This document shows positions 1 through 64,000 of a DNA stretch of 64,000 nucleotides, piece after piece. Position 1 is the first letter of the stretch; the number at the start of each line of letters is the position of its first letter. The translations under genes and the position numbers were made by a program. The stretch is from Membranipora membranacea (taxonomy: Eukaryota; Bryozoa; Gymnolaemata; Cheilostomatida; Membraniporidae). The stretch covers positions 19,039,001-19,103,000 of the forward strand of contig OU612067.1 in assembly GCA_914767715.1 (NCBI GenBank), given 5' to 3'. The notes under the pieces were generated by a model, which did not search any database, was not told where the DNA came from, and saw only the letters and a program-made list of their open reading frames with translations.

Positions 1-721
1 ATATATGTAATCAATCAATCTTCCGCCAAAGTAGTGAGGGCCAATTTAATACTGTGAGGTTTTGTGGACGGATGTACTGAGACATAAAACGGTTTGAAAT
101 GTTCCTCTAAAATTTGATTTGCTTGACTTGCTGGTTCCCTACAGGTCACATGACTTTGGATCTCCCCCTGAGCCTACTTCCTTGTTTTAGCTAAACTTTA
201 AGGCTTAATTATACTAAAGCGTATCGTAGGCCGTAGACCGTAATAATTCCAGAATACAGACGTAATCCGTAATGCACTGGTGAGCACACTGCAACGTATA
301 CAGCCTTAATAGGTTTGGTTAACAAACACCAGATCAGTAAATGCAAGTGTGCTTTCTTGGGAACAAGAGGAGCAGTAGTGAATAGAGCGAAATAGAGATA
401 GTGATATTTAAGTTTGTTTGGTCTTTTAAATTCTCCCTGAGTAATGCGGTTTGTGGGTAAGGAGAATACGAGGGGAGAATCCCATGAGACAAGAGGGGAA
501 CCCGAACTCGAGACCTTGCTTTATAGTTCTAAATGTGATTAATTGCTCCATCAAATCCTCATTCCAGTGATGTAATATAACAGGATATTCTAATATCTCT
601 GTTCTAACTGCTGACCTGTGACTTTATTAGTAAATAAATAATGTACTTCATACAGTCTGTTTCCTGTTGATCCAGTAATATCTCATTGTCATACGGAGTC
701 GGAGCACTGGTAGATTAGACT
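1..721. other. 5' flank of gene A, duplicated upstream of gene B
   Basis: The window begins inside a segment that matches 49767-50485 with only scattered substitutions and small indels. It must hold the 5' leader and probably the promoter of gene A. I see no convincing TATA box or other named element. High similarity in untranslated DNA points to a recent duplication. Confidence 0.7.
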
Positions 722-1643
722 ATGGCGGAAGTCGGAGATGGAGGTACTGCCAAAGGACGCAGGACATCAGATAAACAAATGCTGACTAAAGATGGTTTCC
801 CTGTGACTTCTGAAAGTGAGGCATGTAAGTGGATAAAAGATACTTAAAGTGAGATCACTATAAGTGTAATAATTGTGGTTACTTTTATCTGCAACATTTT
901 GTAGATTTAAAGACTTACAAGATTAGCGATCAAAAGACAGTTTTCTGAGCTTCTGAGAAATTTAAGCCGCTCTTTAGAGTTGTCTTCCCGTCTGTCTTGA
1001 AACACCATTATTTTGCCTGATTCTCGCTCACATACAAAATCTTTATCACAACTGGGAAAACATGCAATTATGGGCAAATTATATACTTACCTTGACTTGT
1101 CTTAAGTGGGGGAAGGGTAGTGCTATGAGACTGTATTTTCTGGGATATTGACAGCTACAGACAATTTTTGCCTATTAATTAAACACATCCTTGATGTCAG
1201 TAGGGTCAGCATGTTCCAAACAGTATGCCAGTGTATTCATGATTATGAGAGTTGTCTGTATTTGAGATTCGTATGAATTGAAGCGATCGCTTGCGCTATT
1301 TAAAGCTGCTCCTGATTGCTGTTAATATAATAAAAGCTACCCTGTAGAGTTTTAAGGTTTTTTGAGACTTGAGGAAATAATTAATTTTAGCCTTTCACTT
1401 ATGTTTTTTTGCAGGTTATAGAATATGGTATAAACATAGTTTGGAGCCAGAGTGCACTGACTTGCTGATTAATGACCCTCATCTAACCCAGATATCACTG
1501 TCAGATCTGACAGCTGCTATTGATGGCCTCGATATCACTCACATGATGATCAGCGGTGATATCCCACCTACTCTTGGTCAGATAGCTCCTGATCTGAAAC
1601 AACTCAGACTAAGGCTAATACAACACCAAGATCAGCTACAGAG
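722..1643 (+). CDS. Gene A exons 1-2: N-terminal module
   Basis: Exon 1 (722-824, 34 codons plus 1 base, donor GTAAGT) is Lys/Arg- and Ser/Thr-rich and looks unstructured. Exon 2 (1415-1643) follows a good pyrimidine-rich acceptor and reads YRIWYKHSLEPE and onward to a donor GTGAGC. It contains an LRR-like stretch ending in LKQLRLR. The junction is phase 1 and the module leaves in phase 2, the phase used by every LRR exon. The same module occurs in gene B at 51179-51407, and a diverged second copy lies inside gene B at 60048-60270, so it is a repeated building block of this family. I do not recognise a named domain; an LRR N-terminal cap is the simplest reading. Confidence 0.75.
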
Positions 1644-4600
1644 GTGAGCCTACCTTTTGTGGGATATGGTATGGTGTGTCTGTATCTGATTTGTGTGAGT
1701 GCATTTAGTGAAGCGATAGTATGTCCAAGGAAAACTATTGTTGAGATTCTTAAATCTCCTATCATGTGAGTTGTCTTCCTATTATCAGCACTATAATGGT
1801 GTTGAGTGAAAAATTGAAATTTAATATCATGTGAAATTTATTTCAGTGCAAAACTTAGATCCCATTTTCTCGTAGGGTGTTTTGATGACCGATATCAATA
1901 ACCATGGCTATTCGTTATCACCAGCAGTAAGCCCATTAGTTATATGTGATAGTTATTTCCTGATCACCTCACATGTAATTTTTAATATATTACAGTGTCT
2001 GCTCACTGACAGCTCTAGAGAAGTTATCTGTATCAGGTAATAGTAGACTACAAATATTACCTGATGATATAGGTATGATGAAGTCACTAAAGGTGTTAGA
2101 TGTGTCAGGCTGTGATCTGACTCATTTACCTACAAGGTGAGTAATGTCCTTATGATCAGAACTATGAAAGCAATATGTTAGTGATGTTACATTATTTATG
2201 ATAGATAATTTGGATAAAATGCAGGAATCTATAATAAAACAAATTTTCATTTTATATTAGAAGAAAATATTGATGACAGAAATTCACACAATTGCTATTA
2301 TATCAATAATCCGTTACTGGTAGTTAGCTCCTTGTATTACTTCACATATAACATATTATGATGTATATTACAGTGTCTGTTCACTGCCTGCTCTAGAGAG
2401 GTTATCTGTATCAGGTAATAAAAAACTACAAACGTTACCTGATGATATAGGTCTGATGAAGTCATTGATGGAGTTATCTGCGCGGCGCTGTGATCTGACT
2501 CATTTACCTACAAGGTGAGTAGTTCTTATGATCAATTTTATGAAAGTGATATATTAGTGATGTTACATAATTTAAGATAGATAATTTGGATAGAATGCAG
2601 GAATCTATAATGAATCAAAGTTTCATATTATATTAGAAGAAAATATTGATGACAGAAATTCACACAATTGCTATTATATCAATAATCCGTTACTGGTAGT
2701 TAGCTCCTTGTATTACTTCACATATAACATATTATGATGTATATTACAGTGTCTGTTCACTGCCTGCTCTAGAGAAGTTATCTGTATCAGGTAATAAAAA
2801 ACTACAAACGTTACCTGATGATATAGGTCTGATGAAGTCATTGATGGAGTTATCTGCGCGGCGCTGTGATCTGACTCATTTACCTACAAGGTGAGTAGTT
2901 CTTATGATCAATTTTATGAAAGTGATATATTAGTGATGTTACATAATTTAAGATAGATAATTTGGATAGAATGCAGGAATCTATAATGAATCAAAGTTTC
3001 ATATTATATTAGTAGAAAATATTGATGACAGAAATTCACACTGTGGCTATTATATCTATAATCTGTTACTGGTAGTTATCTCTTTGTATTACTTCACATA
3101 TAACGTATTATGATGTATATTACAGTGTCTGTTCACTGACAGCTCTAGAGAATTTATCTGTATCAGGTAATGAAAAACTTCAAACGTTACCTGATGATAT
3201 AGGTATGATGAAGTCACTAAAGGTGTTATCTGTGTCAAACTGTGATCTGACTCATTTACCAACAAGGTGAGTAGTTCTTATGATCAGATTTATGAAAGTG
3301 ATATATTAGTGATGTTACATTATTTATGACAGATAAGCCCATTAGTTATATGTGATAGTTATTTCCTGATCACCTCACATGTAATTTTAATATATTACAG
3401 TGTCTGTTCACTGACAGCTCTAGAGGAGTTATCTGTATTCAGTAATAAGCGACTACAAACGTTACCTGATGATATAGGTATGATGAAGTCACTGAAGGTG
3501 TTATCTGTGTCAGGCTGTGATCTGACTCATTTACCTACAAGGTGAGTAATGTCCTTATGATCAGAACTATGAAAGCAATATGTTAGTGATGTTACATTAT
3601 TTATGATAGATAATTTGGATAAAATGCAGGAATCTATAATAAAACAAAGTTTCATTTTATATTAGAAGAAAATATTGATGACAGAAATTCACACTGTGGC
3701 TATTATATCAATAATCTGTTACTGGTAGTTATCTCCTTGTTACACTTCATATTTAATATTTATTATGTATATTACAGCATTTGTTCACTGACAGCTCTAG
3801 AAAAGTTACATGTATCAGGTAATAGTAGATTACAAACGTTACCTGACGATATAGGTATGATGAAGTCACTAAAGGTGTTAGATGTGCGGCGCTGTGATCT
3901 GACCCATTTACCTACAAGGTAAGTAATGTTCTTATGATCAGAACCATTGAAGCAATATATTAGTGATGTTACATAATTTATGATAGATAATTTGGATAAA
4001 ATGCAGGAATCTATAATAAAACAAAGTTTCATATTATATTAGAAGAAAACATTGATGACTGAAATTCACACTGTGGCTATTATATCTATAACCTGTTACT
4101 GGTAGTTATCTCCTTGTATTACTTAACATATAACGTATTATGATGTATATTACAGTGTCTGTTCACTGCCAGCTCTAGAGAACTTACATGTATTTGGTAA
4201 TAGTAGATTACAAACGTTACCTGATGATATAGGTATGATGAAGTCACTAAAGGTGTTAGATGTGTCAAACTGTGATCTGACTCATTTACCAACAAGGTGA
4301 GTAGTTCTTATGATCAGATTTATGAAAGTGATATATTAGTGATGTTACATTATTTATGACAGATAAGCCCATTAGTTATATGTGATAGTTATTTCCTGAT
4401 CACCTCACATGTAATTTTAATATATTACAGTGTCTGTTCACTACCAGCTCTAGAGAAGTTATATGTAACAGATAATAGTAGACTACAAACGTTACCTGAT
4501 GATATAGGTATGGTTAAGACACTGAAGGTGTTATATGTGTATTACTGTGATCTGACTCATTTACCTACAAGGTAAGTAATGCTCTTATGATCAGAACTAT

Positions 4601-7600
4601 CGAAGTAATATATTAGTGATGTTACATTATTTATGATAGATAATTTGGATAGAATGCAGGAATCTATAATAAAACAAAGTTCCATTTTATATTAGAAGAA
4701 ACTATTGATGACAGAAATTCACACTGTGGCTATTATATCTATAATCTGTTACTGGTAGTTATCTCCTTGTATTACTTAACATATAACATATTATGATGTA
4801 TATTACAGTGTCTGTTCCTTGACAGCTCTAGAGGAGTTATCTGTATTCACAAATAAGCGACTACAAACGTTACCTGATGGTATAGGTATGATGAAGTCGC
4901 TGAAGATGTTAAATGTGTCATGCTGTGATCTGACTCATTTACCTACAAGGTGAGTAATGTTCTTATGATCAGAACCATTGAAGCAATATATTAGTGATGT
5001 TACATAATTTATGATAGATAATTTGGATAGAATGCGGGAATCTATAATAAAACAAAGTTTCATTTTATATTAGAAGAGAATATTGATGACCGAAATTCAC
5101 ACTGTGGCTATTATATCTATAATCTGTTACTGGTAGTTATCTCCTTGTATTACTTAACATATAACATATTATGATGTATATTACAGTGTCTGTTCCTTGA
5201 CAGCTCTAGAGGAGTTATCTGTATTCACAAATAAGCGACTACAAACGTTACCTGATGGTATAGGTATGATGAAGTCGCTGAAGATGTTAAATGTGTCATG
5301 CTGTGATCTGACTCATTTACCTACAAGGTGAGTTATGTTCTTATGATCAGAACCATTGAAGCAATATATCACATGTAACATATTATGATATATATTATAG
5401 TATCTGTTCACTGACAGCTCTAGAGGAGTTATCTGTATCAAACTGTGATCTGATCTAAAGCAATATATTGTTGATGTTACATTACGGGAATCTTTAATAA
5501 ATCAAAGTTTCATATAGTATTAGAAGAAAATATTGATGACTGAAATTCACACTGTGGCTATAATATCTTTAATCTGTTACTGGTAGTTATCTCCTTGTAT
5601 TACTTTACATATAACATATTATGATGTATATTACAGTGTCTGTTCACTGCCAGCTCTAGAGGAGTTATCTGTATCAGGTAATAAAAAACTACAAACGTTA
5701 CCTGATGATATAGGTATGATGAAGTCACTAAAGGTGTTATCTGTGCAAATCTGTGATCTGAGTCATATACCAACAAGGTGAGTAGTTCTTATGATCAGAT
5801 TTATGAAAGTGATATATTAGTGATGTTACATTATTTATGATAGATAATTTGGATAGAATGATATAGGTATGATTAAGTCACTAGAGGTGTTAGATGTGTC
5901 TTACTGTGATCTGACTCATTTACCTACAAGGTGAGTAATGTTCTTATGATCAGATATATGAAGTAATATATAGGCAGGAAATTCACCCTCTCAGGATAGC
6001 CAGCATGGGTGTAGCTTACTTTATTCTGATTGCCAATATTGGATGCGTAAAGTCTAATGGCACTCCAAGACGAAAAGTCAATTTAAATCAAGACTACCAC
6101 CAAGGCATAAAAAAATTAATTTCATTTACTACGATTTGATTTTGTACTAATAAACTCAACACTTACAGATAAACAAAGATATAATTTGATGAATAAGTAA
6201 AAGTAATAAGTACATATTATTAGTCTGGTCCGCCCGCAAACATGAAGAGATAAGTTGTAAGAGCGATGATTTTAGGTTGTTAAAACAGGTTCAGTCTGAT
6301 CATTTAAATGATACATTAAAGAATTGTTATAACAGTTAGAACATAGTGAAGGAATTGAATATACTATATATATATTATAAATGTATGTGTAAATGGTAAC
6401 TGTTTGATTGTCATGTCCTGCATTGAGATATGAAATGGGAATAATGTGAGCAAATTTGAATATCGTGCATATCGACCAATATCGATCAATATTGGATTAA
6501 ATATACATATATATATATATATATCCCTCATCACCAGCTCAGTAACCACCATGCTTTTCAGCGCGGTAATTCACTCATAACGCCTGAGCTATTTTCCCCA
6601 CCACCTTTCTCATAATATCGCTCAATGTCGCATATTACATACTGTAAAATTTCAAAAGTGGAGCCTTGGTCACATTACGTAAAATTCCTGCTGTCAAATG
6701 AATTTATGGTTTTTGATATATTAGCTTTCATGGTTAGGTGCAGTAATGCTTACATTCAAAGTTATGTTCTTTTACTTGCAGCATTGGACAGCTGACCAAT
6801 CTCATCAAACTGGATGTCCGATACAATGACAAGCTAACCAGCATTCCTGAGAGTCTGTACAGTGTTAGTACATTACAAGAAGTCCTGTGTGGTGGCTGTC
6901 ATACACTAACCTCTCCACCTCTGGTTATCTGCAACCTCGGAGTTAAAGCTGTGAGAAAGTACTTATTTGATCTCCGTGTGGAACGAGGAAGTAACCAACT
7001 GCTTATTCCGGTCACAGTAATCGGAAAGAGTAAGGCAGGTAAAACTAGCCTTGTTCAAAGTGTCCAACAGAACAAAAGAGTGCTGACACAGCGTGAATCT
7101 TCTGAAGAAGGTCTGGTTGATGCTGCCACCAAAGTATTCAAAGTATGTGAAGCTGATGTAGATAAGACAACGAAACTGATATTTACTGACTTTGGGGGAC
7201 ACACAATGTACCACTTTTCTTATCAGCTAACCTTCAAGACTCAGTATGTGCCACTGCTGGTAATAGACATAGCTGAGTTTGACAGGTTAGCTGATAAGAA
7301 TGGAGAGGAGTCAGCTTGTGAAGAGCTATGTCTAACATGGCTAGCTCATCTGTATATCTCATCACCAGGTCTCAACCGACCAGTAGTAGTCCTCACTCAT
7401 CGTGACAAACTTAGTGATGAATGTTTCACCCGCCGAAAACAGCAACTCATTGACGTCACTGAAAGGTTACGACAGCACATCATTGAAGCTGAGAGAAGTG
7501 TATCCCCAACACTAAGCCCTGTTTTTACTATGACTACCTTTAGTGATACCTCGGAACCCTTCATAAGACACATTGACATTCTTGATTTATCAGACACATC

Positions 7601-10187
7601 TGATCTGTCTGACATTAGTGACTTGAAGGACGCCCTCCTCATTGCTGGCTCAGAGCTGATCACAGAGATCCCAGGAATATGGTATCTAATGCTTATCAGA
7701 ATCACTGAACGAGTTGACCAACCATTCATTCACCTGTCAGAAATAGATAAAGAGTTTCCTGATGACAAAGAGCATGTGACCCTTCAATATCTCCACGAAA
7801 CAGGATGTATCATGTGGTTTGGGAAAATAGACAAACTTTCAAACTACATATTCCATCATTCAGAGGTTTTGACAGGTCTCATAGAAATCCTATACAGTCA
7901 TACCCTAGATGATACCTGGAGCAAACGCCTGAACCTCTTTTCTCCTTCCACCTCTGATGGGAAGAATATAGATAAAAGGAAATACACTGCTATGATTGAC
8001 AACTTCAACGCGACAGGAGTAATAGAGGCTTCTTTGCTCCTAAATCTGCTGGAAAAGGAATCTACAATCCCAGCTGATATCTCAGTAGAAATCCTGAAGA
8101 CATTTCACCTCATTCATCTATGTGGACCAACATCTGATTTAAGTCATGAGAAATACATCTTACCATATTTTGCGAAGGAAGAGATAAAAGCGCCTGAGGT
8201 CTTTGATAGTCTGATCCCACTGAAGGTAGATCTATGGCTACGAGGTCTCCCTATTCCGGGCTACGTCTTCTCCCTCATTACAGCAGCCTACTTGGACATA
8301 AACTCAGACCCCTACAACTTCCCTGAGGTTGGTAAGAACGGTGTAACAGTGACCAACCACAGGAACAAAAGTGTCAAATATCTTCTACATGATGCTACAG
8401 AAAAGCGTCTCTCCCTGATTACTCTCGCACCCCTGAGGAGAATCGGTGATGCATGGTGTGATCATCTCGCCTCACTCCGACAGCTCATCTCAGAACTGCG
8501 TTCAGTTTGGAAAGCAGTTCGCTATCAGAATGTCTTCGTTTGCTCCCATTGCTTACTCTCAAATAAGCCAACTCCAACTACTGCTGTCAATCCTGATTGG
8601 TTTCAGCCAGAAAACCTGGATGGAGATCTAGATGTTTGCTATACGGGAAAGGAGACTCGTGTATGCAAAGCTACAGCTGCCATCACGGAAAGTGAAACCG
8701 TTCCAACACCACTGATTTCTCCGTGTGAGTAATATCTCAAAGACAGCCAAACAGCTGCTCCTCTTTCCGCTCTGCAAAAACTGTTGCTAGAAATACGAAC
8801 CTAATTGTCAATAAACAACCATAAGCCCATGATGTGATCAAATGTCACTTTCTCTCTGCAACCCCGCTTCATTCCATTGTGATTATCAGACAGTTGATTG
8901 TTAGGCATCATTTCAATGGAGGCTTTAAATTCTTTTGTTTTATCTGCAGGTTCTGACGTATCTGAAACTGGATATGATAGGCTAAAAGCTTACATCTCAG
9001 ACCTCCGTGTTCTGTCTAGTAAGTTGTTTTACACCAATCTTTCAAGTGTAATCCGGATAATTGTAAATAATTTGGTTTGTCATATGTTACGACGACTTTG
9101 TTCTCAGAACTGTCTGTGCTGATCTTCAATTACTTTCTGAATCGATGATAATACCCATCATTGATCGAGGTGCATAATATTCATCTTTATTTTCTCATAG
9201 ATGAGTCAAAGATTCTGAAGGAGCTCATAGAGAAACATCCACTCGACACAAAGGACATCAAGCTGCTGTTTGATCACAGTGATCAGTATATAATACCACA
9301 TCAAGAAACTCATGTGAAGAGATGTGGATTAGTTCTGTTCAACTCTGACAACAGAGAGGGGGCCGCAGAAGAAGCTAATGCTATGAGTGAGAGCCTCACC
9401 AAATCTGGAATTCAGACTAAGACAGTGGAATGGAACTGGGACTATGATCTGTTTGCTGAAATCCATGATGAGCTGACTGGGCGGATTTCTGATGGACTAT
9501 CACTGCTCATCGTCTCAATCATGTCACATGGTACAGCTGGAATTCTGACCGGAATCAACGACTCCAAAATAGCTATTTCTGATGTGCTGAAGACGTTAAG
9601 TGTCAAGCTACCTAAACATATCCCTCTGGTAAGTTGTATCTCCACTGAATTTCCTAGAATAGTTTTCGGAGGCTGCATTTTTCTATAGATATTTGATCAT
9701 AATATTGTGTGTTTTGCAGTTATTACGGCAAACCTTATGAAATTGATAATTAAGGAGTAAATCCTTCAATCTTTTGCAGATTCTCATAGTGCAGGCTTGT
9801 CAAGCCTATTCCGATTCGGGATCTCCGAGTCATATAGACGCTGGCCGCGCAGAACCACCTAAGTCTTATGTAGTTCTGGAGAGGCCTCATACTCTGTTAC
9901 TGATGTCATCAGTTGTTGGAGGGGTGGCTGTTAGAGGAGCGTTCACAGGGGCCATGGCTAGACAGTTCGCTAAGGCTAATGGGAAGATAACTATAAACGA
10001 TATGGTGACTAATGCAATCATCGACATGAAGAAGAATGAACCAGATGAGTACAATCAGTCCCCAGAAAGAAGAGACACTCTACAGAAGAGTCTGATCCTC
10101 CCACCAGGTATAGATACACCAGATTCACAGCAACACAGTGAGGGAACATCTAAGGAAAGCCTCCTGAAGAAACTATTAGACAAATGA
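722..10187 (+). CDS. Gene A: LRR-Roc-COR GTPase fused to a C-terminal caspase domain (complete, spliced)
   Basis: Exons: 722-824, 1415-1643, eleven LRR exons (1996-2136, 2374-2514, 2750-2890, 3126-3266, 3401-3541, 3778-3918, 4156-4296, 4431-4571, 4809-4949, 5187-5327, 5637-5777), 6782-8724, 8950-9018, 9201-9628, 9780-10187. The sum is 4731 nt, divisible by three, with no internal stop: about 1576 residues. Order: N-terminal module (1-110), 22 LRRs (111-627), cap (628-700), Roc (about 700-890), COR (to about 1275), linker, caspase fold (about 1340-1545). Roc-COR proteins are GTP-regulated dimers, and caspases are cysteine proteases specific for Asp. The start is the ATG that opens MAEVGDGG; the same exon is conserved in gene B. 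No signal peptide or membrane segment is visible, so a cytoplasmic protein is expected. A role as a sensor linked to cell death is inference. The weakest part of the model is the 69-base exon. Confidence 0.85.
5401..5458 (+). pseudogene. Broken LRR exon remnant (internal deletion)
   Basis: A diverged acceptor (TTATAG) is followed by the usual exon start, encoding SICSLTALEELSVS. It then jumps straight to the end motif, reading NCDLI, and meets TAA. The middle of the exon, from the first LRR asparagine to the second LRR strand, is missing, and there is no normal donor. It is probably skipped in the mature message, and the gene A frame stays open without it. Confidence 0.7.
5861..5930 (+). pseudogene. 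5'-truncated LRR exon remnant
   Basis: Intron sequence runs directly into the second half of an LRR exon, reading IGMIKSLEVLDVSYCDLTHL, followed by an intact donor GTGAGT at 5931. The acceptor and the first LRR are gone. Without an acceptor it cannot be spliced as a normal module. It marks a deletion or an illegitimate crossover within the array. Confidence 0.7.
6782..8724 (+). CDS. Gene A exon 14: LRR cap, Roc GTPase and COR domain
   Basis: One 1943-base exon (about 648 residues). It opens with a last LRR and cap (SIGQLTNLIKLDVRYN; TSPPLVICNLG). Roc follows: G1 P-loop GKSKAGKTS (about residues 709-717), G3 DFGGH (about 764) and G4 THRDK (about 832), the THxD form of NKxD used by Roco proteins. 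COR begins near EIPGIWYLMLIRI, with a winged-helix-like stretch (YLHETGCIMWF, then VLTGLIEILYSH), and ends with a Cys pair VCSHCL and a conserved Trp. The family hydrolyses GTP and dimerises through COR. No kinase follows, unlike LRRK1/2. The acceptor TTGCAG at 6776-6781 and the donor GTGAGT at 8725 are both good. Gene B has the same exon, with about 95% or better similarity by eye. Confidence 0.92.
8950..9018 (+). CDS. Gene A small linker exon between COR and caspase
   Basis: A 69-base exon, phase 1-1, with acceptor CTGCAG and donor GTAAGT. It encodes about 23 residues including GYDRLKAYISDLRVLS. Being phase-symmetric, it could be skipped without changing the frame. No domain is recognised. 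It is supported only by splice signals and an open frame between two well-supported exons. Confidence 0.55.
9201..10187 (+). CDS. Gene A last two exons: caspase (peptidase C14) domain
   Basis: Exons 9201-9628 and 9780-10187 join in phase 0. The p20-like part opens with RCGLVLFNSDNREGA, holds the catalytic His in SIMSHGTAG (about residue 1408), and ends before the next intron. The second exon opens with ILIVQACQA, with catalytic Cys about residue 1448. The p10-like part has TLLLMSSVVGGVAVRG, which lines up with the caspase STVPGxxSWR strand, then a helix MARQFAKAN. By that alignment the three S1-pocket residues that hold Asp are present: Arg 1350, Gln 1446, Arg 1493. The usual QACxG is QACQA, losing the Gly. 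About 35 residues separate the two halves, including an HID that could be a processing site. The start is internal; no CARD or DED is seen. Confidence 0.85.
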
Positions 10188-12281
10188 GTTTTCAAGTTAT
10201 TTCTTGTCAATGCAAGTGACCTTTCACAGACTTTCCATGTGGAAGTATTCTATAAACCATCATTCAGGTCAAGATATACAATCATCTCGTAAGATTGATC
10301 AAATCCACAAATCAACCTGATCATTCTCGCTGTGTTCAGATGTTACGTCTGTAGCGTATCAGCATAGTGACTGATGAAGTCATTTTCTGTAAATTCGTTG
10401 CATGTTTGACTCAGGCAAGACTATGAGTTTTATGTAAATGTGGCTGATCACATTTAACACTTTCAGATATTGGTAGATCATTAATTCTGAATCCACGTTT
10501 GAAGATGATTTGGATAGCTAGAATTATTTTTTGCTGACATTTACTTTTGTACTTTTGTATAACTTGAGACTTGAACATAAGTTTACATCTGGGAATCGCG
10601 CCTGCAACTTAATGTTTCTGTTCCATGCCACTGCTGACCGAGAGTTTTTTATTTCTTTACCAATATATTCTTCATTTAAAAGTTTATGCTGTATTTTAAT
10701 ATAGAGAGGGATGATTTCTTGTGACGAGTCTTCAGTGTTGGTTGTATTTGAATCTATCGCTGTTTATTAATTAGTTTGTGATTCACTGGTATAGCGTGTC
10801 CTTGGAATTTCCTACATTAAAAAATTATATTCAACAATGCCACTAAATTGTCGGGTCTTGTGACATCCAATACTAGCTTTAGTTTCTGTGGATTGTTAGT
10901 CAATGTTATCAGGTACTGCCTAAATCTTATCAAGGAGGTAAAGACAGTCTTTAACTCCTTGATATTATCACAGAGTAAGGATAAACAGAGAGGACACTTC
11001 AATGATCGTTATAGTGCCTGCGGTTTTTGAGCTACTGGGGGAAAATCATCATCTGGCCACCTGCCAATTTTCAATAAATATATAAGCTAATAAGGGATTT
11101 TCTCGTACATACATGCCTACCTTTGTTGGGCCATCAGTCTTTCTGTATTCATCCCAAAGACTGATTTCCTACTTTTTTGAAATGTCCAACCTTCAAGCTA
11201 TACACCATATTGTTGTCATTTTTTGCTAGGATACATAGGCTATGATTGATATGGGTTTTTAAAATGAGTTATATCATATAGATTAACAAGCGGCTTGGGA
11301 CATTTCCTTATTTTGATGACCAGCCATCCATCAATTGTCACATGTAAATCTATATGGAAAAACTTATTTTAAAATCCCATATAACTCATAGCCTATGTAT
11401 CCTAGCAAAAAATGACAACAATATGGTGTATAGCTTGAAGGTTGGACATTTCAAAAAAGTTGGAAGTCAGTCTTTGGGATAAATACAGAATGAATTATGA
11501 CCTATCAAAGGTAGGTATGTCCGCCTAAAACCTCACATTGTAACTTATATAATTATTGAAATTTGCAGGTGGCCAGATTGATGATTTTCCCCCAGTGGAT
11601 CAAAACCGCAGGCACTATAACGATCATTGAAGTGTCCCCTCTGTTTATCCTTACTCTGTGATATTATCATGTAAATTTCACCAGTAAAGTGAGAGGTGAA
11701 GAGGCATAGGTTCCCTGAAGGAAACTGATGGGCTGATCACGTTTTAACTTGTAGGTCACCCTACGGTGTAACAGCAAGAAATGCTGTCCAGTGGTTCAGA
11801 GAGAGTTGCGATATCAATGGGATGCTTCTCTGCGAACATTTCAATGCTCACAGAGATCAGACTTAACTACATGAGCCCTCACACTAGAGTAGCATATCAC
11901 TTCAGTTGCCATTTAGAAACTAGTTCAACATTAGAATACTTGGTATTAATTTACAATCGCAGCTTGTCTTAATATCATATCACTCAATCAATCAAAAGTG
12001 GCAGAAAAACAGACAATTTTCAAAGAAAACTTCTAACCATAGTAGTAATATTTCATCATCTGATAAAACAATATGCAGGGGTAGATAACTTGTTAACGAG
12101 ATCAATTTGGATAAAATTAATATGGTATAAATGTCACATAATATAGAATTGTCAAAACATTAACATCCAGTTCACACAGACACTCCATCAGAACAAATCA
12201 TATATAAAACTAGTCTTAGTGCTCAGACTACATTAGAAAACACATTTATATATTAATATAGAATTATGAATTATTATTTCA
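10188..12281. other. Intergenic region between the 3' ends of gene A and CEP295
   Basis: The two genes converge here. The stretch holds the gene A 3' untranslated region and a palindromic element at 10961-11669. Possible poly(A) signals include AATAAA at about 11082. I see no coding exon. Confidence 0.5.
10961..11669. repeat. Palindromic (foldback) element, arms about 320 bases
   Basis: The left arm (10961 to about 11285) reappears reversed and complemented in the right arm (about 11347 to 11669), with a spacer of about 60 bases. Outer ends pair through CACAGAGTAAGG and inner ends through ATATAGATT. The arms differ at scattered bases. There is no coding capacity. A non-autonomous foldback or MITE-type element is likely; target-site duplications are not clear. 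Confidence 0.75.
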
Positions 12282-14545
12282 TCATGCCGATTTTTTACTC
12301 CTAGCCAGTAATTTACTCCCATATTCTTTTCTGCGAGCCTGTACATCTACTTTCTGTGCCTCTCTGGCTTTATAAGCTCTCTTCTGTTTTACTTCTTCTA
12401 ACTGACCATACAATCTGTGTATAAGATAAATAGTAAGTGAATAATAGCCTGTGTCCCACACTACAAAGTGGTGGAGGTGGGAGGAGTCCCTATGTACTTA
12501 CATCAATCAGAATTTCCCAATTGGTTGAGAACGTCAGTTTCTCAAACCAAAAATGATTGAGTTGCAGCCAACAGGACATGAGAGCAGAGGATCTTCGTAA
12601 CAGTGCGGTAAGATATGACAGTTTTTTCACAATCTGCTTTCAGATAATAATTCGTTGGGGGTTACCTCATCTCAGTGGCAGACAATGTCATCTATGTTCT
12701 GTTATATAACATGAGGCCACTCCAAATTAATACCTTGATCTCGATGACAGTATGAGGATTTGTAGGTGGAGGGAGGTGATTTTTTATTTTATATTTTAGC
12801 CCTACAAAACAGCTGGAGGTAAAATAGTTTTTTTATTTTATCTATCTACCCTGAACTCAAGTGGCTGAAAATTCTATTTTATTTTCTCTCTCCAACTCAC
12901 ATGCACGAATCTTAAATGGTTGAGTTTGCCACATCATGAGTGTTTGATAATGTTATGCCACAAGCTCACATTGCAAGCCATCAAAGTCTAGTATAAGGCA
13001 TATATGATATAAACTTTTGATATAACCATGTGCTTGCTATCACAATGTTTGTATACAAATAAGTAGCCAATGACCCAAGAGTAGCAAGCCACGCCTCCTA
13101 CCCTGAGTAAGTCTAATTTTATTATTTGTAAAATCCACGATGGACAATAAAGGAGGGAGACAAAATTGCAGAGAAAGTTTTCATAATATATTTCTTGTTC
13201 TCTTCATCCATATTGAGTCACCACTCACCATAGGTAATAAAATTATATATCATGCATACCATGTGCATACATATAGGGAATTTACAGGCGTTTAGGGGTA
13301 TATGTTTTATATTTTACTTGGTCAATTGACCAGGAGGTAAAATATTTAATTTTTTTATGACTATTTCCAACTGGCATCTGGCGGTATTTTGATTTGATCA
13401 GGGCTCTGACAAGGCGGTGGGCGTTCATCTAGATCAAGGAATTAATTTGGAGTGGCCTGATTATGCAAAAACTACTCAGAAAGTCATAACTGACCTTTTA
13501 GTTCTCTCAGTCATCTCTTTCTTTTGTTTCTTTCTCCCAGCAGAATCTAAAGTTCTCACAGAAGTCTTCGGTCTGACATCTGGGTCGGCTCTAGTCTGTG
13601 CTTCTGCTATAAAGTTATATAAATAGTTATAAGTGTTGTTGGCTATAACTCAATATTGTTATTGCGTGGCTCATAAAATTTATGATTTATTATTTATGAC
13701 CAATAACCACACATTAAAAACTTCTGCAATATATAGAAGCCTATTTGATATTGGAGCATACTACATAGGATATGATACGCACAAAAGATGATCATGATCA
13801 TCAAAATTCTAGCTACCTTCCATTTATTATTATATATATAAACACATATAAATTACAATTTCCAGTATCCTAATAATTCAATATACATAGATGAAGCCGG
13901 AAGTCATGAACAAACCTGTCAAAGGCTCCTCCTCAATCCACTGTAGTCCAGGTACAGCTGACAGCACCTCACCTACATTCTCAGCCTGTTCATCATCACC
14001 ACTACCTGCAGTCTGTGGTTCCTCTACTAATGTTAGATTGGATTCGTCAGGTATAGTGCTGGCAAATGTGATCTCAGGTTCTTCTAATAGACCAGTAGAA
14101 TGTTCTGTGTCCTGAAATGTAATGACATGAAACTGGTAAGAATGCGGTATAAAGGTATGAATATGAAGGTATTTGCTGAAGTTATACTATTTTATTTCCA
14201 TCTTAGAACTTAACAGTTTGTTGTATTTTCCTTCGCAGCTTTCCGCAGTGGAAACTTAGGGGGATTTATCAAACAATGAGATAGTTGACAGATCACAAAA
14301 CTCCAAGCGATTGCCGGGTGATAAAATACAATGCAAGTATTTTACATACACCCTGGTCGGTCTCGACCAGCTTTGTTTGGATGGTGCTAAGACAGGCTAT
14401 ATACACTCTAAGTTTATACAAACATAGTACATATAGAACAGCACCTGTAATGGTTTTTGAGGAGTACTACTTGAAGGTCTACTACTGATAGTTATCTTCA
14501 TAGGAGTAGATCGCGAGATATCAGCATCACCAAGCAACATATCAT
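12282..14545 (-). CDS. CEP295: CEP295 C-terminal exons
   Basis: Four exons: 14445-14545, 13916-14111, 13495-13606 and 12282-12414. Exon 13916-14111 carries LLEEPEITFAST and SNLTLVEE, which line up with the acidic EEPELTL block near the human C-terminus. The next exon is basic (GRKKQKKEMTERTK). The last exon reads LYGQLEEVKQKRAYKAREA, ends KSA and stops at TGA (12282-12284). This basic helical end is the most conserved part of the family C-terminus. It fixes the 3' end of the coding sequence. Confidence 0.85.
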
Positions 14546-17500
14546 CTACAAAATAATCATACCTTCTCATGTCATACCAACTTATCAAGCAAAAAGGAAG
14601 TTAGACCATAGGAATTCGGAATTTGATATAGCAATGTTGTTCAAAACTTGCTCAATCATTTTCCAGGTCTGAAATGATACATGATACAGATGACCTTTGA
14701 TCTCTACTACAGTATGGATAATTAGAGGATAACTGGCAGCTTTTTCGAGGCTATAAAGAGCATTTAGTCAGGAACCAGCCCCCACTTTCACTTCTACCAA
14801 ATGACTGGGGTTTAATTGTGCTTAATGTAAGGAGTTTTTGGACCTGATCACAATGGTGGCACAATATGCGGCTGTTATTGACCTTACATGGCCCAATGCT
14901 GCGAAAATAATATTTGTGTTTGACTTCTCCTACTGTAATAAAAGCTATTCAATAAGAAGGTCATGTCTCCTCTAAATATACCCCCCCCCCACCCCCACCC
15001 ACCGCAATTTGTCAGACTGATCGGCGGTGTTTTTGGAGAGCCTTATATTAATAATAAACACCTACCGACAGAAAATCTAGTCTCTTCCTGGTCTGCTGCT
15101 AGTGTTTTCATCGGTGATCCAAAGGAATCTAAAATCATAAAAATATATATGTTCTGCCATGAGAGGTACAAATAACAATGGTTGATCACAATTGACACGG
15201 TTTAATTAACAGGATACACCCTCCCTTGGAAAAGGTTTTCATTGAATAAGACAAGCTGATTAAGATGTTTATTCACTGTTATATCTGTGTGGTGTTACAA
15301 TGTATACTTTTTGTGCCGCGTGTAATCACTGAATTGGATTCTGCTCGAACGAATCAGCATTATCTCATAGACTAGAACATTGTAAGGCTGTTGTTGACAG
15401 TTTGTCCCTAGCAGTCAACTATGACCCCCAAATGAAGATTTTTCATCTAATTTTGGGTCAGCTGCGCCAAAAAATATTGCAGTGTTTTCAAAATTGCAAA
15501 CAGAAAAAAAAGGGTTAAGGTCAATGCTCCAATGGACCTGTGACTTTACCAAGTCCTTGAGTCTGTCAGAAGAACATATACTGTCCCAAGTGAGGGATCA
15601 GCAGGTGTAGTATTCATTACATAGACGCAGAGTGTTTGATCTTACAAGCAGTGCGTATGTACACTCACAGAACGAATGCACGAACACACAGAAAATGCAT
15701 ACACACAAAACTTACACACACACACAGGACGAACACACACATCCAGAATGTATGTACACACACACACAGAATGTACGTACATACGGACGGAACATACACA
15801 CACAGAACATACACACACACAGAATATACATATACACAGAACGCATGTACAAACAGAACATACACATACAAAACATACAAACACACCGAACATACATACA
15901 AAACGTACTTACACATATGACTTACACATACACACACACCGAATGTACACACAGAGAGCGTACCCACACACAGAACGTACACACCCAGAACGTACACACC
16001 CAGAATGTACATACACATACACAGAACATACACACACAGAACGTACACACACACAACGTACACACACACAGAACGTACACACACACAGAGCGTACTCACA
16101 CAGAAGTTACATACACAGAATGTACTTACACACAGAGCATACACACACAGAGAGCGTACACACACACAGAACGTACACACACACAGAACATACATACACA
16201 GAACGTACTCAAACACAGAGCGTACTCACACAGAACGTAAATACACAGAATGTACTTACACACACTGAATGTACACACACAGGACATACACACACAGAAC
16301 ATACTCACACAGAACGTACACACACACAGAACGAACGTACACACACCCACTGACCTGCAGTAGATGAAGTATCTGATTGTCCAGCGCTGACAGTCTGAGG
16401 ACTTTTCTCTGATTGTACTAAACTCTGTACTCCTACACTCTGATCAGTTACTGAAAAAGTATGGTATGTGTGTGAACAGGACGACTAAACCACGAGGGAA
16501 TGAAGCTTAGCAAGGGTATGAAAAATCAATGAAAAAGTGAAAAATGAATCGAAACCATAGTTTGATTTCAGTGAATAATCTTTTGAGGACTAAAAAAAGA
16601 TGACCATATTTTACCTTAGATCAAGTTTGATCCATTTTGCCCGCATTGGAGTCGCCCCCCCCCTCTACTGACACGCCGAAGTGCAACTCCAATGCAGGCA
16701 AAATGGATCAAAATATTATTCACCTCACTTCATAAACCAACGAGTAAATAATTCAAGTCAAGTTTCAACTTACGACTACTGGCTTAGGTAAGTATCACTT
16801 AACTGGGGGAGTTTTACCTTGGGTTAGTTCTCCTGCTCGGCTGGGTGTGGAGCTCTGTTCTGATAGCTGTGACATACTGTGACCTTGACCTGGTTTCTCA
16901 CCTTGACCTTCACAATGACTGGACACATTATCATCACTGCTTATAGTCTGCAGTATGTCTTCTATGTTTTGAATAGTTTGAGAGTTTTCAGTTTCTGTTG
17001 ATGAAGAGATCTCAGCTCTTGGTGTTTTAGACTGGTTTGAACCTTAAACAGACAAGGATACTAACCATGGAGCAGATCAAATCATGAGTTTGATAGTTTT
17101 ATTTGGATGTGTAAAGGGCCAGAACGCAAACTTTATCATGTTGCGTAATCGACACTCCATTCGTGGAAAGCCACATAATCATGAAACTAGATGGTCAGTA
17201 TCAATCGTTAATAACCCTCAAAGCATTTTGGTGTAGATTGTCATTTTCACTGTCGACATTAGCATCAAGTTGTTTTGATCAAAAAATTTCCTGCAATTTT
17301 GATTTCTACTTGAGCTTGAATTTTACATTGATGTATGCTATAGAGTGATATTCATGTACAAAATAGACAACAGCAATACACTCATCAGGAGCAGAAAAAA
17401 TATAATTCATTCTACCCTCACCACTGCTCTGATCCGCTGCAGATTGCCTCTCATCAGATGATGGCGTCTCCCCAGCCTCTGCAGAAGGGGAGGTAAACTC

Positions 17501-20500
17501 TTCAGCTACATGCTCAGGTACAGATACAGGTACTCCTCTGCACTGGTGACTGATGTGTCGCATCTGTCGTGTCAGAGTGTCACCACTAGGTGTCGACTCC
17601 TGACTGTCGGTACTATAGGAAGGAGCCGCCGCAGGAACAACAAAGTCATCTAAATGGGATATAAGCAGAGTCGTGAAAGTTCTGTACTTTGTTAACACTC
17701 ACGGTAATGTTTTGGCTGGGAGGACTTAATTTTTGTATTATGTATTATTTTGCATTATATTATCTTTTGTCCAACATACTAGAATCAAGCTCACACCATA
17801 CTATTCTGTATATTCCCAATGGTTTTGTGCTTACAAAGCTCACATGATGATGAAAAGGGTAAAATTGTTTAACCAGACCTGCTGAATCTGAAGAGTAGAG
17901 ATCCAGTATAGTAGCGCTCTGCTGATTGGCAATCAATCCCTGTGATGTCATACCTCCGTCAAGTGACGTCAACTTTTCCTGTTCCAGAAATCTGTGAATG
18001 GGAGCAAAGTAATAACCACTTAGAGATAGCGACGATGAAGGCTTCAGTGTTGGATTGATGGTAACAGCAAAAAAAGGATCAAAGGTACTCAAGTAGTGAG
18101 TAGGCTTTATTTTTCCTCCAATTACCTGAGATAGATGTACTGGAGTTAAAACAGGAAAAAATCCATTAGAAATGGAAATAACACACAATAGATTAGAAAT
18201 TAATAAAGTTTGATGCACAAAATCATTCGAACACAACCTTAACGCCACACCGCATGCAGCACTCACTTTTGTCTATCTGCTCTCTTAGATTCGAGCTGCT
18301 GCAGTAACTGATTTAGTACTCTGATTCTCTCCCCATCTGGACTATTAGCTTCTACATCCGCTCCTGTATGCTCAACATCACCGGGGGTGGATATGATAGG
18401 GGCAGCACTTGTCATGAGAGTGGTGAAGCCGGATAAAGGAGGAGTTGGGGAATCTGATGACGTCACTGATTGTACCTGGTTACAGTGAATATAAAACAAA
18501 AATAAAATTGAGCATCTTAATCGATGAAGTGCAATCAAATAAACATGGCCACCCTGCAGTAGCCTTGTCACATGGGCGCATAAAACAAAAAACAACCACA
18601 TGACAAGGCTAATACTACAGTATATTCGGAATAGTCGGGATTTAAATTATACAGCCCCTCCATTAATTAGATATTATGTCTCATATTGGAATAAACGCAA
18701 TGTTTTAATTCATTACCTTTGATGAAGCTCGCTGTGGATCACAATCATCAGCGCTTGTTGATGTGCTAGATAAGTGGGTATCACTATTAGGCTGAGGACC
18801 CCTGATTGGCTGATGGTAATAGTGTTGATCTGTGATTGGCTCATTTGCAAAGTCTGTGATTGTGATTGGTGGAACATCCATAGATGAGAGAGAAATTGAG
18901 CTCTGCTCAGCCAGAGATCTGCCAAAAAAAGTTCTGCAATATATTGATTTATGGTTCTCTTGCTAAGCCTGGTTCTAAAATTTTTTCAAATTGGTCTAAA
19001 TTCGCATGCAAAGAGTCAAAATTAAAGTAATCGTCAAAGCACTTAGCATACCTGCTATATTCCTTTCCTCTTGCGCTGGAATTCATGTTCATACTTGGGT
19101 ACAAAGTCTCATCAAATGTGGTGATGTGAGTAGGCGTGTCCACTTCCTGTATCACACTGAGCTCATGGAGGTCAAGGTCATCCACTCCAGCCTTGGCTGT
19201 CACTGGTGGCCGTAGTGGTATATCTCCTAAGACAAAAATGGAATAAAAGCTTATTTTGCAGCTAGTTCCATAGGAGTGTTTGTACTGATTGGCTGTTGGG
19301 AGGGAGAGAGCCAACCCGAGGTCCGAAGGTAATTTTCTGAAAATATCAGTCTATTAATACATATTTAATGTGAAAGTAATTTTTTTCACTTTTACAATCG
19401 CATCTCAATAGGTACTTGCAGTGACCTGGCTTAGCATTGAAAACTTAGCAATATGTATTCAAAACGAACAATATGGTGTTGCTCAGGATGCTGCCTACAT
19501 GATCACCATGTAATATCCCCTTCATTACATGGTAGAAATATTTACATCCGCTCAAATGGTAGAGTACTGACATTGAAGATAATGAATGTGATATTCTGAG
19601 ATAGTTTATAATTGGACTCACTACTTGGAGTACTTTGTCCTGACTGCTCCTCATCTAACTCTATACCCAGACTATGTAACGTATGTCTCAGACTATTCTG
19701 TGTATCGAGTAATTCTCTCTGAGATGTCGAGGGAGACAATAACTTCCTTTTCTGGTCCTGAATATCAGCCAGCTGTCGCCTCAGCTCTTCCTGTCTCCTT
19801 AAACAACAAACAGCCAGTTGTAGGAAAAGACAACTCTCAACACAATATTCTCTGATAAGTAGAGTCAACAACTTAGAAAGGGAGTCAACTTAGAAAGTCT
19901 ACAATAAATGTTAGAAAGAGAGCTCGGACATGCAAGTCTTATATTATATGGACTGACCAACAAGCTGGAACTACATACCATCATGAGCATACAGAACCAG
20001 GATAGGGTCACTAACTTGTTAAATTCTTGTTGTTTAGCCATCATCTGCTGATGAAGTGGAGACCATTCAGAATCTATTTCATCCTGAGGTACAGAAGCAC
20101 TAGACTGAGGAACTGCAGAAGTAGGCTCGGTTAGATGTATGCCGCTCCTAACTGGTGAGTTGTCAGATGGACCAGAGGCTAAGGCTTCTGCCCAAGTCAA
20201 TCCGCTTCCAGCTGACTTTGCGCTATGATAAATAGAAAGGCTAACAATAAAATCACGTGTTCAGCAATGTTACTCTATACAGTGAAGCTACTCGTGATTA
20301 GCCATGTTATTTTATAGAGGTCTGAGAAAAAGACACTAAACATAAGAAACAATCGAGGAATTCGGTATCTTTATCAGATTCAGATCCATCTTACCAAAAA
20401 TAACCATCAACATTTTGTAACAAAGACCATTGTGAAAAGCAGAACTGAATTGTGAACAAAGTTCTAGAAACAGCATCACTGCTAAACTAGAGTGCTCAAA

Positions 20501-23500
20501 GTCTGCTGTGGTTGACACAGGGATGCCACAGCTAGCAATCCACGCAAAGTTCTAGCACTAAAACTACTGGATAACACAGGATTGGAAGACTGGCTGCAGG
20601 ACACACAGACATAAAAACTCCACTTACTCTGTTTCTTTAGCAATGAATCTCCTTGTGACAGCGTGAAGTAATCTCTCTCTTTCATCTATAGACATGTAGG
20701 TAGGTTTTGATTGGCTGGAGGCTGATGATCGTGTTGGCTGAGCTTCTTGGGGCTGGATATCAGACCTCGATTGATTATCAGCATTGTTGGAGATGTTCGG
20801 TCGGACAAAACGATCCAATTTTACAGACGACGTCATATCCTGTAATCGTTCTAACCTTCTAGAATGTTCCTGTAGCTCTGATTGTAGCGCTGATGGCTCC
20901 TTTGGACCTATGAGTAGAGATATAACCCGGTCATAATCACATTATCAGGAGGCTAGACTCTCACATTTTTAGGGCAGAAGGTAATGTTTATCATTACATC
21001 TTGCAGGGCAGCTCAAATTATAATATTAATGTTTTATTTTATAATTATTATCAAAAATTAGTATTATTATTACAATATTAATCATTGTACAGCGTAGTCG
21101 AGGTTACCTCCACAGATTTAATTTTAGGTACTGCATTTTAGGGCAGTGTCACTTTTAAATTGTAACAATGGTTTCCAGTTCACAGCCAGTCAGGAGTAAA
21201 ACATTATTTGATAATATTGATTCAAATTGACTCTTTGCTTGAAACTTTAATATTATTGGCAGAAACATTTATCACGTATGAAAGACAGTATACTATTTGG
21301 AAATCAGGGAGGATGAAAACATTCCATGCCAGAATGTTTTAGACGAAAAGGAGCGCTAGTTCAGAGTGTATCTGTATGGTAAGTCTTGTAACATTCGGTC
21401 ATATCAGCTTGTTCAGAAAACTGTACAACTACTCAGTTTATTGTCGTGCAGTGTTCTCGGTCCTGCTGTGGTTTGCCATATATATAACAATGTGAACTAA
21501 TGCTAAGACGGAAGTAATTGAGAGCAAACATGTCAACAAGCATGGAAAGGTAACTCACATCAGAGGCAACTCATAATGCTTACATTTAAGACCACAATAA
21601 TAAACCTATTACATAAACATACAACTACACCAAGTTAGAACATAAAAGTTATTATTGCCACTGGCGACAGTCTCTGTTGTATTTATTCTCAAACTTCTGT
21701 TCTCCTTGTATGAGGGTAAGTAAGCTCACATGTCTAACTTACTTAACAATATCTCTGTACTACAAACTAAGATGTTCATTTTTGGTGGTCTAGAGGCTCA
21801 TGAGTCCATGAGTGACTCATTTGGGATTGTTGCATGTTGCAGATCTAACAAAATATTCGATTTATATACTTGGATGTCCGTGTACAGCAGTTGAAAAGCT
21901 CAGAATTACCATACTCTGGATTATGTTACAGAATGAAAATAATCTGAGATGGCATACAACATTGCGTTAAGATGTTCCTAGAGCTTTTAAAAAATCAGAA
22001 ACGAAGTGACTATTGGCAATGCATTCAACACTTCCGATTTCTATTCCACCATTTTGTTTATTACTTTTACTTCTTTTTTTTTGGTACTTTTTCCGTCACT
22101 ACACAACAAATGATCAAATATGACCATAATGTAGATTTCTTAGAGAAAAAAATATATAGTACACCAGGATTGATGTGAACTTGAATTTCGTTATGTTGAT
22201 TTCAGAAAAAAAAGAACATAAGAGACAAGTAAATGTATGTAAGGGGATGATAGTCGGCGTCAAAGAGGGAGAAAAAGTGAAACAGATTGATCTCACTAAT
22301 ATAATTAAGGAAAGAGACATGGAGATAACAACACTGAAGTGGTGAGTTCTGTGTGCGACTATCAATAATACCAATTTAAGATGATCCATGAAATATTCAA
22401 TAGAACTCAAATAGATGTTTTATAGTTTTTAAATCAGATAACTTTTAGCCACATTTATACTCTGAAATTAAAAGGACCACAATTATTACCACATAGCGAC
22501 TGACTCTCATGTACAAACACAGTCTGGTTTTGGGACATAGTTTACATTTATTGTTCTTTTGTTTTTTTACTGCATGCAGGGCTTTTCCACTGTTGTATAA
22601 TTTGAGAAGACATACAGTTTTATATACAGATTAATGGTAACTAAGCCATCTAATAAAAGTTATTTGTTATTTATATTACTTTTCACTTGAACAGAAATTT
22701 TCGTTGCAGAAAGAAGACGAATGGACTAGAAGAAATATCAGAGGAGTAAGTTCACAATCAACAACCATTGTAAGGGCGGATATTACCATATTGCCCTTAT
22801 TTCAGATATCAAAAGTAATGGGAGTTGTGTCGTTTATATTCAATGAGGAGATAACTTTCAAGTCCGGACTCCCATTCAGTTATTTCCATCAGGGAGAATT
22901 CTCCCTGTTTCCATATACTTATTATGAAGTGTTTGATTTTTTTATAGAAATAAAAAATGAAAAATCTGATATAAATCACGTCTGCCCTCATTCTAAAGCC
23001 TCAACTGATGCTTCAGTGTGTTTTAGTCGCTTTACCAACAACAGTGATGCAAAACATGTACATGACCATTACAAGACATGCTAAGGAGATCGGAGAAATG
23101 AGTAGATGCTATCACGACATGACGAAGCTAACAAGACTTGGATGGAGTTTGGTTGGTTTCTAATGTAACTGGCACAAGGTGGGCTGCATAAAGAGACACA
23201 CATACTGCAACATGACATATTTTAATGCTTTGAATAACGAAAGATCTATATACTAACTAGTTTACTTATTCGCCTGGTTTAACAAAAAGTCATAATTTTT
23301 CCAAATCATTGCAGAAAAAATATGATTGACAGAGATGGCAGTGAGGAGGATTAAAGAGAAAGTGAGAGATTTAGTGAAACAGCAGACAAATGCAGAGGTA
23401 GAGGTAAGTCATCAACTCCCGATATTTGACAGAAGGTGACTGATTGAAATAAAGGGATGATCATTTATCCTGACCTTATGAGTTGCCTCCTTTTCTAAAT

Positions 23501-26500
23501 TTCCATATCTTGTGATTGAGGACAACAGGGACTCGTAGGTACAATAAATTATTTTTAGTTTGATGCAGAGTTCGATAAAAAGAAACAACAGTAGCGGGCG
23601 CTGAAGAATCGAAGAAGGAGGAAGAGGTGATCGGGGATGGAGCCAGATGTAATGAAGAAGATTCAAAGTAAAGCAAGGTACTGTACCAAATTCATGTTTA
23701 TGGTTGAGGCTGATAATGATGGTAACACAAACTGTCTTAATTGTCTTGCTGTTACCTTTAAGAGGCAAATAAGACAATTTTTACTTCCAAAAGAATCACA
23801 TAGAAAAATACTTCCAATGCCTCTAAAAAGATAAAACAGGCTCATCAAATGACCTTCATAACAGAGGATTTTATTGCAGTCTCAGGCATTAAAAAAAGGC
23901 AAAGATTTCAACATTCAGGTACCTCAATTCAGGTAAACGATTTTACAAAAAAAAGAGTAGCCGGTTAGGGTGGACAACAATCCCTTCACGAGCATCAGGC
24001 GGGGCATGTTGAATAGGACGGTCATATACTGGTTAAAAAAGAAATAAAAAATAAGATCCCTTGGCTTCCATGCAACTATCTTTGTTAGCTTGGAATCCAA
24101 TATACACACTTGCTGGTACCCTTATGAAACCAATAAGACAATGTTTGAAATTAATCAAAATCGATTTTTCAACTCCAACAGCTTAAAAAAGATAAGATTG
24201 GCTGATCAAGTGAACCTCATAACAAAGGGATTTATTGAAGTCCCAGGGAGTCAGAACAGTTCTAGGATTCAACATCGTGGAGTTAAAGTACCTCGATCTG
24301 GATAGATTTTGCCACCAAATGAATCTACCGCTTTATCATTAGTGTGGCAGAGCTACACTTCCAGCTACATGGCCTGTTAGCTTGTGCATAAAACCTGATA
24401 CAGACTTTGCACATTCAGATCTTGTTCTGGCTCTGTCGCATGTTAACTTTGTTAGCTTGAAATGCATTGGGGGGGGGGGGGGGGAGGCCATGATGGCAAT
24501 GTTTATCTCCAGAAAAAAATCTTTGAATTCTTCCCACGCGATGCCTCAAAAAAGATAGGATGGACTGATCAACAGTGACCAAGTACTGGAAATGTTTTTT
24601 TCAGACTTGCAGCATTACATCCGGTCCTTACAGGACCGGGGACTTAGAATGAAACACCAGGGCTGCCTGACAACATCGACTAGTTATTCACCAGAATGGT
24701 ATGTTACAAAAGAAGTGACTCAGGACCACCGGTAGCAGCAGAGGGTGGAAATAGAAGGCACTGTGAAGATAATATCTTATGACTGGCGTAAAGGGACTGT
24801 GGAGAAAGAAGTTGTAGTGAATACAGGTATAGGTAATTTGGTTATTGGTTATAAATTTCCTGATGAATAGATTATATTGCAGTCTCAAGCCTGCAAAAGC
24901 ATTTAAAATTTGATGAACTAGGCTGTAGGATCAAATACTGGCTTCACAGATTGAAAAGTAAATGACGAACAGACAGACGAGGGAGAACTTAAGTCTGCAG
25001 TTGACTCAGTACTGCAGTCAGCAGTAATATATTGTGTCAGCAATATTTTTGAATTCAATTTTTAGACCTCCTGCTCGATATAAAATGTATCCAATGCCTA
25101 ATATTTGTTAAAAGGCTTTACATGCACCATAAAGCTGAGAGAAAATAAAATAATTGAGTATACAGAAAGTCATTTTGTATTTTATTCTATTTAGGATAAT
25201 TCTGTCTTTTTTCTCTGCATGCTTACAACATAACATTTATTCCTAATTAAAACTGGTATTTACAGATAGAAAATGGAAAGAGTGGACAAAAGGTTGGTGA
25301 AGAACGGAGAGATGTCACCAGTTTGGAGACTCCAGCAGATGAGATGCACAAGCCAAGTAAACAAATCTCAAGTGTAGAATTTGCGTTCACCATCAAAGTT
25401 AAAACATTGGGGGAGAATATTATGGTAATTACATCTCACCGCAATGATTGTCTGAAATATACTAATCGAAGTACAAAGAACTGACGAACATGCTAGACTA
25501 AATGACAGGGATGACAACTCCAACGATCAGGTCAGGGATTAGAGTTCTATTAATTCAGGTGAAATAACCGAAAGTATTGATACATTATAAATATTATTGT
25601 GAATAACATGTACATTGTATTGACCATGAACATAATTTTATTATTATTATTCTTCCTCTTATATTATTAAAACACCTTTGATATATCTTAACTTTATCTT
25701 TATAAGTTGCTACATGTTTATGGGCCTGACATACTGAAGTGGCTCACACAGTGGCATTGTGTTATCAGAGAAATCCAGTAAAATGCACTCTAGGGATTTC
25801 TCTAAAGCATAATAAATTACTAACATGGTTGTGAATGGATGAATGCTCAGCCTGTACAGAAAGTGATGTGATATTATAATCATACAGATGCGATGTTTTG
25901 AGAAATTCGGATAGATATAGGAGTTATATACTGATGGCAGAGCAACATATGGTGGAAAGAGTGGAAAGAGTAGGGAGCAAAAAGAAGGGTGAAGACACAC
26001 TGAACTCAACTGGTCACCAAATGATGATAAGCTTCGTTTTCACTTCCTAAGATTTAGCTCTCTAAAGAGTTATGATAATGGTCACTTGATGAATCGTATA
26101 ACAATAAGACATAGCAATGCTAGACGAACCCTAAAAAAGGTCATCACTGTAAAATTACGTTCTTTATTCAACTTTTACTTCGGATCAAGTTGAGGCTATT
26201 GGGTGTGAGCTGGTTGGGAGGAAGAAGAGAAAAAGATTGAGAGTTACCTTAATTATGTGCTATAAACTAGACACTAACTGTGGTGGACAAGGACCGATTA
26301 CTGCCTAGGTATCGCCCTGTATACGAAAACTTGAACAGTCGATTTATAATGTAACCTACCTCTAGAAGCCGTGCCTTCAAAGTTTCCATCCTGAGTTTTC
26401 TTTCTATTCTCTGAACTGTGACTATCTAGCGGAGCTCTCATCAGCCTTTCTCTCTCCTCAACGGACACAAACATGTTCCCCTCAGTGCCTCTAGTCAGAG

Positions 26501-29500
26501 GTGTAATCTCAGGCGGTGTAGCCTCAGTCCTCATGTATTTAACTGTAGGGAAGGGCTGTCCATGCAATGTATCTCCATCATACTCGTCTGCAAACAGAAT
26601 ATAAATTTGTTGAACCTTTATGTCAAATAACATCACAGATGTGAGAAATACTTGACTAACACACATTCAAACTACCTCGATGCTCTGTCCAGTATTCCTC
26701 ACATCTGAAATGATTTTTGAGCTCTCACACATCAAAATAACCTGGTGACAGAACAGCATAAATAAATAAATTTCAAGTAAAGTAACAAAGTAGACAGAGG
26801 GTATTTCTTAGTTATCAAAAAGTTAAATTCAGGATAAATTCTACTATTTGAGCATGAACCTCTCGAGAACTCGGGTGCAGACATTCTTGACGGTATTTCT
26901 CCTCTTGCTAGCATCTCTCTATCTGTGACTGTCACATATCCTGTTGGGCGTGGCCTATCAATCACATTGTCATCTCCAGCAGTCACATGACCAGCACCAG
27001 GCTCCGCCCTATGGTCAGGTGGTACAAAGTACATGTTTTGTCGCGCCTCAGCAACCTGTGACTGTTTAGCCATCTGATTGGATGGCTCCTGCTCGAGTCT
27101 GATTGGTCGATGAGACTGTTGAAGACAACTTTGGTCAGCAGTATTTTCTAGTCTGCTGTCCATCTCATAACCTTTGAATAAGAGATAATGGATATAGAAA
27201 ATGCACTGTGTTACAATTTGAAAATCAGTAAAAGGTACTTTGATCTCATTGGCCTATTAGCCTAAATCATGCTGACTCTCATAATGATAGACATGACTCA
27301 TGTCTATGCTCCTACTGTTGTTAGTACCAGGTTTGAGGGCTACGTCAGCATTGACGGACTCGAAACTTCATTCCAATATATCTCATATTATATGTTTGAA
27401 TATTTAGTTTTCAGTTCTGTCACTGGTTGGTTATTTTGTATGTCACGTCAATTTTCACAAATTGAAAAGATCTTTATCCAAGTTTTGAGAAATCGTTCCC
27501 ATGTTACTGTGAGCCACAAATAGAGAAATCAGTTTCTTATAAACAAAATACAGGATGAGGGTTTCCATAGACTTAATAATACTATTAAGTCAATGGGGTC
27601 TTTCCATCATGTTACCCTCTTCAGTCACAGTTCATAAAACCCTGTGTCACTGCTCATATTTTTGTCTCAAAATACAGCAAAAAAATCAAATCGATGCAGT
27701 CTACACTGCGTGCCATATGGCCTGATACTATGTTTTCTTTGTCTCACCTCTCTCAGAGCTGGTGATCAGGTTTAGTTTATGTTTGATACTCTCACCAAGT
27801 GATGATTTCTGTCTCAGATACCAGTCCCATGTTGATTCTCCTGGTCTTCTAGCTTGAGTATCAGTGGATCTCGCCGACCTACCAATAACAAGTTAAATTT
27901 TCATGAACAAAATTTCAATAACTATCAGCAGTTTTGAGTTCGAATTGAAATCACAGCTCTGACTGAGATGAAAATCTTGAGTTTAAAAATATCCAGCATT
28001 TATCAAAATATCCAAAAGTTTAAGATCAGAAATCACCTGTCCAGAGATAAAGAGTCTCGGTTAGCAGGACAATCGACATGTGGTACAGTACTGTCTGTTA
28101 GATCATAAGTCTCTGCCTCCAGATTCTCCAGATTGGTCAGTTTTCTCTCTAATCTATCAGCTAGCTGCTCCTCTTTGTCTAGTAACGATTTCTCCGACTG
28201 TCAACAACGAAAGGTTTATGAGTATAATAAGATGGCACAGAAGCAGGCACCTCAGGAAATTAGCTCTTCCGTCAAATACATAAAAAGGAAAAAGTGTCTT
28301 ATGAATCACCACCCTCTGCAGGAGGAGTAAAATTTATCAAAATTGTTTGTCATTTTTGCGACCTATGGAATGTCAAGTCAAATAAAAAGAGTTGAAAAAC
28401 CTAATAATGTGCTCCAATGCAAATTATTCTGCTGGCAAAAACAATCTGTTGAAGCGTTCATTGGGAGTTATCTCCCTTGATGATAGGCAGCATCCCCCTG
28501 CTGCTCTACAGTGTCTCAGGACTAATCTGTATACCGACGGACTTTTATATATAGATTACCTTGAGAGTTTGCAGTTCACCGATCTGTGTCTCCAATGATT
28601 TCATATATTCCATCAGTTCCTTCCTCTGTTTCTCTATAAACTGAGAACTTGTGGTTGTGTCCCCCTCACTGCTTGTAACTCTACACAGAATATAAATAAG
28701 TTTGTGACACACAGATAACAAACACAAACATGACAGATGACCAGAGAGGTTATCTATTACCCAAGCCAAGCATCTTGGCCTGATGCTTTAGATATGTATT
28801 AGAGCAAAAGTTTGAGTTACCCCCTCCCCCTCGACCAGGTAAGACACTGGGTCTGGTTTGGTGGGTTTCCAGCTCAAATCAATCCCCTCTCGGATGAACC
28901 AAACCAGCAAAAATGGAACTCGAGTGGCAGCAGTAAGATCATCAATTTCTTTATTTAATTTATTATTTAAACGTAATTTTTTTGATATATCTTTTTCATC
29001 ATTTTGATTGAAATTTTTTCCCCCTTTTTTTCTCGATGGCTGATTTTGCAAAACATTGTCATCGAATGAAACTTATGCCAATAAAGTGTAAAAAAAATAT
29101 AATTGTCTTTTTAATATTATTACCTGGTCTGACTGATGGTCTCATTAGTAGATTGATTACTGGAAGCTTCCTCGCTATATGTGACCTCATATACTTGTTC
29201 TAGACTCTGATTGGACGTCGTCTCATTACTAGTCTTAGCCTCGATGTCAACAACAGCAGGTAAAACTATCACATCATCAGCCTTGCCACCCTGTGAGATA
29301 ATGAGAACAAATTAGTATGGAGCAGCCGTGGGCAAAGTGCCTTAAATCTATTCAAATAGCTTCTAGATCTTTCTTCGTTGTTCTCGGCTCATATAATCGG
29401 GGCAATTGATATCACAAATATCATAAACATAATCAATCTGGGCAAAAGATTGTGTTCTGTAATAATTTAATTCCTTTTTTCAACATAAATGGCTCGATGA

Positions 29501-32500
29501 AACATCATATGGACAGGAGAAAACCATTGGCTGGATTGGAGTAGAAAAACTTTACGACTGATTCGGAGTTTTCAGGTTTCCCAGACATCTGGGCTTCACA
29601 TTTTAATTATATCAAGTTACCTTTCCATGCGAGTGAGACGCGTATACACTAACCAACTGAATATAAATCTTTGATGAAATGAATATACTACCCACACACC
29701 TGATGACGTCCTGTTTGGACTTGGTCAGCTGGTAGAGCCACATCCTCATCATCCTGACCTTCGACCTCCTCGCTGACCCACTGCTCCTTTTGATTGGCTA
29801 TTCTCTTCATCATTTTGTTCAGTACCTTTCAAAGAAAGCAGCATGTAACATGCAGAAATATACTGGTATTGAGATTTGAAACACTTTTGTAAGGAGTTTT
29901 TTTACAGAATTTGAATGAAAATGAATACTAAGTCTATGGCCTCGTTAGGAATTTCAAACTCACAAAATTCAATATCAAAAAATTAAAAACATTCATTATC
30001 ACAATCATATTATCAAGAAAAATAAAGTGCTGCATCTAAATTTATCAAGTTTCTTACGATTGAACTAGGCAATTTATTCTAATGAATGTTCTTCTGAAAG
30101 CTGTTTCAACTCCTATTGTATCATGCAGTGGATTGAGGCTTTGAAGCTTGGACATGTAGGTAAGTAGCTGCCCTGTCACGCAGCTATTTTTTTGTTACTC
30201 CCAAAACCACGTGACAAAGCTAGGTATGTAGGTCTTATAGGAACCATAGTACTCACGGCTTTCCTCTTTTTCTCACTGCCAGTGGCCTCAGTGTAATCGC
30301 ATGTAGCCTCAGAGGTAGTGACTGGGGTGGTATTAGTGACATTCTGGAACGGGACTCGTCCTCTGACAGAGTCACCATCTCGTACTCTGCTGATAGGAGG
30401 ATGTGGTTCTGAGTCTGAGGGACTAGATGTACTAGTAGCTTCAGTTACTGTCGGTGTGAGGTCATAGTTCAGAGGTGGAGCATTGGCTGAAACAAAGCAA
30501 ATATACCTCTTATGAATCGAAGTCAAAAAACTTTATGAAATCCAACACCATTTAGCTTAAAATTTGACAGGCTTAGAAACATGAGTAATATCCACAATCT
30601 ATTACTCCTAAAAAATAGCAAATCAACACAATTCTCCCAATAATTATGATGGTACACAAACGTCAAAAAAATGGGATAATAACCATGAACTAATCCACAG
30701 ATAGATCAATTTCCATGTGTAACAGTCACCTTTGTGTCATCGTTGTGTATTTGGAAATCAATCCTTCACAAGATCAAGACCAATATTCGCAACAACAAAA
30801 AAAACGCTGACATCACAATATAATGAAAGATATTAGAAATGATGATTTTTTGCTGACAATTAATGTATTTTTATTAATGGTACAAACCTTTGAGATCCAC
30901 TGGATCATAGTCATGGGAGAATAACTCCTCTACTTTTCTCTCCATCTGTACCTGTCTGTCCGACTCTCTCTCCATCACTACATGAGCTGGCAGGAACAGA
31001 GCCTGTGGTATGTGCTCCAGATTCTGCTGTCTGAATGAATAAGCAAATCAAGTAAATACATTGGTAGCTTGATAAGCAACGTTTACTGTGCTGTTCCAGA
31101 CCATGCCGTTATTAAATCATATAATAACTCTACTAGACTAAGGCTTGGTTCACATTGTCCCAGATGACACTAGGATGCCATCCCAGATGCTTATCCCAGT
31201 CACATTATAACATTCATCCCAGATAGCTATCCCAGTCATTGTGAACCAGAAAATGACACAATTCCAGACTGTCTGGGTCCGTCTGGGATAGCATCGGGAA
31301 AGTTTGTAAGCGTCAAACTTTCCCGATGCTATCCCAGACGGACCCAGACAGTCTGGGATTGTATCATTTTCTGGTTCCCATTGATTGGGATGGCTATCTG
31401 GGATGGCTATCTGGGATGAATGATATAATGTGACTGGGATAAGCATCTGGGATGGCATAGTGTCATCTGGGACAATGTGAACCAAGCATAAAATACCAAA
31501 CCATTGCAAAACAACAAGAATACAATTTAACACAACCTATCATCTGCTTCATTTCAGTTTACCGCATTCAGTTGAGCACATGAGAATTCAAAAGAGAGGC
31601 ATCGTCAGATTGACAATCCCTGTTCGGAATTATGTAAGGTATTATGTATAGAGCAGTCGCCAGTCACACATTGAGCCACTCTACATGACTATTTATAGCT
31701 TAGATTATGACAAAGAAGGCAAGTTTTTGCGTCGGTGGTTCACATTACTTTACTTATACGTTTGTTGATTTATTCAATTTGGTCATGCAAGACAAAACGA
31801 TCAAATTGAGAGATGGAAAATTGGATGATTTATACCTGTGTTTTCTGTCGGCTTTCTCGAGCACATCAAGTTCGCTCATCATATTATTATAATGTTGTCT
31901 CATCCGTTCTCTCTTTAGTGCATGAGCTCCTCTTACTCGAGCCTTCTCCAATCTGTCAATAATAAACAAGAAAAGTGTTTATTGCAACTCCAGCAGGTTA
32001 ATAATGAAGTAATTTAAATGAATAAAAGAAAAAAATTCAAAAAAGTAGCGTGACACAAAATCTAGATAGCATATTTTACAAAAAAAGCTGTTGGCATACT
32101 TTGCAGTGTGGCACATAATATACAAGATAATTTGTCGTTGATGCATCAAAAATTATGTTTCTTTTACCATGGTTGGATTCTCAATAAAACAGTTAAGTCT
32201 TATGTAAATAGCCAGGGTTCCCAGGCTGCTGCTCTTCCTCATAATCCTATCATTAGTAACCTCATCACACACAAGTTATTGCTCACAGGCCACAGAGAAC
32301 CTAGTACATGTGTTCAAACTCTGCCCTGGTAGTGGTTTTCCATAACCAAACCCTTAATGGAACGCCACAACCAACAAAGTTTATTATGCAACATGCTATT
32401 GTAACAGGTTCTAACGCTATGTAAAACAAATCTATTGTCTTCCTTATGCCTAGTCGTTTTTATTCACATGAGTTCCATTGTTGACCATTACCCATATCCT

Positions 32501-35500
32501 AACTTCAAACCCTAACAAAAGTGTCAATAATACCAAGATAAAATAGAGTCGTTCTATGAACGCTATTTTATTTGGAAGACAATTTATCATCCTGGACGGA
32601 TGTTTTCCATAACGAGCCAAATTACGGCAAAAGTGGGGGAGGATAGCTCTCAACTGACCTTTCGTTTATGTCGCACTGGTTATGATGAGTTACCCCCTCT
32701 AGCCTATCATTCTCTAGCTCCGCCCCTGTGAGCCCGTCACACACTGAATCATTATTTCTCTCTACTATACACTCCTCGGCTGGTATCGAATACGGATAAG
32801 TGTATGTGTCCGCATCTGTGAGCTGTCACAAACAAATAAATAGTCGAGATTTTTAAACCAATTCATTTCATTTAATAAAGTGTAATATCTACCAATCAAT
32901 ATCATACAAAAAAGCTTATTCTCCTAACTAATTATTATTTTTGTGTGTATATATTTCTTTCTTCTTTTTTCCGTTTATGAAGACAAAAAAAAATTTTTCT
33001 TTGCTTATAGCATATATATATATATATGAAAACCTCAATAATAGTGATATGACATGTGAAAGCAGCTAAACAAAAAATAATATTTATCAGAACAAACAGT
33101 TTTTCTATGTCAGATGGTACACACACTCAAACTTGTAAGGAGTGGTAGTGAGTGCCCTTTACTTTGTGAGGATCTCAGATGTCTAGTAAAAGTTTGATGT
33201 GTTGGGTGGCAGGACCCAGTAAAAGGAACTCACACCCCCCTCTCATCTATTGAGATATGGTACTCTTTACGCCCACTACTCTAGGGGAATATGATTGAAT
33301 CAAGGAATATGGGTCATTTAATCAGTTTATTAATCTTGGGGCTTTCATCTGTGTATGTTTTATGTGAGGTCATCGAGACAGGATATAATGTAAAGCCTCA
33401 ATCAAAGAACAAGATCACTCATCAGGTTAAGGGCTCAAACGGTTGCGGTTAGCCAACGCTCACTCGTTTCCGTGTTGATACTGGGATACAACAGTCCCAC
33501 TTGCAACCTGTTTTAGCCTCCATACTAGTCAATGGTCAGATATCGGCCAGAGAAGATTAGTGTCTTCTTCTCCATTAGATAAACCCCTAATCAAATACAT
33601 CAGTCTGTATCGCTGTTCTCAAAGATTACCACAGGCCATAAAACGTAATCCCTCGATCATGGCAGTGAAGGTACTCGATTACACAAACATACATACAAAG
33701 TCTAGGTGTTACACTGCGTAGCCTACCTGTACTTGTACAGCTTTAGCCTTGTTCAGCAGCTCTTTGAGATCAGGTCTTACGGGTGGAGGTAGACTAGCGA
33801 CTTGTTTAGCTCTCATCTTCTCCTTAGCTAAGGCTAAGTTTCTGGCTTGTATTACTTTAGTTGACTCCGCCTCTTGTATTAATTTATCTTCGTACAACTA
33901 AAACGGGAGCAAATCAGTTGAGTTTGTAAAAAGTTAAGGTTATGGTTCTTTACTCCTCAAACTTGTATTGAGACCAAGATTGATCAAATTTGCCCATACT
34001 CCAGTTCTACCAATTGTACTCAGCAAATTTTTATTTTTATAGGCGGCTCAAGCGTGGTGGCATCAAAATACATATTATAACCTAATGATAACAACAATAA
34101 TTTGTGTTATCCACAATCATATAATACTGAACATTGTAACTAAGAGGTTTCCTATCCTCTTTCCACAAATGTGCTGACGACATATCCAATTGACCAGTTT
34201 ATGAACACTATAAACACATATATATATTTATATGTTTATGATGAACACACACACACATTCAAGTTGGGAAAAAAGAACCGATTTCCATGAAGGATGAGAA
34301 AACAGGCTTAAAATGATGTAACATCACAGGATGCAGTAGACTGGGATTCAGTCCAACAATTTAAAGTTATCTACCCAGGTAGGGTGTGTTGGTTCGTTGT
34401 TCACACCAACAAACAAAACCCGACATGAACAGACGACTCAACAACAAACCAAAACCCATCAGCCAATCAAAACAAAACACAAGCACATGGGTTTATTTAG
34501 AAATGCACGATAGTGACCTATGAGTAGATAACACCACAGAAGCAATATCCAACATAACCCGTAATACTGACAAGGCCCCATTGTTGGCCAGAATCCCAGG
34601 CTAGAGGAAAAGGAGAACCAACCTTTTCTAGAGCTGCCTCGTGTCTCTCATCGGCTCTTCTGTTGTTCTCCATCTCAGCTGCAGCTTTTCTCTCTAGCCC
34701 TAGATCCAGCTCATCAGCCTGGGTGTGCGCCGTCCCTATGTTCTTCAGTGACTCTGCATAATCACGCTCTAACTGTATTATCTAAAATCAGCCAAATTAT
34801 TATACATGTATGATTCTGTCAAAATAGTTGAAGTACATGTGGGTAATTATGTGCTTTTTCTCAATAATGTTGCATATTGATAGTAGCAGCCAGGACCCAC
34901 CTAGCATATTTGGTCGTTGGTGATAGTTGAGGCCAGAGCCAAGCATAGAATCACAGCCACTTAATAACTGTTACAAGGAATCTTCTAGGGCAAGTATCAT
35001 GTGATTGCCTGTATCTTGAGTTCATGTCATAGAACCACTCTCAATGCAGGCAAGTTTAATAAAGATGTGTACCAGATCTATGTATGCCTTGGATAAAAGT
35101 GGTACACTCCTGCAGGTTACTAACCCTGTTCTGTTTTTCCATCTGCCATTCTGACTCAATCCTATCAGCCAATAACTCCAGCTGCTTAACCTTCTCTTGT
35201 CTGACGGCCTCCAATCAATTCTTAGATATCTCCTTCGCTTTCTCTCTCACCTAGAATCATAATCAATAACATTTCAGTGCTGCATTTCAACACACACATT
35301 ATACATCGATCAGTCAAAAGCAATGTATATCCCAAACACACACATATGCTAGGAGAAAAAATAAATAAAAAATTTAATTTGGTGATCGAGCCAGGAATCG
35401 TTGACTTCACAGGTTCAAAAAATTGGCAAAATTTGATTAAAATGATATTCATACAGTGTCAATATCCATTACAAAGGCCTTTTTAAACTGCATGAGGTAA

Positions 35501-35800
35501 CACTTGATGGCACAGGCCAAAATTGTAAACCTTTACTTCCAACAGCACCTGGACATCCAATTTTATTGGTACATGGTTCATGGTACAGCTATGCCTTGAT
35601 CATATGCTGAGCGCAGAGGCTGTTGTCTTGATCAGTTTTTCGTTGGCTCACGAATACTTGATGTTCCTAATGATGTTGGACGGAGGCTATGATTAAACTC
35701 TCACCTGAATCAATCTGAGTTTGTGCCTTCTCTGGTTCTCTTCTCTCAGTATTCTCTCCACTTCTCCAGGACTCAGTCTGAGTCGCGATACTCCAGTCTG
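12282..35800 (-). CDS. CEP295: CEP295 (KIAA1731) homologue, centriole assembly protein, about 30 exons
   Basis: Exons 5' to 3': 35705-35800, 35125-35250, 34623-34781, 33727-33897, 32659-32822, 31836-31952, 30888-31030, 30257-30486, 29700-29825, 29124-29290, 28560-28680, 28037-28197, 27748-27878, 26860-27171, 26360-26587, 20628-20907, 20016-20222, 19622-19797, 19052-19226, 18717-18918, 18267-18475, 17879-17991, 17422-17649, 16818-17042, 16355-16450, 15066-15128, 14445-14545, 13916-14111, 13495-13606, 12282-12414. Phases agree throughout: about 1655 codons, against about 2600 in human. Anchors to human CEP295: LRLSPGE (N-terminus), SLPPP, EKARVRGAHA, LHELSVIQEVDTP, EEPEITFAST and the C-terminal LYGQLEEVKQK. 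CEP295 acts in centriole-to-centrosome conversion. The start-codon exon was not found, and exon 35125-35250 has an in-frame TGA. Weak donors: 26860 (GTTCAT) and 17879 (GTCTGG). Confidence 0.85.
15652..16345. repeat. CA-rich minisatellite in a CEP295 intron
   Basis: About 690 bases of imperfect repeats of roughly 14-18 bases built from ACACACAGAACGTAC, with variants (GAACATAC, GAGCGTAC, GAATGTAC). It lies in the intron between exons 16355-16450 and 15066-15128 and ends about 10 bases beyond the donor of the former. The many overlapping His/Thr- or Cys/Val-rich open frames it creates on both strands are by-products of the repeat. Confidence 0.95.
16626..16713. repeat. Short inverted repeat, 27-base arms
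   Basis: The arm TTTGATCCATTTTGCC continuing to ATTGGAGT is mirrored by ACTCCAATGCAGGC continuing to GATCAAA, around a C-rich spacer of about 33 bases. It lies in a CEP295 intron and may be a small MITE relic. Confidence 0.7.
23760..24930. repeat. Degenerate tandem repeat, three to four units of about 380 bases
   Basis: A block containing AAAAAAGATA and then CTGATCAA recurs, diverged, near 23825, 24185 and 24545. It is followed by TTATTGCAGTCTCA or a variant near 23870, 24230 and 24875. A TTAGCTTG motif recurs near 24086, 24376 and 24450. The copies are heavily diverged and carry indels, so boundaries are approximate. Confidence 0.45.
24468..24484. repeat. Poly-G tract
   Basis: A run of about 17 G on the plus strand inside the long CEP295 intron. 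A likely site of length error in sequencing. Confidence 0.9.
31143..31487. repeat. Near-perfect palindromic element (MITE-like), 345 bases
   Basis: Ends GCTTGGTTCACATTGTCCCA and its complement; the arms meet around a loop of about 9 bases near 31310. The arms are built from the degenerate subrepeat ATCCCAG(A/T). It lies in the CEP295 intron between exons 31836-31952 and 30888-31030. No coding capacity. As transcribed RNA it would fold into one long hairpin. Confidence 0.85.
33727..35800 (-). CDS. CEP295: CEP295 N-terminal coiled-coil exons, with an in-frame TGA
   Basis: Exon 35705-35800 reads LRLSPGEVERIL then HKLRLIQ. Exon 35125-35250 starts VREKAKEISKN, hits TGA, and continues LEAVRQEKVKQLELL to ESEW. 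This aligns to the human N-terminus without a gap, the TGA taking the place of one residue. Exon 34623-34781 (QLERDYAESLKNIG) and exon 33727-33897 (IQARNLALAKEKMRAK, then SLPPP) continue the match. All four are phase 0. An in-frame ATG (MEKQNR) lies after the TGA in the same exon and could restart translation without the conserved N-terminus. A TAG sits just before the LRLSP exon on the genomic strand, so the true start must lie in an upstream exon that I cannot place. Confidence 0.8.
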
Positions 35801-37575
35801 CTAAGGCATGCCTGCTGGTCACACGCCTTGCAGCTGATGACACTTTGGACAGTTTGGATAAATCCGTCTCTGATGATATTTATCACCCTACAGTGAAGTT
35901 GCAAATGAGTTATCCTTTTTTAGAAACCTAAGCAACATTGTTTCACCAAACTCTAAATGCAGGGCAGGTTCATTGGGTCATGCTAGATCTAGGCCTACCT
36001 AGTCATCATCAGGCGCTGTTAATCAAGGAGTAAATGTGTTGACTATATATATATATACATGTGTCACTTTCACTTCAGTCAATTCCACTGAGATAACACA
36101 AAAAGTAAGTTAGCCCGGGCCTCCTCTTCCTACTGCCACAAACCAGACATACTATCTACTACACATTCCAGCCAAGGAGTACTCCTTGTTCCAGCAATGA
36201 GGTAAACAAACAGAAGAGACTCTGCGGCTTGCTAATTTATATCTTGCTAGGCCTTTGTTTGAGTCAACCAATGAACTAAACCTCATTGAGTCAACTAAGG
36301 TCCTAGTCCCACTAAAACCGACCAAGAAGTTTACTCTTTGCTCCTACCATGATATAAATGCTCATAAATCAACCATCAAATCCAATTGAACTCTTTAACT
36401 ACCACTAGCTTTACACTAGGTGGCTACCCGAATCATAGAAGGACCATAATAGTGAGAGAGTTTTCTTATGGCAGTCATGAAACTATAACGAGTAAGAAGC
36501 GGTTGTGAGATCTCATCCCCAATGGATGAGAGTTCTGTGTCCCACGACTCATGTTTGAAAAAAATGGTTGTTGCCCATGGATGGATTGGTACAGGTAAGC
36601 CTATGTACTTCCCAGTCTAGGTTCTGACTGACTCCAAAAACAAACAAGCTAGCTTGTACTATGCCTAGATCGATTACGATAGGCCTACTCACTATGGTAA
36701 TTATTTTAAGTATTATTGTATGATGAAGTGCACTGTAGTGTAGTAGGCCCAGCTAGGAGTACTGTCTGGCTCTATCTGGCTCTATCTGGCTCTATCTGTC
36801 TGGCTCTATGGTTGTTATTGCTTCATCATGTTCAGCCCACAATCTCCCAACATACAGTAACAATAGTAGCCTGTTGTTACCGTATGTTGGGAGATTGTGG
36901 GCTGAACATGATGAAGCAATTACAACCATAGAGCCAGAATGATGAGATACATTACTCCTAGCTGGGCCTACTACACTACAGTGCACTTCATCATACAATA
37001 ATACTTAAAATAATTACCATAGGTAGGCATATTAAATAAATTATAAAATAAGACTTACTTGACTTTGAGGAATAAATAAATAATAATACTAATAAATAAC
37101 CTACCAAACAAATAGAACAGGATTTTCTCCTGTGTTCATTCTTAATTCTGTCAGTGCAAATGCACACAGATTCTTCTTGAGCTATCCTGTTCAAGGAGTG
37201 TTTCAGTGGAGTGGTGTGGCTCTCTTTCCTCTCTCTCTCTCTCTCCCTCTCTTCCCACCTCATCTCATCTGTGATTGAGTTGGTGTATGGAAAATATTTA
37301 TTTTCTTTTGCTTATTTCTATCATTAACTTTGAAAAGAAGAAGGACTCTGCAGTATTTCCCCAGCACTTGACTTACTTATTGGATGAAAAAAACACAAGC
37401 TATTTTGCGATGGCCTGCCTTTGACCTTGACAAGGAATTACCTTCTCTTTTCAGAATACTCTACAGTCAGAACAATAAAAGCAACTCCTAAAATCACGCA
37501 AATTCTAAATTAATATAATTACACAAATTATTACACATAATAGTAATACGGCAGTTATGCAAATTCACAAACCCG
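35801..37575. other. 5' flank of CEP295 and start of intergenic region
   Basis: It should contain the unlocated first exon or exons and the promoter of CEP295. One weak candidate start is an ATG directly before a GTAGGA donor near 36352 on the minus strand, but nothing else supports it. It also holds a foldback element (36681-37030) and a CT-rich run near 37220-37250. Confidence 0.4.
36681..37030. repeat. Palindromic element of about 350 bases
   Basis: The left arm (TAGGCCTACT, CTATGGTAATTA, then GTGCACTGTAGTGTAGTAGG) is mirrored in the right arm ending at about 37030. The left arm contains four direct copies of CTGGCTCTAT where the right arm has one, so the arms are unequal. The centre pairs through CCCAACATAC and GTATGTTGGG. 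No coding capacity; a foldback or MITE-type element. Confidence 0.8.
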
Positions 37576-39300
37576 CAACACTTTGTGAACTCATAGTGCC
37601 TAGCTAGTTTATTAGCAGGCAAATTAGTCTGATTTATGAGAAAACATGATTTTCTGTTTTTAAGCAGAATAAAATGTTACATCCTCTCTCTTATTCCAAG
37701 CAGGGAAACAAATTCAAGTCTCTTTTTTCGAAAATGTGATAATCAATCAACCACCAAATAGTTCTTAACACTTTTCCCTGCCAATGAGCAGCACAGCAGG
37801 AGAAATTCTGAACGTGCATTTCCCCATTTGAGGGTATTGACGATAACTGGGAACGTTCTCAACTCGCTATTTGGTTGCGAATTTTCTATGCTGCCGACTA
37901 ACATTTCAAAGTTCATAATAATATTATGTCATCTATGCCATTTATTAATGTTCTGTGTTTAATAAGTCTGACAGTGGAAAAAATCTATTGGTTGGGCATA
38001 ATCAAAAATCCAAGGAGAGAATTTACCTATGAGGATGAGAGCATCTAAAATCACTAATGACAAGACCAAAGAATTCTAAGAACCCCTACCAAATATACTT
38101 TTGTTGGAATAAAGGGTCATACCAGAATTTTTGAGCACCGTCTTAGCTCTATCTTTGTGTTCCTTTGTACGTTCTCCTAACGATGTCGGCAATGTATGTA
38201 TACCTATTTTAGGACGTTTATGCCAGGAGTCTGTTATCAAAAATTATTGCTGTGATGACCATAACCATGTAGATTAAAGTTAAACATTAACATATAGCTT
38301 GAACAAGCTGTATTTCACCAATGATTGTCTTTTGTGTAAATTTGAGCACAATTAATTTAACAAGGCAGTGTTTGATATGCAGACATGCCAATGGCACGAC
38401 AAATATTATCTCTATAGAAACTTTCCCTAACTTTTCACGAAAAAGAACAATCTCAAGGATTTCTAGGAGTTCTAAAACTGAAAAGTCACCACATCTGCAA
38501 TGGGAAAATCTAACTTGTATATAGACAGAAAGTAAATAGGTCAATTGGGCTTATTTTGGCGCTGTCGCTATGGAGCAGAGAAACTCTTATCTCACATCTA
38601 GAACAGAATCGCTCCCTTTGGTAGCGCAGGGATATTAGTTACTCTTGAGCTACGCTAGAGGCATCTTGATTCACTGCTTATAGATATTCAAGTATACCAA
38701 ACATGTTTTAGATGTTAAGTCGAACCCAGGCGGAAGAGGAGATTTATTATAGATTTTTGGGCTGTTCAAATCTGTTGGTACTTTGCTGGGCAGGTAACAT
38801 CCATTTTACTTTTTCCAACAAGCTTCAAGGTACATACCCAGTTGTGGGCTAAAGTAAACCAACCCCTGCATATCCCATCCTATGCCTTGATTCAATCATT
38901 TCTATATTCGCATGCACAGTGACTATTTTGGCAGCATGGACAGGTACAGTATGATCTCCAAATTACAGTCCCTATAGGACGACATTGTCGTCCTAATATA
39001 GACCACTGCATGCCCTATAGGCCGACTATGCAAACTGATAGGCGATGTGAATTAATGATGTAAATAAACATTTGATTTTAGCTATCAGTCACATCGCATC
39101 CAATAATCTATCAACCGTGACAGATTCTTGGCAGTTGAAATTGTCCTAACATATCCTTGTACTGTTAAATGTTTTTGAGGTTTATAAACAACATTGAATT
39201 AGTTTCAGAAATAATTTCGGCAGAGATACACATTTGCAAAGTCCGCAGGTCAGCCACTTTGCCTAGCGAAGCATAGTTGTGAAAACAAGAGTAATAGCAT
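37576..39300. repeat. Direct repeat, left copy (1.7 kb)
   Basis: Matches 47477-49083 in the same orientation, with about 93-95% similarity by eye outside indels. This copy has extra bases near 38085-38150 and 38960-39025. It lacks convincing coding signals: the short open frames it shares with the other copy are shared only because the DNA is duplicated. Origin unknown: a mobile element or a segmental duplication. Confidence 0.9.
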
Positions 39301-42300
39301 GAGTAAAGCTCTTGTTATTTGTTTTTTTGCGCATTCTCAATTCTTGCGCTGCTGTACTCTGAAGTTTAAGTTTAATTTTGCATCCGATATCATATTGTTT
39401 ATAAAAGTGAATTCTTACAATGTTATTGTGTTTTTTTTATATTAACATGTCTGATCACTTCTGATGGTTTGAAAAGTAGTCACTAGTTAATCCAGGGCTA
39501 GAGTTGACTAAATCAGTTAGGATTAGTTTTGTGGAGACATAAATCTATCTGTAGTTTATTAACATTTACATAATACATACTTATTTATCAATTAGACTAG
39601 CCTGCCAAAATGTCATGCTGTGACTGCTGTGACTGCTGTCCCATGCTGACTTGGACAGGTTTTTCTCAATCCTTTTACCATTCACATCTAATCTTTCTAT
39701 ATCCTATTTTTCTTCGAAGCTTATCACATTTGGAAAACTTTGGCAGGTCTATTTCTTTTATGTGCTTGATGCGAGAACATCGAAATAATTCAATAACAAC
39801 AAAATACGTGTCTATCCAAGGAGTAAAAAAGAGGAGTGGCAACTAAAATTTGATCTGTTTACGATGAGGTATAATGGCACTTCGGGTCTTCATGGAACTA
39901 CAGGAGGATGATCATTTGCTTAGTTGTCCCACTTGAGATATGTTGGGTGATATTTCTTCAAATATGATCGATGGAATTTTAAATTCTATCTATCTGTCAA
40001 CCCATAAAAGATATGTAAATTGGCTAATTACACATTTTCTTATACATATATATTACAGGATGAATTATAGTATTTTTATGTAAGCACATGGAACATTAAT
40101 TTTTTCTGAGTGTGCAAGGCCTGCTGTAATCAAAGAATTGAGTTGAACTTTGTCACTCAATGAGCCAGTGTATAGCCTGCCTGCCTGCAATATCCAGATC
40201 TTGCCGGCTACAAAGAGAACTACAAAATATTTGCACCCTACTATAAGATAAGAACATTTTTAAACAGCAAGCTCAAAACTCACCCAAGGACAATAATGAT
40301 TATTCTACTTACAAGTAAAGGCGCCAAACTCAGCATCATAGTTTCATGCGTACATAAGATTTCTACAGAAACTAGAAATATTTGCTCAACTCTACACCTC
40401 CAGTCTTCTCATAGTATGGAAGCGAATAAAGTAATGCATCTGATTAAAACTCTATATTTAACCTAGTATCGATTATGTTGGTCAAACGTCTGCTGATAAG
40501 AAAGCCGATTAAACTTTTACTTCTCGGTCAGTATCCTTCCATGACGCATGATATGACTTGACACTAAGCGTAACTTGGCTAGGTGTAAATGTTAGCTAGA
40601 GCTTAGATCAGCTAGCTTGGGAGTGACTAAATGTTAGCACTTAATTTTAGTTGGTTGAAGTGTAAGTCTATATAATGCGTATCATAGGAACCTAGTATTG
40701 TGGATATCAAATAACCGCTAGTAGGGCATTTGAGTGGTTAGAGTATAAAGGATTTTGGAGAGAAAATTTTTTTTTAAATGGTGGCATATATGTCATATAT
40801 ATATATAATATATGGCAAGCTTCCCCCCCCCAACAGAACAAAGTTTGTCAAGACAGGTTAACTGATGCCCTGCCCACTTCATGATTTGTGTGAATCTGAT
40901 GGCCTTGTTCTGAAAAGAATTGATTCTGTCACCTGTATTGATATCTGAGTGTATACAGGGATCCATTCTGTATCCATTCTCTCTGGTGTATGTCAGCATA
41001 TTCAGGCACAGCCAGGTAGCGCCCTAGGTGCAGAGTTCATCAATCAAATGATTTTCTCTAGTCTTCAACAATGTGACACGTTGGTGCAATCAAGGAGGAA
41101 TTACTCCTTGGTGCAATCCAGAGAGAGCTTGAGATGAAAATTGCAAACATTCAAAAGTAAGTACAAAATATAAAGTGTAGCAAATAAATCTTGAATCAAA
41201 TTCTAATATCATACCTCAATTTCCTTTGTTGGTCTGCTCATATCCCTTACAATAATTTTGAAGTATCAGATTCAATGTCAACAGCATGCTGACTGGATAT
41301 ATCATGATGGATAAAATCAATTGATCGGTTGACCCGTAATGTGTCTCGTCTATGGGTTGATCTATCATCTTATAATTATAAGAGGGCAGACAAGTCTTAG
41401 CATTTTGGAAAACGAATATTGTCGAACTGAGAACCAGAACGACAGAATGTGTTTCCTCTCCCAATCTCTCTTCCCAAATGTCGTGATACATAATTGAAGA
41501 CCGCGACTTCATAGGTCGCTCCATGAGGAAATCAAAGAGTGTTTTAAATTAACCAGAACAATTTTCTTGACAATTTTTATTACAAACAGCCATGAACTGA
41601 TCCCCCCCCCCCCCAGTTTTATGTATTAATACCGTTGATGAAGCTTTGGATTACATTTTAAACAACTCTACACTATATTTAATGGCAAGTACTGTCACGT
41701 TCGCTTTTGATGATGGTTGGGCATGGAAGGGAACAATTGCCGCAGGGTACTAATTTTTTGTTGTCTGACACCTAGTCTTCGTGTGCGGCTAGTAGATAAC
41801 TAGCAGAAACCAGCATAAACATACCAAAAACCTGAGCATTACAGGACGTGGGAACTTTTTCTCTGTAGAACCATACAGAATGTGCGAGCTCCCTCCTCAT
41901 GGCATATGCAAGCCTAAGCAGCAATCCCCAATGTTAGGATATAGCCAATGATTTTCTATCTGGTACATTTCTAACATCCTGGAAGATTTGAGGAACAGAA
42001 AATACAAGCTAAGGTCTTAAAACTACATTACATAAAGGTGCTACTACCGGATTTTACAGAAAATAATCAGGTAGAAAAATCTCATGTTCAACAAGTTTCC
42101 TATTCACATTACCCATGTCATACAATGCAAGCCAAAGATAAATTGTAAATAAGTTTGTGACACAGCACGGCAAGATGAAAATAAAAAATCCAAGAGCACA
42201 ACAATATCGCTGATTGCGATTCTCAAGTCTGCGAATGCTAATCATCTGAGCCAGGATTTAATTGCCATCTGCATTAAACAATGCTAACTACATCCAGCAA

Positions 42301-43525
42301 TAATTGCGGCTGATAGCTTAATATCCAAAGAAAGCTGACATTCTTTATAACATGATGTTGCTGAAAAACAACCAAACCTACACTGGAAGCAGGGCATCAC
42401 AACACACAATAAACTCCACATTGAGTATAGCCAACCGATTACCAGGGCACAATTACCGATAAGTTGAGCAAAACATACTCTACTGTCGTCAAGCCCCCAC
42501 CTCACGGGACCCCTTACACCTTTGAAGCAAACACAGCCACAGCTACCCATGGAGTTCGAGACTTATGAGATTTGTGGATCTTGTTATAATGATGCAGCGA
42601 GGAGTTAGTTGCAGTAAGTAACAAGATTTGGTGTATTAAGGTTATGATACCAACGCTGCCGAGTTTGGATACTTTATATATCATAGGGAGGCTTTTCAAA
42701 CGGTGATTCTTTCAGCATGACGTCATGTCATGGCGTTGTAGTAAACGAAAATGATTAGCTAGTCACAATTGTGCTATTGGTAAAACATCCACACCAGCAA
42801 CCTCCGTCAGCTGTAAGGCAACACTCACTCTTCCTTCCTCCACTGTCGTCGTGGAAACCACATTGTCTTTTACAACCGATATGAGACATCGGTGTGGTTG
42901 TAAACACAGCAGAGCCACTGCAGGATGATACAAAGTAAGGCATGTTCATAAGGCCCGTAGTCCAAAGGGAGGTGGGACGCTCTAACTCCCTTAGACCACT
43001 CAATAGAGAGGCATAAAAATGTTGAAATGGAACTTTCCAAGTCAGAATCAGCTCATTTGGGACGTCCATTTGCTATTTGTGTCATTACAACGCTTTGGAG
43101 GCTGGGGATTGGCACCCAATTCGGTGTTACTTCAAACCCTCAAGGATTTTCGCCTCTCCGTTCAATTTTGCTAAACTATGGCTCTGTTAATAACCAGGTG
43201 TGATATACAATGGAAAATTTCAAGCTGAGATCAGATTTCGCAATCATACTCAACTCTAGTCAAACGTAGCAGACAAATATAAAGTTGGATTCAGTGATAT
43301 TGTGGAGACGGCTGCCAATGCGATGTTGAATATGAGCATTGTGTGGTTTCAATAATATTGTAGTTGTAGACCAATAAGCAGCCTGTTGCACCCCTCCTCA
43401 AAGCAAAATGAATCAATTAACAAAACAACTACATATGTGCATAGAGACTATAAATTAGACTTGCTTATGTTTTCCGTGATAGAAGAGAGTGTTTGTATTC
43501 TCAATGCCAGCATTTTCTATTTTTT

Positions 43526-44290
43526 GTCGTGATGAGCGAGAGTTGCTCGTCCATCTGGAGTAGGTATAAAACCAATCTAGGTATTAATCTGACGGTAAAA
43601 GAGCAATGAGTTCCCCACCTTGTTAATTTTTTCCCATTTTTTTTAATTTTTGTTTTTTTTTCAAGTCAGCATAATTACCCTGCTGGTTATCTCAGGATAT
43701 CAATGTTCTAGAATTTGAACAAGGTCAACTTGGGCTCTAACAAGGTCGAGTTTGAAACAATTCGGACAATCTTTTAAATTTTGAATGCTGCCGTTTTTTA
43801 GTGGAAAAGTGATCCTCGTTAAAAAGAACGCTGAAGGGCAAAATGTTTTGGCACTAAATGTAAAACATTTTGCCCAAAGTGATTTAGACTGCCAAATAAA
43901 GTATTAAAAAAATTAAAAAACGGTTTCCAGTTGTGTGATGAACAGGAGTTGCTTGTCCATTTGTGGTAAGTTTGAAACCAGTCTAGTTATTAATCTGAGC
44001 GTAAAAGAGCAATGAGTTCCCCCCTTTGTTCATTTTTTCCCCATTCTTTTAATTTTTACGTTTTTTCAAGTCAGCATAATTACCCTTATGATTATCTCAG
44101 GTTATCTATATTCCAGAATATGAGCAAGGTCAATTTGGGCTCTAACTGGACCTAGTTTGATAAAAGTCAGAGAACTTCTAATTTCTGAATGCTGCCGTTT
44201 TTTATTGCAAAAGTGACCGTAGTTAAAAAGAATGCTGTTGGAGAACGAAGAGCCGCAGATCCAAACGGTTTCCAGTTATGTGTTGAGCGG
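43526..44290. repeat. Local tandem repeat, two units plus a partial third
   Basis: Blocks beginning near 43526 and 43935 share GAGCAATGAGTTCCCC, CAAGTCAGCATAATTACCC and GAATGCTGCCGTTTTTTA in the same order. A third start (CGGTTTCCAGTTATGTG) is near 44263. Units are about 340-410 bases and diverged by about 15-20%. No coding signal. Confidence 0.8.
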
Positions 44291-46870
44291 GATAATTATG
44301 ACCTGCAGAATCAGATATTAGATGCTTTTGTTTTTTTTCAGCTCTTTCCTGTTTGCGGGTTTGCAGCGATTTTTGGCATATGAAAATATCTAGCAATAAA
44401 CTGTCAAACCCTATCCACCGATTTAGATATAAATGTGAAAGATAGGAAGCTGCCACTGGACTCCAATGAGAAATTCTCCATTCATTTGCAAGACCCCAAC
44501 GAAGCAGATACTTTTTTTATTTGAAAGGTACTTTTTTTGCAAAATGAGAGACAAGTCAATGATCAATGAAGAATTAAAGACGGTTCGCAATTAACTTCAG
44601 ATGGAAAGCAGTAGGAATCTTGCAGAGAGGAAACGATTCATACATATTTCATTCAAATTCATCTGCAAATAATGATGATGTCACTGGAATGAACTTATGC
44701 AGTACTTTATGTTTGATCAATAAGTTCTACAGTCAGTCAGAGTCAAACTTAGTTACAAATTGCCAGTTCAGCATCAATTGTATTCATACACATTATATTG
44801 AGAGAAATGGAAAACCAATCACGTCTTTAGGTTCTGTATTCATACATTTGATCTTTACCTGATAGGTAAGTCTAACTGCGGCACGATGAGTTCTCTGTTG
44901 TTGCAATGGGTCATTATCGGGGATTATGTCATAAATACTGTCAACTGTCTGTGAGGGTTTTCATGGCTCTGATCTTTTGCCAGCCTCAATCGACAAATTA
45001 TAACTTATGTATCGAAGCTGACGGATTATATCTGGTCATTTCTAGGCGAGTAAGTCAAGAACATCATTTCAGTCTGCTTCATTCAGTGATGAGCCTGACA
45101 TGTAACTGCACCTTTATTTACTTACACATCACCTTTTTATTGCATTCAGATCTCATTTTTAGCATAATATATATTATCACCTTTGAAGCAATGATAGTGA
45201 TTGCCTCTTGGGTAAAGTCACGTGGACCCATATTGTACTAATGCCCCAAACTTTACCGATTCCGCCGGAGACATGGATATTATTTATATCGAAAAGGCAG
45301 AGGGGGTTCTTCTTAATATGTGTGTCGTGCTCACACACACTGTACCTCGGGTATCTTTAGTCTTGTTCTGCAAAGACCAGGGTAGGAAGAACGGTGGGCC
45401 AATTGCTAATCAGCTTGTGCCGTGTATGAACTGAACCTCAAAAATAGCAAGTATGTCCCCTTAATCATCAGATCACGCCTGAACGAATCATGTTATACAA
45501 CATTATTCAGTAGGACATCTCTTAAAGTGCTTTCTATCGCTTCAATTCTTAAATATAAATTAACCTGGAAGCCCTGTGAAGATCAGGTCGATCTCACATG
45601 ATTATTTCATCATTAGACCTGAGCTCACTGGGAATTCCAGAAAAGTGCATTGTGGGATACGTATTGACAGGCCTCAACTCGTTGTCCCACACAGCATAGT
45701 GAGATAAAGCAGTGTAGTTGAGAGGACAGGTTTTAGCCCCAAAGGTCCTAATTTGTTTCTTTTTAGTGTTGAGAATAGGAATCACTCATTTTGTGCTTTC
45801 CAACCGGACCACCTGATGTAGAAGCAACGCTAAGATTTTGGGTTGATGGCGGAATATTAATCATGACAACAAATGACATCATTACTGATTAAACACACCT
45901 CTGGCAGTTTACTATCCATTGAGAACTTACTTTGCGCAACTATCTTATCATCATTTGCTTCAACATTCAATTCCTTTCAACAATTCTTTATGATTTGATT
46001 ATATATCTGAAGGTCAAGGCTAAGTTGATGCCGGGACTGAGTTGTTCAGGGAGAAGTAATAGGTGCCTATCCCCCAGCTTCAATTTTAACGTTTTTGTTT
46101 TAGTATCGTTTTAATAATGTATCAGGCTCATTGTCAAAAATTTTGAATGGTTATGCTGAGTTTTTAGGTGATTATGCATTGTCATTGTTAATTGGTCAAG
46201 TTCAGTTTGAAAAAAAAATTTATATTTTTGTAAAATTGCAAAATTTTGATCCCACGTTGACAGTGATATGGAGTCAGCGCAAGACAACAGACAGCGGTAA
46301 ATATATCCTAACTCTACCTCCAATCAAGGTAAAGACTAGCTCCAGGCCAAAAACTACAAAATGGAATAATGCTTCTCAAAACTTATCTTTATAAACCTTT
46401 CATGCGAAGCTTTCCACAGAACAAAAATAATTTCAGATTTTGAACTCTGTCCATCTACCTTATTATTATCTTTACTTAGCATGGACAAATTTTGTGTGAA
46501 GTAAAAATTTGTTTTGTCTGTGCTTGATAAAACAACAGTGTATATTTTTACGCTGAGGTCCATTCCCATATTAATTTCATATTGAATTGCATCACAATGT
46601 TTTTTTATCGGTTAATAGTTATTTTTCCTTTTGTATCTCGTGTATACCACGTCATCTTACAGTCGAGTTTAGAGCAGGGCTGAAGATAAGCAGATTTTGG
46701 TTTGGCCGCCTGTCATACCAGAAACATCTTCACAAGGCTTTGCCTTTTCTTTCAACTGTTTAGCGTAACTCATCTCCATCATCCACTGCTGGAAACCCTT
46801 GTGTCAGTGTCCAAGTCCTGCATTTCAATTACATTACGGCCACTTACAGATGCCATATTTTCACACTTTT

Positions 46871-47031
46871 CTGTACTTCGATACCTTTCATGATGATAAA
46901 CATAACACACCGTTTCACTTCTCAGCCTGGTCATTTTGCGAACAGTGAGAGTATCACTGCTCACAAAATGACCAGGCTGAGAAGTGAAACGGTGTGTTAT
47001 GTTTATCATCATGAAAGGTATCGAAGTACAG
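46871..47031. repeat. Perfect or near-perfect inverted repeat, arms about 73 bases
   Basis: CTGTACTTCGATACC continuing to CTGGTCATTTTG is mirrored from CAAAATGACCAG to CGAAGTACAG. The spacer itself contains a small stem (CAGTGA / TCACTG). The near-perfect match of the arms indicates a young element or active gene conversion. Confidence 0.85.
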
Positions 47032-47476
47032 TACAACAATCATATCAGATTTTCGAACACTATCTATCTAGCTGAGCTCTCATAGACCTTACTCTCACCT
47101 TAACGGGGGTCTAACATGCTCCACTTCTGATATAAAAACAATTAGAATCTAAGCCTGAGTTTCCTCAGCTATTCTGTATTTATCTACCATAAATATAAAG
47201 TTTGATCAAACTTGCTAGAATTCAGAGTTGTGTCCCTCTACAATTCATCAGATTATCAGACTTAACATAACAGACGTTATGTCTGAGCTCAAAACTTTCA
47301 CGCATGTTAGAAATGACTGTTTTCATTCTGGTATTGCTGCGATTGATTATGCAAGATTCGAGGGTAACATTCGGGTGTCAGTATGACGCCCCAGTATAAT
47401 CTGTTCCCGTTATACTTGTGCGATGCTAAATTCTGGTACACCTTACAATAATTGAGTATGGATTTGGAAAAACACA

Positions 47477-49083
47477 CAACACTTTGTGAACTCATAGTGC
47501 CTAGCTAGTTCATTAGCAGGCAAATTAGTCCGATTTATGAGAAAACATGATTTTCTGTTTCTTAGCAGAATAAAATGTTACATCCTCTCTCTTATTCCAA
47601 ACAGGGAAAAAAATTCAAGTTTCTATTTTCGAAAATGTGATAATCGAACAGCCCCCAAATAGTTCTTAACACTTTTCCCTGCCAATGAGCAGCACAGCAG
47701 GAGAAATTATACATTTCCCCATTTGAGGGTATTGACGATAACTGGGAATGTTCTCAACTCGCTATTTGGTTGCGAATTTTCTATGTTGCCGACTAACATT
47801 TCAAAGTTCATAATAATATTATGTCATCTATGCCATTTATTAATGTTCTGTGTTTAATATGTCTGACAGTGGAAAAAATCTATTGGTTGGGCATGATCAA
47901 AAATCCAAGGAGAGAATTTACCTATGAGTATGAGAGCAACTAATATCGCTAATGACAAGATCAAAAAATTCTAATCAGACCAACATGCGGACTTATCTTT
48001 GTGTTCCTACATGCGTTCTCCTAACGGTGTCGGCAATGTATACCTGTTTTAGGACTTTTATGCCAGAAGTCTGTTATCAAAAATTATTGATGTGATCACC
48101 ATAACCAGTAGATTAAAGTTAAACATTAACATATAGCTTGAACAAGCTGTATTTCACCAATGATTGTCTTTTGTGTAAATTTGAGCACAATTAATTTAAC
48201 AAGGCAGTGTTTGATATGCAGACATGCCAATGGCACGACAAATATTATCTCTATAGAAACTTTCCCTAACTTTTCACGAAAAAGAACAATCTCTAGGATT
48301 TCTAGGAGTTCTAAAACTGAAAAGTCACCACTCCTGCAATGGGAAAATTTAACTTGTATATAGTCAGAAAGTAAATAGGTCAATTGGGCTTATTTTGGCG
48401 CCGTCGCTATGGAGCAGAGAAATTCTTATCTCATATCTAGAACAGAATCGATCCCTTTGGTAGCGCAGGGATATTAGTTACTCTGGAGCTACGCTAAAGG
48501 CATCTTGATTCATTGCTCATAGATATTCAAGTATACCAAACATGTTTTAGATGTTAAGTCGAACCCACGCGGAAGAAGAGATTTATTATAGATTTTTGGG
48601 CTGTTCAAAAACTGTTGGTACTTTGCTGGGCAGGTAACATCCATTTTACTTTTTCCAACAAGCTTCAAGGTACATACCCAGTTGTGGGCTAAAGTAAACC
48701 AACCCCTGCATATCCCATCCTATGCCTTGATTCAATAATTTCTATATTCGCATGCACAGTGACTGTTTTGGCAGCATAGATAGGTACAGTATGATCTCCA
48801 TTGGATTAAAATGCAAACTGATAGGCGATGTGAATTAATGATGTAAATAAACATTTGATTTTAGCTATCAGTCACATTGCATCCAATAATCTATCAACCG
48901 TGACAGATTCTTGGCAGTTGAAATTGTCCTAACATATCATTGTACTGTTAAATGTTTTTGAGGTTTATAAACAACATTGAATTAGTTTCAGAAATAATTT
49001 CGGCAGAGATACACATGTGCAAAGTCCGCAGGTCAGCCTCTTTGCCTAGCGAAGCATAGTTGTGAAAACAACAGTAATAGCAT
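47477..49083. repeat. Direct repeat, right copy (1.6 kb)
   Basis: Second copy of 37576-39300, ending about 680 bases before the segment duplicated around gene A begins (49767). The homology starts at CAACACTTTGTG and ends at GTAATAGCAT in both copies. Confidence 0.9.
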
Positions 49084-49545
49084 ACACAGCTCAGCTTTGA
49101 AAACATCTTTGTAAGTAGTGTCAGCATCTTGGCAAGACAGGCTTTCTGCTGCTGGGTGAAAGCTGCAAACAACTAGAATAACATTGTGAGTGACTCAAGG
49201 CAGCTAAGAGAAATGGATTGACACTGGGGTAGATGACAGAGGTAAGTGAAATTCTACTTTGATGGTGATGTGGTTATGAATATTATGGATTGCTGTATGA
49301 TGCTTTGACAATAGAAATATTTTGGCACTATCTAGGCAGCCATTCTCCCTGATCTAGGCAATGAACTGAAGGGAGTTCATTGATCTAGGCCCGATCTAGG
49401 TCACAAGGAACTCATATTACATATTACAAATATATATTGCCATGAAGGACGGTTTGAAAATAATGGCAATGCAAACTTCAGTGAAGGTAAGCACAAAGCT
49501 GCCTTACAGTCGGCCTTTGTCCGATTTAGTTGGGATGATACGCAC

Positions 49546-49585
49546 CCTGTCTTGACAAGCCCCAACAAAGCTTGTCAAGACAGGC
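49546..49585. repeat. 15-base perfect hairpin
   Basis: CCTGTCTTGACAAGC pairs with GCTTGTCAAGACAGG across a short CCCAACAAA-type spacer. A diverged single-arm copy (CAACAGAACAAAG, TTGTCAAGACAGG) lies at about 40833-40858. Function unknown. Confidence 0.7.
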
Positions 49586-49766
49586 TAGGATGATATAGTA
49601 GCTAGTAGAATTCAGATCATCAACAGGTGTTAGATCATGGCTGTGTTGATTAGAATGTCGGTATGTACTTGTATCCATGCTGAGTTTACTCAAGTTGAGC
49701 CCATCAGCCTTGTCAATGACATCTCAGGAGGCGTAGGTAGGCATCAAATGATCCACAGTTATCGTT

Positions 49767-50485
49767 ATATATGTAATCAATCAATCTTCCGCCAAAGTAG
49801 TGAGGGCCAATTTAATACTGTGAGGTTTTGTGGACTGATGTACTGAGACATAAAACGGTTTGAAATGTTCCTCTAAAATTTGATTTGCTTGACTTGCTGG
49901 TTCCCTACAGGTCACATGACTTTGGATCTCCCCCTGAGCCTACTTCCTTGTTTAGCTAAACTTTAAGGCTTAATTATACTAAAGCGTATCGCAGGCTGTA
50001 GACCGTAATAATTCAAAATTCAGACGTAATCCGTAATGCACTGGTGAGCACACTGCAACGTATACAGCCTTAATAGGTTTGGTTAACAAACACCAGATCA
50101 GTAAATGCAAGTGTGCTTTCGTGGGAACAAGAGGAGCAGTAGTGAATAGAGCGAAATAGAGATAGTGATATTTGAGTTTGTTTGGTCTTTTAAATTCTCC
50201 CTGAGTAATGCGGTTTGTGGGTAAGGAGAATACGAGGGGAGAATCCCATGAGACAAGAGGGGAACCCGAACTCGAGACCTAGCTTTATAGTTCTAAATGT
50301 GATTAATTGCTCCATCAAATCCTCATTCCAGTGATGTAATATAACAGGATATTCTAATATCTCTGTTCTAACTGCTGACCTGTGACTTTATTAGTAAATA
50401 AATAATGTACTTCATACAGTCTGTTTCCTGTTGATCCAGTAATATCTCATTGTCATACGGAGTTGGAGCACTGGTAGATTGGACT
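49767..50485. other. 5' flank of gene B
   Basis: Nearly identical to 1-721 upstream of gene A. It probably carries the promoter and 5' leader. No named element recognised. Confidence 0.65.
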
Positions 50486-53400
50486 ATGGCGGAAGTCGGA
50501 GATGGAGGTACTGCCAAAGGACGCAGGACATCAGATAAACAAATGCTGACTAAAGATGGTTTCCCTGTGACTTCTGAAAGTGAGGCATGTAAGTGGATAA
50601 AAGATACTTAAAGTGAGATCACTATAAGTGTTATAATTGTGGTTACTTTTATCTGCAACATTTTGTAGATTTAAAGACTTACAAGATTAGCGATCAAAAG
50701 ACAGTTTTCTGAGCTTCTGAGAAATTTAAGCCGCTCTTTAGAGTTGTCTTCCCGTCTGTCTTGAAACACCATTATTTTGCCTGATTCTCGCTGACATACA
50801 AAATCTTTATCACAACTGGGAAAACATGCAATTATGGGCAAATTATATACTTACCTTGACTTGTCTTAAGTGGGGGAAGGGTAGTGCTATGAGACTGTAT
50901 TTTCTGGGATATTGACAGCTACAGACAATTTTTGCCTATTAATTAAACACATCCTTGATGTCAGTAGGGTCAGCATGTTCCAAACAGTATGCCAGTGTAT
51001 TCATGATTATGAGAGTTGTCTGTATTTGAGATTCGTATGAATTGAAGCGATCGGTTGTGCTATTTAAAGCTGCTCCTGATTGCTGTTAATATAATAAAAG
51101 CTACCCTGTAGAGTTTTAAGGTTTTTTAAGACTTGAGGAAATAATTAATTTTAGCCTTTCACTTATGTTTTTTTGCAGGTTATAGAATATGGTATAAACA
51201 TAGTTTGGAGCCAGAGTGCACTGACTTCCTGATTAATGACCCTCATCTAACCCAGATATCACTGTCAGATCTGACAGCTGCTATTGATGGCCTCGATATC
51301 ACTCACATGATCATCGGCGGTGATATCCCACCTACTCTTGGTCAGATAGCTCCTGATCTGAAACAACTCAGACTCAGACAAATACGACACCAAGATCAGC
51401 TACAGAGGTGAGCCTACCTTTTGTGGGATATGGTATGGTGTGTCTGTGTCTGTATCTGATTTGTGTGAGTGCATTTAGTGAAGTTATAGTATGTCCAAGG
51501 AAAACTATTGTTGAGATTCTCCTATCATGTGAGTTTTCTTCCTATTATCAGCACTATAATGGTGTTGAGTGAAAAATTGAAATTTAATATCATGTGAAAT
51601 TTATTTCAGTGTAAAACTTAAATCCCATTTTCGCGTAGGGTATTTTGATGACCGATATCAATAACCATGGCTATTCGTTATCACCAGTAGTAAGCCCATT
51701 AGTTATATGTGATAGTTATTTCCTGATCACCTCACATGTAATTTTAATATATTACAGTGTCTGTTCACTGACAGCTCTAGAGAAGTTACATGTATCAGGT
51801 AATAGTAGATTACAAACGTTACCTGATGATATAGGTATGATGAAGTCACTAAAGGTATTTTCTGTGTCAAACTGTGATCTGACTCATTTACCTTCAAGGT
51901 GAGTAATGTTCTTATGGTCAGATTTATGAAAGCGATATATTAGTGATGTTACATTATTTATGATAGATAATTTGGATAGAATGCGGGAATCTATAATGAA
52001 TCAAAGTTTCATTTTATATTAGAAGAAAATATTGATGACAGAAATTCACACTATTGCTATTATTTCAATAATCTGTGACTGGTAGCTTTCTCCTTGTATT
52101 ACTTCACATATAACATATTATGATGTATATTACAGTGTCTGTTCACTGCCAGCTCTAGAGAAGTTACATGTATCAGGTAATAGTAGATTACAAACGCTAC
52201 CTGATGATATAGGTATGATTAAGTCACTGAAGGTGTTAGATGTGTCAGCCTGTGATCTGACTCATTTACCTACAAGGTTAGTAATGTTCTTATGATCAGA
52301 TTTATGAAAGCGATATATTAGTGATGTTACATTATTTATGATAGATAATTTGGATAGAATGCGGGAATCTATAATGAATCAAAGTTTCATTCTATATTAG
52401 AAGAAAATATTGATGACAGAAATTCACACTATTGCTATTATTTCAATAATCTGTGACTGGTAGCTTTCTCCTTGTATTACTTCACATATAACATATTATT
52501 ATGTATATTACAGTGTCTGTTCACTGCCAGCTCTAGAGAACTTACATGTATCAGGTAATAGTAGACTTCAAACGGTACCTGATGATATAGGTATGGTTAA
52601 GACACTGAAGGTGTTATATGTGTCAGGCTGTGATCTGACTCATTTACCAACAAGGTGAGTAATGCCCTTATGATCAGTACCATTGAAGCAATATAATAGG
52701 GATGTTACATTATTTATGATAGATCATTTGGATAGAATGCGGGAATCTATAATGAATCAAAGTTTCATATAATATTAGAAGAAAATATTGATGACTGAAA
52801 TTCACACTGTGGCTATTATATCTATAACCTGTTACTGGTAGTTATCTCCTTGTATTACTTCACATATAACATATTATGATGTATATTACAGTGTCTGTTC
52901 ACTGCCAGCTCTAGAGGAGTTATATGTAACAGATAATAGTAGACTTCAAACGTTACCTGATGATATAGGTATGATTAAGTCACTAAAGGTGTTAGATGTG
53001 TCAGCCTGTGATCTGACTCATTTACCTACAAGGTTAGTAATGTTCTTATGATCAGATTTATGAAAGCGATATATTAGTGATGTTACATTATTTATGATAG
53101 ATAATTTGGATAGAATGCGGGAATCTATAATGAATCAAAGTTTCATTTTATATTAGAAGAAAATATTGATGACAGAAATTCACACTATTGCTATTATATC
53201 TATAATCTGTTACTGGTAGTTATCTCCTTGTTACACTTCACATATAACATATTATGATATATATTACAGTGTCTGTTCACTGCCAGCTCTAGAGAAGTTA
53301 GCTGTATTCGGTAATAAGCGACTACAAACGTTACCTGATGATATAGGTATGGTTAAGTCACTGAAGGTGTTAGATGTGTCAGGCTGTGATCTGACTCATT

Positions 53401-56400
53401 TACCAACAAGGTGAGTAATGCCCTTATGATCAGTACCATTGAAGCAATATAATAGGGATGTTACATTATTTATGATAGATAATTTGGATAAAATGCAGGA
53501 ATCTATAATAAAACAAAGTTTCATTTTATATTAGAAGAAAATATTGATGACAGAAATTCACACTCTGGCTATTATATCTATAATCTGTTACTGGTAGTTA
53601 TCTCCTTGTTACACTTCACATATAACATATTATGATGTATATTACAGTGTCTGTTCACTGCCAGCTCTAGAGGAGTTATCTGTATTTGGTAATAGTAGAC
53701 TTCAAACGTTACCTGATGATATAGGTATGATGAAGTCACTAAAGGTGTTATATGTGCGGCGCTGTGATCTGACTCATTTACCTTCAAGGTGAGTAATGCT
53801 CTTATGATCAGAACTATCGAAGTAATATATTAGTGATTTTACATTATTTATGATAGATAATTTGGATAGAATGCGGGAATCTATAATGAATGAAAGTTTC
53901 ATTTTATATTAGAAGAAAATATTGATGACTGAAATTCACACTGTGGCTATTATTTCAATAATCTGTTACTGGTAGTTATCTCCTTGTTACACTTCACATT
54001 TTATATTTATTATGTATATTACAGTGTCTGTTCACTGCCAGCTCTAGAGGAGTTATATGTATCAGGTAATAGGAGACTACAAATGTTACCTGATGATATA
54101 GGTATGATGAAGTTACTGAAGGTGTTAGATGTGTCAAACTGTGATCTGACTCATTTACCAACAAGGTGAGTAATGCTCTTATGATCAGAACTATCGAAGT
54201 AATATATTAGTGATGTTACATAATTTATGATAGATAATTTGGATAAAATGCAGGAATCTATAATAAAACAAAGTTTCATATTATATTAGAAGAAAATATT
54301 GATGACAGAAATTCACACTCTGGCTATTATTTCAATAATCTGTGACTGGTAGCTTTCTCCTTGTTACACTTCACATATAACATATTATGATGTATATTAC
54401 AGTGTCTGTTCACTGACAGCTTTAGAGAAGTTATCTGTATCAGTTAATAGTAGACTTCAAACGTTACCTGATGATATAGGTATGATGAAGTCACTAAAGG
54501 TGTTAGCTGTGTCATACTGTGATCTGACTCATTTACCTTCAAGGTGAGTAATGTTCTTATGATCAGAACTATCGAAGTAATATATTAGTGATGTTACATA
54601 ATTTATGACAGATAATTTGGATAAAAAGCAGGAATCTATAATAAAACAAAGTTTCATTTTATATTAGAAGAAAATATTGATGACAGAAATTCACACTCTG
54701 GCTAGTATATCTATAATCTGTTACTGGTAGTTATCTCCTTGTATTACTTCACATATAACATATTATGATGTATATTACAGTGTCTGTTCACTGCCAGCTC
54801 TAGAGAAGTTATCTGTAATAGGTAATAGTAGATTACAAACGTTACCTGATGATATAGGTATGATGAAGTCACTGAAGGTGTTATCTGCGCGGCGCTGTGA
54901 TCTGACTCATTTACCTACAAGGTGAGTAATGCTCTTATGATCAGAACTATCGAAGTAATATATTAGTGATGTTACATTATTTATGATAGATAATTTGGAT
55001 AGAATGCGGGAATCTATAATGAATCAAAGTTTCATTTTATATTAGAAGAAAATATTGATGACAGAAATTCACACTGTGGCTATTATATCTATAATCTGTT
55101 ACTGGTAGATATCTCCTTGTATTACTTCACATATAACGTATTATGATGTATATTACAGTGTCTGTTCACTGCCAGCTCTAGAGAAGTTATCTGTATCAGG
55201 TAATAGGAGACTACAAACGTTACCTGATGATATAGGTATGATGAAGTCACTAAAGGAGTTATCTGCGCGGCGCTGTGGTCTGACTCATTTACCAACAAGG
55301 TGAGTAATGCTCTTATGATCAGATTTATGAAAGTGATATATTAGTGATGTTACATTATTTATGATAGATAATTTGGATAAAATGCAGGAATCTAGAATAA
55401 AACAAAGTTTCATTTTATATTAGAAGAAAATATTGATGTCAGAAATTCACACTCTGGCTATTATATCAATAATCTGTGACTGGTAGTTATCTCCTTGTTA
55501 CACTTCACATATAACAATTATTATGATGTATATTACAGTGTCTGTTCACTGCCAGCTCTAGAGAAGTTACACATCAACAGTAACAAGAAGCTACAAACGT
55601 TACCTGATGATATAGGTATGATGACAGCACTGAAGGTGTTAGATGTGTCTTACTGTGATCTGACTCATTTACCTTCAAGGTGAGTAATGCTCTTATGATC
55701 AGAACTATCGAAGTAATATATTAGTGATGTTACATTATTTATGATAGATAATTTGGATAGAATGCGGGAATCTATAATGAATCAAAGGTTCATTTTATAT
55801 TAGAAGAAAATATTGATGACAGAAATTCACACTATTGCTATTATTTCAATAATCTGTGACTGGTAGCTATCTCCTTGTATTACTTCACATATAACATATT
55901 ATGATGTATATTACAGTGTCTGTTCACTGCCAGCTCTAGAGGAGTTATATGTATCAGGTAATAGTAGACTTCAAACGTTACCTGATGATATAGGTATGAT
56001 TAAGTCACTGAAGGTGTTATATATGTTAGACTGTGATCTGACTCATTTACCTACAAGGTTAGTAATGTTCTTATGATCAGATTTATGAAAGCGATATATT
56101 AGTGATGTTACATTATTTATGATAGATAATTTGGATAAAATGCAGGAATCTATAATGAATCAAAGTTTCATTTTATATTAGAAGAAAATATTGATGACAG
56201 AAATTCACACTATTGCTATTATTTCAATAATCTGTGACTGGTAGCTTTCTCCTTGTGACACTTCAAAAATAAGCTATTATGATATATATTACAGTGTCTG
56301 TTCACTGCCAGCTCTAGAGAAGTTATCTGTATTCGGTAATAAGCGACTACAAACGTTACCTGATGATATAGGTATGATTAAGTCACTGAAGGTGTTATAT

Positions 56401-58975
56401 GTGTCAGGCTGTGATCTGACTCATTTACCAACAAGGTGAGTAATGCCCTTATGATCAGTACCATTGAAGCAATATAATAGGGATGTTACATTATTTATGA
56501 TAGATAATTTGGATAAAATGCAGGAATCTATAATAAAACAAAGTTTCATTTTATATTAGAAGAAAATATTGATGACAGAAATTCACACTATTGCTATTAT
56601 ATCTATAATCTGTTACTGGTAGATATCTCCTTGTTACACTTCACATATAACATATTATGATATATATTACAGTGTCTGTTCACTGCCAGCTCTAGAGAAG
56701 TTATCTGTATTCAGTAATAAGCGACTACAAATGTTACCTGATGATATAGGTATGGTTAAGACACTGATGGGGTTATATGTGTCAGGCTGTGATCTGACTC
56801 ATTTACCAACAAGGTGAGTAATGCCCTTATGATCAGTACCATTGAAGCAATATAATAGGGATGTTACATAATTTATGATAGATAATTTGGATAAAATGCA
56901 GGAATCTATGATAAAACAAAGTTTCATCTTATATTAGAAGAAAATATTGATGATCGAAATTCAAACTGTGGCTATTATATCAATAATCTGTGACTGGTAG
57001 CTTTCTCCTTGTTACACTTCACATATAACATATTATGATGTATATTACAGTGTCTGTTCACTGACAGCTCTAGAGAAGTTATCTGTATCAGGTAATGAAA
57101 AACTTCAAACGTTACCTGATGATATAGGTATGATGAAGTCACTAAAGGAGTTATATATGTCAAACTGTGATCTGACTCATTTACCAACAAGGTGAGTAAT
57201 GTTCTTATGATCAGATTTATGAAAGTGGTATATTAGTGATGTTACATTATTTATGATAGATAATTTGGATAAAATGCAGGAATCTATAATAAAACAAAGT
57301 TTCATTTTATATTAGAAGAAAATATTGATGACAGAAATTCACACTGTGGCTATTATATCTATAATCTGCTCTGGTAGTTATCTCCTTGTATTACTTCATA
57401 TTTAATATTTATTATGTATATTACAGTGTCTGTTCACTGCCAGCTCTAGAGAAGTTACATGTATCAGATAATAGTAGATTACAAACGTTACCTGATGATA
57501 TAGGTATGATGAAGTCACTGAAGGTGTTAGATGTGTCATACTGTGATCTGACCCATTTACCAACAAGGTGAGTAATGTTCTTATAATCAGATTTATGAAA
57601 GCGATATATTAGGGATGTTACATAATTTATGATAGATAATTTGGATAAAAAGCAGGAATCTAGAATAAAACAAAGTTTCATTTTATATTAGAAGAAAATA
57701 TTGATGACAGAAATTCACACTCTGGCTATTATATCTATAATCTGTTACTGGTAGTTATCTCCTTGTATTACTTCACATATAACATATTATGATGTATATT
57801 ACAGTGTCTGTTCACTGCCAGCTCTAGAGGAGTTATCTGTATTCAGAAATAAGCGACTACAAACGTTACCTGATGATATAGGTATGGTTAAGACACTGAA
57901 GGTGTTATATGTGTATTACTGTGATCTGACTCATTTACCTACAAGGTGAGTAATGTTCTTATGATCAGAACTATCGAAGTAATATATTAGTGATGTTACA
58001 TAATTTATGACAGATAATTTGGATAAAAAGCAGGAATCTATAATAAAACAAAGTTTCATTTTATATTAGAAGAAAATATTGATGACAGAAATTCACACTG
58101 TGGCTATTATATCTATAATCTGTTACTGGTAGTTATCTCCTTGTATTACTTCACATATAACATATTTATTATGTATATTACAGTGTCTGTTCACTGCCAG
58201 CTCTAGAGAAGTTATATGTATCAGATAATAGTAGATTACAAACGTTACCTGATGATATAGGTATGATGAAGTCACTGAAGGTGTTAGATGTGTCATTATG
58301 TGATCTGACCCATTTACCAACAAGGTGAGTAATGTTCTTATGATCAGATTTATGAAAGCGATATATTAGGGATGTTACATAATTTATGATAGATAATTTG
58401 GATAGAATGCAGGAATCTATAATAAAACAAAGTTTCATTTTATATTAGAAGAAAATATTGATGACAGAAATTCACACTCTGGCTATTATATCAATAATCT
58501 GTTACTGGTAGTTATCTCCTTGTATTACTTCACATATAACATATTATGATGTATATTACAGTGTCTGTTCACTGCCAGCTCTAGAGAACTTACATGTATT
58601 TGGTAATAGTAGATTACAAACGTTACCTGATGATATAGGTATGATGAAGTCACTAAAGGTGTTAGATGTGTCAGGCTGTGATCTGACTCATTTACCTTCA
58701 AGGTGAGTAATGTTCTTATGATCAGATTTATGAAGTAATATATAGTCAGGAAATTCACCCTCTCAGGATAGCCAGCCTGGGTGTAGCTTACTTTATTCTG
58801 ATTGCCAATATTGCATGCGTAGTCTAATGGCACTCCAAGACCAAAAGTCAATTTAAATCAAGACTACCACCAAGGCATAAAAAAGAATAAGTTCATTTAC
58901 TATGATTTGATTTTGTACTAATAAACTCAACACTTACAGATAAACAACGATATAATTTGATGAATAAGTAAAAGT

Positions 58976-59020
<45 letters not shown>

Positions 59021-62000
59021 GTAGTGACCACAGTATACCATTCTTATAACAGTCAACCACTATAAATTCCCCACATTATAAGTGGTGTTACATAATTTAT
59101 GGTATTTATTAGACAGATTTTACATAATATTTGATGTGCGATTGGCAAAAATCAGTATTTACATAGCATCACAATTTTAAAAAACTGTCTCCAAGGCCCA
59201 ATTTGAGGATCTGTGCTGTACTTTTATACACCACAAACGGCAATTTGGATCGAATCACACTATACAAACATAATCACCATGCCTCAATTATCCATTCAGT
59301 TAAATAAATCACCAAATTTAATAAAAGTAGATGATTGCTTCCTGATATTCAGAGCTGACTGTTAGACATAAATAATTAATTTTTCCTGCAGTATCGGTCA
59401 GCTGATCAACATAGAGAGCTTGGATATCAGTTACAACAGGAGACTAACTACGATACCTGAGAGCTTAATCAGTATCAATGCACTACATCAACTCGAATGT
59501 GGAGGTTGTGATGGGCTAACATCTCCACCTCTGAGCGTCTGTAAACTCGGCCTTGAAGCTATGAGAGAACACTTTTTTCTGAAAGGTAAATTTATCAATC
59601 AAACTTTTGACGGGATTCATCAGCTCAAGCTTAAAATTTTGTTTGAAAAATTGCGACAAAAATCAACGAATCATCGCTATCAATGGGTTTAAAAACTTGA
59701 AAGATTAAACTTGTGATGAACGTAGCTTTCCAATAACACTATTTGACAACTGATATTTGATTGGAGAGATTATCTTTATTTAATATATTAATATGTTTAT
59801 TATCTAGCAGTGTGGCAACCTAGTAATAATTTGTTGAAAATCGGTGAATCACCTTTTGATATAAAAAATGACAAAATAAGATAGGCTTCTTTGGAGTCGT
59901 GATCTACTCATTCAATAAAAGGTGTATCCAACAATAATCTGCCACAAATGCGAGCAGGACTGACACTACATACACATCAAGTTTTTACAAGGACATCATA
60001 AGGTGTACTCTTGAGTTTTGGCATCTACTTGTGTTCCTCTCTTTTAGTCTGGTACAGGCATACATTGGAACCAAAGATTGACGCAATTCCATATATAGAT
60101 GAGGAACAACTGACTCAGATCTCATTGTCAGAGTTGACAGCTGTCACTAAAGGGCTTGACATAACACACATGTATATCAGTGGTTATATCCCACAAAATC
60201 TACACCAGATTGCCCCTAAACTGAAACAGCTCAGACTGAATGTGATACCGATAGAAGATCAACTAATGAGGTTGGTTTTACCATTATTATCATCACAATC
60301 AGTTTATAGAAAAAGCAGAGGCACATGTCAGTTTGGTAGTGTAGAGCATGACTTAGTCCTTGACTTGTAATTAGTCAATTGCTCATTATTCATTATTGGA
60401 GAGGTATACAAGGATGGAACAATCAACCTTGAAAGTTCTCCAAATGGGACTCGAACCCACAACTCCTGCCGCACTAATCGCCTGGCTGTGAAAAGCAAGC
60501 GCTAACCAATTGCGCATCTCACAATCATCAAAAAATAATGGCCCCAATTAGATAGCCTGCTATTCACTACTCAGATTTGTGCTGTCTCATCTAACAACAC
60601 ATACCAAACCACTGCTGCCACCCTATGAAACACAGCGTACTCGTTAGGGTTATTGGCCTCACATAGCTCATTGCTGGAATCCCTGAAAGTTAATTCATAA
60701 CCATGCCCTTACACATGGCAGTCATATCTCAAATAATTACTCACGTATTATTTGGTATGTATATCGCTATAGTAGCTCACTGACATATCTGGAGATGTTG
60801 GATGTGTCCTGGAACAGTAAAGTAGACACTTTACCTGACTGGATATGTCAGATAAGATCACTTAAGGAGTTATATGTTCGAGATAATGAACTCAGCAAAC
60901 TACCAGACTCGTGAGTGATGCAATCAGTTTATGTATGGAATATGATGAAGAAACAAGTTTTTCCTACAATACACTATATTTATGCCTTCACCACATTTAC
61001 ATGTGTGTGATAACATTTTAATTAGCAGGTAGATCCTAGGATAAGAAGCCATGATCACTTGTGTGCAGGCTGGTCAGCACCATAATGAAATAAAATGTGT
61101 ATAACTTGTTCTAGTGCTATCTAGACTAATCAATATTTCCACCGTATTACAGGATTAACTCACTAAAAAACCTGGAGAAATTGGATATATCAGGCAATAA
61201 CGTGGAGACATTACCTGAATGGTGAGCACTTTTACATGTTCATATATATATATATATTTGGAGCCGATTATATATATTCACTACTAAAGATTCACCATAT
61301 ATGATAAGTAGTGAATCTTTGAGGCCTCTAAACTTATAATTGAATGTTTGTGACTCTCAATGTTATGTAATAAAAGGTTTCTGGTTTTAATTTCCAATTC
61401 CGTCTGCATTAAGGGTAATATAAATCTGCGATTCCTTGTTGACCCAGAATTAGCTTAACCTTCATACTGATGATTCAGAATATTGCTTGACATTTCCTTA
61501 TCAAAATTTGATGCTCCACCAAATAGATCTAAATGACAACAAAGATTTCACCAAATTTCTGTTCCCATCGGTATATCAGCATCAGCTTGATGAAGAAGCT
61601 AGAGAAGCTAGTTGTATCTCGTAATCAGATTCAAACACTGCCTGAGGGGATAGCAGAGATGATATCACTAAAAGAGTTATCTGTATGGAGGTGTAAACTC
61701 AGAGAAATACCAGACTGGTGAGTGAATAAAGACTAGTATGAGAAGGTAGTGTGATACTAGTTTGTTCATATAGCCAGTGTTCACGTATGTTTACACTAAG
61801 TCACTATTATTTCACTTCAAACTCCATCTGTATGAGAAAATGGTAACTGTTTGATTGTATTGTCCTGCATAGAGATTTGAAATAGGAATATGTGAGCAAA
61901 TTCGAATATCGTGCATATCGACCAATATCGATCAATATGGGATTACATATACATATATATATATCAGTGGCGTATATTAGCAATCACGGCCCACGGATTG

Positions 62001-64000
62001 CCGTGAATGGCTGAATAGCTCAGTGTGTAGAGCTACTGCCTAATAATCACTGTTAATAAGATTGTTGTGGGTTCGAATCCCATCAAGGTCAGTTTTTTTC
62101 AAATGGGTGCTTTATAACTGGAGCATTTTTACCGTAATCTTCTACTGCTATTGAGTTGTTTTCTGAAAGTACCCAACAGCTCAGTGAGCTATTGAAATAC
62201 CTCTCTGCTTGCACTATTTTGCTACCGATATGCAAAAATTTCCATGGTGGGAGGGCGCCCCCCCCACACCCTCCCCGCCTACGGCGTGTGGATCGGGCTG
62301 CACCCATTCATTATGCTCATCTCTAAAAAGTCAGTGAGTGAAATATTTTAGAATATACGCCCCTGATATATATATATATATATATATATCCCTCATCACC
62401 AGCTCATTAACCACCATGCTTTTCAGCGTGGTAATTAACTCATAACGCCTGAGCTATTTTGCCCACCACCTTTCTCATAATATCGCTCAATGTCGCATAT
62501 TACATGCTGTAAAATTTCAAAAGTGGAGCCTTGGGCATATTACGTAAAATTCCTGCCGTCAAATGAATTTATGGTTTTTGATATATTAGCTTTCATGGTT
62601 AGGTGCAGTAATGCTTACATTCAAAGTTATGTTCTTTTACTTGCAGCATTGGACAGCTGACCAATCTCATCAAACTGGATGTCCGATACAATGACAAGCT
62701 AACCAGCATTCCTGAGAGTCTGTACAGTGTTAGTACATTACAAGAAGTCCTGTGTGATGGCTGTCATACACTAACCTCTCCACCTCTGGCTGTCTGCAAC
62801 CTCGGAGTTAAAGCTGTGAGAAAGTACTTATTTGATCTCCGTGTGGAACGAGGAAGTAACCAACTGCTTATTCCTGTCACAGTAATAGGAAAGAGTAAGG
62901 CAGGTAAAACTAGCCTTGTTCAAAGTGTCCAACAGAACAAAAGAGTGCTGACACGACGAGATTCTGAAGAAGGTCTGGTTGATGCTGCCACCAAAGTATT
63001 CAAAGTATGTGAAACTGATGTAGATAAGACAACGAAACTGATATTTACTGACTTTGGGGGACACACAATGTACCACTTTTCTTATCAGCTAACCTTCAAG
63101 ACTCAGTGTGTGCCACTGCTGGTAATAGACATAGCTGAGTTTGACAGGTTAGCTGATAAGAATGGAGAGGAGTCAGCTTGTGAGGAACTATGTCTAACAT
63201 GGCTAGCTCATCTCTATATCTCATCACCTGGTCTCAACCGACCAGTAATAGTCCTTACTCATCGTGACAAAGTAAGTGAGGAATGTTACGACCGCAGAGA
63301 ACAGCAACTCATGGAGGTTACTGAAAGGTTACGTCAGCGCATCATTGAAGCTGAGAGAACTGTATCCCCAACGCTAAGTCCTGTTTTTACTATGACCACC
63401 TTTAGTGATATCTCGGAACCCTTCATAGGACACATTGACATTCTCGATTTATCAGACACATCTGATCTGTCTGATATTAATGACCTGAAGAACGCCCTCA
63501 TCATTGCAGGTTTAGATTTAATCACTGAGATACCGGGCATTTGGTATCTGATGCTCATCAGAATCACTGAGCGAGTTGACCGCCCATTCATTCACATGTC
63601 AGAAATAGATAAGGAGTTTCCTGATGACAAAGAGCATGTAGCCCTCCAATATCTCCACGAAACAGGACGTATCATGTGGTTTGGGAAAATAAACAAACTT
63701 TCCAATTACATATTCCATCGTTCAGAGGTTTTGACAGGTCTCATAGAAATCCTATACAGCCATACCCTAGATGACGCCTGGAGCAAACGCCTGAACCTCT
63801 TTTCTCCTTTCACCTCTGATGGGAAGAAGATAGATAAAAGGAAATACACTGCTATGATTGACAACTTCAACGCGACAGGAATAATAGAGGCTTCTTTGCT
63901 CCTAAATCTGCTGGAAAAGGAATCTACGATCCCAGCTGATATCTCAGTAGAAATCCTGAAGACATTTCACCTCATTCATCTATGTGGACCAACATCTGAT
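50486..64000 (+). CDS. Gene B: long LRR-Roc-COR paralogue of gene A (3' end outside the window)
   Basis: Exons 50486-50588 and 51179-51407, nineteen LRR exons (starts 51758, 52136, 52514, 52892, 53270, 53648, 54025, 54403, 54781, 55159, 55539, 55917, 56295, 56673, 57051, 57427, 57805, 58184, 58562; each 141 bases), then 59392-59585, 60048-60270, 60773-60910, 61153-61221, 61580-61717 and 62647 to the end. Phases agree at every junction and no stop is met. The start is the same MAEVGDGG exon as in gene A. Compared with gene A it has eight more LRR exons and five extra exons encoding a second N-terminal module with its own LRRs. The window ends inside COR, so the presence of a caspase domain here is unknown. 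The protein would exceed 2,000 residues. Alternatively, the 3' part is a separate gene whose first exon I missed. Confidence 0.8.
51758..58702 (+). repeat. Gene B tandem array of 19 LRR exons
   Basis: Nineteen units of about 378 bases, all phase 2-2, all exons exactly 141 bases, none broken. Introns are almost identical along the array (AGAAGAAAATATTGATGACAG; ATATTACAG at the acceptor). Two donor types alternate irregularly: GTGAGT and GTTAGT (exons at 52136, 52892, 55917). Residues vary mainly in the beta-strand positions (for example LSVSGN, LHVSDN, LYVTDN, LAVFGN, LHINSN), while LQTLPDDIG and CDLTHLP stay fixed. Confidence 0.92.
58978..59018. repeat. (TA)n microsatellite
   Basis: About 40 bases of TA repeat. 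It sits where the similarity between the two genes breaks: before it the sequence matches gene A near 5940-6210, after it comes DNA absent from gene A. Confidence 0.95.
59392..61717 (+). CDS. Gene B extra block: cap exon, second N-terminal module, three LRR exons
   Basis: 59392-59585 reads SIGQLINIESLDISYN and TSPPLSVCKLG, a diverged copy of the cap that opens the Roc exon, but it ends at a donor before any GTPase motif. 60048-60270 reads VWYRHTLEPKID and DITHMYISGYIPQN, a diverged copy of exon 2. Then come LRR exons 60773-60910 (138 bases), 61153-61221 (69 bases, one LRR) and 61580-61717 (138 bases), with sequences unlike the homogenised array (NNVETLPEW, NQIQTLPEGIAEM). All phases fit. The block looks like the front half of another family member placed before the Roc exon. 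The last acceptor (TATATCAG) is weak. Confidence 0.7.
60437..60522 (-). repeat. tRNA-related sequence, probably a SINE or tRNA pseudogene
   Basis: On the minus strand GCGCAATTGGTTAGCGC resembles a D arm, and GTGGGTTCGAGTCCCAT forms a T arm with a perfect B box. The acceptor ends do not pair and the anticodon stem is poor, so a working tRNA is unlikely. It lies in a gene B intron. Confidence 0.5.
61965..62365. mobile_element. hAT-like MITE of 401 bases with an internal tRNA-like segment
   Basis: Ends CAGTGGCGTATATT and AATATACGCCCCTG are inverted repeats with one mismatch; the CAGNGGCGTA form is typical of hAT-type ends. It sits between ATATATAT on both sides, an 8-base target duplication that cannot be told from the local AT repeat. 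Gene A has the empty site near 6500-6525. No transposase is encoded. Inside, 62009-62090 has a D-arm-like AGCTCAGTGTGTAGAGCT and a T arm with B box GGTTCGAATCC, but a poor acceptor stem. Confidence 0.75.
62647..64000 (+). CDS. Gene B Roc-COR exon (cut by window end)
   Basis: Counterpart of 6782-8724. The P-loop GKSKAGKTS, DFGGH and THRDK are all kept, with no stop to the window end. Differences are mostly conservative (KVSEECYDRREQQLMEV against KLSDECFTRRKQQLIDV in gene A), plus one codon lost near 62956. It ends in the COR domain at HLCGPTSD. The high similarity argues that this copy is a functional GTPase. Confidence 0.9.

Follow-up and report, generated by a model that had tools for sequence, protein, structure and literature searches.

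The window, by which we mean the whole stretch of 64,000 nt that was analyzed, lies on contig C3, a eukaryotic chromosome in a genome of 339 Mb and 18 contigs. It holds gene A and its tandem copy, gene B (Table 1). Gene A was modeled on the forward strand from 722 to 10187 with 17 exons encoding 1576 residues; every intron has GT-AG borders and the phases are consistent. The encoded protein consists of an N-terminal cap, about 24 leucine-rich repeats (LRRs), a Roc GTPase domain, a COR domain, and a caspase domain, in that order. The preliminary description had placed the gene at 6782 to 10187. These positions are the first base of the exon with the LRR end and Roc-COR and the final base of the stop codon, so the 3' end stands, but the true start lies far upstream at 722, and the gene also takes in 11 complete LRR exons, which occupy 1996 to 5777. 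Rfam and tRNA scans of the whole window gave no match. Elsewhere in the assembly, the mitochondrial COX1 reads well by eye with the invertebrate code (TGA as Trp, AGA and AGG as Ser, and ATA as Met).

Table 1. Positions of exons and motifs of gene A and gene B in the window
Feature	Position	Strand	Remarks
Gene A exon 1, ATG start	722..824	+	In-frame ATG, GT donor, phase 1; 35 residues 100% identical at 50486 (gene B)
Gene A exon 2, N-terminal cap	1415..1643	+	AG/GT borders, in phase; counterpart at 51175-51405 92% identical
11 LRR exons of 141 bp, two LRRs per exon, phase 2-2	1996..5777	+	Pfam LRR families
Truncated LRR exon	5401..5456	+	Without donor, end approximate; excluded from gene A model
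Truncated LRR exon, frame-breaking	5867..5930	+	64 bp from nearest upstream AG; excluded from gene A model
Exon with last LRRs, Roc GTPase, and COR	6782..8724	+	Open frame of 661 aa; Roc match; profile-profile match to Roco proteins
Roc G1 (P-loop), GKSKAGKTS	7023..7049	+	Core residues invariant in eight-member family alignment
Roc G3, DFGG	7188..7199	+	Invariant in eight-member family alignment
Roc G4, THRD	7395..7406	+	Third residue varies (R or C), others invariant (eight-member family alignment)
Cys motif CxxC...C near COR end	8541..8666	+	Invariant in alignment A1 (5 sequences); aligned near Cys of other Roco proteins
Linker exon of 23 residues, COR to caspase	8950..9018	+	AG/GT borders, in phase
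Caspase exon, p20-like	9201..9628	+	SHG at 9524-9532; proposed S1 Arg at 9353-9355; part of C14 match
Caspase exon with p10-like part and stop codon	9780..10187	+	QAC at 9792-9800; linker Asp-Ala at 9837-9842; proposed S1 Arg at 9933-9935; part of C14 match
Gene B exons 1 and 2	50486..51405	+	tblastn, 100% and 92%
Gene B array, 19 LRR exons	51758..58702	+	Complete LRR exons
Truncated Roc-start exon, second N-cap, two divergent LRR exons	59392..61712	+	Between gene B array and Roc-COR
Gene B Roc-COR exon	62647..64000	+	Conserved exon borders; caspase exons run past the window to window coordinate 66049

The LRR exons of gene A start at 1996, 2374, 2750, 3126, 3401, 3778, 4156, 4431, 4809, 5187, and 5637. 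The truncated exon at 5867 was left out of the model because its 64 bp are not a multiple of 3 and would break the frame. Three introns (8725 to 8949, 9019 to 9200, and 9629 to 9779) have to be removed between the Roc-COR exon and the stop codon. The reading "in one open frame" given in the preliminary description is thus true of the spliced message only, because the genomic Roc-COR frame has its last open base at 8729 and is closed by a TAA at 8730 to 8732. Counterparts of the short linker exon were matched in 16 of the 30 loci L012 to L041, its 23 residues being about at the detection limit.

Gene B lies 49.8 to 55.9 kb downstream of gene A, and every exon border compared between the two is kept. 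The insert between its LRR array and its Roc-COR exon, of which no counterpart was found in gene A, resembles a copy at locus L051, with protein identities of 97% for the N-cap, 100% for the two LRR exons, and 82% for the Roc-start exon. A comparison of the Roc-COR exons of gene A and gene B gave a dN/dS of 0.32.

The complete LRR exons, 11 in gene A and 19 in gene B, are all 141 bp long with phase 2, and the 30 exons encode 29 distinct proteins; exons 4809 and 5187 of gene A encode the same one. A third array, at L051, was seen in part, with six LRR exons. We divided the encoded positions into site classes taken from the LRR consensus, the assignment being made once the exon alignment had been viewed. 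At the ten concave x positions of LxxLxLxxN, pN was 0.359 and pS was 0.185, while the remaining 36 positions gave a pN of 0.046 and a pS of 0.136. The LRR variation is concentrated on the ligand-facing concave face. The introns adjoining the LRR exons differ by a median of 9.5% and a mean of 18%. Judged from these substitutions, the pattern is that of putatively diversified binding faces, with gene conversion between exons probably also shaping it. All 30 complete exons are symmetrical, so the frame survives the skipping of any one of them. Since both genes carry such 141-bp, phase-2 cassettes, receptor diversity could be increased further by splicing or by exchange of exons, with the frame intact.

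On the spliced protein, Pfam matched the LRRs strongly. The GTPase part was recognized at the limit of detection, with the Pfam Roc family scoring 27 bits in gene A, exactly at the cutoff of 27, and 28 bits when the C-terminal piece of gene A was searched. The G1, G3, and G4 motifs named in the preliminary description are all present, as are SHG and QAC. We searched the five-member family alignment A1 against Pfam at an E value of ≤0.1 and obtained Roc and C14 for 5 of 5 sequences and COR-A for 3 of 5 (best E value, 2.8e-5); gene A itself gave no COR-A match at this threshold, and COR-B did not appear among the matches listed. The profile check on the three domains therefore came out in favor of C14 and, at the cutoff, of Roc, but not of COR in gene A. 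Since Pfam reported no COR for gene A, its COR assignment stands on a profile-profile comparison, the partners of which were seven bacterial Roco proteins and one amphioxus protein. In this comparison, profile positions 1 to 622 align with residues 297 to 819 of the Roco template L055 (99.8%; E value, 1.7e-28). COR-A of the template comprises residues 537 to 675 and COR-B residues 688 to 831, and the aligned span takes in the LRR end, Roc, COR-A, nearly all of COR-B, and the terminal Cys motif, for which metal binding would be a guess. Among solved structures, the family profile matched Roc-COR proteins labeled "Rab family protein," which we take to be the Chlorobium Roco, with a best E value of 4.3e-11, mainly via Roc. 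The gene A family thus appears from its motifs and profile matches to be a Roco family, having the Roc GTPase motifs and a predicted COR domain directly after Roc. A predicted structure of the Roc-COR exon, built on a three-sequence alignment, was too poor (mean pLDDT, 34.9) and was set aside.

Pfam Peptidase_C14 matched residues 1348 to 1546 of the spliced gene A protein with an E value of 5.6e-9 and 36.4 bits (cutoff, 21.4), covering profile positions 17 to 232 of 233. The preliminary description had named residues 1340 to 1545 beforehand as the place where a failure of the caspase profile to match would refute it, a check that the gene passes. The C14 scores are modest, at 36 to 41 bits. 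Among solved structures, caspase-8 is nearest to the caspase part of the family profile (best E value, 5e-7); with the caspase of gene A alone, it was reached only at an E value of 0.08. The catalytic His, within [ST]HG, is found in 33 of 33 rows of aligned loci, and the catalytic Cys, within QAC, is found in 20 of 20. The 33 rows represent 32 loci, one of which was fetched twice, and the rows are not all independent, because gene A's own cluster contributes 11 of the 33 and 11 of the 20 as near-identical copies. The linker that joins the two caspase parts holds an Asp-Ala, presumably at about the position of the caspase-8 cleavage site, in 17 of 20 rows, 11 of the 17 coming from gene A's own cluster; the exceptions are L037 and L040, which have a short linker, and L049, which has a different one. 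Two Arg residues, assigned by eye, are invariant in the eight-member alignment at plausible places for an S1 pocket. The pentapeptide QACxG is absent from gene A, which has QACQA. In most subfamilies, QACQ is followed by A, D, P, V, or N, and only in L042 and L049 by G; QACQ is also found in the aligned caspase-8 structures. Because the position after QACQ falls outside the catalytic dyad, QACQA weakens the claim to a canonical caspase but not the claim to the fold.

The caspase exons are under constraint across subfamilies. Among 21 pairs of seven copies, dN/dS ranged from 0.10 to 0.48 and was ≤0.31 in 20 pairs, with synonymous sites near saturation in many of them. Between gene A and gene B, the caspase exons have 1 synonymous and 15 nonsynonymous differences; no constraint on the caspase is visible in this pair, and the changes are too few to decide. 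This excess of nonsynonymous changes, the variable residue after QACQ, and the modest C14 scores would suit a fused pseudo-caspase that serves as a scaffold or decoy while the signal passes through Roc-COR. Such a role is unlikely in view of the His and Cys retained in all rows, the invariance of both proposed S1 Arg positions, the QACQ shared with caspase-8 structures, and a linker Asp-Ala that is kept in most rows although the linker around it varies among subfamilies.

We investigated the distribution of the family in the genome using the Roc-COR exon as a query. The search scored 68 of 307 candidates, every scored one matching, and 65 of these 68 loci lie on contigs C3 and C5, mostly in tandem clusters. 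The counts were based on 68 Roc-COR rows, 145 C14 rows, and the 150 listed of 152 gene-A-type caspase rows. At 67 of the 68 loci, a caspase match lies within 6 kb downstream on the same strand, of the gene A type at 48 loci and by C14 at 20, with both at one; the only locus without it is C3:26116821. The gap between Roc-COR and the nearest caspase match is 462 to 3081 bases (median, 751). Within the same 6 kb, no caspase was found at any of the 68 loci upstream, whichever the strand, or on the opposite strand downstream; after widening to 8 kb, one locus shows a same-strand upstream match. A further search with the Roc family returned 148 matches, and many of these resemble exons of ordinary small GTPases; the 73 with open frames of ≥200 aa were counted, and the other 75, being short pieces, were left out. 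Forty-three further Roc frames of ≥350 aa do not overlap the first 68, and in 26 of them a same-strand caspase match follows within 6 kb, with 0 upstream; for the other 17, the caspase is either missing or simply unscored within that distance. The sum of 67 and 26 sets a lower bound of 93 loci, and the real number may be higher because scoring covered the best candidates only. Gene A, which the preliminary description had treated as a single unusual gene, belongs to a family of no fewer than 93 loci. When the loci L012 to L041 were searched with 1.5 kb of flank, 27 of 30 had a match to the gene-A-type caspase. In relatives such as L042, a single long exon (1302 residues within the stretch retrieved) holds both the LRRs and Roc-COR, and the same caspase exons come after it. 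Broken copies also occur: L032 carries a stop in its caspase exon, and the Roc-COR frame of L049 is interrupted by one.

These data bear on whether the caspase exons belong to gene A at all. As the unspliced Roc-COR frame is open only to 8729, the locus could instead hold two adjacent genes, with LRR-Roc-COR encoded by one that stops near 8732 and the caspase by another that starts downstream of it. The splice sites and phases fit a single gene in both gene A and gene B, and order and strand are kept at all but one of the 68 loci. Of the 33 rows, only 1 has an ATG in the open stretch preceding the caspase exon. For the first Met inside the exon, 17 rows place it past the first strand (GLVLFN, by eye), 14 shortly before that strand, and 2 close to where the exon begins. 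With first-Met positions so scattered, a free-standing caspase would lack a common start, and we regard two adjacent genes as very improbable. Distance and strand count as evidence for fusion across the family and not as proof at each locus. The sequence observation of the preliminary description is confirmed, and a single spliced gene for LRR, Roc, COR, and caspase is well supported by the phases, the order conserved across a large family, the caspase constraint across subfamilies, and the lack of a shared caspase start codon.

The copy number itself could be inflated by the assembly through uncollapsed haplotypes or false duplication. Two introns, of 182 and 151 bp, are identical between gene A and gene B, and this speaks for such an error, as do the two LRR exons with the same encoded protein. 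Outside gene A's cluster, however, copies differ from it by 32 to 52% in Roc-COR protein and are spread over several chromosome-size contigs, and the arrays of gene A and gene B differ in size. We find an assembly artifact extremely improbable. It ranks lower, as do a separate caspase gene and a pseudo-caspase, than the reading of gene A as a fused receptor-protease.

Roco proteins have mainly been studied as kinases, with a link to Parkinson's disease. The Roco proteins of group 1, such as MFHAS1 and bacterial Roco, have the same LRR-Roc-COR core as gene A, with G1, G3, and G4 and a match up to the terminal Cys motif, but gene A differs in having a caspase after COR. The classes given in the consulted portion of a Roco review are LRR-Roc-COR alone, with a kinase, and with a Death domain (PMC6337361), and the word "caspase" is absent from the text of that review. 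Bacterial LRR-Roc-COR proteins share the core and can carry an effector-type domain at the C terminus, TIR in 4 and EAD1 in 1 of the 9 proteins scanned, out of 21 loci found; no caspase was detected in these 9 at an E value of ≤1e-4. Immune or death signaling domains on an animal Roc-COR, a feature shared with gene A, are described in Aplysia, with Roco-TIR proteins (PMC9334734), and in Trichoplax, with CARD, Death, and TIR, the last taken from the abbreviation list of a legend (PMC4104024); a caspase fusion is not mentioned in the sections of these two papers that were compared.

Tandem phase-2 LRR exons in an LRR-Roc-COR gene have a likeness in the brown-algal ROCO genes, for which LRR exon shuffling, positive selection on the concave face, alternative splicing, and a proposed role as immune receptors are described in the excerpted text (PMC11378527). 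The algal exons are of 72 bp with one LRR, in contrast to the 141-bp exons with two LRRs in gene A and gene B, and no caspase is mentioned for them in the same excerpt (PMC11378527). The amphioxus LRRs-caspase and TNFR-caspase hybrids, in which a caspase with a QACXG site is fused straight onto a recognition domain, are a precedent for the idea of a shortcut in the part of that paper compared (PMC2575513). Roco and GTPase have no occurrence in its main text, and no switch between sensor and protease is mentioned there (PMC2575513). The combination LRR-Roc-COR-caspase was not met in the compared portions of PMC6337361, PMC4104024, PMC9334734, PMC2575513, and PMC11378527, nor among the titles and opening lines of abstracts that literature searches listed, a partial survey on which we base no claim that it is unpublished. 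Each ingredient of the architecture is already known, and the combination is well supported as a gene architecture.

In the usual picture of animal innate immunity, sensor, adaptor, and protease are separate proteins. Inflammasome NLRs and caspase-8 would follow the same proposed logic as gene A, from a sensor through a switch to a caspase activated by proximity, but gene A has the switch and the protease in a single chain. NACHT, NB-ARC, CARD, PYD, DED, and Death domains are not among the 12 Pfam families matched in gene A (E value, ≤0.001). Because it has neither NACHT nor NB-ARC among these matches, gene A falls outside the NLR/STAND class as far as its predicted domains go; it may work like an NLR, but it does not class as one.

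Gene A is probably one spliced intracellular receptor-protease gene of a large, tandemly expanded family, in which a ligand would act through Roc-COR on the caspase. What the sequences show is the architecture and its recurrence across the genome, the retained catalytic residues, the constraint on the caspase across subfamilies, and the LRR pattern. Caspases are activated by induced proximity. We propose that the LRR horseshoe binds a ligand, that binding would alter the nucleotide-controlled dimer or oligomer state of Roc-COR, and that this change would gather the caspase domains and activate them by proximity. An effect of nucleotides on the oligomer state of Roco proteins is described in the consulted part of the Roco review (PMC6337361). 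Self-cleavage of the activated caspases at the conserved Asp-Ala of the linker would then release the p20/p10 enzyme, which would lead to cell death or an inflammatory response. In this family, a single polypeptide could in this way do what an inflammasome or a plant-type NLR does, with Roc-COR replacing NACHT or NB-ARC. By analogy with such systems, its members would most likely be intracellular recognition receptors that trigger their own caspase, and a putative immune role likewise rests on analogy. The "shortcut from recognition to proteolysis" suggested in the preliminary description fits the intact catalytic dyad and is kept here as a proposal; the earlier interpretation of gene A is thus partly supported.

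An active receptor-caspase might also serve something other than pathogen defense, such as allorecognition or the sensing of damage or development in the animal's own cells. Tandem arrays and diversified LRRs would suit self/non-self recognition just as well. Nothing specific speaks against a nonpathogen role, which we nevertheless consider rather unlikely. Returning to the receptor-protease reading, we tentatively entertain a broader possibility, that the animal has a whole receptor repertoire, of at least 93 loci, made up of one-chain "inflammasomes," each a Roc-COR switch with a built-in caspase, which splicing or exon exchange could diversify further. The size of the family, the fused caspase, and the LRR cassettes together would come as a surprise to specialists. 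If the reading is true, the Roc-COR switch can take the place of NACHT or NB-ARC in an immune platform. Brown algae would then not be alone in having evolved LRR exon cassettes with diversified binding faces, since an animal has done so too, and a single purified chain would allow direct control of a protease by Roc-COR to be tested.

A protein search, in which 7989 candidates were scored, yielded 2 matches. The better one is the amphioxus protein P0001 (Branchiostoma, LOC144883820), which has LRR, Roc, COR-A, and COR-B. It ends in a Death domain, which would recruit an effector rather than be one, whereas gene A has a caspase at this place. By eye, the N terminus of the amphioxus protein resembles a membrane helix.

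A second, more canonical-looking caspase type was found after the same Roc-COR family at loci L044 and L045 and in clusters at C3:22.8-23.6 Mb and on C5, both contigs of the same genome (G000). Its motifs at L045 are THG and QACSG, and this type matches the Pfam caspase profile Peptidase_C14 (C14) with an E value of 2.3e-28 when two pieces are joined for the scan. Either two caspase acquisitions or a single one that later diverged would account for the two types. Many more C14 matches lie outside the listed Roc loci, e.g., at C1:33-36 Mb and on C9 and C11, and the caspase complement of the genome looks very large.

The C-terminal ends of bacterial LRR-Roc-COR proteins (L054 to L072; nine scanned) were TIR in four cases and EAD1 in one, which suggests that the slot behind COR accepts various effector modules. 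For 17 of the 43 further long Roc frames of M. membranacea (at least 350 amino acids; on C9, C7, C8, C5, and C10), no caspase match was found within 6 kb. These 17 could be Roco genes that carry a different effector, or their caspase may have gone unscored.

Gene B carries an additional block of exons (see the table) whose first junction is phase-compatible in our own reading of the sequence. Compared with their counterparts in family copy L051, its second N-cap and two LRR exons show 97 to 100% protein identity, and its truncated Roc-start exon shows 82%. Gene A has none of these exons and therefore may be a compact deletion form. Within gene A, the LRR exons at 4809 and 5187 (4809-5327) encode identical protein and are a very recent exon duplication.

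Some family copies look like pseudogenes from their sequence, because in-frame stops lie inside the caspase exon of L032 (C5:5770110) and inside the Roc-COR frame of L049 (C3:14209753), as expected from birth-and-death evolution. In another copy, L048 (C3:21934504-21938503), the last caspase exon continues into a hydrophobic tail, which by eye looks like a membrane anchor.

The minus-strand open stretches may be exons of a gene unrelated to A and B. The long open frames over the simple repeat are chance products of that repeat.

Additional features of the window
Feature	Position	Strand	Remarks
Truncated Roc-start exon, second N-cap, and pair of divergent LRR exons	59392-61712		Between the gene B LRR array and its Roc-COR
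Simple repeat, ACACAC-rich	15594-16443		Units of ~15-32 bp
Run of open stretches	13881-34781	Minus	Each ~85-170 aa; between genes A and B
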